Source: Spirochaetales bacterium (GTDB lineage Bacteria; Spirochaetota; Spirochaetia; Sphaerochaetales; Sphaerochaetaceae). Taken from it: 64,000 nucleotides of DNA. The stretch is from assembly GCA_028722305.1 (NCBI GenBank), contig JAQYHB010000018.1:1-64000 (forward strand). Direction: 5' to 3'. This document shows positions 1 to 64,000 of the stretch, one piece after another (the first letter of the stretch is position 1; each line of letters starts with the position of its first letter). A program made the translations under genes and the position numbers. A model generated the notes under the pieces. The model was not told where the DNA came from and ran no database searches. It saw only the letters and a program-made list of their open reading frames with translations.

Positions 1-227
1 AGACGAGCGAGGGGCGGATCGACCTGTCGGTGGAGACGGGAGAGCATGTATACGTGATGGAGTTCAAGGCGGACAAGAGTGCCGAGGCAGCATTGAGGCA
101 GATCAAGGACAAACACTACGCCGACAAGTTCCGCCTGGAGAAAAACAAGACTATCCACCTGCTTGGCATCGCCTTCAGCTCTACCGGACACACCGTGCAG
201 GACTGGAAGGAAGAGCTGCTGGCCTGA
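1..227 (+). CDS. PD-(D/E)XK nuclease-domain protein, C-terminal part
   Basis: This is the 3' end of a gene whose start lies before the window; the frame is open from base 3 to the TGA at 225-227. The tail reads GRIDL, then about 12 residues later VMEFK, followed by KSAEAALRQI. That is the D...E-x-K core and the following helix of the PD-(D/E)XK nuclease domain at the C-terminus of the AAA-ATPase-like/DUF1703 proteins that are common in spirochaetes and gut Bacteroidetes. The AAA part cannot be seen here. The cellular role of this family is not established. The family call is fairly sure because both the Asp and the E-x-K are in place. Confidence 0.7.
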   Translation, partial: TSEGRIDLSVETGEHVYVMEFKADKSAEAALRQIKDKHYADKFRLEKNKTIHLLGIAFSSTGHTVQDWKEELLA

Positions 228-400
228 AGGGAACCGAGGCAAGTCTTCCCATCTGTCTGGCTGCCAATAAAGATTGGTTCAAATCAGCATTCTGCGGGCT
301 ACTGCCATCTTCGGCTTCATCCCGCGACCATCAAAAAGAAAAGACGGCATCGCGAAGGCATTTGCCCGGTATGGATTCCTTGGGTGGACGGGACAAGAAT

Positions 401-427
401 GCCGCCTGTCCGGTTGGGGCAGGCGGC
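401..427 (-). terminator. Rho-independent-like terminator after the ABC-2 permease
   Basis: GCCGCCTG (401-408) and CAGGCGGC (420-427) form an 8-bp GC-rich stem just past the stop codon of the minus-strand permease gene. On the minus strand it is followed by a short ATTCTT tract rather than a clean T run, so the terminator call is moderate. Confidence 0.5.
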
Positions 428-432
428 TAGGA

Positions 433-1377
433 TTACATGCGGATTTCTCTTCTGAGGAAGAGACGGTACCCTATGATGAACCAGACGATGGCGCTCGCCA
501 CGAAGGCGGCCATGTGGGGCAACACCAGCAGGAAGCTCTGCCAGAAGGGAAGGGGACTTCCTCCAAGAGCGCCGTCCATCTGGTAGAACAGGACAACACC
601 GAGCGAACGGGTCGTCGGGTTCAGGATGGCGATGGAGGCCTGGCTGTAGAGCACGAAGGGGGAGATGCGCGCGAGGTTGACCTGCATGGTCGCCCCCAGA
701 TAGGCGTCATTTCCACCGATGGCGCCCGCGAGCACTTGGGCGATGATCGGCCAGAAGATCATGGTGAAAAGCCAGATGGCAATGGAGATCAGGGCTGACG
801 CGGCGGCGTTGTTCGTGATGATCGAGCAGACCATCGCGATGGTGAACCACAGCGCTCCATACAGCAGGGTGATCAGATAGAAGACGAATGCCCTTCCGAT
901 CTGCTCGCCTGTCGGAGCTACACCGAGGAACCACATGCCGCAGCCCAGTACCAGCAGCCAGAGCACCAACAGGATCAGCGCCATGGCGGCCAAGGCACCC
1001 AACGCCTTGCCGAAGAGTAGCACATCCCGGTAGATTGGTTGGGAGAGGATCCTTCCCATCGTCCGGTTCTGAAACTCGCTGTTGATGGCGTCAAAGCCGA
1101 GGGCGATGGCCGTCAGCGGCACGAGGAACGACATGAAGCTCAGGAACGAGGGAACCGAGTTGCCCGACAGCGTGAAAAGCGAGAGGAGCAGGAACTGGTC
1201 CTCCTCCACGTAGTTTTTCAATGTCACGGCTGCGATACTCACGCTTGCCGCAGCGGTCAGGAGGATCAATACCGCCAGCACCATCAGCTTGATGGAGCCG
1301 GTGAAATCCTCAAGTTCCTTGCGGAATACCACCCAGAGCCCGGTCAAGGCCGAGCCCTCACGCTGTTGTTTCTGCAT
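433..1377 (-). CDS. ABC-2 type transporter permease
   Basis: A 314-residue integral membrane protein with about six hydrophobic segments, typical of ABC-2 export permeases (NosY/GldF-like). The frame stays open upstream to 1413, but the ATG at 1377 is preceded by AAGGAGG at ideal distance, so I place the start there. The gene overlaps the end of the upstream ATPase gene by 20 bases and is the last gene of a three-gene operon: NEW3 protein, ATPase, permease. It most likely forms the membrane channel for the adjacent ATPase. The exported substrate cannot be read from the sequence. A hairpin at 401-427 closes the operon. Confidence 0.85.
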   Translation of the reverse strand: MQKQQREGSALTGLWVVFRKELEDFTGSIKLMVLAVLILLTAAASVSIAAVTLKNYVEEDQFLLLSLFTLSGNSVPSFLSFMSFLVPLTAIALGFDAINSEFQNRTMGRILSQPIYRDVLLFGKALGALAAMALILLVLWLLVLGCGMWFLGVAPTGEQIGRAFVFYLITLLYGALWFTIAMVCSIITNNAAASALISIAIWLFTMIFWPIIAQVLAGAIGGNDAYLGATMQVNLARISPFVLYSQASIAILNPTTRSLGVVLFYQMDGALGGSPLPFWQSFLLVLPHMAAFVASAIVWFIIGYRLFLRREIRM

Positions 1378-2308
1378 GCTGGACCTCCTTGTAACAGGCA
1401 TCATAGATATCATCGAGCGAGTGCGTCTTTAGTTGCACGCTGGTGATGTTCAGGCCCTTGTCGACCAACAGCCTGACCAGCAGGGCGCGGATATCGCTCT
1501 TGCTTTCCACCAGCCAGCTGCCGGGACCCTCCTTGGTCACCTTGACCACGTCGGGGCTGGAAGCCGTGAGAATCGCTTCGATGGGCTCGTCCTTGTCCAA
1601 GGTGATGGAAATCAGCTTGTTGGCGCCGAACTCCTTCTCGGAAAGTTCCGGGACTGACCCGTACTCGATCAGGTTCCCATCGGAAAAGAGGCCGACACGG
1701 TCGCAGACCTCCTGGGCTTGGACCAGCTGATGGCTGGAGAAGAGCACCGTCATGTGATGCTCGTCCCGGAAACTGCGGATCAAATCCAAGAACTCGTTGA
1801 TCGAGGATGGATCAAGTCCTTGCGTAGGTTCGTCCAAGATGGCGATTCTCGGCTGTTTGACCAGAATCTCGGCAAGACCAAGACGCTGTTTCAAGCCGTG
1901 GGAAAGCGTTTTGACTTTCATGTGGACCCGGTCTTCAAGGTGCATCACCGCAAAGGCCTCGTTGATCCGCTTCTCCCGCTCGTTGGCATCCAAGCCAAGG
2001 AAGCTGGCGGTGTAGTCAAGGTTCTCGAAGAGCGTCAGGTTGTCATAGAACCCGACCGTATCGGGAAGGTATCCGACCAGGCGTTTGACCGCGAGGGGGC
2101 TTCGCAACGGGCTCTTGCCGAGCACCGTCACGCTTCCGGCCGTCAGTTCCAGCAATCCGAGGATCATCAGGATGGTTGTCGTCTTGCCCGATCCGTTGGG
2201 ACCGAGCAGGCCGAAGATCTCGCCCTCGTTCAGGGAGAAGGAGATGTCGTCGACGGCAACCTTGCCCGGATAGACCTTGCACAGGTGTTGTACGTCAATC
2301 ACCGACAT
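1358..2308 (-). CDS. ABC transporter ATP-binding protein
   Basis: A 316-residue ABC ATPase with Walker A (GPNGSGKTT) near residue 37, the signature region LSHGLKQRL, and Walker B ending in ILDEPTQGLDP. After the nucleotide-binding domain there is a C-terminal extension of about 90 residues, as in ATPases that drive ABC-2 exporters. The ATG at 2308 has GGAGGTAATCGT directly upstream. It starts 4 bases after the stop of the NEW3 gene and overlaps the permease by 20 bases, so the three genes should be translated together and the proteins should form one complex at the cytoplasmic membrane. Substrate unknown. Confidence 0.9.
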   Translation of the reverse strand: MSVIDVQHLCKVYPGKVAVDDISFSLNEGEIFGLLGPNGSGKTTTILMILGLLELTAGSVTVLGKSPLRSPLAVKRLVGYLPDTVGFYDNLTLFENLDYTASFLGLDANEREKRINEAFAVMHLEDRVHMKVKTLSHGLKQRLGLAEILVKQPRIAILDEPTQGLDPSSINEFLDLIRSFRDEHHMTVLFSSHQLVQAQEVCDRVGLFSDGNLIEYGSVPELSEKEFGANKLISITLDKDEPIEAILTASSPDVVKVTKEGPGSWLVESKSDIRALLVRLLVDKGLNITSVQLKTHSLDDIYDACYKEVQHAETTA

Positions 2309-2312
2309 ACGA

Positions 2313-3494
2313 TTACCTCCGTCCGAACTTCTTCATCGTAAAGACCAGGATCAGGACCGCGATGGCGATGACAAGCAGGCTGACTACGCCCAGCATGCTG
2401 CCGGTCTTGATCGTGGTGCGGAAGACCTGGCTGATCGAGTTGGTCGAGCCGTTGGCCTTGACGGTCATCTGATAGTCGCCGGTGATTGCCTGGCTGGATG
2501 GTTTGACCTCCATGGTCACCTCTTCCGTCTTGCCGGCAGCGACGGTATCGATTTTCTCCGGGGTGAAGGTGGCGCTCCAGCCACTCGGCGTGGTAGCGGA
2601 AAGCTTCACGTCCTTGGCGTCAGCCGTGCCGTTGTTGGTGACTTCCAGCTTGACCTCTTTTGCCTTGCCCGCGTTGGCGGTGAAGCTGAGGATGCCGTTT
2701 TCACCGGTCAGGGAAAGCTGGGGCTGCCCCTTGATCGTCAGGTTCTGGCTCGCGCTGGCGCTGACACCGCCAGCCTTGGCGATGACGGTCACCGGATAGG
2801 TGCCCTCGCTGACGCCCTGTGGCGGCGTGACGGTCGCCTTGATGGTGGAGGAACCGCCGGCGCTGATGGTGACGTTGTTGATGGTCTTGGAACCATACTG
2901 CTCGGTGAACTTCACGGAGAAGCCGCTGGGCGTCTGGCTCGCGAGGTCGATCAGGCTTTCCGCGGCGCTGTTGTTACGGATGGTGAACTGGAAGCTGAGG
3001 TCGGAGCCAGGGGTGCCTTCAACACCCTCGTTCTCGCTCTCGATTGCCAGGCGCTCGGGGAGCTTCTGACCCATCGTGACGGTCAGGGGAAGCGAATAGG
3101 TCGCCCCGCCTTCGCGGCTGGCGGCATTGACGGTAAAATCGTAGCTGCCGGCTGTCACTTGGTCGTTCGGAATGATCCACAGCTTGACGGAGACCGGGTT
3201 GTCGGGCTCGGCGAAGACCGCGCTGACCAGACCACCTCCGCCTACGAACTGGTACTGCCATCCATCGGGAAGTCCGACGACGGACAAATCGACACGGCCG
3301 GGGGCCATGTTGTAGTTCTTGACTGACAGGTCATAGACGATGATGTCGCCACTCTGTTGCTCGCTGACATTCAGAGAGGGGTAGGATGTGGAAACGGAAA
3401 TACCTTCATAGGCCGCGAACAGAGGGGCGGCGAAGAGCGAAAGGACTGCGGCAAGGACCAGCGAAGCCGTGAACCCGAAGCGATGAGTACGCAT
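2313..3494 (-). CDS. Secreted NEW3-domain protein of the ABC-2 operon
   Basis: A 393-residue exported protein. It has an N-terminal signal peptide (MRTHRFGF, hydrophobic stretch, then APLFAA), repeated beta-sandwich modules resembling the NEW3 (NPCBM-associated) domain with phrases such as GWSATFTP and GFSVKF, and a C-terminal membrane helix followed by KKFGRR. The topology is a large extracytoplasmic part with one C-terminal anchor. A longer frame exists, but the ATG at 3494 has GGAGGTAG upstream and starts the signal peptide. Proteins of this type are often encoded beside ABC-2 ATPase and permease genes (known of the family). A role as the extracytoplasmic partner of the exporter is inference. 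Confidence 0.8.
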   Translation of the reverse strand: MRTHRFGFTASLVLAAVLSLFAAPLFAAYEGISVSTSYPSLNVSEQQSGDIIVYDLSVKNYNMAPGRVDLSVVGLPDGWQYQFVGGGGLVSAVFAEPDNPVSVKLWIIPNDQVTAGSYDFTVNAASREGGATYSLPLTVTMGQKLPERLAIESENEGVEGTPGSDLSFQFTIRNNSAAESLIDLASQTPSGFSVKFTEQYGSKTINNVTISAGGSSTIKATVTPPQGVSEGTYPVTVIAKAGGVSASASQNLTIKGQPQLSLTGENGILSFTANAGKAKEVKLEVTNNGTADAKDVKLSATTPSGWSATFTPEKIDTVAAGKTEEVTMEVKPSSQAITGDYQMTVKANGSTNSISQVFRTTIKTGSMLGVVSLLVIAIAVLILVFTMKKFGRR

Positions 3495-3657
3495 AGATGG
3501 AACTACCTCCAAAAATTCCTGTAATTCAGTTCTCAAGCATAGTCATGTTCCAGGAAAGAGAGTTCCCATCGTCACAATTCTTCACCTTTCTTTCTCAATC
3601 GGCGCGCGAAAGCGGCTCCTATCTCCAAGAAGGAACGAGGTAACCTGAAGAAATATG

Positions 3658-3682
3658 AAACAACCGCCCGGAGGGGCGGTTG
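3658..3682 (-). terminator. Terminator of the metal ABC operon
   Basis: CAACCGCCC (3661-3669), a 3-4 base loop and GGGCGGTTG (3674-3682) form a 9-bp GC-rich stem. On the minus strand it is followed by TTTCAT, just past the stop of the metal-binding protein gene. Confidence 0.75.
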
Positions 3683-3705
3683 GGAAACGGGAGATTCGAT
3701 TGCCC

Positions 3706-4479
3706 TTATTTCTTGAAGGCGTCGGTAAGCAATTCGATATTGTCTTCGACCATCTCCTCAAGGGCTTCATGCCCGACTTTTTCCGGAAAGTTCCTCCAGA
3801 TCAGGTAGGCGGCGTCCGGGGCGACTGCGGCAAGAGGAGCGCCGACCGGATTGTGGACGTTGTCGATGATGATCAGATAGCCGCCGGACTGGGCATCGGC
3901 AATCTGGGCGCTGGTGACCGGTCCCGGTCCGAAGGTCGCGGCCACATCCAGGCCAAGGTCCTTGGCAAGGTAGATCTGGTTTTTGTTGACCAGCGCCTTC
4001 GCTCCCTTCAAGCCGAGTTCCTGCACCTCCTTCGCCCCTTCCTGGATGGTCTCGACATAGTCCTTGACTCGTTCCTTGCTCTTTTTTTCGGTATGCGCGA
4101 TCTTGGCGATCTTCTCGGCCATGGCGGTGACGGTGGCGATCGAGTTGTCACACTGGATCTGCACCATCTGCACGTCGCCCACCGAGGTGCCGATTGTCTG
4201 CATCATCCGCTCGAAACCGGCGTAGATGAACATCGAGCTGCTCTGGATCTTCTGGATGTCGCTGACGGTGATTTCGTACTCGGGCGGATGGCGGAGGCTC
4301 GCCGGGGCAATGGTCTGGATGCCTTCCAGACCGGCGAGGTCGGCGAAGGCTGCTGTCCAACTGGTCGAAGCGACGACTGTAGGCTTCGGGGATATCACGG
4401 TTTCCGTGGTGCCTTGCGAGAAGGCCGGGGTGGCCAGCAAGGCGAGGAAAACTAGGGGAAGCGCTATTTTCTTGCTCAT
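3706..4479 (-). CDS. Zinc/manganese ABC transporter substrate-binding protein (ZnuA/TroA-like)
   Basis: A 257-residue exported solute-binding protein. The signal peptide is MSKKIALPLVF...TPAFSQ. The mature part has the two-lobed TroA-type layout, with SLRHPPEYE near residue 70 supplying a candidate metal-binding His, a long charged linker helix, and an IIIDNVHNPVG motif in the second lobe. It is somewhat shorter than usual ZnuA and lacks a His-rich loop. The start is the ATG at 4479, which overlaps the permease stop (ATGA). It is the last gene of a three-gene operon with the permease and the DUF1893-ATPase. Zinc versus manganese cannot be decided by eye. Confidence 0.8.
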   Translation of the reverse strand: MSKKIALPLVFLALLATPAFSQGTTETVISPKPTVVASTSWTAAFADLAGLEGIQTIAPASLRHPPEYEITVSDIQKIQSSSMFIYAGFERMMQTIGTSVGDVQMVQIQCDNSIATVTAMAEKIAKIAHTEKKSKERVKDYVETIQEGAKEVQELGLKGAKALVNKNQIYLAKDLGLDVAATFGPGPVTSAQIADAQSGGYLIIIDNVHNPVGAPLAAVAPDAAYLIWRNFPEKVGHEALEEMVEDNIELLTDAFKK

Positions 4480-5300
4480 TTCGCGTGAACTCCTTTGCCA
4501 CGGGCGCGAAAGCCGTACGACCCAAGATACAGGATGCTGGAGCAGATGGCAATAGCGGCCGAGGGCGGCCAGTCGATCGCGACTGCAACCAGATAGCCAG
4601 CCAGGGCGGAAAGGAAGCCGCAGATCGAGCTCGCGATAAAGAGCTTCCTGATGCCCCCTGGGATGTAGCGGGTGGCGGTGAGTACCGGAAGGACCAGCAG
4701 GGCATCGATCAGGAAGGCCCCAAGGATCTTCATGGCCAGCGCCACCACCAGGGCGATGACCAGGACCAGCAGGGTGCTGTGGAGCCGTACGTTGATGCCA
4801 AGCGAGCTCGCCACCTCCCGGTTGAAGAAGAGGGCGAGGATTGTCTGGAAATTGAGGATGATGTAGGAGACCAAAAGCGCTCCCAGCAGGGCAAGCAGGA
4901 CCAGGTCGGAATCCACCAGCGCGAATGGGCTGCCCCAGAGCAGGTTCAGGGTGTCCTTGGCCGGCACGTCGGCCACATGGGTGATTACGCTGGCTGCAGC
5001 CATGGAAAGGACCATGGTCGCGGCGCTCGCCCCACCCATGCCGCCTTCTTGGTGGATTGCCATCATCAGCAGGACCAAAAGCAGGTTGACCACCGCGGTT
5101 ACCGGCACCAGGGGAAGGGAGAGGGCGAGGGAGAGGGCCCCCCCGAGAATCACTCCATGCATCAACATGTAGCGCATCGGTATCAAGTCGAGCCTGATGA
5201 TCAGCACCCCGCACAAGGGGAAGCAGGCGCCACTGAGAAGCATGGCGAAGAAACCGCGGAAAATCGGGGCTATGGCGAGCAGGGAGAACAGGTCAGCCAT
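4476..5300 (-). CDS. Metal ABC transporter permease (ZnuB/TroC-like)
   Basis: A 274-residue polytopic membrane protein of the ABC-3 family, which moves Zn or Mn through the cytoplasmic membrane. It has eight or nine hydrophobic segments and the family-typical stretch GAFLIDALLVLPVL. The ATG at 5300 lies after GAGGAAACCC and overlaps the ATPase stop by 8 bases, so it is preferred over an upstream ATG at 5333 that has no good ribosome site. The next gene starts inside its stop codon. The arrangement ATPase, permease, binding protein is that of a complete importer. Confidence 0.87.
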   Translation of the reverse strand: MADLFSLLAIAPIFRGFFAMLLSGACFPLCGVLIIRLDLIPMRYMLMHGVILGGALSLALSLPLVPVTAVVNLLLVLLMMAIHQEGGMGGASAATMVLSMAAASVITHVADVPAKDTLNLLWGSPFALVDSDLVLLALLGALLVSYIILNFQTILALFFNREVASSLGINVRLHSTLLVLVIALVVALAMKILGAFLIDALLVLPVLTATRYIPGGIRKLFIASSICGFLSALAGYLVAVAIDWPPSAAIAICSSILYLGSYGFRARGKGVHAK

Positions 5301-6327
5301 GGGTTTCCTCCAGGGCAAGGGTCTGCCAGCCACGCATTCCCCCCAGCTCCGGATCGTGGGTGACGACGATGATGGTTGGAATCTCGCTGATGGTCAGCGA
5401 GAAGAGTATCTCTCGAACCATCCGCTTGCTTGCCGAGTCCAAAGCCGCGGTTGGCTCATCGAACAGCAACAACTTCGCCTGTTGAGCGAGACATCTCGCC
5501 AGCGAGACTTTCTGCTTTTCCCCACCGCTGAGGGTGTTGTAGGAGCGGTCTTTGAGCGACAAGGCCCCGACCCGCTGCAAGGCTTTGGCAATCGCCTCTG
5601 GGTCGCGCTTCTCCCGTCCAAGGGACACCACCTCCGCGACAGTCAACGAGAAATTGGAGCTGTCTGTCGACTGAGGGATGTAACCGATGGCGCGTCTGGC
5701 CAGTTGGTCCGGGGCTTTGCCGTCGATGGTGATGGTTCCCTCAGGGGCATGGGTGATGCCGGCGAGCATCCGAAGCAGGGTCGTCTTTCCCGATCCGTTC
5801 TCCCCGACGATCATCAGATGGTCTCCGGGAAGCAGATGAAAGGAAATGTCCCGCAGCGCCCCGTATGGGGAGGTAAGGTGTTTCACCTGGACTTCGACCC
5901 CTTGGACCAGATGGGCGCGACGGCGGAGCATCAGGTACATCTGATCGCTGTCCATCAACGGGGCGAGCTCTCCTTCGGTGGCGCAGAGCAGCAACTCCAC
6001 CCAGGTGTCTGCCACCAGGGTGATCCGCTCATCGGTCTTCCGTTCCTTGTTCAGCTCTTCGATGTAGCTTTTCGCGAGCCTGCTGGCGAGATTGGCGTGG
6101 ATATGCTGGATTCCGTTGCGGACCATCAGCAGTGCGGCCGCCTTGCCGATGGCGGTATCGTGGGCGTAGAGTCCTGCCTTCCTGCCTTGGTAGCCCTGCA
6201 TGAAGGAGTCGAAATCAAAGAGTGGATGCAGCCACTTTCCCTGCGAGGAGAAGATGCAGGTGTCGTCCTCGAAGACCTGGAGTGTCTTTCCCGCTGGAAG
6301 CGGGTCAAGATATGCTTTGGATTCCAT
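5293..6327 (-). CDS. DUF1893 domain fused to a metal-type ABC ATPase
   Basis: A 344-residue fusion. Residues 15-125 match DUF1893 (TM1506-like, cytidine-deaminase-like fold): LQVFEDDTCIFSS, then HDTAIGKAAALLMV and a helix running into KSYIEEL. Residues 145-344 are an ABC ATPase with Walker A GENGSGKTT, signature LSGGEKQKVSL and Walker B LLLFDEPTAALDS, like ZnuC. It is the first gene of the metal importer operon and should power it. The function of DUF1893 is not established, so a regulatory or sensing role is only inference. No Shine-Dalgarno lies before the ATG; a promoter ends 7 bases upstream (see 6335-6363). Confidence 0.85.
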   Translation of the reverse strand: MESKAYLDPLPAGKTLQVFEDDTCIFSSQGKWLHPLFDFDSFMQGYQGRKAGLYAHDTAIGKAAALLMVRNGIQHIHANLASRLAKSYIEELNKERKTDERITLVADTWVELLLCATEGELAPLMDSDQMYLMLRRRAHLVQGVEVQVKHLTSPYGALRDISFHLLPGDHLMIVGENGSGKTTLLRMLAGITHAPEGTITIDGKAPDQLARRAIGYIPQSTDSSNFSLTVAEVVSLGREKRDPEAIAKALQRVGALSLKDRSYNTLSGGEKQKVSLARCLAQQAKLLLFDEPTAALDSASKRMVREILFSLTISEIPTIIVVTHDPELGGMRGWQTLALEETHG

Positions 6328-6334
6328 GAGGCGT

Positions 6335-6363
6335 ATTGTAGCTGAAAAGCGTGCCGGCTTGAA
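6335..6363 (-). promoter_or_regulatory. Promoter of the metal ABC operon, probably giving a leaderless mRNA
   Basis: On the minus strand TTCAAG (6358-6363), 17 bases, then TACAAT (6335-6340). The ATG at 6327 begins 7 bases after the -10 box, so transcription should start at or next to the start codon, and there is no Shine-Dalgarno. Confidence 0.6.
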
Positions 6364-6368
6364 GTGCG

Positions 6369-6397
6369 TTGACAGGGAAAGAGGCGGAGAAGATACT
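6369..6397 (+). promoter_or_regulatory. Promoter of the esterase gene at 6415
   Basis: TTGACA (6369-6374), 17 bases, GATACT (6392-6397). It is followed by GAGGTGA and the ATG at 6415. It is divergent from, and adjacent to, the promoter of the metal operon. Confidence 0.7.
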
Positions 6398-6414
6398 CAG
6401 GACGAGGTGACTCC

Positions 6415-7914
6415 ATGCAAGACATTCCCGCGACAAGACCCCGTTTGGATCCATCCAGTCCCTATTGCGCCATTGTCAGAGGCTGGTATGACTATGGCTC
6501 GTTCCTGCTCTTCGTTCCCGAGGGTAGCGCTTTGGTGCAGGCCACTGTTTTCCTTGCGGGCGTCACAATGGACAAGCTTGGTGAGCTGGGCTGGATGGAG
6601 GTGATGGAGAGGCGCAAGGCGAACTACGTGGTGGTCCGAGAGCTGGATGCCGATTCCTTCTTTTCCATCAAGAGCGCTCTGCAGCAGCGGAGGACCATCA
6701 ATCCTTACAGCTCCGCCTTCTATCTGGTCGCCTTTGGCGACGCAGCCGAGGAGGCAAGCCTGCTCGCGGCCCGATACCCGCAGTATTTTGCGGGGATTGC
6801 CTTGCTTGGTTCCTCCGCCGGCTATGAGGAGCTGTCCGGCATCGGCAGGATGCCGGCCCCGGAGGAAGACCATCCCCTGGACATGGTGCCCCTTCCTCTG
6901 TGGGCGAATCCCACTGCGCGGGACGCTCTCGCATACTGGAAAAGGGTCAATGGGTGTTTTTCCCTGCAGGGAAACCGGTATGAGACCATCCGCCGCCCGG
7001 ACGAGGACCGGGACCTGGGTGCCGACATCATCGTCGACGAGGGAAACGACCTGCAGCGTATGCTCGATTTCCTGTTCGAGAAACGGAGGTTCCCCGGGCT
7101 TAGGGATGGAAACCTCAGGGACGCCGATCTTCCGGAGGCCATCGGCGCACAGAGGCATGAGGCCTGCTTCGATGGTTTCAACCGCCTCTGGTACACCTAT
7201 ATTCCCAAGCATGAGGAAGGCAAGCGGTTGCCGCTTGTCCTGGTCTTGCATGGACGTGGCGGCGAGGGTGGGGAGTTCATCGCCCGTAGCGGGTGGCGCC
7301 ATGTCTCGGACGAGGCTGGCTGCATTACCGTCTATCCTACAGGCGCGAGCGGTATCGACCGTCCGATCACCTATTGGAACTTCTTTGACCATGGAAAGAC
7401 TCCGTTGTTCGCTGACGACTGTTCCTTCCTTTCCCAGCTGGTCGACAGGCTTTGCTCCGAGCTCCCGGTCGATCCGAAGAGAATCTATCTGTCGGGCCAG
7501 TCGATGGGGTCTATGATGTCGATGGCCATGGCGCTGGCGTACCCGGACCACTTTGCCGCGAGCGCAAGCTCAGCGGGACTGCTTCCCGGGTTCATGGAAC
7601 ATCTCTCCCAGATTGCCCTGCATCCAGGCGTTCCCCTCCGGGTCAGCCTGGGAGAGTTCGACGCTCTTGCCCAAAGCAACGATCCGGAAAGAAATGACGC
7701 GGTGCGTTGGTTCCTTGGGACATTGCACGCGCTCTCCGGATTGGGAAAGCCGGAGATTTCCAGGCGGGGTCCGGATGTGGACTATGTCTGTAGGGACGGA
7801 CAGGGACAGGTCCGGCTCTGGTATACTCGGGTCAAGGGCAAGACCCACGCGATTCTTCCCAGCGAGGCCAAGCTCTTCTGGCAGTGGATGAGGGACTACC
7901 GGCTTGGGCGGTAG
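6415..7914 (+). CDS. PHB-depolymerase/CE1-type esterase with N-terminal extension
   Basis: A 499-residue alpha/beta-hydrolase without a signal peptide, hence probably cytoplasmic. The catalytic half is C-terminal: LVLVLHGRGGEGGEF near residue 275 forms the oxyanion region, GQSMGSMM near residue 362 holds the nucleophile Ser, and KGKTHAI near residue 481 supplies the His. This matches the poly(3-hydroxybutyrate) depolymerase/feruloyl esterase (CE1) family. The first 230 residues look like a second, degenerate hydrolase-like part (LGSSAGYEEL) without an obvious triad. It starts a cluster with an RpiR regulator, another esterase and a phosphohexomutase, which suggests acyl-sugar use (inference). 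The real substrate is unknown. Confidence 0.75.
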   Translation: MQDIPATRPRLDPSSPYCAIVRGWYDYGSFLLFVPEGSALVQATVFLAGVTMDKLGELGWMEVMERRKANYVVVRELDADSFFSIKSALQQRRTINPYSSAFYLVAFGDAAEEASLLAARYPQYFAGIALLGSSAGYEELSGIGRMPAPEEDHPLDMVPLPLWANPTARDALAYWKRVNGCFSLQGNRYETIRRPDEDRDLGADIIVDEGNDLQRMLDFLFEKRRFPGLRDGNLRDADLPEAIGAQRHEACFDGFNRLWYTYIPKHEEGKRLPLVLVLHGRGGEGGEFIARSGWRHVSDEAGCITVYPTGASGIDRPITYWNFFDHGKTPLFADDCSFLSQLVDRLCSELPVDPKRIYLSGQSMGSMMSMAMALAYPDHFAASASSAGLLPGFMEHLSQIALHPGVPLRVSLGEFDALAQSNDPERNDAVRWFLGTLHALSGLGKPEISRRGPDVDYVCRDGQGQVRLWYTRVKGKTHAILPSEAKLFWQWMRDYRLGR

Positions 7915-7948
7915 GGCAGGATGCGAAGCGTGGAAGGAGTGTCGTGAT

Positions 7949-8800
7949 ATGGAGTTGTTTCCGCAAATCGAACAGCTATATGGCTCGCTTCGGGGAGCGC
8001 GCAAGAGAATCGCGTCCCTGATTCTCGAGAAGTCCGCGGATTGCTGTTTTTATTCCCTCAAGCAGTTCGCCAAGGCGGCCGACTGTTCCGAGGTGACCAT
8101 GCTTTCCTTTTGCAAGCAGCTGGGATATCCCAGTTTCATCGATTTCCGCCACGCGTTGCAATCCACCATGCTGGAAGGGACCCGAACCACCAGACGGGTC
8201 GATGTGCTTCTTTCCCGTCCCGGCTCTCTCTCCGAGACGTTCCTGAAGCTTGCCCAGGCGGAGACTGGCAGCATTTCCGAGGCGCTGCGACTGAACCATG
8301 AGGAGGCGTTGATGCGGGTAGTCGGAAAGATCCGGAATGCCGAGCGCCGCTATGTGGTTGCCCACGGGGCCAGCAAGATTGCCGCCAGCTATCTGGCCGA
8401 ACGCCTGACCGCGGTAGGAGCCGATACCACGGTGCTTGATTTCGACATGCCGCAGATGGCCATTGGTTGTCTGACCCGGGGGGCGAAGGATGCCACCCTG
8501 CTGATGGCGGTCGCGACTCCCCCGTACGGGAAGTCGACTGTCGCCGCGGTCCGTCTTGCCCGGCAACTCGGGATTCAGGTGGTCTCCTTCACCGATTCCA
8601 GGCAGTCTCCGCTCGCGCAGGACGCCGAGACGGTGTTCTGTCCGACCAGCCAAGAGTTCGGGGGCATGACCAACTCCTATGCCCCATTCATGGTGATGAT
8701 CGAGCTGGTCTCGTTCCTCTATCGGTTTGGACAGCGGGAGCACAATGAGGACGAAGCCGGTTCCTTGGTCGAGCAGTACCTGAAGCTGAAAAACGAGTAA
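7949..8800 (+). CDS. RpiR/MurR-family transcriptional regulator
   Basis: A 283-residue cytoplasmic regulator. Residues 1-75 form the RpiR helix-turn-helix domain (ARKRIASLI..., then CSEVTMLSFCKQLGY). Residues 115-255 are a SIS sugar-phosphate-binding domain with VVAHGASKIAA and a GIQVVSFTD strand. The start is the ATG at 7949 after GGAAGGAGT; the frame extends 15 codons further upstream without a ribosome site. The family senses sugar phosphates. Its position between two esterase genes and ahead of a phosphohexomutase suggests that it controls this group. Effector unknown. Confidence 0.88.
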   Translation: MELFPQIEQLYGSLRGARKRIASLILEKSADCCFYSLKQFAKAADCSEVTMLSFCKQLGYPSFIDFRHALQSTMLEGTRTTRRVDVLLSRPGSLSETFLKLAQAETGSISEALRLNHEEALMRVVGKIRNAERRYVVAHGASKIAASYLAERLTAVGADTTVLDFDMPQMAIGCLTRGAKDATLLMAVATPPYGKSTVAAVRLARQLGIQVVSFTDSRQSPLAQDAETVFCPTSQEFGGMTNSYAPFMVMIELVSFLYRFGQREHNEDEAGSLVEQYLKLKNE

Positions 8801-8863
8801 GCGGTTCTTTTCGGTTGACGGATGGGTGAAACAGGGCGAACCTTCTTGGTAAGGAGGTTGCTC

Positions 8864-9607
8864 ATGGTATGCAAGGAGCTTGTTCCGTTCCCGCCCGCCG
8901 GCGAGGAACGGATGTTGCATGTCTATCTTCCTGACTATTACGACATGTGCGAGGACCGTTATCCGGTCGTTTACTTCTTTGATGGCCACAATCTGTTCAG
9001 CGATGCGGACGCCACGTACGGTGTCAGTTGGGGAATGAAGGAATTCCTCGATACTTGGGCGAAGGAGCTGATTGTCGTAGGCATCGAGTGCGGGCACAAG
9101 CCTGACCAGCGTCTGGACGAGTACAGCCCGTATCCTATGGAGGTCATGGGACATCTGTGCCGGGGCAGTGGAGAGGAAACTTTCGACTGGATCATTCACA
9201 CGCTGAAGCCGAAAATCGACAAGGAGCTACGCACTTGGCCGCACCGGGAGGCTACCGCCATTGCCGGTTCGAGCATGGGCGGGCTGATGAGTCTCTACGG
9301 GGCTGTCATGCACAACGATGTCTTTGGAAAGGCGGCCTGCTTGTCTCCGAGCATCGTTCCATGTGTCGACCAGCTGGTCGAGGATATCCAGCGGGTGCGG
9401 ATGTGGGAAGATACCCGCTTTTTCCTTTCCTTCGGTCGCGACGAGTATGGCCGGCAGACCAAGGAGGCATTGGGCCGGGTGGTCGAGCAACTGGAGTATC
9501 AGAATGTCCATGTCAGGAGCTTGGTGCAGGAGCATGGTGGGCACAGCGAGCAGAGCTGGGGCCGCCTGATTCCTGCTTTCATGAGCTTCTTGTGGCTTGA
9601 TGCGTGA
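8864..9607 (+). CDS. Alpha/beta-hydrolase, esterase D/Fes-like
   Basis: A 247-residue cytoplasmic hydrolase of the enterochelin-esterase/esterase D type. It shows YPVVYFFDGHNLFSD near residue 33, the nucleophile elbow GSSMGGLMSL near residue 136, and a C-terminal EHGGHSEQSW that carries the catalytic His. The ATG at 8864 has AAGGAGG at good distance and is chosen over the upstream ATG at 8822. It follows the RpiR gene closely and precedes the phosphohexomutase gene, probably in one transcript. Its likely job is removing acyl groups from a sugar or small ester; the substrate is unknown. Confidence 0.8.
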   Translation: MVCKELVPFPPAGEERMLHVYLPDYYDMCEDRYPVVYFFDGHNLFSDADATYGVSWGMKEFLDTWAKELIVVGIECGHKPDQRLDEYSPYPMEVMGHLCRGSGEETFDWIIHTLKPKIDKELRTWPHREATAIAGSSMGGLMSLYGAVMHNDVFGKAACLSPSIVPCVDQLVEDIQRVRMWEDTRFFLSFGRDEYGRQTKEALGRVVEQLEYQNVHVRSLVQEHGGHSEQSWGRLIPAFMSFLWLDA

Positions 9608-9661
9608 TTCCCGTTTCCATCTTCTTCCCGTTCGGGTAAGATACAGGCCAAGGGGTATGTG

Positions 9662-11161
9662 ATGGATTATCGTGGACTGCAGAATGGTTCGGATATCCGT
9701 GGTGTCGCCATGGAGAATGGGGAACAGAGGCCGGTCGACTTGACCGAAGAGGCGGTGCGCCATATCGCGAAGGCCTTCGCCATTTGGCTGAAGAAACGTT
9801 CGGGAAAGGAACAGCTTCGTATCGCCATCGGCCGGGATTCGCGGCTTTCCGGTCCTCGGCTTGTGGAGTGCGCCATCGAGGGGCTTCGCAGCGAGGAATG
9901 CGCGGTATACGACCTTGGGTTGGCGAGTACGCCCTGCATGTTCATGTCCACGGTCCTCGAACCTTTGAAGGTGGATGGCAGCATCATGGTCACCGCAAGC
10001 CACCTGCCTTACTACCGCAACGGCATGAAGTTCTTTACTCCTGGCGGAGGGTTGGAGAAAAGCGATATCGCTTCATTGACTGCCCTGGCGTCGGAAACAA
10101 GTGTGGGTGACTGCTCCAAAGGGTCGGTGGAGAGAAGTGGTTTCCTGCAGGTCTACGAGGGCTATCTTCGCGACAAGATCAAGGAAGGCGTGCGGGCGAA
10201 TGACTATGACCACCCGTTGAAGGGGCTTCACGTGATTGTCGATGCGGGAAACGGCGGTGGAGGCTTTTTCGCCTCCGGTGTCCTGCAACCGCTTGGGGCC
10301 GACACGAGTGGCAGCCAGTTCCTGGATCCGGACGGCCATTTCCCCAACCATATCCCCAACCCCGAGGATCCGACCGCGGCAAAGGCGATTCATGACGCGA
10401 CACTGAAGGCAAACGCCGACCTCGGCATCATTTTCGACACCGATGTCGACCGGGCGGGAGCGGTACTTCCCACGGGCCAGACGCTGACCCGCAATGTCTT
10501 GATCGCCATTCTTGCCGATATCGCCTTGCAGGCCCATCCGGGCACCACGATAGTGACCGACTCGGTCACCTCGACCGGACTTGCTGCCTTCATCAAGGCC
10601 CACGGGGGCGTGCACCGCCGCTTCAAACGTGGCTACCGCAACGTGATTGACGAGGCGATCCGGTTGAACAGGGAGGGCGTCGACTGCCAGCTTGCCATCG
10701 AGACCAGCGGCCATGGCGCCTGGAAGGAAAACTATTTCCTGGACGACGGAGCCTATTTGATGGTGAAGCTGCTGGTAGAGCTTGGAAAGGGGCGGAAGAT
10801 TGCCGACATGGTCAAGGACCTGAAGGAACCCGCGGAAAGTATCGAATTGCGCTTTCCGGTAACCGCAAGCGATGTGCAGGCAGGCGGAGACCGGGTGTTG
10901 GAACTGGTCCGCCAGGAAGCACCGAAGCATCCGGGGTGGAGCCTTGAGCGGGAGAACTACGAGGGGGTGCGGGTCAACACGGACAAGGCGCATGGCGACG
11001 GATGGTTTTTGATCCGCAAATCCCTGCATGAGCCGATCATGCCCTTGAATATCGAAAGCGACAGCAAAGGCGGGGTTGCCGTCATGGCAAGCGGAATCAA
11101 GGCGCTCCTTGAGAAGGCAGGAGGGCTTGACCTTTCTCCCTTTGACCGGGTGGGCAGATAA
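9662..11161 (+). CDS. Phosphomannomutase/phosphoglucomutase family enzyme
   Basis: A 499-residue alpha-D-phosphohexomutase that interconverts hexose 1- and 6-phosphates. The four-domain layout is visible: the phosphoserine loop TASHLPYYRNG with Ser at about residue 113, the metal loop FDTDVDRAG near residue 260, the sugar-ring loop ETSGHGAW near residue 342, and a C-terminal phosphate-binding part (RVNTDKAHGDGWFLIR). ATG 9662 is preceded by AGGGGT; a GTG sits one codon before. It is convergent with the GntR gene, with only 11 bases between them. Specificity for mannose or glucose is not clear; the nearby alpha-mannosidase operon makes a mannose route plausible. Confidence 0.88.
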   Translation: MDYRGLQNGSDIRGVAMENGEQRPVDLTEEAVRHIAKAFAIWLKKRSGKEQLRIAIGRDSRLSGPRLVECAIEGLRSEECAVYDLGLASTPCMFMSTVLEPLKVDGSIMVTASHLPYYRNGMKFFTPGGGLEKSDIASLTALASETSVGDCSKGSVERSGFLQVYEGYLRDKIKEGVRANDYDHPLKGLHVIVDAGNGGGGFFASGVLQPLGADTSGSQFLDPDGHFPNHIPNPEDPTAAKAIHDATLKANADLGIIFDTDVDRAGAVLPTGQTLTRNVLIAILADIALQAHPGTTIVTDSVTSTGLAAFIKAHGGVHRRFKRGYRNVIDEAIRLNREGVDCQLAIETSGHGAWKENYFLDDGAYLMVKLLVELGKGRKIADMVKDLKEPAESIELRFPVTASDVQAGGDRVLELVRQEAPKHPGWSLERENYEGVRVNTDKAHGDGWFLIRKSLHEPIMPLNIESDSKGGVAVMASGIKALLEKAGGLDLSPFDRVGR

Positions 11162-11172
11162 CCGGATGCTTC

Positions 11173-12180
11173 TCAGATTTTCCGTTGCAACGGCTGGGGA
11201 TAGGTACCGTGCTTCCACTTGTAGAGAAGCACATCGCTCAGCGCTGTCCCCAATTCGTGAAACGAGGGTGCGACGGTTCTTATCGGTTTTAATCCCTCAA
11301 GGTGGAAATAGGTATCTTCCGCGTCATAGATAAGCGTGTGGAGCGGTTTGACTTTGCTCTGAAGACAGAGAGACCCAAACAGATACGCGGCGGCGTAATC
11401 GCTGATGAAGAAGCCAGTGTGGGAGTCTGCGCCTCGGATGGCGTCGCTGACGGCGCCGAGATACTTGGAAGAACTCAAATCAAAATAGGTGAGTGTGCAA
11501 TTTCCTTTCCCCAACGCGTCTTTCAGCCCTGTGTATCGCTTGCTCCCTTGAGGATAGAAACCGATTTCGAACACATGGGTGCAATCGCGTTTGAGGAATT
11601 CCAAGCCTGCTTCATGCGCATGCAGGTAATTGTTTGTCTGGACTGCCGGTAGCGTAGGCAGGTCGTCGATGATGTAATCACTGACAATATCGATTCCGTG
11701 AGACTGGCAGTAGTAGAAGGGAAGGGCGGAGTTGCTGAAGGAAAGCGCGATGATTCCGTCTGCCTCGAGACTTTCCAGATATTGCCCGAAACCAAGGTTG
11801 GTGGTACTGCCGTAGGTGTTCAGCATGAACGAGGTACTGATACCTTCGGGAGCGACATTGGACCGCACTCCCTCATAAAATGCCTCATAGAAATGTCCGT
11901 CTTGCTTGTTGCTGATGACGATGATCTTCTTACCGGAGAGGGAGGTAGGGGCGTCAAGATTCTGTACGATGATACCCTGTCGAGCTTGGGTGGAGACCAT
12001 TCCCTCGTCCTTCAGCTTTCCGATGACTTTTTGGACAGTCTGGATACTAGCGCAAAATTTAGTGGCGATTTCCCGGACTTGCAGATACTTCTGCTTCGGA
12101 GCATAGTTTGTGCAAATATCCTGTTTGATGTTTCTATAGAGTTTATCGAATATCTGTTTGGGCAATTTTTTGCATCTCAC
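11173..12180 (-). CDS. GntR-type regulator with LacI-like sensor domain
   Basis: A 335-residue regulator. Residues 8-75 form a GntR winged helix (KYLQVREIATKF...ASIQTVQKVIGKL). The rest is a periplasmic-binding-like sensor domain as in AraR-type regulators (KKIIVISNKQDGHFYEAFYEG, later THVFEIGF). The gene is divergent from the sugar ABC/alpha-mannosidase operon across an AT-rich 190-base spacer, so it probably controls that operon in response to a sugar. The ATG at 12180 has only a weak ribosome site (GTGAG). The gene and its spacer are less GC-rich than the flanks. Confidence 0.82.
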   Translation of the reverse strand: MRCKKLPKQIFDKLYRNIKQDICTNYAPKQKYLQVREIATKFCASIQTVQKVIGKLKDEGMVSTQARQGIIVQNLDAPTSLSGKKIIVISNKQDGHFYEAFYEGVRSNVAPEGISTSFMLNTYGSTTNLGFGQYLESLEADGIIALSFSNSALPFYYCQSHGIDIVSDYIIDDLPTLPAVQTNNYLHAHEAGLEFLKRDCTHVFEIGFYPQGSKRYTGLKDALGKGNCTLTYFDLSSSKYLGAVSDAIRGADSHTGFFISDYAAAYLFGSLCLQSKVKPLHTLIYDAEDTYFHLEGLKPIRTVAPSFHELGTALSDVLLYKWKHGTYPQPLQRKI

Positions 12181-12332
12181 TTGTTATGGTAAAATTTTCT
12201 AATGAATTATTTACAGCATAACATATCCAGCTGAAAAGGCAATATTGGTGTTAATGTAATGAAATGTGTATTGAAAACCGAAAATTATTTTGACTGTTTT
12301 CTTTACAGATGCAAGAAAGGGGGATTCAATGC

Positions 12333-12340
12333 TTGTACAA
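12333..12340. promoter_or_regulatory. Candidate operator TTGTACAA upstream of the sugar operon
   Basis: A perfect 8-base palindrome in the AT-rich spacer between the GntR gene and the sugar ABC operon. AraR-type GntR regulators are known to bind operators with TTGTAC-type halves. It lies between the likely promoter region (TTGACT at 12290) and the ribosome site AAAGGAG near 12353. The evidence is position and symmetry only. Confidence 0.35.
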
Positions 12341-12370
12341 CTAATCTAACAAAAAGGAGTCAATAGCAAT

Positions 12371-13747
12371 ATGAAAAAGTACGTAATGGCAACGGTGCTT
12401 GCCATGGTCACCGCTGGATTTCTGTTCGCGAATGGCGGTAGCGAGAAACCTGCCGCGAGTGCAAAGAGTTCGACACTGGATCCGTACAAGCAAGCTGGTG
12501 GCAATTTTGTCCTGACAACGGACATGATTGGATATGAGAATGCTGAAATTGAGCTCACTTGGCAGCCCAACCCCTCCCAGTCCCTTACTTCTACCATGCA
12601 GGGCCGTGTCGATGACTTGAAGGCAAAGCTCGAGAAATGGACGAAAGCGCATCCGAACGTGAAAATCGTCCCCCTCGGTACCACCAGCAACATCAATGAC
12701 AATATGGCGAAACTGCAGATTTCCGTCGTGGAGGGAAATGCTCCCGACCTCGTCGCTGTCGATTCCTTTGTCATGCCCCAGTTCCTGGAATATGCGCAGG
12801 ATATCTCTGATGTCGCGAAGGAGCAGGGATTCGATTACAACGACTATTTCCCCTACATCAAGGAGCAGGTCATTCAGGATGGACAGCTGAAGGCGCTGTG
12901 GTATACCACCGATGTCCGTGCGCTGTTCTATCGGAAAGATTGGATTCAGACTCCACCGACGACTGCCGATGAGCTGATTGCCGAGGGAAAGAAACAGGCC
13001 GCACAGGGACGCACGGGATTCATCTTCGTGGGTGGCCGTGGCGAAGGGTCTGTCAACAATCTGTGGGGTATGTTCTGGTGTCAGGGCGCCCAGCTGGTCG
13101 ATAAAGACGGCAATATGGCCCTTGAGGATCCGAAAAACAAGCAGGCGTTGACCAACTTGTTCGCCTTCGTAAAGAAAGCGGTGGACGAGGGAGTGTCGCC
13201 GACAACTGTCATCAATTATCCGAGAGACTCGGCCATGTTCGGTGATGCTGCCGCTGGAAATGTTGCCATGTTCCTGGCGAACACCAGCGCCATCGGCCAC
13301 TTGAGGGAAATCATGGGCGAGGACGAGTTCAATGCCAAATGGGGTATGGCTCCGACTCCTGTCATGCATGCCGGAGAGACAAGCACCTGCAGCGCCGGTG
13401 GCTGGACCAATTTGGTCTTTGCGAAGGATGATCTCCATCGCCGTCTCGCGGCCGATTTGGCCATCAACCTGTATTCTAGCGATGAGGCTGCCTATTCGTG
13501 GAACAAGCTGGAGAGCGCCCTTCCTTGCACCAACAAGCAGTTCGACTCCTTCGACTACCTGCAGACCGATCCCTATTTCGTGACCGAAAAAGGCTATCTG
13601 CAGACTGCCTCCACTCGCCCGGCCGTCGCTATCTATAGCACGATCAGCACCGAGTGCCAGGTCGCTCTTGGTTCGGTCATTTCCGGATCCTTGACCCCGG
13701 TGCAGGCTGTCGACCAGGTAATCGCGAATGTAAAGAACAGCCTGTAA
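12371..13747 (+). CDS. Sugar ABC transporter substrate-binding protein (CUT1 type)
   Basis: A 458-residue extracellular solute-binding protein of family 1. Its signal peptide ends in FLFAN followed by GGSEKP. There is no lipobox Cys, a form seen in spirochaete sugar-binding proteins. The mature part has the usual NVKIVPLGTTSN strand, PDLVAVDSFVMPQFLEY and GWTNLVFAKDD. It is the first gene of an operon with two permeases and a GH38 alpha-mannosidase, so it probably captures mannose-containing oligosaccharides (inference). AAAGGAG lies 11 bases before the ATG. Confidence 0.9.
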   Translation: MKKYVMATVLAMVTAGFLFANGGSEKPAASAKSSTLDPYKQAGGNFVLTTDMIGYENAEIELTWQPNPSQSLTSTMQGRVDDLKAKLEKWTKAHPNVKIVPLGTTSNINDNMAKLQISVVEGNAPDLVAVDSFVMPQFLEYAQDISDVAKEQGFDYNDYFPYIKEQVIQDGQLKALWYTTDVRALFYRKDWIQTPPTTADELIAEGKKQAAQGRTGFIFVGGRGEGSVNNLWGMFWCQGAQLVDKDGNMALEDPKNKQALTNLFAFVKKAVDEGVSPTTVINYPRDSAMFGDAAAGNVAMFLANTSAIGHLREIMGEDEFNAKWGMAPTPVMHAGETSTCSAGGWTNLVFAKDDLHRRLAADLAINLYSSDEAAYSWNKLESALPCTNKQFDSFDYLQTDPYFVTEKGYLQTASTRPAVAIYSTISTECQVALGSVISGSLTPVQAVDQVIANVKNSL

Positions 13748-13767
13748 GCGCTGTTCGGGAGTGACGA

Positions 13768-14685
13768 ATGCGGAATACAGACGTATCCGGCAAGCCGCTT
13801 CCCAGAAAGGTATCTTGCAGCCATGGTCCCATACCATGGCTGCTGCCCTTACTGGTGGTGCTGGTTCTTGCTTTTATTTATCCGACCATCGAGGTTATCC
13901 GCTACAGTTTTACGGATGCGAACCTCGCGAAGAAGACATATACCTACACACTGAAATCGTATCGTACGATCTTCAGCAATCCCAGTACGTATATTATTCT
14001 CAGGAATACCTTCTCTTTTGTTTTCTTCAGTGTTGTATTCCAGACGCTTCTTGGATTCCTCATTGCTCTCGCCGTAGATAAAGGGGAGCAGATGCATCTG
14101 CACGGGACGGTCTTGGTGCGAGTGGTGACTTTGCTTTCCTGGGCCATCCCTGGCTCTATTATCGGTGTCGTGTGGACGTTCCTGTACAACGAGACGGGCA
14201 GCGGAATTCTGGTTGCCCTGCTTGCCAAGGTTGGCATCACCAAGGTGACCTTCCTGACCAATCCCAAACATGCTTTGGCCTGTGCTATTGTCGCCAACAT
14301 CTGGCGTGGAACAGCCCAATCGATGATTCTGACCTATGCTGGTTTGAAAACCATTCCCTCGGACCAGATAGAGGCGGGCAATATCGATGGCGCCAACAGC
14401 TGGCAGCGCCTGATTCATATCATTGTTCCCGCGATCATGACGGTCATCGGGACGAATATCATCTTGAACACGATCAACACCTTCAACACCTTCGACATGA
14501 TTGTGTCGTTGACGGGCGGCGGACCTGGCCGCGCGACCGAGGTCCTCGCCTTGACAAGTTACAATACCATTTTCTCTAGCCGCATGCTTGGCCGTGGCTC
14601 TGCATATGCCGTGATTCTGTTGTTCATCAACTCTTTGATGGCGATTGGGTATTTTGCAGTGCTGAAGCACCGAGAGAAGTCCTGA
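13768..14685 (+). CDS. Sugar ABC transporter permease (MalF-like)
   Basis: A 305-residue membrane protein with six transmembrane segments and the ABC coupling (EAA) loop IEAGNIDGANSWQRLIHI near residue 205, typical of the first CUT1 permease. It starts 20 bases after the binding-protein gene and ends 12 bases before the second permease, clearly one operon. No ATPase is encoded in the operon, so a shared ATPase (MsmX/UgpC type) made elsewhere must energise it. That is common for CUT1 systems. Confidence 0.9.
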   Translation: MRNTDVSGKPLPRKVSCSHGPIPWLLPLLVVLVLAFIYPTIEVIRYSFTDANLAKKTYTYTLKSYRTIFSNPSTYIILRNTFSFVFFSVVFQTLLGFLIALAVDKGEQMHLHGTVLVRVVTLLSWAIPGSIIGVVWTFLYNETGSGILVALLAKVGITKVTFLTNPKHALACAIVANIWRGTAQSMILTYAGLKTIPSDQIEAGNIDGANSWQRLIHIIVPAIMTVIGTNIILNTINTFNTFDMIVSLTGGGPGRATEVLALTSYNTIFSSRMLGRGSAYAVILLFINSLMAIGYFAVLKHREKS

Positions 14686-14697
14686 GGGGGTATGCAT

Positions 14698-15543
14698 ATG
14701 GCATCACGCACGAGACAAAAGCGCATCACGGCTGCGGGCCTGTACCTGTTTTACGCAGTCATCATCCTGTTTTTCCTGTTTCCCTTGCTCTGGGTCTTGT
14801 CGTTGTCTTTCAAGACAATGCCCGAGTTGTTCTATGTTCCTCCGAAAATCCTTCCGGAACATTTCTCGTTCGAAAATTATGAGCAGGTTCTCTGGAGGAA
14901 CAACATTCTCCGGTACCTGTCCAACTCATTCAAACTTGAGGTTGTCACGATTGTGGGAACATTGCTGATTATTATTCCCGCGACCTTCGCTTTGAGCCGT
15001 TTCCGCTTCAAGGGACAGCACTCAATCCAGTTTGGAATCCTGACCTTCCAGATGATCAGCCCGCTGGTCATTGCCATTCCACTGTACCGGTATTTCAGCA
15101 AGATGCACCTGCTGAACAACTTCTGGGCATTGGCGTTCGTCTACATCGCATTGAACATCCCATTCTCTTGCTGGTCCCTGAAGGGCTATATGGATACGAT
15201 TCCTCTCTCGATCGACGAGGCTGGAACTATCGACGGTTGCACGAAAATGCAGGTTCTTGTGAAGTTGCTGCTACCGCTTATCGGCCCAGGAATCGTTTCG
15301 GTCATCATCTTGATTTTTGTCAGGGCTTGGTCCCAGTTCATCATCCCCTACATTCTCTTGAGCGACCAGAAACTGTTTCCCATCAGCGTCGGTTTGGTGA
15401 ATTTGCAAAGCACAGGTGAGACCATCTCGACCCATTTCCTGGCTGCGGGATGTGTGATTGGCATTCTTCCGACGCTCTTGGTATTTATTGTCCTGCAACG
15501 GTTCATTGTTTCGGCACTTACCGCAGGTGCCGTGAAGGAGTAA
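14698..15543 (+). CDS. Sugar ABC transporter permease (MalG-like)
   Basis: A 281-residue membrane protein with six transmembrane segments and the EAA loop IDEAGTIDGCTKMQVLVKL in its C-terminal half, the partner of the MalF-like permease. Two ATGs lie 6 bases apart (14692 and 14698). The GAGGGGG ribosome site ends one base before the first and seven before the second, so the second is chosen. It ends 2 bases before the alpha-mannosidase start, which implies tight co-expression of uptake and hydrolysis. Confidence 0.9.
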   Translation: MASRTRQKRITAAGLYLFYAVIILFFLFPLLWVLSLSFKTMPELFYVPPKILPEHFSFENYEQVLWRNNILRYLSNSFKLEVVTIVGTLLIIIPATFALSRFRFKGQHSIQFGILTFQMISPLVIAIPLYRYFSKMHLLNNFWALAFVYIALNIPFSCWSLKGYMDTIPLSIDEAGTIDGCTKMQVLVKLLLPLIGPGIVSVIILIFVRAWSQFIIPYILLSDQKLFPISVGLVNLQSTGETISTHFLAAGCVIGILPTLLVFIVLQRFIVSALTAGAVKE

Positions 15544-15545
15544 TC

Positions 15546-18500
15546 GTGTATTTCTATTCAGATAAATTGGAACGCAGAATCGCTGAGATTGGTTCCACCG
15601 TATATCAGTACGAACTTCCCATCCATGATTTTCTCGTGAAGGAAGGGAACGACAAGGGCGACGCATACGGCCCTGTCGATGGCGCCTGGCATCCATCGAA
15701 AGACACCGACCAGTGGGGAGGATTCGCCTGTTATCAGTGGTTCCGCATGGAAATCCGTATCCCGGATGTATGGAAGGGGTGCGAGGTGGCTTTGGTGGTA
15801 AACACCCCGGGTGACATCGCGTGGAAGGTGAGTGCCGAGTATACCGCGTACCTTGATGGAAAGCTCCGTTGTGGTTTGGATGTGTTCCATCATGAGCTCC
15901 CAATCGCAGCTTCCGCGAAACAAGGAGAAACCCATGAGGTGAGGTTGATGGGCTTCTCCGGGTACAACGAGCGCAGGCCGCAGATTTCCGCGAAGCTGGT
16001 AGTTGTCAACCAGCTTGCCAGGGATTTCTACTTCAACCTGAAGAATGCTTTTGAGGCTACCATCTATACCCCAGACGCTTCGGCCCCGGAGAATCTGGAA
16101 ATTGAGGACCTGGTGGATCAGGCGGTCAACTTGGTGGATTTTCGTGTGCCCCGGAGCGAGAGGTATTATCATTCCTTGGCAGCGGCAAACGACCTGTTGT
16201 TGAAGAAGGTATATAGCCGCCATACCCGTAGCGACATCACCATCAGCGCAATCGGTCATAGTCATTTGGATGTCGCTTGGCTGTGGAGGTTGATGCAGAC
16301 TCGGGAGAAAGCTGCCCGAGCTTTCGCGACAGTTGACCGGCTGATGGACAAATTCCCCGACTTCAAATTTATCCAGAGCCAGCCGCAACTGTATGACTTT
16401 GTCAAACATGACTACCCGGAACTCTACGAACGCATCCGAAAACGTGTCGCAGAGGGGAGGATTGTTCCCGAAGGCGGCATGTGGCTGGAAAGCGACTGCA
16501 ACCTGGTATCGGGTGAGTCCCTGATCCGGCAGTTCCTTGTTGGAAGATTGTTCTTCCGCGAAGAGTTTGGCAAAGAGAATGAAATCCTCTGGTTGCCCGA
16601 CGTTTTCGGGTATAATGCCGCGTTGCCGCAAATTCTGAAAGGCTGTGGCATCAAGTACTTCATGACCATCAAGATCAGTTGGAACCAGTTCAATCCGCTT
16701 CCGATGGATACGTTCTGGTTGCAGGGTTTGGATGGCACCAAAGTCCTTACCCATTTCATGACTACGCCGACCGTTGGCGGAGAAGGACACCGTCGGGCGC
16801 TTCCTTACCAGAAAACGTACAATGGCTATGTGTGCGCTGAGACTCTCGCCCATGGATGGGATACCTATAAGAACAAAGAGTCGAATCATGACTTGCTGAT
16901 GGCGTTCGGCTATGGCGATGGTGGTGGCGGGCCGAACGACGACATGTTGGAGAACAGCGAGCGCCTGAAGGATTTCCCCGGTATCCCCAAACTGACCTGG
17001 GAAAGCCCCGCTGTGTTCTTTGAACGGCTCGAAAAGCAGGTGCAGAAGCATCCGGTTCCCACTTGGGTTGGCGAATTGTATCTCGAGTTCCATCGTGGCA
17101 CATATACTTCGATGGCAAGGAACAAGCGTTATAACCGGAAAACGGAGTTCCTGTATCAGAATAGCGAGGCAGCCTCGGTTCTTGGGGAAATGCTTGCGGG
17201 GGTCGCTTATCCGCAGAAAGAGTTCCTGGAAAACTGGAAGATGATTCTCTTGAACCAGTTCCACGACATCATTCCAGGAAGCTCCATCAAAGGTGTGTAT
17301 GAAGACTCCTGGAAGCAATACGAGCAAATCATTGCGAACGGGAAGTCGATGCTCCGTGGTGCTCTCGATGCCCTTGCCTCGCAGGTTCCGTCTCAGGAAG
17401 AAGGTGTGCTGGTCTTCAATCCGAACAGCGCGTTTAATGAGGATGAAGTCGTTGTTTCTGTACCGGAGGGAACAGAGGCGCTGAAGGACGACTGTGGGCA
17501 CGTGTATCCGGTGCAGAAGCGGGAACATGATATGGTCGCTTATCTGCAAGGAGTGCCTCAGCTTGGATATCGGACCTTTTCCATTGCGGAGGCGGCTGTC
17601 AAAACCTCGTCGCTGAAGGTGAGCACGAAGAAGATGGAGAATCGTTTCTTCCGTCTCACTTTCAATAGGAAAGGTCAGATTGCATCACTGTATGACAAAC
17701 GGCTGGAGCGTGAAGTGCTTGCCCCTGGCGCTGTAGGGAACCGGTTGCTTTCATTTGAGGACAAACCAATGAACTATAACGCCTGGGATATTGACATCTA
17801 CTATACGGAAAAATGCTGGCCGATTGACAACTTGGACTCGATCGAAGTGGTGAGTTCCGGGCCTATCGAGGCTGTAGTGCGAATGAAACGCACGTATCTT
17901 TCTTCCTCGATTACCCAGGATGTAGTGTTGTATGACCAGATTCCCCGCATTGATTTCCGTACTACCATCGATTGGAAGGAACAGGAAATCTTGCTGAAGA
18001 CGGAATTTCCGGTGGACGTGCTTTCAAGCCGCGCTACCTATGAGATCCAGTTTGGTGCGGTGGAGAGGCCGACGCACATGAATACCAGCTGGGATGTGGC
18101 AAAGTTCGAGGTATGCGGCCATAAGTGGGCCGACCTTTCCCAGAATGATTGGGGTGTGTCGCTTCTCAACGATTGCAAGTTTGGTCATGACATCCATGGG
18201 AACAAGATACGGTTGACACTGCTCAAGAGCGGTATTTATCCCAACGAGGACGCTGACAAGTGCTTGCACCAGTTCACCTATAGCCTGTATCCGCATGAGG
18301 GTACTTGGGTGGAGGCGGACACGGTCGGCCAGGCGCTTCGCCTGAACAATCCTATGGAGAGCGTCGGGACGCATCCCCATGATGGGAACCTCGCTTCAGC
18401 TTGTTCGTTCGCATCCATAGACAAAGGCCCTGTCTTGATTGAGACTTTGAAGAAGGCGGAGAAGGGAGATGGGTACATCATACGTCTCTACGAGAGCGCA

Positions 18501-18662
18501 GGAACATCGCCGAAGACGACGTTGCATTTCCTGAGGAAGGCAAAGCGTATCAGTGTTTGCAACATGGTCGAGGAACAGGCTCGTCCTGTCGCGACCGAGG
18601 TTGATGCGCTATCTCTGCAATTCCGACCATTCGAGGTGAAGACGTTCAAAGTGGAGTTTTAG
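15546..18662 (+). CDS. Alpha-mannosidase, glycoside hydrolase family 38
   Basis: A 1038-residue enzyme without a signal peptide, so it should act in the cytoplasm on imported mannosides. N-terminal beta-domain to about residue 230, then the GH38 catalytic domain. GHSHLDVAWLW near residue 238 holds metal ligands, LPDVFGYNAALPQ near residue 350 holds the nucleophile Asp, and NQFHDIIPGS near residue 572 holds another metal ligand. C-terminal beta-sandwich domains follow. The start is the GTG at 15546, 5 bases after AAGGAG and 2 bases after the permease stop; upstream codons belong to the permease. Length and motifs match bacterial GH38. A terminator at 18690 ends the operon. Confidence 0.93.
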   Translation: MYFYSDKLERRIAEIGSTVYQYELPIHDFLVKEGNDKGDAYGPVDGAWHPSKDTDQWGGFACYQWFRMEIRIPDVWKGCEVALVVNTPGDIAWKVSAEYTAYLDGKLRCGLDVFHHELPIAASAKQGETHEVRLMGFSGYNERRPQISAKLVVVNQLARDFYFNLKNAFEATIYTPDASAPENLEIEDLVDQAVNLVDFRVPRSERYYHSLAAANDLLLKKVYSRHTRSDITISAIGHSHLDVAWLWRLMQTREKAARAFATVDRLMDKFPDFKFIQSQPQLYDFVKHDYPELYERIRKRVAEGRIVPEGGMWLESDCNLVSGESLIRQFLVGRLFFREEFGKENEILWLPDVFGYNAALPQILKGCGIKYFMTIKISWNQFNPLPMDTFWLQGLDGTKVLTHFMTTPTVGGEGHRRALPYQKTYNGYVCAETLAHGWDTYKNKESNHDLLMAFGYGDGGGGPNDDMLENSERLKDFPGIPKLTWESPAVFFERLEKQVQKHPVPTWVGELYLEFHRGTYTSMARNKRYNRKTEFLYQNSEAASVLGEMLAGVAYPQKEFLENWKMILLNQFHDIIPGSSIKGVYEDSWKQYEQIIANGKSMLRGALDALASQVPSQEEGVLVFNPNSAFNEDEVVVSVPEGTEALKDDCGHVYPVQKREHDMVAYLQGVPQLGYRTFSIAEAAVKTSSLKVSTKKMENRFFRLTFNRKGQIASLYDKRLEREVLAPGAVGNRLLSFEDKPMNYNAWDIDIYYTEKCWPIDNLDSIEVVSSGPIEAVVRMKRTYLSSSITQDVVLYDQIPRIDFRTTIDWKEQEILLKTEFPVDVLSSRATYEIQFGAVERPTHMNTSWDVAKFEVCGHKWADLSQNDWGVSLLNDCKFGHDIHGNKIRLTLLKSGIYPNEDADKCLHQFTYSLYPHEGTWVEADTVGQALRLNNPMESVGTHPHDGNLASACSFASIDKGPVLIETLKKAEKGDGYIIRLYESAGTSPKTTLHFLRKAKRISVCNMVEEQARPVATEVDALSLQFRPFEVKTFKVEF

Positions 18663-18689
18663 GCTGAGAACCTGCAGGATACGGGACAA

Positions 18690-18726
18690 GAGGCTTCCTC
18701 GTATGGCGCGGGGAAGCCTCCTTTTT
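18690..18726 (+). terminator. Terminator of the mannoside operon
   Basis: GAGGCTTCC (18690-18698) pairs with GGAAGCCTC (18712-18720), followed by CTTTTT. A textbook hairpin placed 28 bases after the alpha-mannosidase stop. Confidence 0.9.
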
Positions 18727-18769
18727 GACAGGTTGTATGTTTGTATTTTTATTATAGTTTTTATTTTTA

Positions 18770-18798
18770 TTGACAATATTGCTTTACGCCCCTACACT
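18770..18798 (+). promoter_or_regulatory. Strong promoter of the secreted protein gene at 18842
   Basis: TTGACA (18770-18775), 17 bases, TACACT (18793-18798). A very AT-rich stretch just upstream (18730-18769) could act as an UP element. Confidence 0.8.
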
Positions 18799-18841
18799 GC
18801 CAAAAACGTTCCAGGCCCATTCCCGGGCCGAAGGAGTAGGA

Positions 18842-19441
18842 ATGAAGAAGCTTGTTTCGGTGTTTGCGGCATTGCTGCTTGCTTCTGGCTCCCTGTTTGC
18901 TGTTTCCGGGAGCTGGATTGGCGTGGGCACGAATGTCTTTGAGTTGGACATAGCACGAACGAAATACGATGGCTCCAGCTCGTATGATTCTACGGAGCTG
19001 ACGCTGTACTCTCCATGGAAGGTGCAGGGCGCGGCCTATTTTGGGGAGTCGGGCAAGTTCGGCATCGTCGGCGAGCTTGGCGTGGATATGCCTTTCTCCC
19101 ATAAAGAGAGCTCCGACTTGGATTACCACGTAACCAACATGATCATGGATTCCGGGGCGATGTTCTCCTACAAGGTGTTCCAGAAGGAAAAACTTAGCTT
19201 GGACCTGAATGGTGGTTTGCACACATACTTGTGCTATTCCGACACTTCTTCAGGTTCGGACAAGACGTTCCAGATCAGATCCTCGGGGAGCGCGATGTTC
19301 ATGTATGATTTCGTCGCGCACATCACGTTACGCGCAGGCGTCGATATGCGGATTCTCATAGGCGAGTGGGGTGACGACGACCTGGAGTACAAGCACGCGT
19401 TCGAGCTGCTGATACCGGCTTTCCTGGTCTACCGGTTCTGA
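18842..19441 (+). CDS. Secreted probable outer-membrane beta-barrel protein
   Basis: A 199-residue protein with a clear signal peptide (MKKLVSVFAALLLASGSLFA). The mature part has alternating polar/hydrophobic strands and a C-terminal aromatic residue (AFLVYRF), as in small outer-membrane barrels. I do not recognise a specific family. It has its own strong promoter, the ribosome site AAGGAGT before the ATG at 18842, and a following hairpin, so it is a single-gene unit, possibly highly expressed. It lies beside another secreted barrel-like gene on the opposite strand (19504-20016). A structural surface role is only inference. Confidence 0.65.
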   Translation: MKKLVSVFAALLLASGSLFAVSGSWIGVGTNVFELDIARTKYDGSSSYDSTELTLYSPWKVQGAAYFGESGKFGIVGELGVDMPFSHKESSDLDYHVTNMIMDSGAMFSYKVFQKEKLSLDLNGGLHTYLCYSDTSSGSDKTFQIRSSGSAMFMYDFVAHITLRAGVDMRILIGEWGDDDLEYKHAFELLIPAFLVYRF

Positions 19442-19451
19442 GTGAATGAAA

Positions 19452-19489
19452 CGGCCTTTCTCCTTCTTAGGGGGAAAGGTCGTCTTGTT
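19452..19489 (+). terminator. Terminator after the secreted protein gene
   Basis: CGGCCTTTCTCC (19452-19463) pairs with GGGGAAAGGTCG (19471-19482), with two G-T wobbles, followed by TCTTGTT. It lies between two convergent genes and could serve both. Confidence 0.65.
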
Positions 19490-19503
19490 CCGATGGTCGG
19501 GTC

Positions 19504-20016
19504 TCAATAATTGAAGCCGATTCCGAGAGAGGGAGAGACGAAGAAGTCTCCCGAATAACCGGTGTCGCCATCGTCAAGGCTGACCGACAGCATGTCATAG
19601 CCGACTGTGCATCCTGCAAGCAAGCTAAGCCTGTTGCTGAGCCGGTAGGTGGCTCCAAGGTATCCTCCGATGCCAAGTTCGAAGAAATCCTCGTCAAACC
19701 ATTGTCCGGATGCGGAAAGGCCGAGAGCGGCATCGATGCTCATGGGTAGGTCTTGCAACTGGTAACGATAGCTCGGTCCGACAAGCATGTTGATTTCCTG
19801 GTTATCCACATTGAAGCCGGAATTGAACGAGACCAGATAACCGACAGGGCAGTCGTTCACATAGCCGAAATTGTGTACCGTCAAGCCTCCGAGGTGTTCA
19901 CCATCACGATACGTGTAGTTTCCGCCCACACTGGTCAATCCGTCGAAGGACGTTGCGAATGCCGAGCCGGCAGCCAACATGGCCAATGCCATGCCCAGTA
20001 CGATTTTCTTGTTCAT
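19504..20016 (-). CDS. Secreted probable outer-membrane beta-barrel protein
   Basis: A 170-residue protein with a signal peptide (MNKKIVLGMALAMLAAGSAFA) and a mature part rich in Gly/Tyr amphipathic strands that ends in GIGFNY. The final aromatic residue is what barrel-assembly machinery usually recognises. The ATG at 20016 is preceded by AGGAGAAACAAC. The frame runs on upstream to 20370 but lacks a better start. It shares design, not obvious sequence, with the barrel-like protein at 18842. Downstream of a small membrane protein gene in the same direction. No function can be assigned. Confidence 0.65.
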   Translation of the reverse strand: MNKKIVLGMALAMLAAGSAFATSFDGLTSVGGNYTYRDGEHLGGLTVHNFGYVNDCPVGYLVSFNSGFNVDNQEINMLVGPSYRYQLQDLPMSIDAALGLSASGQWFDEDFFELGIGGYLGATYRLSNRLSLLAGCTVGYDMLSVSLDDGDTGYSGDFFVSPSLGIGFNY

Positions 20017-20075
20017 GTTGTTTCTCCTATTCGTTTTGCTTGTATTTCTCTCCCGTTTCCCGTGCGTGGAAGAAT

Positions 20076-20438
20076 TCATTTCCTTGTTACCGGTATGAGC
20101 AGGAGGAGGATGACGATACCGGTGATGCCGATGACAATGCCAAGCCCCATTCTTCCCCCAATCATCGACAGGCACATGCCATAGCCAAGCGTGAGGGCTC
20201 CGATGGCCGAGATGAGGATGATTGCCAGAGTGTGCCGCGATAGGCTTAGTATTTTCTTGCCGTTCAGTTTCCTTGATAGGATGAACGTGATAAGCCCCAT
20301 CACGATTCCGATTGTTCCGATTATAGTCCCCTTTCCAAATGCATCCCAGGCTGGAATGAAGGTCATGCACATGCCCAGTACGAACACAATCAGGCTTGCT
20401 GCCGAGAGTGCATAGATGATGATTGCATTTCTTTTCAT
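20076..20438 (-). CDS. Small membrane protein of unknown function
   Basis: A 120-residue protein with four predicted transmembrane helices, almost no soluble part, and a Lys/Arg-rich central loop (SRKLNGKKILSLSRH). I recognise no family. The ATG at 20438 has AAGAGGTTTAC upstream. The gene is divergent from a TetR-type regulator, with a perfect 15-base palindrome between them, so it is a likely target of that regulator. The barrel-like gene downstream may be in the same transcript. A role in envelope stress or drug response would fit TetR neighbours, but this is only inference. Confidence 0.6.
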   Translation of the reverse strand: MKRNAIIIYALSAASLIVFVLGMCMTFIPAWDAFGKGTIIGTIGIVMGLITFILSRKLNGKKILSLSRHTLAIILISAIGALTLGYGMCLSMIGGRMGLGIVIGITGIVILLLLIPVTRK

Positions 20439-20461
20439 GTAAACCTCTTGTTTCTTAACAC

Positions 20462-20476
20462 CAACAACTGTTGTTG
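20462..20476. promoter_or_regulatory. Perfect 15-base palindrome, likely TetR-type operator
   Basis: CAACAAC-T-GTTGTTG lies between the divergent small membrane protein gene (start 20438) and the TetR-type gene (start 20553). A further half-like copy, ACAACAACAA, lies near 20515. Size, symmetry and position are what a TetR-family operator would show. Confidence 0.6.
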
Positions 20477-20552
20477 TATTCTGAGGTGACTATACAAAGG
20501 AAAAAACGTGTGGTACAACAACAATTAAATATACATCTGTTGGGATAATGAA

Positions 20553-21080
20553 ATGAATACGCCGAACAACAAGAGGGGACGGGAGACGGAAGAACGCATG
20601 GAAAGGGTGTTCGTGGAATTGCTTCAGTCCCGGAATCTGGACCAGATATCGATTTCCGAGCTATGCCAGAAAGCGAAGGTGAACAGGACTACCTTCTATG
20701 CCCATTACGACGGACTTTACAGTATAGCGGATGCCATTCGCCTTAAGCTGGAAGCGAACATGAAGGAAATGTATCATGACGCGATAGGCCTGAGAGTCAA
20801 CAGCCACGACTACCTGAAACTATTCCGGCATATCAAGGAAAACCAGGTTCTTTATCGGACCTATTTCAAACTGGGATATGACAACCAGTACAAAATCATT
20901 ACGTACGACAAGGACCTGTCCGCTAAGCACTTCGGGAACAAATTGCTATCCTACCACATGGAGTTTTTCCGGGCCGGCATCACCAGGATCATCAAGATGT
21001 GGCTGGATGGGGGATGCAGGGAAAGCGCGGAGGAGATGTTCGATGTGATCAAGAGCGAATATCAGGGCAGAGAGCAATAA
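20553..21080 (+). CDS. TetR/AcrR-family transcriptional regulator
   Basis: A 175-residue regulator. Residues 14-62 contain the TetR helix-turn-helix (ISISELCQKAKVNRTTFYAHY). The rest is a helical ligand or dimer domain of the short type often found in gut bacteria. It is divergent from the small membrane protein gene at 20438 and probably binds the palindrome at 20462-20476 to control it and itself (inference). The region from about 20.4 to 22.9 kb is richer in A+T than the surroundings. Ligand unknown. Confidence 0.82.
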   Translation: MNTPNNKRGRETEERMERVFVELLQSRNLDQISISELCQKAKVNRTTFYAHYDGLYSIADAIRLKLEANMKEMYHDAIGLRVNSHDYLKLFRHIKENQVLYRTYFKLGYDNQYKIITYDKDLSAKHFGNKLLSYHMEFFRAGITRIIKMWLDGGCRESAEEMFDVIKSEYQGREQ

Positions 21081-21129
21081 CCTGGGGTCGTTCAAAAGAG
21101 TAGCGAGGGGAGGACGGTAATCGGCAAAA

Positions 21130-21189
21130 GCATTGCAAGTTTTCTTTTGCAATGCCCACAATGCAGGGGACAAGTTGCCTGTCCCTTTC
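21130..21189 (+). terminator. Two hairpins between the TetR-type gene and hipB
   Basis: GCATTGCAA (21130-21138) pairs with TTGCAATGC (21147-21155). A second hairpin, GGGACA (21167-21172) with TGTCCC (21180-21185), is followed by TTTCT and fits a terminator for the TetR-type gene. Confidence 0.55.
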
Positions 21190-21204
21190 TACTGTTTTCT
21201 AATA

Positions 21205-21243
21205 TTTACAATATCATGTATAATGTTTATAATAATAAACATT
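21205..21243 (+). promoter_or_regulatory. hipB promoter overlapped by an inverted-repeat operator
   Basis: TTTACA (21205-21210), 17 bases, TATAAT (21228-21233). The -10 box sits inside an inverted repeat with 9-base arms, AATGTTTAT (21222-21230) and ATAAACATT (21235-21243), separated by 4 bases. This is the layout expected for autorepression by a HipB-type antitoxin. Confidence 0.7.
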
Positions 21244-21261
21244 AAACGGAAGCAGGTTGAC

Positions 21262-21579
21262 ATGAAAAAAGCCTCATACAACATACTGCCGGGAACGGAA
21301 GAAATCCTACAGACCTTAGGTGGGCAGATCAAGCTGGCCAGACTCAGACGAAGTCTTTCGGCAGAACTTGTGGCAGAGCGTGCCGGAATCAGTCGTGCTT
21401 CCCTTTGGAAGGTCGAGAAAGGTAATCCTGCTGTGGCAATGGGAATCTATGCGGCTGTTCTGCATGCATTGCATAATCTTGATAAGGACCTGCTTCTCGT
21501 CGCAAGAGATGATGCATTTGGCAGGCAGTTGCAGGATTTGGATTTGATTACGAGAAAACGCGCACCGAAAAGGAAGTGA
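21262..21579 (+). CDS. hipB: HipB-like XRE-family antitoxin/regulator
   Basis: A 105-residue DNA-binding protein with an XRE helix-turn-helix at residues 17-70 (GGQIKLARLRRSLSAELVAERAGIS, broken here for length, then RASLWKVEKG). It directly precedes hipA remains, as antitoxins of HipBA modules do. A longer frame runs up to 21133, but ATG 21262 (MKKASYN) lies after the promoter and operator at 21205-21243 and has AGG at a workable distance. The gene itself is intact although its toxin partner is broken. HipB normally binds operators upstream of its own gene and neutralises HipA. Confidence 0.85.
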   Translation: MKKASYNILPGTEEILQTLGGQIKLARLRRSLSAELVAERAGISRASLWKVEKGNPAVAMGIYAAVLHALHNLDKDLLLVARDDAFGRQLQDLDLITRKRAPKRK

Positions 21580-21582
21580 ATC

Positions 21583-22847
21583 GTGACTGGAAACCAGAAG
21601 GTTGTCTATGTGTATGATGATTTCAGCGAGGATGAGCCACTTCTTATAGGTATGCTGTATAGTGTTGTGATAAAGGGCGGAGAATCCTATTCTTTTGCAT
21701 ATGACAAGAATTGGTTGAAAAAGACTGGGGCGCTGCTGACTTTGGATCCGGAGCTCATGCCCTATGCAGGAAGACAGTATCCTTCGGGAACGAACATATT
21801 TGGCTTGTTCGCAGATGCATCCCCGGATCGTTGGGGACGTGTCCTCATGCGTAAGCGGGAAAGAATCTTGGCTGAGAAAGAAAGCAGGAAGAAAACCGGC
21901 AAAACTCTCTGATAGTGATTTTCTTCTAGGTGTGTACGATGAGGCCAGAATGGGCGGAATCAGGTTAAAAACCAATCCTGATGGCCCGTTCCTTTCCTGC
22001 GACAAAGAAACGGCAGTTCCTCCCTGGGCCACGCTTCGAACCTTGGAGGAAGCTTCTAGAAATTTTGAGAATGACCAGACCGGATTGTCTGAGGAATGGC
22101 TGAATCAGCTGATTGGACCAGGTTCGTCTCTTGGTGGTGCCAGACCAAAGGCAACCGTGGCAGATCCAAAGGGGCAAGCTTTGGATTGCCAAATTTCCAT
22201 CTAGGAATGATGAGAATGATACCGGTGCCTGGGAAATGGTGGCACATGACCTTGGAGCGCTCTGCGGGCTCAATGTTCCCGAAGCAAAGCTTGAGAGGTT
22301 TTCTTCCCTTGGAAGCACGTTCCTGGTGAAACGATTTGATCGTATGGGACCCAAACGAGTACACTTTGCATCTGCGATGACGCTTCTCGGGAAAACAGAT
22401 GGGGCATCGGCAGCAGACGGAAGTAGTTATCTGGATATTGCGGCATTCATCAAGTCGTACGGCGCACAACCGAAGAAGGACCTTCTTGAACTGTGGAAGC
22501 GGATTGTCTTCAATATGGCGATTTCGAATACTGACGATCATCTGCGGAACCATGCGTTCGTCATCGCTCAAGAAGGATGGGTGCTTTCGCCTCTGTACGA
22601 CGTGAATCCAGTACCGTATGGTGACGAGCTGTCACTAAAGGTGAACGAAGAAAACAACAGCATCGATATCAGTCTTGCTATCCTGACTGCATGGTGGTTT
22701 GGCATCACAGTATCTGACGCGAAAGATTACGCAGAAGAGATCGGGAAAGTGGTCAGGGAAAACTGGAGCAGACTGGCTTCTGGCTACGGACTTACACGCC
22801 GACAGATCGAGGAGATGAAGCCTGCTTTCAGTGCTTGTTATGATTGA
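21583..22847 (+). pseudogene. hipA: HipA-like kinase toxin, split by two frameshifts
   Basis: Three consecutive frames together spell one HipA protein of about 420 residues. Segment 1 (21583 to about 21895): N-terminal part with ASPDRWGRVLM. Segment 2 (to about 22174): KLSDSDFLLGVYDEARMGG and the Gly-rich loop GSSLGGARPKA. Segment 3 (to 22847): LWIAKFPSRND, the catalytic region NTDDHLRNH and LSPLYDVNP. Both breaks are explained by one extra base in a four-base run: AAAA at 21892-21895 and GGGG at 22171-22174. The start is the GTG at 21583, 4 bases after hipB. HipA phosphorylates glutamyl-tRNA synthetase (or related targets) and causes persistence. As written it cannot make a full toxin; a sequencing error is possible. 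Confidence 0.85.
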
Positions 22848-22937
22848 AAGGCTCCCTACGGATATGTGTGGGATGCGGCGGAAGAAAGGTGTTAGACACC
22901 GATTACCCCACAGCATGCAGATTTGAACCAAAGAAAA

Positions 22938-22967
22938 ACGCAACTCATCGGTTGGAATGAGTTGCGT
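22938..22967 (-). terminator. Terminator of tRNA-Phe
   Basis: ATGAGTTGCGT (22957-22967) and ACGCAACTCAT (22938-22948) form an 11-bp stem. On the minus strand it is followed by TTTTTC directly downstream of the tRNA gene. Confidence 0.9.
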
Positions 22968-22975
22968 CGTTTGCT

Positions 22976-23048
22976 TGCCGCCTCCAGGAATCGAACCAGG
23001 GACACAAGGATTTTCAGTCCTTTGCTCTACCAACTGAGCTAAAGCGGC
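22976..23048 (-). tRNA. tRNA-Phe (anticodon GAA)
   Basis: A 73-base tRNA on the minus strand, starting GCCGCTTTAGCTC and ending with GGTTCGATTCC and the pairing acceptor strand. The anticodon loop reads CTGAAAA within the arm AGGACTGAAAATCCT, giving GAA (Phe). The 7-bp acceptor stem pairs with one G-T wobble. CCA is not encoded. A strong terminator follows. The stretch 22848-23193 otherwise holds no gene. Confidence 0.95.
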
Positions 23049-23193
23049 GTGTGCGAGAAAGAGAGTATCAAATTCCCGAAATTATGTAAACCCCCAAAAG
23101 ATTGGTTCATTGGCATGCGTTTGACAGAAGTTGCACTTTCCCGTCTGTCTTCTGTACTGTCAATCCCCGCGGTTTTATGGCATGATGGGGGGC

Positions 23194-24183
23194 ATGGATG
23201 ATCACGTACGCAGGGCGTTGTTCTATACGGTTCTGGCCGAGGCGAAGGATGGTTCCGAAACGACGGTACTGCCTGTCTTCAACGAGGTGGCGGGCAAGCA
23301 CCTGAAGCCCGAGACGGAATTTGTCGAGTGCGCCTCAAAATTGTCCCTGTCCTTGAAGGATTTGGAACCGCTGATTGACAGCCAGTACGACAGCTTTGCG
23401 AACCTGGATTCCTCGGTACGTGTCATTTCCTGGGAAGATCCTGAGTGGCCAAGCCAGACTTTTGGAACGGCTTATTGTCCCCGGTTCCTTTATCTGCGTG
23501 GTGACATCTCCCTGTTGTCCCGGCCGATGGTGAGTGTCATCGGGACCCGTACACCGGATTTGTCTGGCAAGAAACTCTGTATACAGACGGTCGAGGCGTT
23601 GGGTGCCAAGAACTTGGTAGTCGCCAGCGGGCTCGCCCTTGGTATCGATGGGGTGGCCCATATGACAGCGCTGAGGATGGGCTTTCCCACCGTGTGCGTG
23701 ATTGGAACCCCAATCACCAAGTACTATCCCGCCGAACACCAGCGTCTGCAGGACGAGATTGCTGCGAAGGGACTCGTGGTCAGCCGTTTCGCTCCCTCGC
23801 TACCGACCCAGAAATGGTATTTCCTAGTTCGTAACCGGCTGATGAGCTCGCTTTCGATAGCCAGCGTGATTGTCGAGGAAAAGGACGGAGGAGGGGCGAT
23901 AAGCCAGGCTGAGTATTCCCTCGAGCAGGGGCGTCGGGTCTGTTTCTACCAATCCACGCTGGACAACAGCGCCATCCTCTGGCCTCGGAAGCTCAGCGAG
24001 CGGAACCATGTGCTGGTCGCACGTACCCCGATCTCCCTTGCCAAGGCACTGGCTCCACAAGCTCGGCAGGAACATATTCGGGAGAAAGCGGTGCCCCCAG
24101 CACCCAAGGTAGTTCCACACGTACCTCTTAAACGGAAAAGAAAGGAAAGCCCTGTCCCCGCTGGGCAGCTCTCGCTGTTCTAA
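23194..24183 (+). CDS. dprA: DNA processing protein DprA (Smf)
   Basis: A 329-residue protein of the DprA/Smf family, which binds single-stranded DNA and loads RecA during uptake of DNA. The Rossmann-like core shows SVIGTRTPD near residue 112, VASGLALGIDGVAH near residue 145 and EEKDGGGAISQAEYSLEQGR near residue 230. The C-terminal tail is basic (KRKRKES) and ends GQLSLF. I place the start at ATG 23194 because the protein core begins soon after and GGGGGG precedes it closely; ATG 23182 is an alternative. A weak promoter (TTGCAC, 18 bases, TACTGT) lies at 23131-23160. DprA also occurs in species not known to be competent. Confidence 0.88.
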   Translation: MDDHVRRALFYTVLAEAKDGSETTVLPVFNEVAGKHLKPETEFVECASKLSLSLKDLEPLIDSQYDSFANLDSSVRVISWEDPEWPSQTFGTAYCPRFLYLRGDISLLSRPMVSVIGTRTPDLSGKKLCIQTVEALGAKNLVVASGLALGIDGVAHMTALRMGFPTVCVIGTPITKYYPAEHQRLQDEIAAKGLVVSRFAPSLPTQKWYFLVRNRLMSSLSIASVIVEEKDGGGAISQAEYSLEQGRRVCFYQSTLDNSAILWPRKLSERNHVLVARTPISLAKALAPQARQEHIREKAVPPAPKVVPHVPLKRKRKESPVPAGQLSLF

Positions 24184-24208
24184 CCCCTTTCCTCAAAGGC
24201 CGATATAG

Positions 24209-24276
24209 GGTACAACTGTACCGAATATACGACTTGTATCTCGCATTCATGTGGAAGGAGGGCGACAGAAGTCGCC
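24209..24276 (+). promoter_or_regulatory. alaS leader with palindrome and a hairpin between ribosome site and start
   Basis: GGTACA-AC-TGTACC (24209-24222) is a palindrome upstream of alaS. Further down, the ribosome site AAGGAGG (24255-24261) is not at normal distance from the ATG at 24286. It is followed directly by a hairpin, GGCGAC-AGAA-GTCGCC (24261-24276), and then 9 bases. Folding of the hairpin would both touch the ribosome site and shorten the gap to the start codon. No T-box motif was seen. Confidence 0.45.
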
Positions 24277-24285
24277 ATATCGATT

Positions 24286-26088
24286 ATGAATAAATTGACT
24301 GCTAACGAGCTGCGTCAGAAGTACATTGACTTCTACGTCAGCAAAGGACACAAACAGATCAGCGGAGCTTCCCTGATTCCGGAAAACGACCCTACCGTTT
24401 TGTTCACGACCGCCGGCATGCACCCGCTCGTCCCCTATCTGATGGGGCAGCAGGACCATCCGCAGGGGAACAAGCTCACCGACTACCAGAAATGCGTCCG
24501 CACCGGGGACATTGATTCCGTCGGGGATCCGAGCCATCTGACCTTCTTCGAGATGCTTGGCAACTGGTCTTTGGGCGCCTATTTCAAGAAAGAGGCGATC
24601 GCCTACAGCTATGAGTTCCTGACCACCGTGCTTGGCATCGACCCCGACAGGCTTTCCGTCACGGTCTTCGCTGGTGACGAGAAAGAGGGCATCCCCGCCG
24701 ATGAGGAGGCCGCGTCCTACTGGGAGTCCCATGGCATTCCTCGCGAGCGCATCTTCTTCCTGCCTCGCGAGGACAACTGGTGGGGCCCGGCCGGCGAGAC
24801 GGGTCCTTGTGGTCCTGACAGCGAGATGTTCATCGACACCGGTCGTCCGGCCTGCGGTCCCGATTGCAGGCCTGGTTGCCATTGCGGCAAGTACCTGGAG
24901 ATCTGGAACGACGTCTTCATGCAGTACAACAAGACCGAGGATGGCAAGTTCGTTCCGCTGAAGCGCAAGTGCATCGATACCGGCATGGGAATCGAGCGCA
25001 CCATCAGCATCCTGCAGGGAAAGAAAAGCGTCTATGAGACCGAGGTGTTCCAGCCGATCCTTAAGGGTATTGGCGACCTGTGCGGGAAGCAGTACGGCGA
25101 AAATGAGGAGACTGATGTCTCCATGCGTATCATCGCCGACCATGTCCGTACCAGCGTCTTCATCTTGGGGGATGAGAGGGGAGTGGCTCCGAGCAACGTC
25201 GGCCAGGGCTATATCCTGCGCCGCCTGATCCGCCGCGCGGTGCGCCACGGACACAAGCTTGGCATCGACAAGCCGTTCCTCACCGAGCTGGCCCCGATTG
25301 TGCTCGACCTGTACGGACAGCCCTATCCTGAGCTGCTCGCTCATAAGGACTTCATCTTCACCGAGCTGAAGAACGAGGAAGAGAAATTCGAGGAGACGTT
25401 GGTCAAGGGCGAGAAAGAGTTCGAGAAGATGCTTCCCAACCTGCTCAAGGATCCTCGCAAGATTGTCGGTGGACGCACCGCCTTCAAGCTGTATGATACC
25501 TACGGCTATCCAATCGAGCTGACCAAGGAGCTCGCCAAGGAGCATGGCATGACCGTCGACGAAGAGGGCTTCAAGGCCGCCTTCGAGAAACACCAGGAAA
25601 TCAGCCGTGGAGGTAGCGAGCAGCAGTTCAAGGGGGGGCTCGCAGACCACAGCGAGCAGACTACCGCCCTGCATACCGCGACCCACCTGTTGCACGCGGC
25701 ACTTTGCGACGTCCTGGGCGGTTATGTCAAGCAACTTGGCTCCAACATCACTGCCGAGCGTCTTCGCTTCGATTTCAACCACGACGAGCCCCTGACCAAG
25801 GAAGAAATCCAGAAGGTCGAGGACTTGGTCAACGAGCAGATCAAGAAAGACCTGCCGGTCACCTGCAAGGTCGAGAGTCTTGATGAGGCAAAGGCCGAGG
25901 GTGCCTTCGCCCAGTTCTCCTCGAAGTACGGCGAGCAGGTGAAAGTCTACTCGATTGGAGACTTCAGCAAGGAGGTCTGCGGTGGTCCGCATGTGACACA
26001 TACCGGCGATATGGGCCATTTCCATATCGTCAAGGAACAGTCCTCTTCCCATGGAGTGCGCCGCATCAAAGCGGTTCTGGAGAAATGA
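24286..26088 (+). CDS. alaS: Alanyl-tRNA synthetase, compact form
   Basis: A 600-residue AlaRS that charges tRNA-Ala with alanine. It has the catalytic domain (PTVLFTTAGMHPLVPYL, GMGIERT), a Cys-rich insertion (PACGPDCRPGCHCGK, residues about 190-205) that could bind zinc, and the editing domain with HTATHLLHA near residue 465 and CGGPHVTHTG near residue 565. Most bacterial AlaRS are about 870 residues. Here the C-terminal DHHA1/C-Ala region is absent, which is known for spirochaete AlaRS, so this is a lineage mark rather than a truncation. The pepC start overlaps or abuts its stop. Confidence 0.95.
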   Translation: MNKLTANELRQKYIDFYVSKGHKQISGASLIPENDPTVLFTTAGMHPLVPYLMGQQDHPQGNKLTDYQKCVRTGDIDSVGDPSHLTFFEMLGNWSLGAYFKKEAIAYSYEFLTTVLGIDPDRLSVTVFAGDEKEGIPADEEAASYWESHGIPRERIFFLPREDNWWGPAGETGPCGPDSEMFIDTGRPACGPDCRPGCHCGKYLEIWNDVFMQYNKTEDGKFVPLKRKCIDTGMGIERTISILQGKKSVYETEVFQPILKGIGDLCGKQYGENEETDVSMRIIADHVRTSVFILGDERGVAPSNVGQGYILRRLIRRAVRHGHKLGIDKPFLTELAPIVLDLYGQPYPELLAHKDFIFTELKNEEEKFEETLVKGEKEFEKMLPNLLKDPRKIVGGRTAFKLYDTYGYPIELTKELAKEHGMTVDEEGFKAAFEKHQEISRGGSEQQFKGGLADHSEQTTALHTATHLLHAALCDVLGGYVKQLGSNITAERLRFDFNHDEPLTKEEIQKVEDLVNEQIKKDLPVTCKVESLDEAKAEGAFAQFSSKYGEQVKVYSIGDFSKEVCGGPHVTHTGDMGHFHIVKEQSSSHGVRRIKAVLEK

Positions 26089-26090
26089 GC

Positions 26091-27428
26091 ATGAACGATT
26101 CCATCTCTTTGGAAGCCCTCGAGGCTTTTGACCGTGATTTCAACGCGAAACACGAGCACCGCGTGGCGATGAACGCGGCGGTGAAGAACGGAATCAACGG
26201 CAGCGCGCACGACTATGAGGCCGCGCGCGTGAGCCGCCATCAGTTCTCCAATACCATCTACGCGGGCAAGATCACCAACCAGAAGAAATCCGGCCGTTGC
26301 TGGATGTTCTCCGCACTGAACGTGATGCGTCTGGAGGCGATGGAGAAGTGCTCGCTCGAGAACCTCGAGCTGAGCCAGAACTATCCGCTCTTCTGGGACA
26401 AGCTGGAGAAATCCAACTGGTTCCTCGAATCCATCATCGAGACCAAGGACGAGCCGGTCGATGGAAGGCTGGTCAGCTACCTGCTTTCCGACCCGATGGG
26501 AGACGGCGGACAGTGGGACATGTTCGTCAATCTGGTCGAGAAGTACGGCGTGGTTCCCAAGGACGCCATGCCGGAAAGCGCGGCCTCCTCGGAGACGAAG
26601 GAGCTGGACAAGTACCTGACCCTGAAGCTCCGCGAGTTCGCCTGCATCCTGCGCACGGCGGCGGTGAAGAACATCATGTCGTTGCCGGAGCTAAGGAAGA
26701 TGAAGGAGGATATGCTCTCCACCATCTATCGCATGCTCTGCATCGCCCTCGGCAAACCACCGGTGACCTTCACCTGGGAAGTGACCAACAAGAAAGGGGA
26801 GTTCATCCGCGAGGAGTCGATTACCCCGAAGGCCTTCTTCGACAAGTATGTCGGCATGAAGTTCGACGACTATGTCTCCCTGATCAATGCTCCGACCGCC
26901 GACAAGCCGTTCGGCCGCACCTACACCGTCCAGTTCCTGGGCAATGTGAAGGGCGGCAGGCCGGTCCTCTACCTGAACCTGCCGGTCGAGCGGTTGAAGG
27001 AGATGGCCGTAAGCCAGATCAAGGATGGAAAAGTGGTCTGGTTCGGCAGCGACGTCGGCCAGTTCAGCGAGCGGACCAGTGGGCTGATGGACTTGAATGC
27101 GCTGGATGTCGCGGGCCTGTTCGATACCAACTTCCCGCTGAACAAGGCGCAACGGCTGGACTATGGCGAGAGCCGGATGACCCACGCGATGGTGCTCACC
27201 GGGGTGAACCTGGACACTAACGGGAAGCCGAACCGCTGGAAGGTGGAGAATAGCTGGGGCGAAGATGTCGGGGACAAGGGCTTCTTTGTCATGACCGACG
27301 ACTGGTTCAGCGAGTTCACCTACCAAGTGGTGGTCAACAAGAAATATCTGACTGCACAGGAGCGGGAAATGCTCGCCCAGAAGCCGATTGAGCTCAAGCC
27401 GTGGGATCCGATGGGATCCTTGGCCTGA
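26091..27428 (+). CDS. pepC: Aminopeptidase C (bleomycin hydrolase family, C1B)
   Basis: A 445-residue cytoplasmic cysteine aminopeptidase. The catalytic triad is visible: Cys70 in KKSGRCWMFSALN, the His in MTHAMVLTGV near residue 366 and the Asn in VENSWGEDVG near residue 385. There is no signal peptide and the length matches the family. Two ATGs lie 6 bases apart (26085 and 26091); the GGAG at 26079-26082 suits the second. It is transcribed with alaS and ends at a strong terminator (27451). The family trims N-terminal residues from peptides as a hexamer. Confidence 0.93.
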   Translation: MNDSISLEALEAFDRDFNAKHEHRVAMNAAVKNGINGSAHDYEAARVSRHQFSNTIYAGKITNQKKSGRCWMFSALNVMRLEAMEKCSLENLELSQNYPLFWDKLEKSNWFLESIIETKDEPVDGRLVSYLLSDPMGDGGQWDMFVNLVEKYGVVPKDAMPESAASSETKELDKYLTLKLREFACILRTAAVKNIMSLPELRKMKEDMLSTIYRMLCIALGKPPVTFTWEVTNKKGEFIREESITPKAFFDKYVGMKFDDYVSLINAPTADKPFGRTYTVQFLGNVKGGRPVLYLNLPVERLKEMAVSQIKDGKVVWFGSDVGQFSERTSGLMDLNALDVAGLFDTNFPLNKAQRLDYGESRMTHAMVLTGVNLDTNGKPNRWKVENSWGEDVGDKGFFVMTDDWFSEFTYQVVVNKKYLTAQEREMLAQKPIELKPWDPMGSLA

Positions 27429-27450
27429 GCCAGGATACGGAGGTAATCGA

Positions 27451-27480
27451 GGTCTCGGGTGACACCCGGGGCCTTTTTTT
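27451..27480 (+). terminator. Terminator of the alaS-pepC operon
   Basis: GGTCTCGGGT (27451-27460), loop GAC, ACCCGGGGCC (27464-27473), with G-T wobbles, then seven T. Confidence 0.92.
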
Positions 27481-28520
27481 CATTGGTCGGCTCCTGCCTT
27501 TTCCTTGGTCTTGGTAGCAAGTTGCCCGCAGGCGCCATTGACTCCGCGCCCCTTGCTGTAGCGGATGGTGTATTTCACGCCGAACATGTCCAGGTAGTGG
27601 CAGAATTTCCCGATTTCCTTCTCGTCGGGACGGCTCCATGGGAGTTCGGCGGCCTCGTTATAGGGAATCAGATTGACGATTACATCCAGGCCTCTGATGT
27701 AGGCAGCCAGCTTCTTTGCCGAGCTCTCGGTGGTGTTGGTTTTGCTGAGCATGCAGTACTCGAAGGTGAAGCGTTTGCCGCCTCCCTGCTGGTATTCCTG
27801 GAGCGCCCGTTTCAGGTCGGCGAGGGGAAAGGTCCTGTTGACCGGCATCAGCTCGTCTCTCTGCCTGTCGTCGGCAGACACCAGACTGACGGCGAGACGT
27901 AGCGGCAGGTTGGTCGCCGCAAGCCGTCTGATTCCCGGGACGACACCGCTGGTGCTGATGGTGATGCGGCGTAGCGAGAGGTTGAAGGTCTCCTTGTCGT
28001 GGAAGTAGGCGATGGCGCGCAACACGTTGTCCAGGTTTGCAAGCGGCTCTCCCATTCCCATGAAGACGATATGGCTTGCCGGCTCGATTTTGCTCAGGTG
28101 GATGAACTGCTCGATGATTTCCTCGGTAGCCAGATTGCGCTCCAGCCCCATGGTCCCGGTCCGGCAGAACGCGCAGTGCTGGGCGCATCCCACCTGGCTG
28201 GAAAGGCATGCGGTGTGCTCGCCCTTGCCGTTCTCCAGCATGACGCATTCTACCAGGGAACCATCGTAGAGTCTGAGCGCCAGTTTGGTGGAGCCATCGC
28301 TATCGGTATGCTGGTCGACCACCTCGCTCGATACGGCCTTCGGCATCAGGCCGGCAAGCCGCTCCCGCTCGGTCTTGGAGAGGTCGCTCATTTCCTGGAA
28401 GTCGGTCACCCCCTTGGCCAGCCAGCGGTGGATCTGCTTGCCCTCGAAGGAGCGGGGAAGCTCAAGAACCTTGACGAGATCTTCAGGGGAAAGCCCATAA
28501 AGGGAAAGTGGTAATGCCAT
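27480..28520 (-). CDS. rlmN: Dual-specificity 23S rRNA/tRNA adenine C2-methyltransferase RlmN
   Basis: A 346-residue radical SAM methyltransferase that methylates A2503 of 23S rRNA and A37 of some tRNAs. It shows the CAQHCAFC (C-x3-C-x2-C) cluster near residue 111, GMGEPLAN near residue 157, and the C-terminal catalytic Cys in GVNGACGQL. The frame extends upstream to 28568, but the ATG at 28520 (MALPLSLYGL) follows GAGAGGC and matches the family N-terminus. It is convergent with pepC and divergent from the secreted protein at 28587. Confidence 0.95.
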   Translation of the reverse strand: MALPLSLYGLSPEDLVKVLELPRSFEGKQIHRWLAKGVTDFQEMSDLSKTERERLAGLMPKAVSSEVVDQHTDSDGSTKLALRLYDGSLVECVMLENGKGEHTACLSSQVGCAQHCAFCRTGTMGLERNLATEEIIEQFIHLSKIEPASHIVFMGMGEPLANLDNVLRAIAYFHDKETFNLSLRRITISTSGVVPGIRRLAATNLPLRLAVSLVSADDRQRDELMPVNRTFPLADLKRALQEYQQGGGKRFTFEYCMLSKTNTTESSAKKLAAYIRGLDVIVNLIPYNEAAELPWSRPDEKEIGKFCHYLDMFGVKYTIRYSKGRGVNGACGQLATKTKEKAGADQ

Positions 28521-28570
28521 TGGTATGCCTCTCGGAAAAACGATAATGGAAAGCATCTTGGTTTGCAATG

Positions 28571-28579
28571 TGCTACAAT
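28571..28579 (+). promoter_or_regulatory. Extended -10 promoter directly before the gene at 28587
   Basis: TGC-TACAAT forms an extended -10 box; the ATG begins 7 bases later and no Shine-Dalgarno is present, so the mRNA may be leaderless. No good -35 box is seen, as is usual for extended -10 promoters. Confidence 0.55.
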
Positions 28580-28586
28580 AACCTCT

Positions 28587-29144
28587 ATGCGAAGAAAGCT
28601 AAAGGTGTTTGTCGTTCTATCGGTTCTGTCACTCGCTACCCTGCAACGGGCGTTCGCTCTTGATGCCTTGGTGACAAAACAGGGCAAAGTCCTCTACGGG
28701 ACGGTCATCCAGGACCAAGGGAGGGTCGTCATCACCTACGATGACGGTGTGACGGAAGAGATGGGCGCGGACAGTGTGGATGACGTTTCCCTGTTTGTCC
28801 CCCCAACCCGGAAGGATGTCGCACGCAAGGGAAATTTCGAGGTGGTTGACGGTCTTTCGGTTTCCACGCCGATTGACATGAACAAGTTCCGGCGTGCCAT
28901 GCTCCTGGCCCTTTCCGCCCATCGCTGGGTGGTGGATGAAGAACGTCCCGGAGAACTGTATTGCCGTCTCTCCAAGGGCGCGAGCTGGTGGGTCACCATC
29001 CGTATCTGCTACACCCCCTCCGGATACTGGTACGAATACCTGGACAGCAAGAATCTGGACGCCAATCCCGTGAAAAACAAAATCCACCGCAACTATCCGC
29101 GGTGGATCCAGATTCTCGAAAGGGAAATGATAAAGCTTTACTGA
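28587..29144 (+). CDS. Secreted protein of unknown function, paralogue of 31831-32373
   Basis: A 185-residue protein with a signal peptide (MRRKLKVFVVLSVLSLATLQ, cleaved near AFA-LDA). The mature part begins with a short beta unit (TKQGKVLYGTVI...DDGVTEEM). A conserved stretch, GNFEVVDGLSVSTPIDMNKF, follows, and then YWYEY near the C-terminus. The same order and phrases recur in the protein at 31831-32373, so they form a paralogous pair; I know no name for the family. It is divergent from rlmN and convergent with the OPT transporter gene. Function unknown; an envelope location is inferred from the signal peptide. Confidence 0.7.
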   Translation: MRRKLKVFVVLSVLSLATLQRAFALDALVTKQGKVLYGTVIQDQGRVVITYDDGVTEEMGADSVDDVSLFVPPTRKDVARKGNFEVVDGLSVSTPIDMNKFRRAMLLALSAHRWVVDEERPGELYCRLSKGASWWVTIRICYTPSGYWYEYLDSKNLDANPVKNKIHRNYPRWIQILEREMIKLY

Positions 29145-29152
29145 GAGCCGGT

Positions 29153-30748
29153 TCAGCGGAGCATGCTGACGAGGGCGATCAGAACTCCGGTGACACCCTC
29201 GCCGCCTAGAAAACCGCTGGAAACCAGTCCGACATAGCGTCCGGTCGCCTCTTGACCGAACTTTTTTCCGGTCGTCTTGTTCAGGATAAAGCTGACAAGG
29301 GCGCCAAGACCCATGATCGCGCTGATCGGGGTGTCCAGGTAGACTCCTAGGCCCAGAGTGGCGGTGGGTACCTTGGCAAGGAACAGCAACATGCCGGCGA
29401 CGCAGCCGATGGCGAAGGCGGGTACATCCTTCAGGCCGCCTGCCATGGCACTGACTGCCGCAGCCTGCGGGGCGGGGAGCTCCGAGGTGCCGAAGGCGCC
29501 AAAGGCCTGCTTGATGGCAAGCAGGGCGAAGACGGAGACCGCGGCTCCGACCATGCCGCCGATTCCCTCTCCGATCAGCTGTTGTCTGGGGTCGGCTCCC
29601 AGCAGATATCCACTCTTCAGGTCGTTCATCACGTCCCCTGCGAGTCCGCAGGCGACCGCGGTGACCGCGGCGATGGTGAACGAGGCGGAGAGCGAGTTCT
29701 TGAAGAACAGATGGATGATCAACAGCACCAGCATGCCGAAGATTTCCATCGGGTTCACCCCCGTCTGTCCGGTCAGCATGCTGGAAAGATAGGTGGCGAA
29801 GAAGACGCCCACAACCAACACGATACCTTGGAGAAAGGACACCTCGGTGAACACGGAAAGGACGATGACGCAGGCGAGGACCGCCATGCCCATGGCCAGG
29901 ACCGCCTGGCGGGAGAGCCGGCCTTCGCGCTTCTTCGCGTTCTTGAGCCGTTTGGCCAAGTCGAAAGCGGCTTTGGCCAAGACGCCCAGACCGGTGCCGA
30001 TCATCAGTCCGATACCGAGATTGGTGCGGAACGCGGTGGCGACAGCCATGTCGGAGAAGAGCCCCGTGGAAAGGCCGATCGGGACGATCAGGTAGTGGCC
30101 GAGCACCATGCCGAGCAGCCAGACTCCGGCAAGGACGGGGCCTATGATGGCGCCGATGCCCAGCGCCATCGGGCTGTTGTAGAGCATCAAGGGCGCCAAG
30201 GTGGCGCTGCCTGCGAAAAGGACGAAGACTTGGGGCAGAATGCCCGCTCCGTCGCGCAGGGCGGTATAAAGCGCAGCCAGGACCAGTGCGAGGAACAGCA
30301 CGACGGCATCCCGTCCTCCGGCCATGCCGGCCTTTAACGTCTCGCAGGCGGCGACCCCCATCGGATAGGGAAGAGGCTCTTCCTCGATGAGGCGCTTGCG
30401 GAACAGGCTGGTGAAAAGGGTTCCAAGCACCACGCCGACCATGGTGAAGGCGACCATGGAAATTGGGGAAAGCTGGCTGCCCGGTTCCAGCATCCAGAGT
30501 CCGGGGAGGGTGAAAGCGAGACCGCCCGCCACCATGGCTCCCGCGCTCATGATGGTATGGGTGCAGTTGATTTCCTGAATCGTGCTACCTTTGCAACGCT
30601 TGAGAGCCGCCATGCTGACCACGGTGACGAAGATGGTCGGCCATGGAAGGGCGCCCATGCGAAGGGCGACATACATGCTGCTCGCGGTGATGACCAGAAG
30701 CCCAAGCAATCCGATTACCAGAGATCTCCAAGTTAGTTGTTTGTCCAT
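29153..30748 (-). CDS. OPT-family oligopeptide/metal-chelate transporter
   Basis: A 531-residue polytopic membrane protein with about 14 hydrophobic segments and OPT-family features such as YPMGVAACETLKAG and a C-terminal stretch of small residues (GEGVTGVL). Bacterial OPT proteins carry peptides or metal chelates, driven by proton motive force (known of the family). The ATG at 30748 has AGAGGTTGCT upstream; the frame continues to 30895 without a ribosome site. It stands alone, between the two secreted paralogues. Having pepC nearby fits peptide use, but this is weak context. Confidence 0.85.
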   Translation of the reverse strand: MDKQLTWRSLVIGLLGLLVITASSMYVALRMGALPWPTIFVTVVSMAALKRCKGSTIQEINCTHTIMSAGAMVAGGLAFTLPGLWMLEPGSQLSPISMVAFTMVGVVLGTLFTSLFRKRLIEEEPLPYPMGVAACETLKAGMAGGRDAVVLFLALVLAALYTALRDGAGILPQVFVLFAGSATLAPLMLYNSPMALGIGAIIGPVLAGVWLLGMVLGHYLIVPIGLSTGLFSDMAVATAFRTNLGIGLMIGTGLGVLAKAAFDLAKRLKNAKKREGRLSRQAVLAMGMAVLACVIVLSVFTEVSFLQGIVLVVGVFFATYLSSMLTGQTGVNPMEIFGMLVLLIIHLFFKNSLSASFTIAAVTAVACGLAGDVMNDLKSGYLLGADPRQQLIGEGIGGMVGAAVSVFALLAIKQAFGAFGTSELPAPQAAAVSAMAGGLKDVPAFAIGCVAGMLLFLAKVPTATLGLGVYLDTPISAIMGLGALVSFILNKTTGKKFGQEATGRYVGLVSSGFLGGEGVTGVLIALVSMLR

Positions 30749-30921
30749 AGCAACCTCTTGTGGAATCTTACCCAGATGCATGCGTTTCGGGAAAGAGGTG
30801 TGGAGGATTGTCGACCGTTGGCAAGTTTCCCGACAAATGGTATGGATTTGTTTGGAAATAGGTGATACGGTAGGGGCAGAACGCAAGAGATACATCTTGC
30901 GAGGAGGGAGAGGAACTACCT

Positions 30922-31398
30922 ATGAAGAAAGCATTCGCATGCGCCGCCGTGGTCGCGGCGATGGCAACGGCTCCGGTGTTCGCTACCGGAACGAAGGGAA
31001 ACGCCAAGACCCAGTGGGGCGTCGGCGTGCGGCTTGGTTCCGTTACCGGTGTCACCATGCAGTACAAGATGGACAAGTTTGACGTAATTGCGGCTGGCAA
31101 CTTCGGCCTGCTGAATGGAGGATGGGTAGCCGGAGAAGGTGGCGTCAACTTCCAGATCATGCAGTGGGATGACTGGACCCCGGGCGAATGGGCCTGGACG
31201 ATTGGTGCTGTGGGTGATGCCGGCTTCGCTTTTGATGACGACAAGTTCTACCTTGGCGCTTTTGCTCCGTTCCGGCTGAACTATACCTTCCCGAAGGCCC
31301 CATGGTCCTTCTTCGTCGAGCTCGGTCCCGGCTTGGAGTTCCGGCCGGATGTGAACTTCGACATGGAAGGCGGTATCGGTGCCACCTATCTGTTCTGA
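30922..31398 (+). CDS. Small secreted probable outer-membrane protein
   Basis: A 158-residue protein with a signal peptide (MKKAFACAAVVAAMATAPVFA) and a Gly/aromatic-rich mature part of alternating strands (GVGVRLGSVTGVTMQYKM) ending GATYLF, as in small 8-strand outer-membrane barrels. GGAGGGAGAGG lies upstream of the ATG. A strong hairpin at 31423 ends it as a single-gene unit. I do not recognise a named family. It resembles in design the barrel-like proteins at 18842 and 19504. Confidence 0.65.
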   Translation: MKKAFACAAVVAAMATAPVFATGTKGNAKTQWGVGVRLGSVTGVTMQYKMDKFDVIAAGNFGLLNGGWVAGEGGVNFQIMQWDDWTPGEWAWTIGAVGDAGFAFDDDKFYLGAFAPFRLNYTFPKAPWSFFVELGPGLEFRPDVNFDMEGGIGATYLF

Positions 31399-31422
31399 GT
31401 TCCTTCTTTTCTGGCTAGGCAA

Positions 31423-31458
31423 GGGAGTGTCCCGTGAGGCGACGGGATGCTCCCTTTT
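31423..31458 (+). terminator. Terminator after the small secreted protein gene
   Basis: GGGAG..TCCCGT and ACGGGA..CTCCC (31423-31454) form a long stem with one internal mismatch pair region, followed by TTTT. Confidence 0.88.
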
Positions 31459-31511
31459 GCTAAGTACGTCCATACATGTCAAAGAGCATGGTCCCATACA
31501 GGAGAGGATAC

Positions 31512-31825
31512 ATGAGCCTTACAGTCAATCTGTACTATACGGGCACCAACGGCAGTGCCAGAAAATTTGCCGAGGAGATGGCGAAAAGCGGTATCGCCGC
31601 CGCGGTACGCTCGGAGGAAGGAAATCTACGATATGCCTATTCGTTCCCCTGGCCGCCCCGGAGACGGTCCTTTTGATTGACAGCTGGCGTGACCAGAAGG
31701 CATTGGACGCGCACCACGCGTCCGGAATGATGCGGCGCTAGCGGAACTTCGCGAGAAGTATGACAGTCGAACGGTATGTCTCGACGGAAGAACCGGAGGA
31801 CGAGGAGCGGTTTATCCGGAAATAA
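31512..31825 (+). pseudogene. Antibiotic-biosynthesis-monooxygenase (ABM) domain protein, broken
   Basis: Pieces in different frames spell one small ABM/quinol-monooxygenase-like protein of about 100 residues. MSLTVNLYYTGTNGSARKF is at 31512. LAAPETVLLIDSW follows in another frame. ALAELREKYD comes after a further shift, and MTVERYVSTEEPEDE ends at the TAA at 31823. The first break fits loss of one C in the CCCC run near 31648; the second fits loss of one G near 31731, and a third small deletion lies near 31755. A good ribosome site (GGAGAGG) survives upstream. Such enzymes usually oxidise quinols or small aromatics. Three lesions in 300 bases favour true decay. Confidence 0.75.
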
Positions 31826-31830
31826 CGGGT

Positions 31831-32373
31831 TCAATAGTAGATCTGCAGCTGGCGCTCCAGCTGGTGGATCAGCTGGTAGTAGTTCTGCTGGATGCGGCCA
31901 AGCGTCGGCATGGCCTGCAGTCCATTGCTTTCGACATATTCGTACCAGTAGCTTTGGGTGCCGTAGCAAATCTTCAGGCGGAGGGAAATCTGTGCTTTCT
32001 CGTATGAGACGTTCAACACCCCCGGCGCCTCGGAGAGGACTCTCCATTTGTTCAGGTTGAGCGAGACCAGCATTCCCTTGCGGAAATTGTCCAGGTTGAT
32101 CGGGGTCTTCAGGGCGGCGCCTTCGATGATTTCGAAATTGCCTTCCGTCTGGGGCGTCTTGGGAGTGGGGGGCTTCAGGTTACGGGTGATGGTTACTTCT
32201 CGGGTGTCGAACTGTTCGGTCCACCCGTTGGGGTGGGTGAGGTTGACGGTGGTGCCCTCATCGTAGACTTTGCCGTAGTAGACATCTCCTCGCTTGGTCT
32301 GGACGGCGTCAATGGCAAAACAAGGAAGCGCAATCGAGAGAAGTAGTACAAGCACACCCAACCTTTTCTGCAT
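31831..32373 (-). CDS. Secreted protein of unknown function, paralogue of 28587-29144
   Basis: A 180-residue protein with a signal peptide (MQKRLGVLVLLLSIALPCFA). It shares with the 185-residue protein at 28587 the opening TKRGDVYYGKV, the middle GNFEIIEGAALKTPINLDNF followed by RKGML, and YWYEY before a helical C-terminus. The two genes lie 2.7 kb apart in opposite orientation. Promoter at 32428-32456. No function is known to me. The conserved Trp/Tyr-rich tail and short N-terminal beta unit suggest a compact periplasmic or surface module (inference). Confidence 0.7.
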   Translation of the reverse strand: MQKRLGVLVLLLSIALPCFAIDAVQTKRGDVYYGKVYDEGTTVNLTHPNGWTEQFDTREVTITRNLKPPTPKTPQTEGNFEIIEGAALKTPINLDNFRKGMLVSLNLNKWRVLSEAPGVLNVSYEKAQISLRLKICYGTQSYWYEYVESNGLQAMPTLGRIQQNYYQLIHQLERQLQIYY

Positions 32374-32427
32374 AGCCGCTTCCTTTCATACATTCCATTT
32401 CCATGCGAAGGCATAGAGCCACCCAAC

Positions 32428-32456
32428 ACTATACCGGAAAATGTCTTTGAACACAA
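32428..32456 (-). promoter_or_regulatory. Promoter of the secreted protein gene at 32373
   Basis: On the minus strand TTGTGT (32451-32456), 17 bases, TATAGT (32428-32433), about 55 bases before the start codon. Confidence 0.65.
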
Positions 32457-32641
32457 TCATATTTCTTACTGTCAATAGGAAAGCCCGGTAGTTCTGTCGA
32501 CCGCAAAAAATGAAAATGATAATTTCGGATATCGCAGGTTTCCCGACTTGCCTGCGAAGGCTGGCAATCCTTGGTCCCTCTCCAACGGATGGCCAAATCC
32601 CCTGCAGGAAACCCTTCCATCCACTGGGTGTTCTCCGGGAG

Positions 32642-32670
32642 TTGATTCACCATAGGGAAGCCCTTATAAT
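32642..32670 (+). promoter_or_regulatory. Promoter of the aryl-polyene-type operon
   Basis: TTGATT (32642-32647), 17 bases, perfect TATAAT (32665-32670), then AAGGAGG (32684-32690) and the first ATG at 32694. This is the only good promoter seen ahead of the long plus-strand operon. Confidence 0.8.
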
Positions 32671-32693
32671 GCCGTAAGATATGAAGGAGGACT

Positions 32694-32960
32694 ATGGATA
32701 CGTTGAAGCAGGAGCTGAAACAGCTGATCATCTCGTCCTTGGATCTGGAGGATGTGAAGGTCGAGGATATCGCGGACGATGAGGCGCTGTTCGGAGAAGG
32801 ATTGGAGCTGGATTCCATCGACGCGCTGGAGCTCGGCATCGCCATCAAGAAGAAATACGGCGTGACTTTCTCGGCAGAGAACGAGGACAACAAGAAATAT
32901 TTCAAGAGTGTCGACACGCTTGCCCAGTATATTACCGAAAAGAGGAACGAATCGAAATGA
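32694..32960 (+). CDS. Acyl carrier protein (ApeE-like)
   Basis: An 88-residue acidic acyl carrier protein. The phosphopantetheine-attachment motif is LELDSIDALEL, with the modified Ser near residue 41. It is the first gene of the APE-type operon, with a strong promoter and AAGGAGG. It should carry growing chains or the starter as thioesters for the ketosynthases and dehydratases encoded downstream, after activation by the phosphopantetheinyl transferase at 41864. Its stop overlaps the start of the second carrier protein (ATGA). Having two different carrier proteins in tandem is typical of APE clusters. Confidence 0.9.
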   Translation: MDTLKQELKQLIISSLDLEDVKVEDIADDEALFGEGLELDSIDALELGIAIKKKYGVTFSAENEDNKKYFKSVDTLAQYITEKRNESK

Positions 32961-33208
32961 TGACCCGTGATGAGCTGTATGAATCGTTGAAGGAGGCGCT
33001 TTCCACCGACTTCGGCATCGACAAGGAGAAGGTTTCCCTTGATTCCAATCTGGTCGAGGATTTCGATTTGGATTCGATCGACGCCGCCGACCTGATTGTC
33101 AAATACAAGGAGTATCTGCCTGCCAAGGTGGATGCTGGCATGTTCCGTAGCATCCGCACCGTGCGCGATGTGCTTGACCTGCTGTGTCCAAGGGACAAGC
33201 AGGCCTGA
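32957..33208 (+). CDS. Acyl carrier protein (ApeF-like)
   Basis: An 83-residue acyl carrier protein with the attachment motif FDLDSIDAADL (Ser near residue 37). Its start overlaps the stop of the first carrier protein, so the two are translationally coupled. Its sequence differs clearly from the first one, so they probably serve different steps, such as starter loading versus elongation (inference). It ends 9 bases before the AMP-ligase fusion gene. Confidence 0.9.
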   Translation: MMTRDELYESLKEALSTDFGIDKEKVSLDSNLVEDFDLDSIDAADLIVKYKEYLPAKVDAGMFRSIRTVRDVLDLLCPRDKQA

Positions 33209-33217
33209 GGAGATGCG

Positions 33218-35164
33218 ATGCGACGGGTGGTCAAGATACTCGCTTCCCTTGTCGCATGCCTGTATCCCGTCATTGTGTTCCTATGCCTCGTCGTGTACCA
33301 CGTGCCGACGAGGATTTTTTCGCTCTGCCTGTTCGCGTTCGCAGGGGCTGTGTTCCTTGCCTCGGACCGGCACTCCGGCATGAACGGGCTCCGCTCGTTG
33401 ATCTTTCCACTGTTCCTGCTTGCCGCCGGACTTTGCCTGCTGCTTCTGCACAGCGACCTGGTGCTCCAGCTGTATCCGCTTCTGGTCTCCACGATGCTTT
33501 TCATTGTCTTCAGCGGTTCCCTGGCGGGAGGCTTCTCCATCGTCTGGAGGTTTGCCACGCTGGGCGACCGTCATCTTACCTTTTCCGCCAACCAGGCCGC
33601 GGTACAGCGTTATTGCAGACAGGTGACCAAGGTATGGATCGGATTCTTTGTGCTGAACTTCACGCTGTCGCTCATCACGGTCGTTGCGGACAACGCAGGC
33701 TGGTGGGCGCTGTATAACGGCGTGCTTTCCTATATACTGATGGGTATCCTCTTCGGGGGAGAATGGATGGTGCGGAAGATGGTGAACGCGCGATGGAATA
33801 AGACGATCCTGCTCTCCGAGACGCAGCGTGACAGCAGGCCGGATGACATGATTGTCTGCTATTCGGGCCGGTGGAGCGACCACAAGTTCCTCTACTGGAA
33901 GGACTATGTCGAGGATGTGGCGAAGGTGAAAGCCTTCGTGGAAACGAGCGACAAGCCCCGTTGGATCCTGCATAGCGACGACTTCTGGTATTTCGCGGTC
34001 GCCTTCGCGGCGCTCTGCCAGTGCCATAAGATCATCTGCCTGACCGCCAATATCGCTCCTGGATACCTTGACGAGCTGTTCGACAAGGATACCGCCATGT
34101 TGAGCGACGTCGAGACCGGGCGCAGTACCTTGATCGGGAAGCTGCTGGAGGCCCCGGTTCCCGCCGATCTCGGTTGGAACGCTATCGACGCAAGGAATAC
34201 GATCCTGTACCTGTATACCTCTGGCTCCACCGGAAAGCCGAAGGCGGTCAAGCATACGCTTTACGAGATGGAGCTGGATTACGACTTTGTCATGTCCATG
34301 TGGGGAAAAGAATTGCAAAAACGGATTCTGGTGAGCAGCGTGAACCCCCACCATATTTTCGGTTTCCTCTTTGCCGCCTTGAGGCCGGTCACCATCTGCG
34401 TTCCCTTCCGCCGTGAGCGGATTGTGCAGCCAGAGGAATTGCAGAGCCAGACGGACAGCCCGGTCACCTTCATTTCCACGCCCGCTTTCCTCAAGCGTTG
34501 CATCGAGGATCCAGACCTTGCCGGCGGTGCCGGCCTGAAGGACCCGCTGGTCATCGTCAGCGGAGGCGCCTTGCAACCCAAGGATGCTGCGGAGGCCGAA
34601 AGGGTGCTCGGCTCCTGGCCAATCGAGCTCTACGGTTCGACAGAAACCAGCGGCATCGCCTGGAGGCAGTCCAACAAGAGCCTGGAATGGAGCCCCTTCT
34701 TCGACGTCGGTTTCCGCAAGGGAGCGGACGGTTGCCTGATTTTGAACTCTCCTTTCATTGAGAACAAGCGGGACTTCGTCACCAGCGACCTCGTGGAAAT
34801 CCGGCCGGCCGGCCATTTCCTCCTCTTGGGCCGCAAGGATTCGGTTGTCAAGATCGAGGAAAAGCGGATCTCGCTGGCCGAGGTAGAGGGAAGGGTCATG
34901 GAACTAGGCATCGCGAAGGATTGCAGCGTGGTGGCGCTCAGCGACCGGAGGCAGTACCTGGCAGCGGTCGTCGTGTTGAATGAGAGGGGACATGAACTGT
35001 TGGATCCTATGAGTCCTGCCGAAAGGCTGAAGTATCTCAGGACTGCCCTTGCCAGGTGGTTCGAGCCGATTGTCATTCCTCGCAAGTGGCGTTTTGTCGC
35101 ACAGATCCCCCAGGATTCGATGGGGAAGAAGAAGCGCGTGGAAATCCTCGAGTTGTTCAAATGA
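33218..35164 (+). CDS. Membrane-domain/AMP-ligase fusion (ApeG-ApeH-like)
   Basis: A 648-residue fusion. Residues 1-190 hold about six transmembrane helices resembling the separate small membrane protein (COG4648, ApeG-like) of known APE clusters. Residues 205-648 are an AMP-forming acyl/aryl ligase: phosphate loop LYTSGSTGKPKAV near residue 331, YGSTETSGIAWRQ near residue 472, LLLGRKDSVVK, and the C-terminal catalytic Lys in DSMGKKKR near residue 634. It should adenylate the starter acid and load it on a carrier protein at the membrane face. The last 80 codons are nearly identical to those of the next gene. Substrate not readable. Confidence 0.85.
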   Translation: MRRVVKILASLVACLYPVIVFLCLVVYHVPTRIFSLCLFAFAGAVFLASDRHSGMNGLRSLIFPLFLLAAGLCLLLLHSDLVLQLYPLLVSTMLFIVFSGSLAGGFSIVWRFATLGDRHLTFSANQAAVQRYCRQVTKVWIGFFVLNFTLSLITVVADNAGWWALYNGVLSYILMGILFGGEWMVRKMVNARWNKTILLSETQRDSRPDDMIVCYSGRWSDHKFLYWKDYVEDVAKVKAFVETSDKPRWILHSDDFWYFAVAFAALCQCHKIICLTANIAPGYLDELFDKDTAMLSDVETGRSTLIGKLLEAPVPADLGWNAIDARNTILYLYTSGSTGKPKAVKHTLYEMELDYDFVMSMWGKELQKRILVSSVNPHHIFGFLFAALRPVTICVPFRRERIVQPEELQSQTDSPVTFISTPAFLKRCIEDPDLAGGAGLKDPLVIVSGGALQPKDAAEAERVLGSWPIELYGSTETSGIAWRQSNKSLEWSPFFDVGFRKGADGCLILNSPFIENKRDFVTSDLVEIRPAGHFLLLGRKDSVVKIEEKRISLAEVEGRVMELGIAKDCSVVALSDRRQYLAAVVVLNERGHELLDPMSPAERLKYLRTALARWFEPIVIPRKWRFVAQIPQDSMGKKKRVEILELFK

Positions 35165-36843
35165 GCGAGTTGGTCTCTCTTTCCCTGTTCGCGAGCCATC
35201 CTTGGCAGGAAGACCATGTGCTGATGGTCAAAGGTGGTGTTTCCAAGACGATGGCGGATCTTGCTGTGGAAAGCGGGGCGGTGCTCCGCTATGTCAAGAC
35301 TCATCCCCACCAGAACTGGCTGGTGCATAGCGACGACTACTGGAATACGCTCTGTGTCCTCTATGCGTTGCTGGAAGCGGGTCAGATTCCCTGTTTTGTC
35401 GGCTCGGTCGCCGATGGCTTCATCCAAGAGATAGCGGGTCCGGACGGATGGCTTCTGGCGGACGAGGAGGGTCGCCGTTCTTCCTGTATCGCCTCCTTGC
35501 TTTCCGGTCCCTCCGAGGACAGCCTGCTTCCCATTCGCGCCGACGCTCCGATTGTCCTTTATACCTCTGGCTCGACGGGGCACCCCGAGCGGGTGCTCCA
35601 TACACTGAAGGACTTGGAGGAAGGGGCCTCCATGGCCTATCGTGTCTGGTCGGAGCAGTTCGGCACGCGGCCATTCGCCACCAGCGTGCCACCCTACCAT
35701 ATCTACGGGTTCCTTTCCGTCCTGCTCCGTTCCCTGATCCGTGGCATCGTCCTCAAGAGCGAACGAGTCATGACCACCTTTCAGATGGGCAGGCTCGGAA
35801 ATGCCACATTCATGACTACCCCGTCGTTCCTCAAGGCGGTGCTGGCGGATCCGGCAAGCAAGGACGTCAACCTTTCTGAGGGCATGATTGTGACCAGCGG
35901 AGGGCTTCTGGACAAGGAAATCGCCAGTCAGTGCCTGGAGCGCTTCGGTACTTGGCCGTATGAGATTTACGGTTCGACGGAGACCGGCTCCATCGCCTGG
36001 CGTCAGAGCAAGGCCGACGAGGCATGGCGTCCTTTCCCGGGAATCGGCTGGGATGTGGGCGAAGACGGGCGTCTGGTGCTTCATTCTCCGCTGGTGAACG
36101 GAGGCCGGCCCTATGTGCATGATGATCTGGTCAAGGTGGCTGGCGGCGGACGCTTTTTCCTTTTGGGCCGGAGCGATTCGGTGGTCAAGATGGGCGAAAA
36201 GCGGATCTCGCTGGTCGAGGTGGAGGGCAGGATCATGGAGCTGGGCATCGCGAAAGACTGCAGCGTGGTGGCGCTCGGCGACCGGCGGCAGTACCTGGCC
36301 GCGGCCGTCGTGCTGAACGAGAAGGGGCACGCGCTCCTGGATCCGATGAGCCCCGCCGGAAGGCTGAAGTATCTCAGGACCGCCCTTGCCAGGTGGTTCG
36401 ATCCGATTGTCATTCCCCGCAAGTGGCGTTTTGTCGCGGCCATACCGGTCAATACGATGGGAAAGCGGAGACGGGAGGATATCATGGAGTTGCTGTCGGA
36501 CACATACAAGGGCGTGCGCATGCATGTGCAGAGTCAAGAGGAAGGAAAGGTGGTCCTTCTGGTGACGGTTTCCTCCAGTTCTCCTTTCTATGATGGGCAT
36601 TTCGACAACGGCATCAAGCTGCTGCCCGCCGTAGCCCAGATCGACATCGTCGTCCATGTGATCCGTACCTTCCTGGAGCCGGATTTCCTTCTGCTTTCCA
36701 TGCCGAAGTCCAAGTTCTCCGCCCCGATCAAGCCGGAGATGCCGCTTCTGTTGTCCGTAAAGGGGGCGTCCGGCCAGTATGTCTTCGTGTTCTCGAGGGA
36801 GGATGGTTCGGTCTGCGCCAAAGGAAGGGTGGGTAATGGCTGA
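35161..36843 (+). CDS. AMP-ligase fused to FabZ/ApeI-like dehydratase
   Basis: A 560-residue fusion. Residues 1-440 form a second AMP-ligase, a duplicate of the preceding one without the membrane part: SDDYWN, LYTSGSTGHPERV near residue 134, YGSTETGSIAWRQ near residue 270, NTMGKRRR near residue 432. In the phosphate loop the usual Pro-Lys is Pro-Glu, so activity may be altered. Residues 445-560 form a hot-dog domain with FYDGHFDNGIKLLPA, like ApeI/FabZ dehydratases. The ATG overlaps the previous stop (ATGA). Dehydratase and ligase on one chain suggests they act on the same carrier protein (inference). Confidence 0.85.
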   Translation: MSELVSLSLFASHPWQEDHVLMVKGGVSKTMADLAVESGAVLRYVKTHPHQNWLVHSDDYWNTLCVLYALLEAGQIPCFVGSVADGFIQEIAGPDGWLLADEEGRRSSCIASLLSGPSEDSLLPIRADAPIVLYTSGSTGHPERVLHTLKDLEEGASMAYRVWSEQFGTRPFATSVPPYHIYGFLSVLLRSLIRGIVLKSERVMTTFQMGRLGNATFMTTPSFLKAVLADPASKDVNLSEGMIVTSGGLLDKEIASQCLERFGTWPYEIYGSTETGSIAWRQSKADEAWRPFPGIGWDVGEDGRLVLHSPLVNGGRPYVHDDLVKVAGGGRFFLLGRSDSVVKMGEKRISLVEVEGRIMELGIAKDCSVVALGDRRQYLAAAVVLNEKGHALLDPMSPAGRLKYLRTALARWFDPIVIPRKWRFVAAIPVNTMGKRRREDIMELLSDTYKGVRMHVQSQEEGKVVLLVTVSSSSPFYDGHFDNGIKLLPAVAQIDIVVHVIRTFLEPDFLLLSMPKSKFSAPIKPEMPLLLSVKGASGQYVFVFSREDGSVCAKGRVGNG

Positions 36844-37570
36844 GTATGGATTCCTGATTCCGGTCTACAACCATGGCGCCGCCTGCCTGGAGACGGTCAG
36901 GCTCCTTTTGCCCTATGGTCTGGCCATCATCATCGTGGATGACGGAAGCAACGCGGAGACGAAACAGTCGCTACGGGAAGCCGCCGGGCTTTCTCCTTTC
37001 GTGCGCTTGGTTACCAAAGAACGGAATGGAGGAAAGGGAAGCGCGGTCTCAGCCGGACTCCTGGTCGCGGAAACGATGGGACTGGACCATGTGCTGCAAC
37101 TGGATGCCGACCGGCAGCACGACATTTCCGCCGTACCCCGGTTCCTCGCGCTTTCCCATGCCCACCCATCCAGCCTGATTCTCGGCTATCCGATCTATGA
37201 CGCGAGTGTCCCCGAGTCGCGGAAAAAAGGGCGCGAGGTCTCCAATGTCTTCGCCCGGATCGTCACCTGCGACAAGCAGATCAAGGATGTCCTGTGTGGT
37301 TTCCGCGTCTATCCGGTGGCCACTGCCTGCCAAGTTGTCAGCCATGGCATCTGGGACATGCGCATGGGCTTCGATGTCGAAGTGGTGGTTCGCCTTCGCT
37401 GGAAGCGCGTGCCCATCGTCAACGAAGGGGTCAAGGTCACCTATCCTGTCGGCGGGTCCTCCCATTTCCACATGGTCAGGGACAATATCCGCATCAGCCT
37501 GGTCTTCGCCAGGCTCTGCTTCGGCGCCCTCATCCGCCTGCCTTGGCTGGTCGCCCGGCGGGAGGGATAG
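36836..37570 (+). CDS. Family 2 glycosyltransferase (ApeJ N-part-like)
   Basis: A 244-residue GT2 glycosyltransferase with the nucleotide-sugar site IIIVDDGSN near residue 30, ERNGGKGSA near residue 63 and the metal-binding LDADRQHD near residue 89. A C-terminal hydrophobic helix may hold it at the membrane. In many APE clusters a GT2 and an LpxL-type acyltransferase form one protein; here they are two adjacent genes. It overlaps the preceding gene by 8 bases. It probably adds a sugar to a lipid anchor for the polyene (inference). Confidence 0.85.
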   Translation: MAEYGFLIPVYNHGAACLETVRLLLPYGLAIIIVDDGSNAETKQSLREAAGLSPFVRLVTKERNGGKGSAVSAGLLVAETMGLDHVLQLDADRQHDISAVPRFLALSHAHPSSLILGYPIYDASVPESRKKGREVSNVFARIVTCDKQIKDVLCGFRVYPVATACQVVSHGIWDMRMGFDVEVVVRLRWKRVPIVNEGVKVTYPVGGSSHFHMVRDNIRISLVFARLCFGALIRLPWLVARREG

Positions 37571-38494
37571 ATGGCCGGAGGGTGGAGCGGACAGAAGGAG
37601 CTTGGCGGCATGGGCATGATGTGCATGCTCTTCAAGGTGTGTCCGCACCCTCTGCTCTGCCTGATCGCCATTCCGGTCAGCTTCTTTTACTGGCTGGCTT
37701 CGCCCCGGCAACGGCACGCGGCCAAGGCGTACCTTGCCCATATGGGCAGAAAACGGGGCAGCTGGCGTTGCTTCTACGCCTTCAGCCTGACGTTGATTGA
37801 AAAGATCGAAGGCTGGGCGGGCAAATGCTCCTACGACGACCTGGTGTTTTTTGACGACGACCTGCCCGACCTGCGCAAGCGGCTTCAGTCGGGCAAGGGG
37901 GCGATGCTGTTCGTTTCCCACCAAGGGAACGCCGAGCTGATGCGGGGCTTGGCGACCGAGGGCAAGACCGGACTGGGCAAGCGGATCAAAATCCTCTCGT
38001 TCGTCTATTTCAAGGGTACGAGCCAGTTCAACGAGATGCTTCGGCGCGTGAACCCAGAGAGCATGGTGCACCTGGTGGACGCCAGTGGCATCACTCCCGA
38101 GACCATTGCCCAGGTGGAGGAAACGGTACAGGAGGGAGGCCTGGTCGTCATCGCGGGCGACCGGACCAGCATGACCCATGCCGAGCGGTCGCTGTCCATC
38201 CCCTTCCTGGGGAAGGAGGCGCGCTTTCCCTTCGGCGCCTTCTATCTGGCAGCACTGGTCGGAGTGCCCTCCTATTCGGTATGCTTTGAGCGGGTGAGGG
38301 ATCTTGGCTGGAAGCACCGCTTCGAGATGCATGTCTGGGCGAACCCACCGGTTGACCTCTCCAGCAGGAAGAGCCGCATGGAAGGCTCCCGCCAGGTCGC
38401 CCGCCACTTTGTCTCGCGTTTGGAGGCAGAGTGCCGCCGCCACCCTTACCAGTGGGGGAATTTCTACGATTTCTGGGAGGAGGGAATCCGATGA
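37571..38494 (+). CDS. LpxL/HtrB-type lysophospholipid or lipid acyltransferase
   Basis: A 307-residue membrane-associated acyltransferase. The family's H-x4-E motif is seen as SHQGNAE near residue 115, followed by ITPETIAQVEE and GDRTSMTHAERS near residue 197. A hydrophobic segment at residues 30-45 anchors it. In LpxL proteins this fold passes acyl chains from carrier proteins to lipid A. Here it may move the polyene acyl chain from its carrier protein to the glycosylated anchor. It starts directly after the glycosyltransferase stop with GGAGGG upstream. Confidence 0.85.
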   Translation: MAGGWSGQKELGGMGMMCMLFKVCPHPLLCLIAIPVSFFYWLASPRQRHAAKAYLAHMGRKRGSWRCFYAFSLTLIEKIEGWAGKCSYDDLVFFDDDLPDLRKRLQSGKGAMLFVSHQGNAELMRGLATEGKTGLGKRIKILSFVYFKGTSQFNEMLRRVNPESMVHLVDASGITPETIAQVEETVQEGGLVVIAGDRTSMTHAERSLSIPFLGKEARFPFGAFYLAALVGVPSYSVCFERVRDLGWKHRFEMHVWANPPVDLSSRKSRMEGSRQVARHFVSRLEAECRRHPYQWGNFYDFWEEGIR

Positions 38495-38916
38495 ATCCGT
38501 TTTCCGTGACGGTGGAGCGAAAAGTCGAGTTCTTTGATGTCGACCCGATGCGGGTCGTCTGGAACGGTAGGTATTTCGACTATTTCGAATGTGCCCGTTC
38601 CGCGTTGCTGGATGCCCTTTCCATTCCCTATGAGACGCTTGCCGAAGGTGGTTTGATGCTCTACGTGGTGCGCAATGAGGCCAAGTACATCCACCCCGTC
38701 CGCCTGCATGATACCATCCTGATCAAGGCAGTTTTGCGCGAATGGGAGTATCTGATCAGGATTGCATACGAGGTGCGGGACAAGCAGACCGGCCTTTTGT
38801 GCACCAAGGGCATGAGCGAGCAGATGCCGGCCCGGATTTCGGACGGGAAGGCACTGATGCAGCTACCCGAGCCATACCGCCTGAGCATCACGAAGCGGTT
38901 GGAGGATAAGGCATGA
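38491..38916 (+). CDS. Acyl-thioesterase, 4-hydroxybenzoyl-CoA thioesterase family (ApeK-like)
   Basis: A 141-residue hot-dog thioesterase with the family motif DVDPMRVVWNGRYFDYFE near residue 13, where the Asp is catalytic. Known APE clusters have a thioesterase at this position between the acyltransferase and the LolA gene. It could release a finished or stalled chain from a carrier protein. Its ATG overlaps the stop of the acyltransferase (ATGA), and its own stop overlaps the LolA-like gene start in the same way. Confidence 0.87.
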   Translation: MNPFSVTVERKVEFFDVDPMRVVWNGRYFDYFECARSALLDALSIPYETLAEGGLMLYVVRNEAKYIHPVRLHDTILIKAVLREWEYLIRIAYEVRDKQTGLLCTKGMSEQMPARISDGKALMQLPEPYRLSITKRLEDKA

Positions 38917-39560
38917 AAGCTGTGTGGGTGATACTGGTTTTCTTGTGCGCCACTTCGCTTTCCGCGCTCGACGTGGAGGACGACGGGGTGTTCGGGCACC
39001 CGGTGACGTTTGATGATGCTTCGTTCGTTTCCACCTACCAGACGGTGGCCTACAACGGCCCTTGGGTGGCGGATTTCACCCAGACCAAGCGGATTCATGG
39101 CGTCAATCGGACGTTCCGCTCGACGGGGACTATGCTGCTGCAGCCTTCCCGCGGCATCGTCTGGAACATGCGCAAACCCTATGCGTCGGTATTGGTCGTT
39201 GGTCCTTCGTATATCGTCCAGCAACTGCCAGGGCAGAAGACAAGCCGCATGGAGTTCGGCGACAACCAGATATTCACCCAGATTTCCCGGACCATCGAGA
39301 TGGTGCTTGCCGGCAATCTTGCTGCCTTGGACGACGCTTTTTCCCTTTCTTTCCAGAAGGAGGGAGCGGATTGGACCCTTGCGTTGGTTCCCAAGCAGGC
39401 TGAGGTCGCCTCGTTTGTTGATTCCTTCGTGCTCGGGGGAGCCGACGGGCTCAAGACCGTGTTGATGCGCGAGAAGGGCGGGGATTCGATCCGCTATGAT
39501 TTCTCCTCGATGGAGCGACGGAGCCTGAGCGATGACGAGCTCGCCTATTTCTCGCTGTAA
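38913..39560 (+). CDS. LolA-like lipid carrier protein (ApeL-like)
   Basis: A 215-residue exported protein. The signal peptide is MKAVWVILVFLCATSLSA. The mature part has the half-barrel pattern of LolA (VADFTQTKRIHGV, then TGTMLLQPSRGIVWNMRKPY). LolA proteins shuttle lipidated cargo across the periplasm. Members in APE clusters are thought to move the polyene lipid to the outer membrane. It is coupled to the thioesterase (ATGA overlap) and overlaps the exporter gene by 29 bases, so carrier and exporter are made together. Confidence 0.85.
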   Translation: MKAVWVILVFLCATSLSALDVEDDGVFGHPVTFDDASFVSTYQTVAYNGPWVADFTQTKRIHGVNRTFRSTGTMLLQPSRGIVWNMRKPYASVLVVGPSYIVQQLPGQKTSRMEFGDNQIFTQISRTIEMVLAGNLAALDDAFSLSFQKEGADWTLALVPKQAEVASFVDSFVLGGADGLKTVLMREKGGDSIRYDFSSMERRSLSDDELAYFSL

Positions 39561-41898
39561 CGCAAGGCGTTCCTTCCTCATCTGGCTGGGTTTTCACCTG
39601 GTCCTGCTCCTGCTGTTCCTCGCTACGTTGCTCGCCCGGTCCTCGATTGCCGTGACCAACAATCTGTTCGACCTGATCCCCACCTCGGAAGAGATGCGGG
39701 ATGTCGTTGTCGCCGAGCGCGAATTCTCCGACCGCTCCTCGCGTACCGTGCTCTTCTTCGTCATCTCCCCCGATTTCGGGCAGGCCAGGGAAAACGCCCT
39801 GCTTCTGGAGAGCAGGTTGCTGGAAACGGGTTCGTTCCTTGACCTAAGTGCATCCACGGGCTCGATGGTCTCGGTGGCGGAGCTCAATGACGAGCTTTCC
39901 CGGCTGAAGTTCGCGTTGCTGGACGAGGAGACGGAAAAGTCATTGCGCAATGGACGCTACCAGGACGTGGCCGATAGTGCCCTTTCGCTTGTCTATGGTG
40001 CTTTTCCTGTGCAGTCTCTCAGCCAGATCGACAAGGATCCATTCCTGCTTGCCGCGAGGGAGGGCAGGAGCCTTGTCTCCCAGCTTGCCTCCATGGGCGG
40101 CATGAGTCCGAAGGAGGGCGTGCTGGCAAGGGAAGTGGAGGGCTCCTGGTATGTGATGTTGCGGGGAGAGCTGACCGAAAAAGCGGTGGCGATGAACAAC
40201 AAAAGGGATATCGCTTCCGTTTTCCGGAGCTGTGGGGAACTGGAGAAGGAGACGGGAGTGCGGGTGGCCCTCAGCGGTATTCCCTTCCACAGCTGGGAGA
40301 GCTCGATGGGCGCGCAGCGGGAGCTTTTCATCATCACCTCCATCTCTCTCACCCTGGTCCTCTTGCTGTTCGTCTGGCTGTTCCGCAGTCCCTTGGTCAT
40401 CCTCCTGCTTTTTTTGGACATCCTGCTGGCCACCTGCTCGGCCATGGCCTGCGTCTTCTCGGTCTTTGGCGGGATGAACGTGCTGACGCTGGTCTTCGGC
40501 ACCACGCTGATTGGTACCTGCGTGGACTATTCGGTCCACTATGCGCTGCACGCTTGGTGGGACGAGGACGGCATGGATTCCCTTGCCACCCGGAACCGGC
40601 TCTTCAAGGGAATCGGTACCAGCTTCCTTTCCACATTCCTCTGCTATGCCCTGTTGCTGCTCGCCCCCTACCGCCTTCTGAAGGAGGTCGCGCTGTTCTC
40701 GATGGCGGGCCTGGCAAGCTCGTTCTTCACCAGCATGTTCCTGTACCCGGTCCTGTTCAGCCACCGCCGTTTCGCGCGGAAGGGCGTCGATGCCGGATCC
40801 TTTCGGGTGCCTTCTTGCGACCCATCGGCAAGGCGACGCCGGGTCATGGTCGTCGCGGCGGTCCTGCTTGCCGCCCTGTTCGGCCTCCTGTGCGTGCCCA
40901 GGATCCGGGTGCATAACGACCTCGCGAGCCTGTATAGCGTCAGCGACCGCATGAAACGCAACGAGGGCTTGGCCGCCAAAGCCATGCCGTACGCGACCTC
41001 GACCTACACGATTGTCAGCGCCGACAGCGAGGAAGAGCTCCTTTGTCGGGAGGAGGCCTTCGTCTCCGACTTGAGAGACCAGGGAGCTGGCGCGCCGATA
41101 GCGACCAGCATGCTCGTGCCCTCCGCCAGGTTGCAACAGGAACGGCTGTCCTTGGTGCGCGGGCTCTACGAGGCCGAGCTCGACCGGCAGTGCGAGGCGT
41201 TGGGGTGTGACGCCCAGGCAGCGTGGTCTGAGCTGGAAACGCTGGCCAGCGCTCCGGTTACTGTCAATGACGCGCTGTCCCTTCCGGTTGCCCGCCAGCT
41301 TGTCGACCGGCTCTGGATCGGGGAGATCGACGGGAGATATTACAGCGCCGTCATGGTGTTGGACGCCGATCTGGCGAGGGTGGAGGAGATAGCGGGAAAG
41401 CATGCGGGAATCTGGTTCTTCAACACGGCTCGGGACATCTCGCGCCAGCTCGACGTGCTGACTGGGACAATCCTCCGGATCCTGCTCTGTTCGTTCGTCC
41501 TGATGGTGCTGCTGCTCGGATGCGCCTACGGCTTCAGGCGCTCGCTCGGTTACCATCTTTCGCCCTTGGTGATCCTGATGGTGACGGTGGGATGCATGGT
41601 CCTTTTCGAGGGGGCGGTGGACTTCTTCACCGTGGTGGCTTTGGTCCTTTCCGTGGGGCTCGGACTGGACTATGTGGTGTTCATGATGGAGATGAAGGGG
41701 ATGGAGGAACGCAAGCGGTCGGTCAGCTTTGTGGCCGTCGCCTTCTCGTTTGCCACGAGCGCCCTTTCGTTCGGGACTCTGGCCTTCTCATCGTTCCGCC
41801 CGGTGCGCCTGTTCGGTCTGGCCGTTTCGGTCGGTCTCTGCACCGCCTACCTGTTTTCCCTGTTCATGCGAAGAGTGGACGGGCGAAAGGAAGCGTGA
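39532..41898 (+). CDS. MMPL/RND-type exporter (ApeM-like)
   Basis: A 788-residue exporter with two similar halves, each with one N-terminal helix, a large extracytoplasmic domain and a group of five helices, about twelve helices in all. The first helix spans residues 15-36; typical segments are TLIGTCVDYSVHYALHAWW near residue 325 and SVGLGLDYVVFMMEM near residue 710. MMPL proteins extract lipids from the cytoplasmic membrane using proton flow. It starts inside the LolA-like gene and overlaps the oppositely oriented phosphopantetheinyl transferase gene by 35 bases. It probably passes the polyene lipid to the LolA-like carrier. Confidence 0.88.
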   Translation: MTSSPISRCNARRSFLIWLGFHLVLLLLFLATLLARSSIAVTNNLFDLIPTSEEMRDVVVAEREFSDRSSRTVLFFVISPDFGQARENALLLESRLLETGSFLDLSASTGSMVSVAELNDELSRLKFALLDEETEKSLRNGRYQDVADSALSLVYGAFPVQSLSQIDKDPFLLAAREGRSLVSQLASMGGMSPKEGVLAREVEGSWYVMLRGELTEKAVAMNNKRDIASVFRSCGELEKETGVRVALSGIPFHSWESSMGAQRELFIITSISLTLVLLLFVWLFRSPLVILLLFLDILLATCSAMACVFSVFGGMNVLTLVFGTTLIGTCVDYSVHYALHAWWDEDGMDSLATRNRLFKGIGTSFLSTFLCYALLLLAPYRLLKEVALFSMAGLASSFFTSMFLYPVLFSHRRFARKGVDAGSFRVPSCDPSARRRRVMVVAAVLLAALFGLLCVPRIRVHNDLASLYSVSDRMKRNEGLAAKAMPYATSTYTIVSADSEEELLCREEAFVSDLRDQGAGAPIATSMLVPSARLQQERLSLVRGLYEAELDRQCEALGCDAQAAWSELETLASAPVTVNDALSLPVARQLVDRLWIGEIDGRYYSAVMVLDADLARVEEIAGKHAGIWFFNTARDISRQLDVLTGTILRILLCSFVLMVLLLGCAYGFRRSLGYHLSPLVILMVTVGCMVLFEGAVDFFTVVALVLSVGLGLDYVVFMMEMKGMEERKRSVSFVAVAFSFATSALSFGTLAFSSFRPVRLFGLAVSVGLCTAYLFSLFMRRVDGRKEA

Positions 41899-42403
41899 CC
41901 TCGCACCCATAGACGCTGAGCACGAACATGCCTTCCTCTGTCCGGTAGCAGGAGCTCGCAAGCGGAAGCCCCTCCAGCTCCGGGGTGGCAAGCAGCTTGA
42001 GAAGCGGCTTGCCCGTCGCCTTCATCATCGCCTCCATCCGTGTCCAGACATAGCAGAAGCGTAACGGGGTCTCCGCCTTTAGGATCCATTCCGCGCGCCC
42101 AGGGTCGATGAAGCGCTCGGCAAGCTCGTGGTATGACCGCCTTTCGTCCACATGCTGGACGTCGATGCCGAGTCGGGCGCGCTCCGGTCCGACGAGCACG
42201 ACGACCTCGCCCTCCGAGTGGGAGATGGAAAGCGCCGCGGGAATCTGGGGACAGTAGGGCTTGCCCTCCTCCGTATGGCCGATGGAGAGAGCTGAGGGTT
42301 CGGTGGCGCACAGCTTCGCGAACGCCTGCTTGGCAAGCGACTCAGCAAGGATATGCTGTCGCTTTGCCTTTTCCACACGGGAAAGGACTGTGCTGTTTGA
42401 CAT
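41864..42403 (-). CDS. 4'-phosphopantetheinyl transferase
   Basis: A 179-residue Sfp/AcpT-type enzyme that attaches the phosphopantetheine arm to carrier proteins. It shows SISHSEGEVVV near residue 56, GIDVQHVDERRS near residue 78 and the W-x3-E-x3-K motif as WTRMEAMMKATGK near residue 124. It lies on the strand opposite the operon, between exporter and lipoprotein genes, and its end overlaps the exporter gene by 35 bases. The ATG at 42403 has no ribosome site and a TATCAT box 6 bases upstream, so it may be leaderless. A dedicated transferase supports a self-contained pathway. The frame runs further upstream but without homology. Confidence 0.85.
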   Translation of the reverse strand: MSNSTVLSRVEKAKRQHILAESLAKQAFAKLCATEPSALSIGHTEEGKPYCPQIPAALSISHSEGEVVVLVGPERARLGIDVQHVDERRSYHELAERFIDPGRAEWILKAETPLRFCYVWTRMEAMMKATGKPLLKLLATPELEGLPLASSCYRTEEGMFVLSVYGCEVTLPFARPLFA

Positions 42404-42425
42404 GTGCCCATGATACAGGTAGTAT
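42397..42425 (+). promoter_or_regulatory. Internal promoter for the second half of the cluster
   Basis: TTGACA (42397-42402), 17 bases, TAGTAT (42420-42425), upstream of the lipoprotein gene at 42458. The -35 box overlaps the start codon of the divergent phosphopantetheinyl transferase gene, so the two transcripts may interfere. Confidence 0.65.
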
Positions 42426-42457
42426 TCATGTACCTTGTTTGCAGGAGAGGAATTCCC

Positions 42458-43030
42458 GTGAATCATCGTCTGCTTTCGGCCCTCTTGTTCTCCATGATAC
42501 TCCTTCTTGCCGGATGTGTCTCCACTCGGCAGGCGGGCAAGGTCTACGTGACCGATGGCGCGCAGGTCGCGCTGCTGCCCACGAATGACATGGAGGGAAC
42601 GGTGGACGCGATGCATCTGCTTGCCGGCTCCTACAAGGACCGATCCTTTAACCTGAACGCCTATGTGTGTGCCGACAGCGGCATGATTTCGGTGACGGTC
42701 ATGACCACCATGGGGAACACGATTGCCACGCTCTCCTACGAAGGGGAGAGCATCACCAAAGCCACCAGCGCGATCAACGGTGTCCCTTTCCCCGCCGAGT
42801 ATTTCTTCTTTGATTTCCAGTTCTGTTTTTATCGGGCCGACGCCCTGAAGGAACTGTTCGACGCGGCGGGTCTGTCCTTTACGGAAGAAGAGAAAGATGG
42901 AGTGATCCGCCGCACGCTCACCGACGGCTCTAGGGTCGTCGCCACGGTGGACAAAAGCGAGGCCGGCATCTCTTTCTCCAACCAGCTGAGAGGGTATTCC
43001 TATACGATTGTGGTGGTCCCCGATGCCTGA
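42458..43030 (+). CDS. Lipoprotein, DUF3261-like, of the APE-type cluster
   Basis: A 190-residue lipoprotein. It has a short positively charged start, a hydrophobic stretch and the lipobox LLLAGC with Cys near residue 20. The rest is beta-rich (QVALLPTNDMEG, later VPFPAEYFFFDFQF) and resembles the DUF3261 proteins encoded in APE clusters. The start is the GTG at 42458 after AGGAGAGG, because the frame from 42404 would bury the signal peptide. It overlaps the following ketosynthase by 8 bases. It may help to insert the product at the outer membrane (inference). Confidence 0.75.
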   Translation: MNHRLLSALLFSMILLLAGCVSTRQAGKVYVTDGAQVALLPTNDMEGTVDAMHLLAGSYKDRSFNLNAYVCADSGMISVTVMTTMGNTIATLSYEGESITKATSAINGVPFPAEYFFFDFQFCFYRADALKELFDAAGLSFTEEEKDGVIRRTLTDGSRVVATVDKSEAGISFSNQLRGYSYTIVVVPDA

Positions 43031-44180
43031 CCGCATAGCGCTCTCGCACCCCTTTGTCATCACCAACCTTGCCCAGGACCCCCTGGAGCTTTACCACGCT
43101 GTCCTGGCAGGCAAGCCTGCGTTCTCCTCCATGCAGGTGTACGGCAAGTCCTATCTGTTCGCCGACGTGCCCGCGCGCTATGAGGACAAAGCGGAGCGTT
43201 CCTACCACAAGGGCATGTGCAAGGCCTTGGTGGAGGGCTACCTGCCCGTCGTTGCCTCTTTGAGGGAACGCTATGGAAAGGATCGGGTCGCTCTGCTTGT
43301 CGCCACCTGCGACTACCAGAGCGAGTGGTCAACTCCCGCGATGGGGTATTATTTCGCCCATCAGTCCTTCCCGCAAGGCTATACCCTGTATCGGCAGAGT
43401 CCCGCGTGGTCGGTGGATTTCCTGCAGGGCGAGTGGGACCTGGAGGGCATCGGCGAGACGCTTTCCACCGCTTGTTCGACCGGAGCCGGCATGCTGGCCC
43501 GCGCCCGTGACTTGATCGAGGCTGGCTTCGCCGATGCCGTGGTCGCCGTGGGCTATGACCTTGCCTACGATGTCGTCTGTATGGGTTTCGACAGCCTTGG
43601 GGTCTACGCCACCGAGGGGACGAACCCCTCGAGCCTGAACCGGAAAGGGGTGACCCTTGGCACCGGACTTGGAGCCTTGGCGGTCACAGCCGGCCCTCAA
43701 ACGGGTGACTGGGTGTTGCTTGGCGTCGGTGAGTCGAATGATGCCTATCATATCACCGGGCCCGATCCCGAAGGAAATGGGGCGGAAGCATGCATGCGCC
43801 GCGCCCTATCGGACGCCAGCCTTGAGCCGGAGGATATCGGCTACATCAACCTGCACGGGACCGGCACCCATGCCAATGATCTGATGGAGGCGCTTGCCAT
43901 CGACCGGATTTTCGGCTGTAGCGTGCCTGTCAGCTCAACCAAGAGCCTGACGGGGCACACGCTGGGGGCAAGCGGGGCAATCGAGACGATTCTTTGCATG
44001 GAAACTCTTGCCCACGGCATGCTTCCTCCGCATGTCTTTGACGGTGTGCGGGACCCCGCCCTGCCACCTCTCACGTTTGTCGAGCAGGGAAAGCGCTATC
44101 CCCGGCCGCGTGCATGCATGAGCAACTCCTTTGCCTTTGGCGGGAACAACGTTTCGGTAATCGTGGGGGTGGAGGAATGA
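43023..44180 (+). CDS. Beta-ketoacyl-ACP synthase (ApeO-like)
   Basis: A 385-residue ketosynthase. The active-site residues are complete: Cys151 in STACSTGAGM, His in NLHGTGTHANDLME near residue 278, and His in SLTGHTLGASGAIE near residue 312. The family condenses malonyl-ACP with an acyl starter. In the characterised APE system one ketosynthase pairs with a chain-length-factor partner; here that partner is probably the protein at 49803. It overlaps the lipoprotein gene by 8 bases and the dehydratase gene by 4, so all are translated in one chain. Confidence 0.9.
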   Translation: MPDRIALSHPFVITNLAQDPLELYHAVLAGKPAFSSMQVYGKSYLFADVPARYEDKAERSYHKGMCKALVEGYLPVVASLRERYGKDRVALLVATCDYQSEWSTPAMGYYFAHQSFPQGYTLYRQSPAWSVDFLQGEWDLEGIGETLSTACSTGAGMLARARDLIEAGFADAVVAVGYDLAYDVVCMGFDSLGVYATEGTNPSSLNRKGVTLGTGLGALAVTAGPQTGDWVLLGVGESNDAYHITGPDPEGNGAEACMRRALSDASLEPEDIGYINLHGTGTHANDLMEALAIDRIFGCSVPVSSTKSLTGHTLGASGAIETILCMETLAHGMLPPHVFDGVRDPALPPLTFVEQGKRYPRPRACMSNSFAFGGNNVSVIVGVEE

Positions 44181-44644
44181 AGCTGCCGATCATGGGAAAG
44201 GAATCGGTCGCCCTTCTGGTGCCGCACAAGCGGAGCATGCTTCTGCTTGACGGGATCCTTGGCTTTGACCGGGAGAAAGGACAGGTGACGAGCTTGACGG
44301 AGGTCGATCGGCCCAACCTCTTTTTTGACGGGAATCTCAATGGCATTCCCGGGTATGTCTGTTTTGAGCTGATGGCGCAGACAATCAGCGCCTATGACTA
44401 TCTGATGAGCGGAGGCATGGATGGCAAGCCAAAGGTCGGCTTCATCCTAGGGGTCGACAAGCTGAAGGTGCTTCGGCCGGTGATTTCCCAAGGCAGCCGT
44501 ATTGTGACTACCATCAGGCAGGAATGCGCCATCGGAGATGCGATGTTTTCCTTTGTGGGGGAATCGAAGGTCGGGGACGAGACGGTGGCGAACGCGACGC
44601 TGATGGTGTACACCGTCCTGCGTCCGGAAGGGTTCTTGGGGTGA
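44177..44644 (+). CDS. 3-hydroxyacyl-ACP dehydratase, hot-dog fold (ApeP-like)
   Basis: A 155-residue hot-dog protein with LVPHKRSMLLLDGI near residue 12 and YVCFELMAQT near residue 60. The Glu of FELMAQ matches the acidic catalytic residue of FabA/FabZ, but the usual GHF histidine is absent (it reads FDGNL). The ligase-dehydratase fusion at 35161 has GHF instead. The two may thus form one heteromeric dehydratase, as described for ApeI and ApeP. It makes the double bonds during each elongation cycle. Confidence 0.85.
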   Translation: MKLPIMGKESVALLVPHKRSMLLLDGILGFDREKGQVTSLTEVDRPNLFFDGNLNGIPGYVCFELMAQTISAYDYLMSGGMDGKPKVGFILGVDKLKVLRPVISQGSRIVTTIRQECAIGDAMFSFVGESKVGDETVANATLMVYTVLRPEGFLG

Positions 44645-44649
44645 GGAAA

Positions 44650-45372
44650 ATGGAGAAACAGGTTCTTGTGACCGGCAGCAGTGGCGGCATTGGCGGCAGT
44701 ATTGTCCGAGTCCTGGCCAAGGCCGGCTATCGGGTGACCGCGTGCTATCGTGGTCATGAGGAGCGGGTCCTGGCGCTACAGGCCGGGATTCGGGAAGAAG
44801 GGGGCAGCTGCGAGTTGCTTCGTTTCGATATCGCCGACCGGAAGGGGACGGAGGAGGCGCTGAACGGCTGGCTGGAGGACCATGGCGCCCCTTGGGGGGT
44901 CGTCTGCAACGCCGGCATATGCAGGGACAATGTCTTCCCAGCGATGGATGGTGACGACTGGGACCAGGTGCTTCATACCAATTTGGACGGTTTCTACAAT
45001 GTCGTGCACCCGCTCGTCATGCCGATGTGTCGCAAGCGCAAGGGCCGGATTGTCGTGATGAGCTCGATCAGTGGAATTGTCGGCAACCGCGGACAGGTCA
45101 ACTACAGCGCCTCGAAGGCGGGCCTGATAGGCGCCTCGAAGGCTCTGGCTGCCGAGCTGGCGAGCCGCTCGATCACCGTCAACTGCATCGCTCCCGGCAT
45201 CATCGACACCGAGATGCTCAAGGGGCTTCCGATGGAGGAGCTGCTGAAGCTGGTGCCGATGAAACGGCTGGGCAAGCCGGAAGAGGTCGCGGCCTTGGTC
45301 CTGTTTTTGCTTTCCGAGGAGGCTGGCTACATCACCCGGCAGGTGATCAGCGTGAATGGAGGAATGGAATGA
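44650..45372 (+). CDS. 3-oxoacyl-ACP reductase (FabG family, ApeQ-like)
   Basis: A 240-residue short-chain dehydrogenase. The nucleotide-binding motif TGSSGGIGGS is near residue 8, CNAGICRDN near residue 87, the catalytic Ser in VVMSSISGIVGN and the Tyr-Lys pair in YSASKAGLIG near residue 152. It reduces the 3-keto group in each extension cycle. Two starts are possible: GTG 44641 overlapping the dehydratase stop, and ATG 44650, which begins MEKQVLVTG as in FabG proteins; I prefer the latter. Its stop overlaps the next ketosynthase start. Confidence 0.9.
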   Translation: MEKQVLVTGSSGGIGGSIVRVLAKAGYRVTACYRGHEERVLALQAGIREEGGSCELLRFDIADRKGTEEALNGWLEDHGAPWGVVCNAGICRDNVFPAMDGDDWDQVLHTNLDGFYNVVHPLVMPMCRKRKGRIVVMSSISGIVGNRGQVNYSASKAGLIGASKALAAELASRSITVNCIAPGIIDTEMLKGLPMEELLKLVPMKRLGKPEEVAALVLFLLSEEAGYITRQVISVNGGME

Positions 45373-46592
45373 AGCGTACCGTAGTGGTTACCGGCGGTGG
45401 GGTAGTGACCCCTTTGGGGAACGGTCCAGAATCGATTCTGGCAAGCCTTCGCGCTCGAAGGAACTTTGTCGTCAAGGATTCAAGTCTGGAGGAATACCGG
45501 AACCTGCGCTGCCATCTCTGCGCCCCGGTGGCTGAGGAGCTGCCTGAGTATCCCCGCAAGCTGGTGCGGGGCATGGGGCGCGTCGCGCTCCTGGCTCTGA
45601 CCGCCACCGAACGGGCCCTCCGTATGGCTGGCATCGCAGCTGGCGACCCGATGTTGAAGAATGGTCGCGCCGGTATCGCCTATGGCTCCTCGGCGGGGGA
45701 TGTGGATGCCATGATGGACTTCTACGGCCTATTGGTGACCAAGGACTCGAAAAAGATGAATCCTACCACCTACATCAAGGAAATGCCCCAGACCTGCGCG
45801 GCTAACCTTTCGGTCTACTACGGCCTGACCGGACGGCTGATCACCACCAATACCGCCTGTACCAGTGGCAGCCAGTCGATCGGTTATGCCTACGAGACAA
45901 TTGCCTCTGGCAAGCAGGACCTGATGATCGCAGGTGGTTCTGAAGAGCTTTCCCCTGCCGACATCGGGGTCTTCGACTCGATGTTCGCCGCCAGCACGAT
46001 GAACGACGAGCCCTCCCGGACCCCACGCGCCTATGACAAGGATCGCGATGGCCTGGTGATTGGCGAGGGTGCCGGTACCCTGATCCTTGAGGAAAAGGAG
46101 CATGCCCTTGCCCGGGGTGCTCGTATCTATGGGGAGATTGCAGGTTTCGCGACCAATACCGATGGCGTGCATATCACCCATCCGAACAGAGACACCATGG
46201 CGCAGGTGATGCGGCTCGCCATCGAGGATTCAGGCGTGGATCCCGCCGAGATCGGCTACGTGAACACCCATGGCACTGCCACGATTGAGGGTGATATCGC
46301 CGAAAGCAACGCCACGTATGACGTGTTCCAGCGTCCGATTGCCGCAAGCACGATCAAGGGGTATATCGGCCATACCCTCGGCGCCTGTGGCGCCATTGAA
46401 GCCTGGGTGACGTTGCTGATGCTTCATGAGGGATGGTTCGCGCCGAACCTGAACCTGGAGGCGGTAGACCCGCAGTGCGGACCACTTGGCTATATCACGG
46501 GGGACGGGCTCTCGCTGGTGACAGGCTACGCGATGAGTAATAATTTTGCGTTTGGAGGCATCAATACTTCGTTGATTCTGAAGAGGGGTTGA
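45369..46592 (+). CDS. Beta-ketoacyl-ACP synthase II type (ApeR-like)
   Basis: A 407-residue FabF-type ketosynthase. The full active site is present: Cys164 in NTACTSGSQS, His in NTHGTATIEGD near residue 300, and His in KGYIGHTLGACGA near residue 337. It is coupled to the reductase gene by an ATGA overlap. Known APE clusters carry two active ketosynthases, and this is the second. It is longer than the one at 43023 and closer to FabF, so the two probably act at different chain lengths or with different partners (inference). Confidence 0.92.
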   Translation: MKRTVVVTGGGVVTPLGNGPESILASLRARRNFVVKDSSLEEYRNLRCHLCAPVAEELPEYPRKLVRGMGRVALLALTATERALRMAGIAAGDPMLKNGRAGIAYGSSAGDVDAMMDFYGLLVTKDSKKMNPTTYIKEMPQTCAANLSVYYGLTGRLITTNTACTSGSQSIGYAYETIASGKQDLMIAGGSEELSPADIGVFDSMFAASTMNDEPSRTPRAYDKDRDGLVIGEGAGTLILEEKEHALARGARIYGEIAGFATNTDGVHITHPNRDTMAQVMRLAIEDSGVDPAEIGYVNTHGTATIEGDIAESNATYDVFQRPIAASTIKGYIGHTLGACGAIEAWVTLLMLHEGWFAPNLNLEAVDPQCGPLGYITGDGLSLVTGYAMSNNFAFGGINTSLILKRG

Positions 46593-46596
46593 AACG

Positions 46597-48084
46597 ATGA
46601 CGGGATGGAAAGCGAGCGAGGCGGGATTGGCGGAACGGAGGAAGGCGCTGAAAGAGCGCATGGAGGCGCAGAAGAAGGGGCGACATACCGCCTACGAGCG
46701 TCTGGAGATGCTGCTTGATCCCGCATCGTTCCATGAGGTGGGTTCTCTCCGCCGCTCCCACCTTTCCGACACTCCCGCCGGGGACGGAGTGGTGACTGGC
46801 TATGGTACCATCGCAGGCCGGCAAGTCTTTGTCTCCAGTGAGGATTTTTCTGTTTCCGGAGGTTCGGTGGGCGAGGTCCATGCCTCCCGCATCGCCCATA
46901 TCATCGACCTTGCCCTCGAGGCTGGTTGCCCCTATATCGCCCTGAACGAGAGCGGGGGAGCCCGGATCGGCGAGGGCATCGTCGGCCTTTCGGGCTACGG
47001 CGACATCTTCCGGGCAAACGTGCGCGCCAGCGGAAAGATTCCCCAGATTGCCGTGATTCTCGGTTCCTGCGCAGGAGGGGCCTGCTACAGCCCGGCCCTC
47101 TGCGATTTCCTCTTCATGGTCAAGGGTCAGTCGCGCATGTTCCTTACCGGACCCGCCGTGGTCAAGTCGGTGTTGTTCGAGGATGTCTCTCCCGAGCAAC
47201 TTGGCGGCAGCGACCTGCACGGTGGCGAGAGCGGGGTCGCGCATTTCGTCTATGAGGATGAGAAGAGCTGCCTTGAGGGGGTCAGACGCTTGCTTGCCTA
47301 TCTGCCCCAGACGTGGGACCAGGAGGTTCCCCCCGTGCCGGCAAAGTCGCCGCTGCGGGGTTCCCTTGAGGAGATTGTGCCGGACAATGGCAAGAAGGCC
47401 TACGACATGCGCCGGGTGATTGACTGTATTGTCGATGCCAAGAGTTTCTTGGAGGTCCACAAGGATTGGGCGGGCAATGTTCTGACCGGTTTCGCCCGTC
47501 TTGATGGGCGTTCGATCGGCATTGTCGCCAGCCAGAGCATGGTGCTCGGGGGCGCGATCGACGACAGGGCAAGCATGAAGATCGCCCGTTTCGTCCAGAG
47601 TTGCGACTGCTTTGGCATCCCGCTTCTGACCATGGTCGATGTGACGGCCTTTCTTCCGGGTCCCGACATGGAAAGGAAGGGCATTATCCGCCACGGAGCC
47701 AAGGTGCTGTACGCCTACAGTGCCTCCACGATGCCGAAGGTGACGGTAATCCTGCGGAAAGCCTACGGCGGTGCCTATATCGCCTTGGGCAGCAAGTCGA
47801 TTGGAGCCGACCTGGTCTACGCCTGGCCTGGAGCGGAGATTGCGGTCCTTGGTGCGGCTGGAGCCGTACGGATCCTTCACCGCAAGGAGATTGCGGCGGG
47901 CAAGGATGAGGCGGGTTTCATCTCCGCCTACGAGGAGAACTTCTGCAATCCCTACATCGCCGCCGAATATGGGTTCGTCGACGAGGTGATCATGCCGGAT
48001 GAGACGAGGGAAGCGGTCTGCAGGGGCTTTCGCCTGCTTGCAGGCAAGCAGCGTGGGCCCGCGCACGGGAACATGCCGCTCTAG
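46597..48084 (+). CDS. Acyl-CoA carboxyltransferase (biotin-dependent, AccD/PccB type)
   Basis: A 495-residue carboxyltransferase with both halves of the crotonase-like fold: YIALNESGGARIGEG near residue 110, ILGSCAGGACYSPAL near residue 149, KAYGGAYIALGSKS near residue 388. Enzymes of this type transfer CO2 from biotin to acetyl- or propionyl-CoA, or run the reverse reaction in decarboxylases. No biotin carboxylase or carrier gene lies in the window. Sitting 4 bases after the second ketosynthase, it probably supplies malonyl-CoA for the pathway. It is not a standard gene of described APE clusters. Its last 4 bases overlap the convergent fabD gene. Confidence 0.87.
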   Translation: MTGWKASEAGLAERRKALKERMEAQKKGRHTAYERLEMLLDPASFHEVGSLRRSHLSDTPAGDGVVTGYGTIAGRQVFVSSEDFSVSGGSVGEVHASRIAHIIDLALEAGCPYIALNESGGARIGEGIVGLSGYGDIFRANVRASGKIPQIAVILGSCAGGACYSPALCDFLFMVKGQSRMFLTGPAVVKSVLFEDVSPEQLGGSDLHGGESGVAHFVYEDEKSCLEGVRRLLAYLPQTWDQEVPPVPAKSPLRGSLEEIVPDNGKKAYDMRRVIDCIVDAKSFLEVHKDWAGNVLTGFARLDGRSIGIVASQSMVLGGAIDDRASMKIARFVQSCDCFGIPLLTMVDVTAFLPGPDMERKGIIRHGAKVLYAYSASTMPKVTVILRKAYGGAYIALGSKSIGADLVYAWPGAEIAVLGAAGAVRILHRKEIAAGKDEAGFISAYEENFCNPYIAAEYGFVDEVIMPDETREAVCRGFRLLAGKQRGPAHGNMPL

Positions 48085-48992
48085 GCCCGCATGTCCTCTA
48101 CCGTGCCGAACGTCCGGAAGCATACGTCTGGATCATCCTTGAGAATCGCCTTGTTGAAGCCAGAGAGCGTATGTCCGGGACCCATCTCGTAAAACGCGTC
48201 GAATCCGTCTTTCCGCATCGCCCTGATGGTCTGCATCCAGAGCACCGGGCTGGTCGTCTGTTCCAGTACCAGGTTCCGGATCTGCTCCTTGTCGGTATGG
48301 GGCCTCGCATCGACGTTCAGGTAGACCGGCTTGGCCGCGTCATGCCACACGAGTTTGGCGAATGCTTCCTCCAAGGCTTTCCTCGCGCTCTCGAGGAGCG
48401 GCGTGTGGAAAGGTGCGCTCACCGGAAGAAGGACGCCGCGGACATGGTACTCTTTCAGGTATTCGAGCGCCCTTGCCACGGCTGCCGCCTCACCGGAGAG
48501 CACGGTCTGTTTGGGTGAGTTGTAGTTGGCTGGCAGCACGACTCCACCTGCCTTGCCGCAGGCTTTTTCCAGTAGTTCCTCTGGGCATTCCTTGATGGCG
48601 GCCATGGCTCCGGTTCCCTCGGGCACGGCGCTCTGCATGGCGTCGGCGCGGAACTGCACCAGCCTGAGCGCGTCTTCGAACGAAAGGACGCCGCTCGCGG
48701 CAAGGGCGACATACTCGCCCAGCGAGAAGCCTGCATATCCCTCTGCCTCATAGCCCTCCTTCCTTGCCGCTTGAAAGATCGCGTAGTCCACCGTGAATGT
48801 GCAGGGCTGGGTGTTGTGGGTGAGTTTGAGTTCCTCCTCTCTTCCTTCAAGGCAAAGTTTGGAGATGGGCCGGCCGAGCACTTGATCGGCGAGGGAGAAG
48901 ATCGCCTTGGATACGTCGTAGGTTTGGACATAGTCCCGTCCCATGCCCGGATACTGTGCTCCCTGTCCGCTGAAGAGAAAGGCTTGTTTCAT
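48081..48992 (-). CDS. fabD: Malonyl-CoA:ACP transacylase
   Basis: A 303-residue FabD-type acyltransferase. FSGQGAQYPGMG is near residue 6, the catalytic Ser in GFSLGEYVAL near residue 91, and the His in VSAPFHTPLL near residue 200. It loads malonyl units on a carrier protein. Two ATGs lie 6 bases apart (48998 and 48992); AAGGA spaces correctly with the second. It is the last gene of the minus-strand operon with the methyltransferase, chain-length factor and acyltransferase, and it meets the carboxyltransferase gene tail to tail. It could serve the cluster or also housekeeping fatty-acid synthesis, depending on other copies. Confidence 0.9.
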   Translation of the reverse strand: MKQAFLFSGQGAQYPGMGRDYVQTYDVSKAIFSLADQVLGRPISKLCLEGREEELKLTHNTQPCTFTVDYAIFQAARKEGYEAEGYAGFSLGEYVALAASGVLSFEDALRLVQFRADAMQSAVPEGTGAMAAIKECPEELLEKACGKAGGVVLPANYNSPKQTVLSGEAAAVARALEYLKEYHVRGVLLPVSAPFHTPLLESARKALEEAFAKLVWHDAAKPVYLNVDARPHTDKEQIRNLVLEQTTSPVLWMQTIRAMRKDGFDAFYEMGPGHTLSGFNKAILKDDPDVCFRTFGTVEDMRA

Positions 48993-49035
48993 ACGCATGT
49001 CCTTTACAAAGAGATATGCCGCCACAGGGCGGACT

Positions 49036-49806
49036 TCAATGAAGGTGCTCGCGCTCGTACTCGTCGAGCCTTTTCTGGAGGATGCCGGCGAGGGTGGACT
49101 GCATCGCCTTCGAATCCGCCCGGCTGTTGCCTGAGGGGAACAGCGGTTCATGGGCTTCGATCTGGTAATACCACCGTTCGGAAGGATTCACCCGCCAGAT
49201 CGGGTCATGCTTGCACAGACCCCGCTTGTCGTTGCCGAGGATCGAGACGGGGAGAACCGGGGCGTTGATCGCGCAGGCGAGATAGCTGACTCCGCGTTTG
49301 ATCTCGAGGTGCCTCGCATCCTTGGTGCGTGTCCCTTCGGGGAAGATGATCACGTTGTCACCCATGTCGATACACTCCTTGACCGCGTCCACCATCTCCT
49401 CCGGGACGTCGTCGTTCTTGATGTAGAGGAGGTTGATGATGGTGCCGACCCATGAGTGACCGAGCCCCGAGCGGACGACGCATGAGGCACCAGGCAACAA
49501 TCCGTAGAGAAGCACCACGTCGAGGAGGGAGGGGTGGTTCGGTGCGATGATCATACCGTGGTAGGCGGACAGTGCCTTGCGGTCGGCTTTGACGGAAATC
49601 TGTCCGGTGAGGATGAGGAAGCCGGAAAAGAGCCGCATGAGGAGCGAGACGAACCTCCTGCCTACCTGCTGGAAACGACTTTTGGGGTGAACAAGCAGGA
49701 AAAGCACGGGAAGCACGCCGAGCCCTATGGGTACGGCTCCGAGGCCGAACAGTACGAAACTCAATGGTTTGGCGATGGTCCGATACAGAAAGCCCAACCG
49801 TCTCAT
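49036..49806 (-). CDS. 1-acyl-glycerol-3-phosphate acyltransferase-like (PlsC family, ApeD-like)
   Basis: A 256-residue membrane-bound acyltransferase. N-terminal hydrophobic helices are followed by the catalytic H-x4-D as NHPSLLD near residue 89 and by FPEGTRTKD near residue 156. PlsC enzymes move acyl chains to glycerol lipids; APE clusters encode such a protein next to the chain-length factor. The ATG at 49806 is preferred over 49812, since AAGGG lies 6 bases before the former and abuts the latter. It overlaps the preceding gene by 4 bases. Confidence 0.87.
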   Translation of the reverse strand: MRRLGFLYRTIAKPLSFVLFGLGAVPIGLGVLPVLFLLVHPKSRFQQVGRRFVSLLMRLFSGFLILTGQISVKADRKALSAYHGMIIAPNHPSLLDVVLLYGLLPGASCVVRSGLGHSWVGTIINLLYIKNDDVPEEMVDAVKECIDMGDNVIIFPEGTRTKDARHLEIKRGVSYLACAINAPVLPVSILGNDKRGLCKHDPIWRVNPSERWYYQIEAHEPLFPSGNSRADSKAMQSTLAGILQKRLDEYEREHLH

Positions 49807-50468
49807 ATCCATCCCTTGCCAATCAATGTCTTCAGCAGTCCTTCTTCCGTAGTCAGCGCATCGAGGAATCCCGCATCCAGTTCCCGTTCCGTAGCCCGGC
49901 TGGTCAGTTTGAGCGCGTAGACGAACGGTTCGGTTCCTCCACCCTGGTGGATGGCGACATACTCGTCGGGAATCGCTTCCTCGCAGATGATGATGACCAC
50001 TTCATCCCGCCGGCCACTGACCAGCGGGGCTATCGCGGTGAGGAATCCGCTTTTCACTTCGTTATGGCTGCCGAACATGCAGGAATAGGGCCTGTCCTGC
50101 TTCAGCAGGATGGTTGCCATGGCCATCGGGGCGTTGAATACCGAATAAGAGAATGTGGCGGGATGGATTTCCTTTTCCACGTGGTACTCGCGCTCGAGCG
50201 CGAACTGCTGGTCGGCCTCGCCGATTGAGGAAATGAAAAAAAGCATGGAATCCTCGGCAAGCGGGAGCATGGCGTGAAGGGCGTGGGTGGTCATACGGAT
50301 CATCTGGTTCATCCGTCTGAGGCTTTTGGCGTTCAGGTATTCCATAGGGGGATTCTCCTTGCTGAACGGAATCTTCCCTTCGCCTGCGACCCAACGCTTC
50401 CATGCCGCGCCGTCCATGCCTGGAGCCCATTTGAAAGAGCTTTCGAGATAGATTCTCCGTTTCAACAT
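49803..50468 (-). CDS. Ketosynthase-like chain-length factor (ApeC-like)
   Basis: A 221-residue protein resembling the N-terminal half of ketosynthases (Ketoacyl-synt_2 type). It shows MFFISSIGEADQQF near residue 74, ATFSYSVFNAPMAMA near residue 102 and EVVIIICEEA near residue 150. The position of the catalytic Cys is not conserved, so it should be a non-catalytic partner that sets chain length. The usual partner is an ApeO-like ketosynthase, here encoded at 43023 on the other strand. It overlaps the methyltransferase gene by 7 bases and the acyltransferase gene by 4. Confidence 0.85.
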   Translation of the reverse strand: MLKRRIYLESSFKWAPGMDGAAWKRWVAGEGKIPFSKENPPMEYLNAKSLRRMNQMIRMTTHALHAMLPLAEDSMLFFISSIGEADQQFALEREYHVEKEIHPATFSYSVFNAPMAMATILLKQDRPYSCMFGSHNEVKSGFLTAIAPLVSGRRDEVVIIICEEAIPDEYVAIHQGGGTEPFVYALKLTSRATERELDAGFLDALTTEEGLLKTLIGKGWI

Positions 50469-51553
50469 GGCGTGAATTCCATGAGCGAGTAGCTGAAGAC
50501 ACCAAGGTTGTGGTGGCAGCAGGAGAGCTTGACTCCACCCCGTTCGATGGCAGTAACGATGTCCTGATAGTTGTACATTCTGCTATTTCCATTGGCCATG
50601 GTGGCAAAATAGAGGCTTGTCGCCTGTAGAGTGAAGGTCGAGGCACGGTATTTTTGTTCATCGAGTAATGGTTCCAGCACGAAAATCCGGGTCTCGGCTT
50701 TTGCCGCCGAGGCTACCTTGCGGATGATCCTCGTGATTTCTCCCTGGCTGAAGCAGTCAAGGAACTGGCTCATCCATACCACGTCCGCTCCCTGCGGAAA
50801 TGTGGTCTCCGGGTCCAGCACATTGCAGACCTCGTAGTCGACGCGTTCGGCGTACCCAGCCTGTTCCACGTTCTTACGGGCCATGTCGACCTGTCCGGGA
50901 AGGTCGATGATGGTGACCTGTACCTTGGGGTCGTAGGTGCAGCAACGAAGCGCCCATTTGGCGGTATTGCCACCGATATCGAACAACCGTCCGACCGGGC
51001 GGGAGAAGACAATAGGGAGCGCTTCGGGCATGATGTGGTCGCTGTAGTAATGGTCGAAGCCGAACCAGCTTTTCTGTGCCTTCGGAGGGAGGTGGGAAAG
51101 GGCTTCGTAAATGGTGTGCCACTGGTTCCCGAAAGCCTTGAGTCCTTCGGGTCTTTCCCGCTTGATGGAATCGACCAGCTTGTCGGCTCCCGGCCAGCAG
51201 ATGTCCTGCATGAAGTCCAGGTTTGCCTTGGTCAGGCCGTCTTCCAAGAAGAAATAGCCTACCTTGCCGAGGGTGAAGTGGCGCGCGCTTTCATTTGGCG
51301 CAAGCTTCAGGATTCCCAGCGCGAGGCCCATCTCGGTCAGGACGCCGATTCCATAGGGGGAGACATGACATTGTCCAGAGAGTTCCTCTTGCGTGATTCC
51401 CCCTTCGCCGCTATCGCCGACCTTCTCCAGGATGCCGAGCTTCAGCAAGGCGTAGGCCGCCTGAAAGCAGTAGGGACCGAAACAGATTTCCTGCGCCTTG
51501 GCCCGTGCCTCCAAAGCCGAGATCTTGTCGTTTGTGTAAAAGTCAAATTCCAT
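50462..51553 (-). CDS. SAM-dependent O-methyltransferase (ApeB-like)
   Basis: A 363-residue class I methyltransferase of the two-domain small-molecule O-methyltransferase type. A winged-helix dimer domain lies in the N-terminal third (ITQEELSGQCHVSPYGIGVL). The SAM motif I is LFDIGGNTAKWAL near residue 183, followed by VTIIDLPGQVDMARKNV near residue 208 and ADVVWMSQFLDCFS near residue 254. In APE pathways such an enzyme methylates the hydroxyl of the aryl head. It is the first cluster gene on the minus strand, 23 bases after hflX, with AAGGGG before the ATG. Confidence 0.88.
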   Translation of the reverse strand: MEFDFYTNDKISALEARAKAQEICFGPYCFQAAYALLKLGILEKVGDSGEGGITQEELSGQCHVSPYGIGVLTEMGLALGILKLAPNESARHFTLGKVGYFFLEDGLTKANLDFMQDICWPGADKLVDSIKRERPEGLKAFGNQWHTIYEALSHLPPKAQKSWFGFDHYYSDHIMPEALPIVFSRPVGRLFDIGGNTAKWALRCCTYDPKVQVTIIDLPGQVDMARKNVEQAGYAERVDYEVCNVLDPETTFPQGADVVWMSQFLDCFSQGEITRIIRKVASAAKAETRIFVLEPLLDEQKYRASTFTLQATSLYFATMANGNSRMYNYQDIVTAIERGGVKLSCCHHNLGVFSYSLMEFTPC

Positions 51554-51576
51554 GGGTGCCCCTTGTCCGTTCCATG

Positions 51577-52854
51577 TTACACGGTATGGTTCAGGAAAGG
51601 AATGAGCATTTGCGCGAGTTGCGGGTTTCGGACCCTGACCGTGGCGCGCACTCCCGTGCCCGAGTACTCGATGCTGAGGATCTGCGCTTCGCGACGCAGC
51701 CTGGCTACCAGGTCGTAACGGTCTTCGGGGATTGTGCAGCTCCAGGTGGGAGAGAGTTCGTGAAGCAGGTTGCTGATTTCCCTCTCCAGCTGGGGGATGC
51801 CATCTCCTGTGAGGAGCGAGCCCGTGACCACATGGGTTTCCAGAGAGGAGAGCCTGATGGTGGAGAATTCGTCGTGCTCCTTGTCCATCTTGTTGATGAA
51901 GAGGATGCGCGGTTTGTCCTGCGCCCCAAGCTCCTCAAGAACCTGCAGCGTGGTCTGATAACAGGCCAGTATGCTTGGGTGCGAGGCGTCCGAGACCAGG
52001 ATCAGCAGGTCGGCGTCGAGCGCTTCTTCCAGGGTGCTTTTGAAGGAGTCGACGAGGGTGGTAGGCAAGTTGCTGACAAAGCCGACCGTGTCGGTCAGGA
52101 GAAAGCTTTCTCCTCCGCTAATCTTCACCAGACGGGTAGTCGGGTCGAGGGTGGCGAAAAGCTTGTCCTCGGCAAGCGTCGCTCCTTGGCTGAAGTGGTT
52201 CAGCAGGGTTGATTTGCCGCTGTTGGTGTAGCCGATGATGGCAACGTGGGGAATCGGGCTTTGGGCACGGCTTCGGGTCTGCTGTGCCCGCTCCTTATCG
52301 ACCTCTTGGAGCCGTTGCTGCAACTTGGTGATTTTCTCGGCGATGCGTCGCTGGTCGATTTCCAGCTGGGTCTCGCCTTGGCCGCGGTTGCTGAAGCCTC
52401 CGCCACGCTGCTGGGAAAGCTGGCCTTCCCGTCCGGCCAAACGGGGACGCAGGTAGCAGAGTCTGGCAAGCTCGACCTGCAGCTTCGCCTCTTTGGTGCG
52501 AGCCCTGGCGGCGAAGATTCGCAGGATCACCTCTTCCCGGTCGATGACGGGGATGCCCCACGCCACTTCCAGGTTGCGTTGGACACGCGGCTTGACCGCT
52601 TGGTTGAAGATGACCAGGTCTGCTCCGGTAGCGTCGATTTCCTCGGCGATTTCCGCCACTTTCCCCTTGCCGATCAGGGTGGCGGGGTTGATTTCCCGGA
52701 TGGTGATTGTCTCATGGCTGACCGGAACGACATCGATGCTTTCGACCAGACTGTCCAGCTCTTGGGTGGCAAGGGCGGTCAACGCCTGGTCGTCCCCCTG
52801 AAAGAGGAGCGTGAAGAGCAAAGCCCTTTGGGGCTCAGGCTTGGTTTCGTACAT
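51577..52854 (-). CDS. hflX: GTPase HflX
   Basis: A 425-residue ribosome-associated GTPase. The N-terminal HflX domain (NPATLIGKGKVAEIAE) is followed by a coiled coil with RGQGETQLEIDQRRI and the G domain: G1 GYTNSGKST near residue 214, G3 DTVGF near residue 260, G4 NKMD near residue 327. HflX splits stalled ribosomes under stress. TACAGT lies 6 bases upstream of the ATG and GAGGA 12 bases upstream, so start-site use is unclear. The APE-type methyltransferase follows in the same direction after 23 bases without a clear promoter, so hflX may head that operon. Confidence 0.95.
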   Translation of the reverse strand: MYETKPEPQRALLFTLLFQGDDQALTALATQELDSLVESIDVVPVSHETITIREINPATLIGKGKVAEIAEEIDATGADLVIFNQAVKPRVQRNLEVAWGIPVIDREEVILRIFAARARTKEAKLQVELARLCYLRPRLAGREGQLSQQRGGGFSNRGQGETQLEIDQRRIAEKITKLQQRLQEVDKERAQQTRSRAQSPIPHVAIIGYTNSGKSTLLNHFSQGATLAEDKLFATLDPTTRLVKISGGESFLLTDTVGFVSNLPTTLVDSFKSTLEEALDADLLILVSDASHPSILACYQTTLQVLEELGAQDKPRILFINKMDKEHDEFSTIRLSSLETHVVTGSLLTGDGIPQLEREISNLLHELSPTWSCTIPEDRYDLVARLRREAQILSIEYSGTGVRATVRVRNPQLAQMLIPFLNHTV

Positions 52855-52919
52855 GCCGCAACTGTATCCTCTTTTCCGGTAAAAGGGAATCAGTTCGTAA
52901 CTGCTTTTGAAACTGGCAA

Positions 52920-52948
52920 TTGTCCCGAAAGGGTGATTGTGGTAGTAT
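52920..52948 (+). promoter_or_regulatory. ychF promoter
   Basis: TTGTCC (52920-52925), 17 bases, TAGTAT (52943-52948), then AAGAGGTGG and the ATG at 52980. It is divergent from hflX. Confidence 0.65.
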
Positions 52949-52979
52949 GGCCTCGCAATATGTTTTCAAGAGGTGGCTC

Positions 52980-54089
52980 ATGGGTCTGAATTGTGGTATC
53001 GTCGGCCTTCCCAACGTTGGTAAGTCGACTATTTTCTCTGCGATTACGGCAGCTCCCGCGGAAATCGCCAATTATCCGTTCTGCACGATTAATCCGAATG
53101 TCGGTATCGTCAATGTGCCCGATGCGAGACTGGATCGGATCAAGGAAATCATCCCGCCGCAGCGGTTGATTCCCGCCACGTTCGAGTTCGTCGATATCGC
53201 CGGTCTTGTCAAAGGCGCCAGCAAGGGCGAGGGGCTTGGCAACCAGTTCCTGGCCAACATCCGAGAGGTGGGGGTCATCGCACATGTTGTGCGTTGCTTC
53301 GAGGATCCCGATGTCATCCATGTCAACAACAAGATCGACCCCGCAAGCGATATCGATACAATCAACACCGAGCTGGCTCTGGCGGACTTGGAGACGGTGA
53401 CCAACCGCATGGCCAAGGACGTGAAGCTGGCTCGCACCGCCCAGGGTGACTTGAAGAAGAAGATGAGTGTCTACCTGCCATTGATGGAACAGGTGAAGAA
53501 GCAGCTGGAGGATGGCAAGGCTGTCCGGGTGATGAATCTGACCGATGAGCAGAAAGACCTGCTCTATGACCTGCACCTGATTACCATGAAGCCGGTCATC
53601 TATGTCTGCAACACCGATGACGAGCATGTTGTCTCTGGCAACGAGTATACCAAGGTCGTCCAGGAAATCGCCGCCAGCGAGCATTCCGACGTAGTGGTGC
53701 TCAGCGGCAAGACGGAGAGCGAGATTTCCCAACTGGACAACCCCGCCGACCGCAAGGATTTCTTGGAGTCGATTGGTCTTGCGGAGTCCGGTTTGAACCG
53801 TCTGATCCGCAGCGCCTACCACATCATGGGCCTGAGGACCTTCTTCACCGCTGGTCCGGACGAGGATCGCGCTTGGACGTTCCGTGCTGGGATGAAAGCT
53901 CCGGAGACAGCCGGCATCATCCATACCGACTTCCAGAAGGGGTTCATCAGGGCCGAGGTCTACAGTTGCGAGGACCTCTTCGCCTATGGTAGCGAGGAGA
54001 AGATCCGCGAGGCGGGTAAGCTCCGCTCCGAGGGCAAGGAGTACGTGGTGCAGGATGGGGACGTCATGCACTTCCTGTTCAACAAATAA
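52980..54089 (+). CDS. ychF: Redox-regulated ATPase YchF (OLA1 family)
   Basis: A 369-residue Obg-family P-loop protein that hydrolyses ATP rather than GTP. It has GLPNVGKSTIFSA at residue 8, DIAGLVKGASKGEGLGNQF near residue 72, a central coiled coil, and a C-terminal TGS domain (GFIRAEVYSCEDLFAYG). ATG 52980 follows AAGAGGTGGCTC; the longer frame from 52920 overlaps the promoter. It binds ribosomes and affects oxidative-stress response in other bacteria. It is a single-gene unit with a terminator at 54113. Confidence 0.96.
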   Translation: MGLNCGIVGLPNVGKSTIFSAITAAPAEIANYPFCTINPNVGIVNVPDARLDRIKEIIPPQRLIPATFEFVDIAGLVKGASKGEGLGNQFLANIREVGVIAHVVRCFEDPDVIHVNNKIDPASDIDTINTELALADLETVTNRMAKDVKLARTAQGDLKKKMSVYLPLMEQVKKQLEDGKAVRVMNLTDEQKDLLYDLHLITMKPVIYVCNTDDEHVVSGNEYTKVVQEIAASEHSDVVVLSGKTESEISQLDNPADRKDFLESIGLAESGLNRLIRSAYHIMGLRTFFTAGPDEDRAWTFRAGMKAPETAGIIHTDFQKGFIRAEVYSCEDLFAYGSEEKIREAGKLRSEGKEYVVQDGDVMHFLFNK

Positions 54090-54112
54090 GAGCCCACCAG
54101 AAAAGAGCGGAC

Positions 54113-54143
54113 GAAAGGACTGCTGTGAAGGCGGTCCTTTTTC
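54113..54143 (+). terminator. ychF terminator
   Basis: GAAAGGAC (54113-54120) pairs with GTCCTTTT (54134-54141) across a 13-base loop and runs into the T tract. Confidence 0.75.
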
Positions 54144-54274
54144 GTATCTGGCCGTTGAAGGGACGAAGATTCAGGCTGTTTGACAAAACGGCATGTCGCG
54201 TACAGACAATGGAAGTACGATCGAACGAAATTCCGACGTCCTTGAGCTCGTGGGCGTCTGTGCAGGGAGGGAGA

Positions 54275-54432
54275 ATGCATGATAGGGATATTGCGGAGAA
54301 ACAGCTGTTCGACTACGACGACGTGTTCGCCGACATCATCTCCTATACGGAGATTTCCACCCCAAGCGGCTGAAAGAACTCAAGGAGCAGAGGGATCAGA
54401 GGTTGGATGATGACCATTTCAGTTCCAGCTGA
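54275..54432 (+). pseudogene. Rpn-type PD-(D/E)XK nuclease/transposase, internally deleted remnant
   Basis: MHDRDIAEKQLFDYDDVFADII after a good ribosome site (GGGAGG), read here in two parts, is the start typical of the Rpn recombination-promoting nuclease/putative transposase family. The frame then breaks, and the following bases, read in another frame, give YGDFHPKRLKELKEQRDQ and end at the TGA at 54430. Most of the middle of the gene is missing. The stretch 54144-54274 between it and ychF holds nothing else I recognise. The remnant overlaps the end of the minus-strand lipoprotein gene by 14 bases. Confidence 0.65.
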
Positions 54433-55117
54433 CCGAGGCGTCAATCGGGTGCTGCAATAACAGTACATCAATCAGCGGGAAGGTAAATGATGCAGTATAT
54501 GCGCTTTCCTTCTGCATATTCGACACGGAAGCGATTGGTTTCGGGGTGTCGATTTTGATGGTGAAGGAACTCGTCCTCACTGCTTCGGGAGCTTCGTCTC
54601 CCAGCATGAACGAGAGCATGTCCAGGTATTCTTCCTCGCTGATGCCTTGGTTGAACCGGGGACCGAAGGGTTGGAAGTCGTCGCTGGAGAGGATTGGTAC
54701 GATTTTCTCCAATTCCGGATAGTTGTCAATCGAGAGGTGAAGATTCAAGGTCTGGTCCTTCAGGGTCAGGATATCCTGGCCGGGGCTCCCTCCCAGCGCT
54801 TCGACGAGACCTTGGATGTCGTGAAAGGTGAAGAAGAGCATGTAGCTCCGCTCGCCGACTTTTTCGAGCTCGAGGTTGTCGACTCCGCTTCCCCCTCGGA
54901 AACTCTCCGCCATCTCCTCCATCAGCCGGTCGACGGAAATTTCCGGGTCGTCCGGGTCGCTGAACGTGTCGAAGTCTTTCGCCACATCGACGAAGAACGG
55001 CTCGGTCCGCACATAACTGGTGGCGACATGCTCGCCGTCTGCCTGCCTGATCGAGAGCTGTTGGGTCACCGTGCAGCCCGCGAGAAGCAGGCAGGTGGCT
55101 AGAAGAAGTTCGCGCAT
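54419..55117 (-). CDS. Lipoprotein of unknown function
   Basis: A 232-residue lipoprotein (MRELLLATCLLLAGC, Cys15 in the lipobox LLAGC). The mature part is acidic with a mixed helix/strand pattern (SVDRLMEEMAESFRGG, ILSSDDFQPFGPRF) and ends in SVSWN. I recognise no family. The ATG at 55117 begins 7 bases after the stop of the radical SAM gene, so the two are very likely co-transcribed. The TATAAT just upstream overlaps that stop codon and is probably chance. Confidence 0.7.
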   Translation of the reverse strand: MRELLLATCLLLAGCTVTQQLSIRQADGEHVATSYVRTEPFFVDVAKDFDTFSDPDDPEISVDRLMEEMAESFRGGSGVDNLELEKVGERSYMLFFTFHDIQGLVEALGGSPGQDILTLKDQTLNLHLSIDNYPELEKIVPILSSDDFQPFGPRFNQGISEEEYLDMLSFMLGDEAPEAVRTSSFTIKIDTPKPIASVSNMQKESAYTASFTFPLIDVLLLQHPIDASVSWN

Positions 55118-55124
55118 AGGCCAA

Positions 55125-56714
55125 TTATACCTGTGGTTCAAAGAAGAGGCTACCGTCTTCTTCCTGGATGATGGCCAGCATCTGATGCTTGGAAGGATAA
55201 CGTCTGAGGAACTGGTCAGGGTCGAGCTCCTCAAGTTGGCTGAGCTCGTTTGGCTCCCAGAAAAGCTCGACCACCGGGGTGTCTCCCGTTTCCAGGAGGT
55301 AGGCGATTCCCTGGTAGAGCTCCATGTAGCTGGTCAGCAGCTTGCTGTAGGCGCGTTTTCCTGTTTGCTTCAGCACCTGCCTGACGAACTGGTCCTGCAG
55401 CTCGTAGATTTCCTCCGTCTCCCGTCCTTTCGCAAACAGGGCGAAGTCATGCAGAAGCTGGTGGGCCGCGACACCGCTGATTTTGCAAAAGAGACCCATC
55501 CAGGCCCAGGCTTGCCCTTTGGTATAGAAGAGGTCGCATCCTTGCTTCATCAACAGTGCCTTTCTGATCGCCTCTTTGTCCATGCTCCTGCTCTCGATGA
55601 GAAGGTAGGGGGACGCATGGTCCCAGCGCATCTCCTTTTCCGACGCTTCATCTCCCAGCCTGGTACCCGGCAACAGGCTGAGCAGGAAGATATCGATGTT
55701 GCTCGGTTGAAAGCTGATTGCGTCGTCAAGGCTTTTGGAGAACCCCTCCAGGGTGTCTCCTGGCAGGCCGATGATCAAGTCCAGGCCGAACGTAATACCG
55801 CTGTTGGAAAGCAGGTGCACGTTCTTTTGGAATTTGTCCACCTGCATGCGCCGGTCGATTGCCGCCAGTGCCTTGGGGTTGGAGGATTGCATGCCGATCT
55901 GCAGGGCGCAGTCGAGTTGGCTGAAGAGCCTGATCAGCTCCTCATCCAGCAGCTCTGCCCGGTTCTCGAAGGTGAAATGGACCTTCTTGGCCTTCCTGAT
56001 GAAGAGCTGGAGCAGCTCCTTGGTCCGTTCCTTATCCATGTTGAAGGTGGGATCCAGCACGAAGATGTCCCGGACATGGTGGGCGAGCAGGTAGTCCAGC
56101 TCCCGCTCGATCCGCTCCATCGGGAAGTGGCGGACGCTACGGACGCCCTTGCTCTCGAAACAGAAGGCGCAGTGGAAGGGACAGCCTCGGGTCAGCTCCC
56201 AGAGCACCGAGCCCGAGCTGGCGAGAAACGGGTCGGCCTTGTGGTCGAGAATCACGCTTCCCAGTGTCTCTACATCCTCCGGGCAGGCGTAGGTGAGGTT
56301 GCCACCTCTGGTGACGATGCCCTGGATGCCAGCGGGCGCCGCGCCACGGCCGACCATTTCCAGCGCCTTGGGGACGCTCTCTTCGCCCTCGCCGAGGGAG
56401 AGGAAGGAGTAGACACGCAGGTCGAAACTCTTGGGGTTGGCGGTCACCTCCGGGCCGCCAGCGAAGAGCACTACGTTGGGGTGGATCTGGGTCAGTTCCT
56501 GGACGAACTGGTCGAACCACGCCCGGTTCCAGAGGTAGACGGAGATTCCTATGGCATCCCCCTTGGTCTGTCGGGCCGCCCTCCTGGGGTCCTCGGAGAG
56601 GAAATGGTTTTCCAGCTTGACGTCGCCACCCAAGGCCTCCTGGATGCAGAGTGCTCCCAGTGGGTAGCTGAAATTGCCTTTCTCGTAACAGCAGGAGACA
56701 AGTGTGGTTCGCAT
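55125..56714 (-). CDS. B12-binding-type radical SAM protein (DUF4080-like)
   Basis: A 529-residue protein. Residues 1-130 look like a cobalamin-binding Rossmann domain (LVSCCYEKGNFSYPLG, AIGISVYLWN, LFAGGPEVTANP). Residues 170-370 form the radical SAM core with the cluster motif CPFHCAFC (C-x3-C-x2-C) near residue 178. The C-terminal third resembles DUF4080. The family has no established substrate. Its gene partner is the lipoprotein at 54419, so a role linked to the envelope is possible but unproved. It starts at 56714 without a ribosome site, 6 bases after a -10 box. Confidence 0.88.
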   Translation of the reverse strand: MRTTLVSCCYEKGNFSYPLGALCIQEALGGDVKLENHFLSEDPRRAARQTKGDAIGISVYLWNRAWFDQFVQELTQIHPNVVLFAGGPEVTANPKSFDLRVYSFLSLGEGEESVPKALEMVGRGAAPAGIQGIVTRGGNLTYACPEDVETLGSVILDHKADPFLASSGSVLWELTRGCPFHCAFCFESKGVRSVRHFPMERIERELDYLLAHHVRDIFVLDPTFNMDKERTKELLQLFIRKAKKVHFTFENRAELLDEELIRLFSQLDCALQIGMQSSNPKALAAIDRRMQVDKFQKNVHLLSNSGITFGLDLIIGLPGDTLEGFSKSLDDAISFQPSNIDIFLLSLLPGTRLGDEASEKEMRWDHASPYLLIESRSMDKEAIRKALLMKQGCDLFYTKGQAWAWMGLFCKISGVAAHQLLHDFALFAKGRETEEIYELQDQFVRQVLKQTGKRAYSKLLTSYMELYQGIAYLLETGDTPVVELFWEPNELSQLEELDPDQFLRRYPSKHQMLAIIQEEDGSLFFEPQV

Positions 56715-56720
56715 GGCACC

Positions 56721-56749
56721 ACAGTAGCCGTTTCTTGAGTCGATGGCAA
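56721..56749 (-). promoter_or_regulatory. Promoter of the radical SAM operon, probably leaderless
   Basis: On the minus strand TTGCCA (56744-56749), 17 bases, TACTGT (56721-56726), then 6 bases and the ATG at 56714. No Shine-Dalgarno. Confidence 0.6.
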
Positions 56750-56763
56750 TGATATGCTACAGT
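56735..56763 (+). promoter_or_regulatory. Promoter of the secreted protein gene at 56782
   Basis: TTGAGT (56735-56740), 17 bases, TACAGT (56758-56763) with TGC just before it (extended -10), then AAGGAG and the ATG. It overlaps the divergent radical SAM promoter. Confidence 0.7.
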
Positions 56764-56781
56764 GCCGGCAAGGAGTTTTCC

Positions 56782-57570
56782 ATGAGACGTTTCTTTCTCT
56801 TCCTTGCCCTCGCATGCTCGATGGGCGCTCTTTTTTCCATGCAGGCCTCGATTGAGAAAAGCTATCCCAACCAGTTCCTGGTAAGCTGGAGCGAGGTTCC
56901 CGGAGCAGTCCATTATGACTTGTATGCCGATGGCGAGGCGATGGCGCGGGTAGATGGTACCGTCCTTTCCCACTCGATCGGCAGCAACGACAAGCCGCTT
57001 TTCTCCAACCGGGACTATACCCTGATTATCGCCGCCCGAGACGCCGACAACCATGACTTGGATGCCATCGCCCTGAGGGGGACGACCGGCACCTGGAGCG
57101 GCTCCTACCGGTGGATCAACACGACCGGGGACGACAACAAGGGACGGTGCACGATGATCCATTACGTCTTGGACGACCGGCCGGAGGGGATGGTCATCCA
57201 GAGCGAGTTGCCGGAGCTGGGTCTGCGGGTGGTCAGTCCCATGCCTATCTCCGATAGCTGGACCAAGTACGAGGACCCTTCCGCTGAGGTCTACCGGGCC
57301 AACTCGGTCATTTTCAATACCACCAATTTCAAGCCGAGCAAGTTCAGGGTGGAAGCGATCGAGCAGGACGCCAGCGGGGTGACCGATATCCTGAAGACCA
57401 AGGCGATGAGCTTCACTTTCACGACAACCAGTTACTACAAGCTGATTGTCGATGAGGAAGGGCGGCGTTGCGTGCTTTTCTCCACCAAGGGGAGCGGATT
57501 GGCGGCCACCGGAATCTTCAAGAACCCGGACGACCGTTGGGACGGCGCCTTCTGTGTTCCCGAGGAATAA
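56782..57570 (+). CDS. Secreted beta-rich protein of unknown function
   Basis: A 262-residue exported protein with a signal peptide (MRRFFLFLALACSMGALFSM). The mature part begins with a fibronectin-III-like phrase (FLVSWSEVPGAVHYDLYADG) and is rich in Thr, Asp and aromatic residues throughout (GSYRWINTTGDDN). It ends FCVPEE. I recognise no catalytic motif. Own promoter (56735-56763) and ribosome site AAGGAG before the ATG at 56782. Possibly a surface or periplasmic binding protein (inference). Confidence 0.68.
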   Translation: MRRFFLFLALACSMGALFSMQASIEKSYPNQFLVSWSEVPGAVHYDLYADGEAMARVDGTVLSHSIGSNDKPLFSNRDYTLIIAARDADNHDLDAIALRGTTGTWSGSYRWINTTGDDNKGRCTMIHYVLDDRPEGMVIQSELPELGLRVVSPMPISDSWTKYEDPSAEVYRANSVIFNTTNFKPSKFRVEAIEQDASGVTDILKTKAMSFTFTTTSYYKLIVDEEGRRCVLFSTKGSGLAATGIFKNPDDRWDGAFCVPEE

Positions 57571-57611
57571 GCCCTATATATAAGGTACACGGAAAAATTT
57601 TTTTCAGGCCT

Positions 57612-57628
57612 CCTCTACATAGTAGAGG
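57612..57628. repeat. Inverted repeat between the secreted protein gene and topA
   Basis: CCTCTAC-ATA-GTAGAGG is a perfect 7-bp stem with a 3-base loop. It follows a T7 tract (57599-57605) rather than preceding one, so it is at best an atypical terminator for the gene at 56782. Confidence 0.45.
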
Positions 57629-57653
57629 GGGGTTCCTCGTTCCCGTCGCGCGG

Positions 57654-57682
57654 TTGACAAAGTTTTTTCGCTTGGCTATTTC
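57654..57682 (+). promoter_or_regulatory. topA promoter
   Basis: TTGACA (57654-57659), 17 bases, TATTTC (57677-57682), upstream of AGGAAGG and the ATG at 57719. Confidence 0.65.
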
Positions 57683-57718
57683 TGTGGAGCGAATACTCTG
57701 AGGAAGGTGGGTCCAATC

Positions 57719-60265
57719 ATGGAACAGCCAAAGAAGACGTTGGTGATTGTCGAGTCTCCAACCAAAGCACAGACCATCGGGAAATTCCTCCCGAAGAACT
57801 ATACGGTCATAGCCAGCAAGGGGCATATCCGCGATTTGCCTGAGAAATCGATGGGAATCGAGCCAGGCACCTACCAGCCTGAGTATGAGATCGTCCCGGG
57901 GAAGCAGCCCCTGATCAAGGAACTGAAGAGCGAGCTGGCCAAAAGCGACGAGCTCTTGCTGGCGACTGATGAGGACCGCGAGGGAGAGGCAATCAGCTGG
58001 CATCTTCTGCAGGTGCTCAAGCCGAAGGTACCCTATCGCCGCATGGTCTTCCACGAGATTACCAGACCTGCGATTCTTTCCGCCCTCGACCATGGTCGTC
58101 CGCTGGACGGGAATCTGGTGCGGGCGCAGGAGGCGAGGCGTGTGGTCGACCGTTTGTACGGCTATACCCTTTCCCCGCTGATTTGCACCAAGCTGGCCCA
58201 GAAAAAGCTTTCCGCGGGGCGTGTCCAGTCCGTCGGCTTGAAGCTGACTGTCGACCGGGAGCGGGAGCGCATCCAGTTCGAGACCAATACGTACTTTGAC
58301 GCTTTGGCGCATCTGCTCAGCGCTGGCGGTCAACCGTACGATGCCCGCTTGGTCCGTGTCGGGGACCAGAACCTTGCCTCAAGCAAGGATTTCGACTCGG
58401 TCACCGGAGCGTACAAGGGGAAAAAGAGCCTGCGCCTGGACGAGGAAGGAGCCAAACAGCTCGTCGAGCGGTTGAGACAGGCCACGTACCAGGTCGTCGA
58501 TATCCAGAAGAAGCCGTTTTCCAGCAGTCCGTACGCCCCATTCACCACCAGCACCTTGCAACAGGAAGGCATCCGCAAGCTGCACATGAGCGCCAGCCAG
58601 GTGATGGCGACGGCGCAAATCCTCTACGAAAACGGTTTTATCACCTATATGCGTACCGACAGCATTTCCCTTTCCAAAGAGGGGACCCAGGCGGCACGAG
58701 GGCAGGTCGAGGAGCTGTATGGGGCCTCTTTCCTTTCCCCAAGCCCAAGGGTTTTCAAGACTCACACCGCCGGGGCGCAGGAGGCCCACGAGGCCATTCG
58801 TCCGGTTACGCCTTTCCGGCGTCCGGAGGAGACCGGTCTTTCCGGCCGTGAGCTTGCCCTGTATGGCATGATTTGGAAACGGACGCTGGCGTCCCAGATG
58901 GCAAACGCGCAGAAGGCGACCACCACCGTCTCCATCAAGGCCGACGACGCTCTGTTCTGCGCCAGCGGCACCCAAGTGGTTTTCCCCGGATACCTGAAGG
59001 TCTATGTCGAGGATATCGACGATCCGAACGCCGCTCGCGACGACCAGCAGACGCTGTTACCGTCCCTTGAGGTAGGGGAGACGGAGCGGCTTGCCGGGCT
59101 GGCCGAGGAATCCCACCAGACCAGGCCGAGGCCTCGTTACACTGAAGCCAGCCTGGTCAAGGAGATGGAGGACAGAGGTATTGGCCGCCCAAGCACCTAC
59201 GCTACCATCATCAAGACGTTGCTTGACCGTTCCTACGTCGAGAAACAGAGCGGAGCCTTGGCGCCGACCTTCGTCGGATACGGTGTCTGCCAGTATCTGG
59301 AGGATTCCTTCGGCAAGTTCATCGACTATGATTTCACCAAGCACATGGAGGAGGGGCTCGACCAGATCGCCACTGCGAGCGAGGACGAGCTGACTTTTCT
59401 GCGGAGCTTCTTCGAGGGGGCGGACGGGCTTGAGGCTTTCATCAAGGCCGCGAAACCGGTTCCAGGGAAGGATTCCCGTAAACTCCGCCTGCCACAGATT
59501 TCCGAGGAGAACCCGATTTGCCTTGGTCCCTATGGGTGTTTCGTGACCAAGCAGACGGAAGGGGAGGATAAGCCCGAGTACATCTCCATTCCGAGCGAAT
59601 GGATGCCGGGTACGGTAACCGACCAGATGGTCAAGGACTTGCTTTCCAAGGGCAAGGAGACCAAGACCGCCAGCCAGAATGAGGAAATCGGCGATGGAAT
59701 CACGCTGCGTAGCGGGAAGTTCGGCCCCTATTGGAGCCGTGACCAGAAGAACGCCAGTGTGCCCTCTTGGGCGAGCGAGGAGGAAAGGCATGACCCGGCT
59801 TTTGCCTCCAAGTACCTTTCCCTGCCCCGCGTATTGGGGCAGGACAGTCAGGGTCAGGAAGTATTTGCGACGGTCGGCAAGTTCGGTCCCTACGTGGGTT
59901 GCAACCACCAGTTCCGCAACCTGAACAGGAAAGACCATGACCAGGAGCTCTTTACCATCACGCTCGAGCAGGCTTTGTCGTTGCTTGCCGAGGAAAAGAA
60001 ACCCTTCGTGCGAGGCAAGAAACGGCCTGCCTCCGCTCGCGCGACTTCCACGGCGAGCGCGGCCAGCCCGATTGCCACGATTGGTCTCTTCGAGGGAAAC
60101 CCGGTCACGATCGCCCATGGACGCTATGGCTATTACGTGAAGTGCGGAGGGGAGAACTATGCCCTGCCGAACCAATACAAGCGGGATGAGGCAACTGCCA
60201 AATCGGTGCCGCTTGACGAGGTCATCGCGATTATCGAGAAGAAACGACAGAAGGATAAAAGCTGA
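57719..60265 (+). CDS. topA: DNA topoisomerase I
   Basis: An 848-residue type IA topoisomerase that relaxes negative supercoils. The TOPRIM domain is at residues 5-120 (VIVESPTKAQTIGKFL, ATDEDREGEAISWH). The active-site Tyr is in FITYMRTDSISLS near residue 312, and SKYTE-like PRYTEASLVKEME follows near residue 475. The C-terminus has no Cys-type zinc fingers but several Gly/Tyr repeats (GPYVGCNHQF, GRYGYYVKCGG) as in topoisomerases of several bacterial phyla. ATG 57719 suits AGGAAGG; the GTG at 57707 is an alternative. The PIN gene follows after 5 bases. Confidence 0.95.
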   Translation: MEQPKKTLVIVESPTKAQTIGKFLPKNYTVIASKGHIRDLPEKSMGIEPGTYQPEYEIVPGKQPLIKELKSELAKSDELLLATDEDREGEAISWHLLQVLKPKVPYRRMVFHEITRPAILSALDHGRPLDGNLVRAQEARRVVDRLYGYTLSPLICTKLAQKKLSAGRVQSVGLKLTVDRERERIQFETNTYFDALAHLLSAGGQPYDARLVRVGDQNLASSKDFDSVTGAYKGKKSLRLDEEGAKQLVERLRQATYQVVDIQKKPFSSSPYAPFTTSTLQQEGIRKLHMSASQVMATAQILYENGFITYMRTDSISLSKEGTQAARGQVEELYGASFLSPSPRVFKTHTAGAQEAHEAIRPVTPFRRPEETGLSGRELALYGMIWKRTLASQMANAQKATTTVSIKADDALFCASGTQVVFPGYLKVYVEDIDDPNAARDDQQTLLPSLEVGETERLAGLAEESHQTRPRPRYTEASLVKEMEDRGIGRPSTYATIIKTLLDRSYVEKQSGALAPTFVGYGVCQYLEDSFGKFIDYDFTKHMEEGLDQIATASEDELTFLRSFFEGADGLEAFIKAAKPVPGKDSRKLRLPQISEENPICLGPYGCFVTKQTEGEDKPEYISIPSEWMPGTVTDQMVKDLLSKGKETKTASQNEEIGDGITLRSGKFGPYWSRDQKNASVPSWASEEERHDPAFASKYLSLPRVLGQDSQGQEVFATVGKFGPYVGCNHQFRNLNRKDHDQELFTITLEQALSLLAEEKKPFVRGKKRPASARATSTASAASPIATIGLFEGNPVTIAHGRYGYYVKCGGENYALPNQYKRDEATAKSVPLDEVIAIIEKKRQKDKS

Positions 60266-60270
60266 GCGCC

Positions 60271-61341
60271 ATGGCACGTTTTTTCAGAGAGCGCCGGCGT
60301 CCACCGCGCACACCGATGCTGCACTCGGACGCCTATCTTGACAACCTTGCGGGCGAGTTCAACCTTGCTCCACAGGAGGTTCTCACCATCATCCGTTCCG
60401 TCGGGTTCGACACCGAGAAGGTGCCGGCAGATCTGGTGGACCTGCTCCGCGAGGTAATCGCCTGCAAGCTCCACCAGCTGGACCGTTTCAAAAGCGCGGA
60501 TCCCGAATATGGGAAGAAGTTGGATGAGCTGCTGCGGGATTTCGACGAGATTTACATCGACACCGCACCCATCATCCAGATGGACTGGTTCCTCCGCTTC
60601 GTGGCGGACGTCAGGCCGATTCTCCGCAGAAGAAAGCAGAAGCTGATTATCCTGGAAAAGACCATGGAGGAACTCCACGGTCTGAAGGACAACCCGGAGA
60701 AGGACAGGGATGTCAGGGTGCGGGCCACCATCCGCCCGGATCTGATCCGATGGCTTTGCAGGCAGGGCTATGTCCGTATCGGGGATACCGGTAGCGACGG
60801 TATCGCCGACGACCATCTGGTCAAACTCTTCTCCCGGATCGGGCAGAACGAGAACGTCCTTCTGGTCACCCAGGACAGAGGACTGAGCGAGCGCATCATT
60901 CGTCTTGGTCATTCCTTCTACGAGAAGGGCCCGCAGGCGGTCAAGCAGAGTTTCTGGGAGAAATTGCTGCGTAAGCCGGTGGTCTACCAGGATCCTCACG
61001 AGATGGTGGTGTGCAAGCTGACCGAAGGGGGGCTGCTCAAGCGTTGCTATCTCTGCCCCGATTGCCAGCAAAGCTATTACGACGAGTTCAGCCACGCCGA
61101 TGGCATGATTCCCGACAGCGCCTGCATTGCCAAACATCAGCAGAACGAGGCGAAGCTCAGGGCCGAGGAGGAACGCAAGGCCCGTCTCGAGCAACAGCGG
61201 GCCGTCGCGGCCGCGCGTAGGGCGGCCAGGCCTTCGGTCGAGAAGCGAATCAGGGAGCGCCAGCGGAAGTTGAGGCGAAAAGTCTTTCTGGCTGTGCTCG
61301 TTGCCGTCGCCCTTGGTTTGATGCTTCTTGTCATCCTGTAA
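60271..61341 (+). CDS. PIN-domain protein with Cys motif and C-terminal membrane anchor
   Basis: A 356-residue protein. Residues 90-215 match a PIN nuclease domain: IYIDTAPIIQMDW with the first Asp near residue 93, EKTMEELHGL near residue 130, IADDHLVKLF near residue 180 and LLVTQDRGLSERI near residue 198, so the acidic residues are complete. CYLCPDCQQ and DSACIAKH near 258-290 could bind a metal. A charged coiled coil follows, and residues 335-355 form a single C-terminal helix, so it is probably tail-anchored with the nuclease in the cytoplasm. It is coupled to topA (5-base gap). RNase activity is likely but untested. Confidence 0.75.
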   Translation: MARFFRERRRPPRTPMLHSDAYLDNLAGEFNLAPQEVLTIIRSVGFDTEKVPADLVDLLREVIACKLHQLDRFKSADPEYGKKLDELLRDFDEIYIDTAPIIQMDWFLRFVADVRPILRRRKQKLIILEKTMEELHGLKDNPEKDRDVRVRATIRPDLIRWLCRQGYVRIGDTGSDGIADDHLVKLFSRIGQNENVLLVTQDRGLSERIIRLGHSFYEKGPQAVKQSFWEKLLRKPVVYQDPHEMVVCKLTEGGLLKRCYLCPDCQQSYYDEFSHADGMIPDSACIAKHQQNEAKLRAEEERKARLEQQRAVAAARRAARPSVEKRIRERQRKLRRKVFLAVLVAVALGLMLLVIL

Positions 61342-61523
61342 TACAGTTCCAGAATGATTTCTGAATGGCCGGGAGGTGAAGGAGGGACAACGAGCTGGTC
61401 CTGACCCACGTCAGACCATCAAAAAGGCTCGCTCCGGATGGTTGTGGGTAAGCACAACATCGAAGAGAACCCGCCGCCCGCCATGCAAGCGACATGGCAG
61501 GACGCTAGGGTCTGAAAGGCTCG
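61342..61523. other. Non-coding spacer after the PIN gene
   Basis: About 180 bases between the PIN gene and the nuclease remnant. I see no gene, no clear terminator and only short matches (GACATGGC near GCCATGCA). Together with the remnant it makes 61342-61896 a gene-poor, decayed stretch. Confidence 0.5.
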
Positions 61524-61780
61524 TCATTGGGTTTGCAAGAGCCTACGGATGCGCTCCCGTTCATCCGCGGGAATACCCAACGCATCCATTGCCTGCTCCG
61601 CCGACAGGTGGAACCGCTCGGAAAGGTTCCTGACGTTCTCAAGGATGGTTTCATCTCTCCTTTCCTGCCGTCTTTGCCGCAATCCGAGCTACACTCCCTC
61701 GTTCCTCGCCTCCCGGCCGCAGGTACAGGCTGATCAGCCCCACGATCCCCTTGTACTGTACATCATACCCGCTGGGGTTA
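61524..61780 (-). pseudogene. Rpn-type nuclease/transposase, C-terminal remnant
   Basis: On the minus strand the bases up to the TGA at 61524-61526 translate as ERRDETILENVRNLSERF, then HLSAEQAMDALGIPADERER. That is the typical tail of Rpn/PD-(D/E)XK putative transposases (LSAEQAMDAL, then IP-x-EER). Upstream, in another frame, NPSGYDVQYKGIVGLISLYL may be a further piece of the same gene. No start or nuclease core is left. A similar N-terminal remnant lies at 54275. Confidence 0.55.
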
Positions 61781-61896
61781 CATCGGATTCTCTGGTCTTT
61801 CTATGGAATCCGTCAGCCCCAAGATAGCCAGGCCGGCACATCTCCTGAGAGGACGCCATCTGTAATGGAAAAGGTGGATAATCCGTATTTCATATA

Positions 61897-62958
61897 CTAT
61901 CTCAAGCGAATATAGCAGGTTGTTTTCCCGACTCCTTCACGCGTAAGTTCACCGGATGCAACCATTTTTCGCAGTGCGCTCTCTACAGAACTCAAGCTCA
62001 GTGAAGGACACAGCTCCCTGATATCCTGCTTCGTGAAACGACCGATTTTATTCAGAGTAGCCTTGCGAACCATATCAACGGCAGGAAGTTTCTCTTCCAC
62101 GATGGCAAATCTGTCCCCGAAGTCTTTATACGCAGCCAGAATGGTTCCCAGCAGATATTTGATGAACGGAACGGCATTCTCGTTTCCCTCATGCCAGCCA
62201 TGCTGTGCACGGTTCAATGCGTTGTAATATTCATCCTTGCTTTTAGCGATCTTTGCCTCCAGGGAGATATATTTTCCAACATAGAATCCGCTACGATACA
62301 AGAGCAGCGTAGTCAGCAAGCGACTCATTCTTCCATTGCCATCGTTAAACGGGTGAATACACAGAAAATCGTGGATGAAAATCGGAATAGCAATTAATGG
62401 CTCCAATTCCATATTGCCGATAACCTTGTTGTACTCTTCACAGATCCGATCCAATGCTTCCGATGTCTCGAACGGAGCCAAAGGCGTAAAAAGTATTTCG
62501 GTATGACCGTCAGGGAAAGTCGCACTGATATAATTCTGTACATTTTTCGTCTGTCCGGCCATTGGATTATTCATATGGCTGTACATAATCTTATGAAGTT
62601 GCAGGATATAGTTCTTTGACAATGGAATGGCATCGAAACTTTCGTGAATAATAGAAAGCACATCACGATATCCCGCAATTTCCTGCTCGTCTCTGTTCCT
62701 TGGAGTAGTTTTTCCCTCAACCAGCTGCCTGATTCGCGTATTGGTGGTAACAATACCTTCAATCGCATTGGATGCCTCTGTACTCTGGATTTTTGCGATT
62801 TCAACCAACTTTTCTAATGCATCCGGGCGCTGCTTCAAGTAAAATTCCTGCTTTCCGACCTCTTTATAGATTGCAGCAATAAGCCCAAGGATCTCGGAAT
62901 CCCATTTTTGATTCTTGACAGCTGAGTAATTAAAAGTTCTCATTCCCTTAGTCTCCAT
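61897..62958 (-). CDS. Fic-family protein (AMP transferase)
   Basis: A 353-residue Fic protein. An inhibitory-helix-like motif, STEASNAIEGI, is near residue 60. The Fic motif HPFNDGNGRMSR is near residue 204, with all catalytic residues present. A C-terminal winged helix (FTKQDIRELCPSLSLSSVESAL) follows. Fic enzymes attach AMP or another nucleotide to target proteins. An inhibitory helix on the same chain suggests self-control (class II). The ATG at 62958 follows AAGGGGAAAAG, with TATAAT at 62972-62977. Its A+T content is higher than its neighbours and it sits beside tRNA-Arg, which points to transfer. Target unknown. Confidence 0.9.
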   Translation of the reverse strand: METKGMRTFNYSAVKNQKWDSEILGLIAAIYKEVGKQEFYLKQRPDALEKLVEIAKIQSTEASNAIEGIVTTNTRIRQLVEGKTTPRNRDEQEIAGYRDVLSIIHESFDAIPLSKNYILQLHKIMYSHMNNPMAGQTKNVQNYISATFPDGHTEILFTPLAPFETSEALDRICEEYNKVIGNMELEPLIAIPIFIHDFLCIHPFNDGNGRMSRLLTTLLLYRSGFYVGKYISLEAKIAKSKDEYYNALNRAQHGWHEGNENAVPFIKYLLGTILAAYKDFGDRFAIVEEKLPAVDMVRKATLNKIGRFTKQDIRELCPSLSLSSVESALRKMVASGELTREGVGKTTCYIRLR

Positions 62959-63047
62959 CTTTTCCCCTTATATTATACCCATTTATGAGGGGATAGCTAG
63001 TGTCTCAGACGGATTTGGCCTTTATATCGCTCTATAAATAAGGGAAA

Positions 63048-63074
63048 ATACTACGAGTAAGGGGTAGTATTCCC
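63048..63074. repeat. Inverted repeat upstream of the Fic gene
   Basis: ATACTAC (63048-63054) and GTAGTAT (63064-63070), extended by GGGA and TCCC outside with a small offset. It lies 90 bases upstream of the Fic start and could be a regulator site or a terminator fragment. The stretch 62959-63237 holds no gene. Confidence 0.4.
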
Positions 63075-63237
63075 AATTGCCAGTGCCTTATTCGCTGGTA
63101 TGGTCGGGAAACAACACCCCCCATGGTACAAGAATCCTGGACAACTCCGCTGTCGAGGTGGCCGGAACCGCTTGCGGAGTCAGGAATGCAGTCGCATCCT
63201 TTCCAAACTCTACTGTTGATTTGGAAACTAGGAAAAT

Positions 63238-63276
63238 AAAAAAAAGGAAGCGTCCCGTTGAACTACGAGGCACTTC
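63238..63276 (-). terminator. Terminator of tRNA-Arg
   Basis: On the minus strand GGAAGTG and CGCTTCC form a stem (one G-T wobble), followed by a run of T (A run at 63238-63244 on the plus strand). Confidence 0.7.
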
Positions 63277-63279
63277 CCC

Positions 63280-63353
<74 letters not shown>

Positions 63354-63395
63354 CGTACCCTCCACTGTATCGAAATATCGGATAGAGAGCAAGCG

Positions 63396-64000
63396 TCAGA
63401 CGAAATCTGTGTCAAATTGGACAACGGTGTGATATCGCTGGTCCAAGCTTGTGGCGTAGTCGGCAATCTGTTTCTCCAGTCCTCTCACGTCCTTGTAGCC
63501 GTTGGGGGGGAGCAGACAGTCGAAGACCAGGTTGATCGCGTTCTTGCCGGGAACCATGCGGAAGTCATGAAGGGAGAGGCGGCTGTCGACCGATTTCAAG
63601 AACTCCTGCATCTGTTCCTTGACCCGATTGGTGGTCGGGTCGTTGGTGACGGTTGGATCCATGTGGATGCAGATCATCAGGTGCATCGACTTGCCGATTT
63701 CCCGCTCCGCCTGGTCGATCACTTCGTGGATGGCGACGATGTTGCTGTCAGCCGAGACCTCGGCATGGACGGTGACGATGGTGCGTCCGGGGCCGTAGTC
63801 ATGGACAATCAGGTCGTGCACGCCATGGATTTCCGGGTAGGAAAGCAGTTTTTCCTCCAACTGCCTGACCAGTTCCTTGTCCGGCTCCTTGCCAAGCAGG
63901 GTGTCGATGGTGTCGTGGCAGACCTCGATACCGGTTTTCAAGACCAGAAGGGCGACGATGATGCTCATCCAGCTATCGACGCTCCACCCCTTGAGCATCT
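63396..64000 (-). CDS. Cation diffusion facilitator (CDF) family transporter, C-terminal part
   Basis: The gene runs off the right edge of the window, so its start is not seen; 200 residues and more of the C-terminal side are present. WSVDSWMSIIVALLVLKTG is the last transmembrane helix of a CDF metal-efflux protein. The cytoplasmic domain follows, with VHDLIVHDYGPGRTIVTVHAEV and HEVIDQAEREIGK, the ferredoxin-like metal-sensing fold of this family. A further extension of about 75 residues (RLSLHDFRMVPGKNAINLVFD) looks like a second copy of that fold. CDF proteins export Zn, Fe or Mn with proton exchange. Metal unknown. Confidence 0.85.
   Translation of the reverse strand, partial: MLKGWSVDSWMSIIVALLVLKTGIEVCHDTIDTLLGKEPDKELVRQLEEKLLSYPEIHGVHDLIVHDYGPGRTIVTVHAEVSADSNIVAIHEVIDQAEREIGKSMHLMICIHMDPTVTNDPTTNRVKEQMQEFLKSVDSRLSLHDFRMVPGKNAINLVFDCLLPPNGYKDVRGLEKQIADYATSLDQRYHTVVQFDTDFV

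Follow-up and report, generated by a model that had tools for sequence, protein, structure and literature searches.

How can two adjacent ligase genes differ clearly over most of their length and yet be nearly identical over the last stretch of the ligase part? Genes A and B raise this question in a 64,000-nucleotide stretch of a Spirochaetales genome (positions 1 to 64,000 of contig JAQYHB010000018.1, assembly GCA_028722305.1; hereafter the window). The original prediction was of a tandem duplication followed by divergence, with gene conversion keeping the carrier-facing C-terminal subdomain alike, which would make two ligases of different substrate use with the same carrier partner. We compared the pair of the window's species (A1 and B1, genome G000) with that of a sister species (A2 and B2, genome G002, OMYY01000027). 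Two congeners of the window's genome were in the collection; the other, G001, had no match to the ligase at E 1e-30, and only two genomes carry the A/B pair.

Gene A matches PF00501 over residues 322-483 and, below threshold, PF13193 over residues 555-637, and its N-terminal region is 38-41% identical to the equivalent region of the single-copy fusions of relatives (Table 1). Gene B matches PF00501 (residues 130-300) and the ApeI-like family PF22818 (residues 453-546). It starts at ATG 35161, overlapping the stop codon of A, or alternatively at GTG 35155. By motif alignment both proteins contain ANL motifs A3, A5, A7 and A8 and the A10 lysine, except that the A3 lysine is missing from B. At this P-loop position A and 30 of 30 aligned homologues of the class have lysine, and B1 and B2 (L043) both have glutamate. 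Gene B is the fast copy, with a long branch in the protein tree. Its core dN/dS between the species (B1-B2) is about 0.16, indicating that B is maintained by selection. Given a P-loop glutamate despite purifying selection on the gene, catalysis by B may be unusual.

Table 1. Features of the ligase pair and the surrounding cluster, in window coordinates
Feature	Position	Strand	Description or basis
Acyl carrier protein 1 (ACP1), ApeE position	32694..32960	+	PF00550, PRK09184 (NCBIfam) above cut-off
Acyl carrier protein 2, ApeF position	32960..33208	+	PF00550, PRK05350 above cut-off
Gene A	33218..35164	+	ApeG-position N-terminal membrane region fused to AMP-forming ligase (ApeH); 648 aa
A-copy counterpart of converted tract, donor-type	34859..35101	+	88% identity, 1:1 mapping to 36196-36438
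Gene B	35155..36843	+	Second ligase (ApeH') fused to ApeI-like dehydratase; 560-562 aa
P-loop (A3) Glu codon of B, within STGHPE	35587..35589	+	Motif alignment
Left anchor, conserved A8 block	36175..36195	+	Longest A2/B2 identical run, 19 bp
Converted tract in B, A-type	36196..36438	+	Site patterns, breakpoints, NG86 dS/dN, shuffle test, unconverted sister B
Right anchor, VIPRKWRFVA block	36409..36438	+	Two 14-bp A2/B2 identical runs
ApeI-like 3-hydroxyacyl-ACP dehydratase domain of B	36493..36840	+	PF22818
GT	36779	+	Family matches, order in relatives
AT	37571	+	Family matches, order in relatives
TE	38488	+	Family matches, order in relatives
LolA	38913	+	Family matches, order in relatives
MMPL	39532	+	Family matches, order in relatives
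DUF3261	42404	+	Family matches, order in relatives
KS	43008	+	Family matches, order in relatives
ApeP-like DH	44177	+	Family matches, order in relatives
KR	44641	+	Family matches, order in relatives
KS	45366	+	Family matches, order in relatives

The surrounding cluster is of aryl-polyene (APE) type. Compared with the table of PMC8253772, its set and order of genes, ACP-ACP-ApeG-ApeH-ApeI-GT/AT-TE-LolA-MMPL-DUF3261-KS-DH-KR-KS, match gene for gene the APE cluster of E. coli CFT073 and Xenorhabdus (ApeE-F-G-H-I-J-K-L-M-N-O-P-Q-R), with two ACPs and the ApeG-like, ApeH-type, ApeI-/ApeP-like dehydratase, LolA, MMPL and DUF3261 families in common, and an aryl polyene is the predicted product. The rest of the cluster, from GT to the last KS, spans 36779..46592 on the forward strand, with separate GT and AT genes in place of J. 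The E. coli and Xenorhabdus clusters have one ligase, whereas the window has two, an ApeG-H fusion and an ApeH'-I fusion. Among open-licence papers we found none on two-ligase APE clusters or on gene conversion of the C-terminal subdomain (Asub). Two ketosynthases are encoded in the cluster (43008-46589); near the ligases we recognised no additional gene for a third (ApeC, chain length factor). A candidate phosphopantetheinyl transferase ORF, recognised by eye, lies inside the cluster on the reverse strand (41867-42430) and is 86% identical in the sister species. Right after the cluster (46597-49151 region) comes a carboxyltransferase (PF01039), adjoined by a malonyl-ACP transacylase-like ORF, again recognised by eye (48081-49151, reverse strand); together they possibly serve malonyl supply.

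Relatives have the same gene order and one ligase fused to the ApeG-like region. Their ApeI-like dehydratase is either fused behind the ligase (716-819 aa) or encoded by a separate ORF right after it (G093 and G088, genomes of the same family). In other spirochaetes such as G046, G093 and G173, these single-copy GH or GHI ligases share fusion partners and position with the window's pair, and in the core most have 41-50% identity with A. They have the P-loop lysine and no H' copy, which the window adds. The syntenic ACP of the relatives is 62-66% identical to ACP1. A match to the ligase was found in 51 of 395 genomes sampled from the class and in 58 of 393 sampled across the phylum, and in both samples two copies occurred in this genus only. 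The single-copy state of relatives implies that a duplication gave GH plus H'I, in agreement with the predicted tandem origin; in the core, A and B as one clade were neither supported nor rejected (AU test, p 0.32). The genus-specific duplication placed H' exactly between ligase and dehydratase (33218-36843).

Divergence along the ligase alignment is far from uniform, as a nearly identical C-terminal tract in an otherwise divergent pair had implied. In the core, A1 and B1 share 50% of nucleotides over 292 codons, with dS about 1.7 (near saturation) and dN 0.68. In the tract, identity rises to 88% over 80 codons (243 bp), with dS 0.46, dN 0.045 and dN/dS about 0.1, and over the 18 codons directly downstream it is back to 61%; the reading frame of B is intact throughout. 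With BLASTN the only long match was one of 335 bp at 83% identity where the ligase part ends, with nothing but fragments elsewhere. The tract had been placed at 34880-35120 and 36220-36450, within about 25 bp of the measured limits. The shared runs LKYLRTALARWF and PIVIPRKWRFVA, quoted from it beforehand, are present in both genes, and their DNA matches at these two places only in the window (chance expectation 0). Identity that is raised at synonymous sites as well and ends abruptly is the pattern of gene conversion. The tract lies, as proposed, in the AMP-binding C-terminal subdomain, the PF13193 region, and runs from just past the A8 hinge block to VIPRKWRFVA, leaving the A10 loop outside. 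We located it by motif together with Pfam and PDB sequence matches; an AlphaFold model of B1 (four sequences, shallow alignment) had a mean pLDDT of 35 and was unusable.

The sister species provides the unconverted state of the orthologue. It has the same cluster order, and all genes are 86-96% identical between the two species except B (84%), so that B is exceptional only through the tract. A1 and A2 are about 90% identical along their whole length. Identity between B1 and B2 is 86% for the core and 89% for the dehydratase region and drops to 61% within the tract; on either side of the tract B2 is vertical. Within the sister pair, A2 and B2 share only 60% of tract DNA, with dS about 1.5. As diagnostic we counted sites that separate B2 from both A genes and at which B1 sides either with the A genes (A-type) or with B2 (vertical). 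Vertical sites outnumber A-type sites by 357 to 34 upstream of 36190 and by 18 to 2 after 36440, whereas inside 36211-36440 the counts are 7 vertical and 67 A-type. The observed maximal-segment score of 66 compares with a highest value of 12 in 20,000 site shuffles.

Both edges of the tract coincide with short identical runs. The left breakpoint lies between 36195 and 36198 and the right one between 36423 and 36439. A2 and B2 share just four identical runs of at least 14 bp, at 35968 (14 bp), 36175 (19 bp), 36409 (14 bp) and 36424 (14 bp). Of these, the 36175 run ends just before the left edge, and the right edge falls within the 36409 and 36424 runs. At the protein level the edge runs correspond to the A8 block, DSVVKxxEKRIS (left), and to VIPRKWRFVA (right), so that the homology for crossover was probably supplied by conserved protein motifs. 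The right edge stops short of the A10 catalytic-lysine loop (MGK), whose B-type sequence (36439-36500) begins right at the tract edge. Thus core and A10 loop were kept together and the part between them was exchanged.

We infer direction and timing from the same alignments, and the simplest reading is that sequence moved from A to B. Had homogenisation acted within each species, the B1 tract should be closest to its own A; instead, it is 88.3% identical to A1 and 90.4% to A2. Tract dS is 0.46 for A1-B1, 0.25 for A2-B1 and 0.47 for A1-A2, and the tract sites at which one sequence alone differs number 17 for A1, 11 for A2 and 11 for B1 (12, 5 and 6 at third positions). Since the B1 tract is no closer to A1 than to A2, the event was probably not a recent copy from the resident A1. 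A single event near the species split is the simplest explanation of the high identity; two readings are left standing, an event about as old as the split or a donor that was the A allele of another lineage. The best protein tree of the tract (77 columns, weakly supported) places B1 with B2 at 79/73; grouping B1 with A1 and A2 instead costs 2.4 log units and is not rejected on so short an alignment. No third ligase copy that might have acted as donor was found elsewhere in the window's genome.

These results uphold tandem paralogues and gene conversion and go against continuous upkeep, because the sister pair is unconverted and B1 has not stayed nearer to its own A. The proposal can be saved by assuming that Asub undergoes continuous or repeated concerted evolution for a common carrier and that the sister species is caught between rounds. 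In its favour, the B2 tract, although unconverted, lies nearer to A than the B2 core would lead one to expect: the portion of the path from A to the outgroup that follows the A/B fork amounts to 0.20 (0.07-0.32) for the B2 tract and 0.44 (0.33-0.55) for the core, and the A-B2 tract distance is 0.52 as against 0.82-1.79 across 77-column core blocks. Moreover, the B2 tract is 58-63% identical to A and at most 49% to every other match in the 395 class genomes, none of which offered an outside donor closer than A. Behind this closeness may stand an older conversion round or a tract that evolves more slowly in B. The sign is weaker and leaves room for episodic conversion; of what remains, it gives the strongest support to a subdomain that is kept alike. 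On the other hand, the sister's dS of about 1.5 places any homogenisation there well before the split, and the older signal could stem from stronger constraint on the Asub of B than on its core. We therefore regard concerted evolution as rather unlikely.

The lower dS of B1 to A2 than to A1 also fits a tract that crossed lineages, the A-type DNA in B having come from a related strain or species instead of from the resident A. The excess comprises few sites (17 at which B1 equals A2, 10 or 11 at which it equals A1), and the near-star tree is what resident conversion at the split would give, and we regard this source, too, as rather unlikely. One could also invert the argument and regard B2 as the replaced copy, the A-like tract being ancestral in B and the sister having imported a divergent one. 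The long branch of the B2 tract would agree with this, but an earlier conversion would be needed as well, the species split is at least as old as the A-B1 tract divergence, the class genomes hold no closer donor, and the G+C3 of the B2 tract is like that of its flanks (0.72 vs 0.73); we consider such an import very improbable. Both genomes are apparently metagenome-assembled (56 and about 90 contigs) and short shared runs bound the tract, so an assembler might have joined an A-type tract into B. No 16S gene was found in either genome, which is weak evidence, as the same search also failed to detect the gene in 5 of the 14 genomes used as controls. Such a chimera is judged highly unlikely because 11 tract sites of B1 are absent from both A1 and A2 and the edge runs, at only 14-19 bp, are shorter than usual k-mers; the intact frame and the low tract dN/dS also speak against it. 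Purifying selection or convergence without recombination could appeal to functional constraint on the subdomain. This candidate is ruled out by the fall in dS from about 1.7 to 0.46: synonymous sites, too, are alike in the tract. Its edges, moreover, are sharp, and the similarity is missing from B2. Outgroup pairs show no contrast between core (51.6% identity) and tract (52.7%), which means that the region is not conserved to an unusual degree.

The explanation that we consider probable is a duplication of ApeH followed, near the species split, by the overwriting of about 243 bp of B with A-type sequence. Tandem duplication of ApeH between ApeG and ApeI gave ApeG-H (A) and ApeH'-I (B), after which the core of B diverged quickly. 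Near the split from the sister, about 243 bp from an A gene would have replaced the matching part of B by homologous recombination, with crossovers in the A8 and VIPRKWRFVA blocks, almost the sole identical runs of at least 14 bp that remained. B1 would thus be a natural chimera that has its own core, A10 loop and dehydratase and the Asub of A.

Once adenylation is complete, the C-terminal subdomain of ANL ligases turns and assists in accepting the phosphopantetheine arm of the carrier. It is from this that we infer an effect: the most likely consequence, still tentative, is that A and B1 have come to charge a common acyl carrier, with starters that differ or are processed differently. Xenorhabdus ApeH is reported to load 4-hydroxybenzoate onto ACP directly, and ApeE has been proposed as the preferred loading carrier in E. 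coli (PMC8253772), making the ApeE-type ACP1 the most likely candidate here. Neutral overwriting without functional effect is nearly as likely. Two ligases with one carrier is only one option, because two different ACPs are encoded just upstream and B has no P-loop lysine. It is also conceivable, though decidedly unlikely, that B has acquired a new role, using another starter or forming the thioester from the adenylate made by A, and was re-aimed to A's carrier by the transplanted Asub.

Natural recombination in NRPS adenylation domains exchanges the substrate-binding core (PMC9205934). As there, the window shows paralogous adenylating enzymes, breakpoints at core motifs and a chimeric product. 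However, the NRPS exchanges swap the core from A2 to A5/A6 and retain the interface, whereas here it is the core that is retained and the segment from A8 to before A10 that is swapped, and the enzyme is a stand-alone type II ligase. With two ligases in one aryl-polyene cluster, the locus shows an arrangement that we found in a single uncultured spirochaete genus only. It also presents a carrier-facing subdomain exchanged in nature with the core untouched and an unconverted sister as control, and A1, B1, A2 and B2 together with the two ACPs form a clean test set for the role of Asub. If B was indeed re-aimed by its Asub, the sister species would be a natural before-and-after pair for carrier specificity in ANL enzymes.
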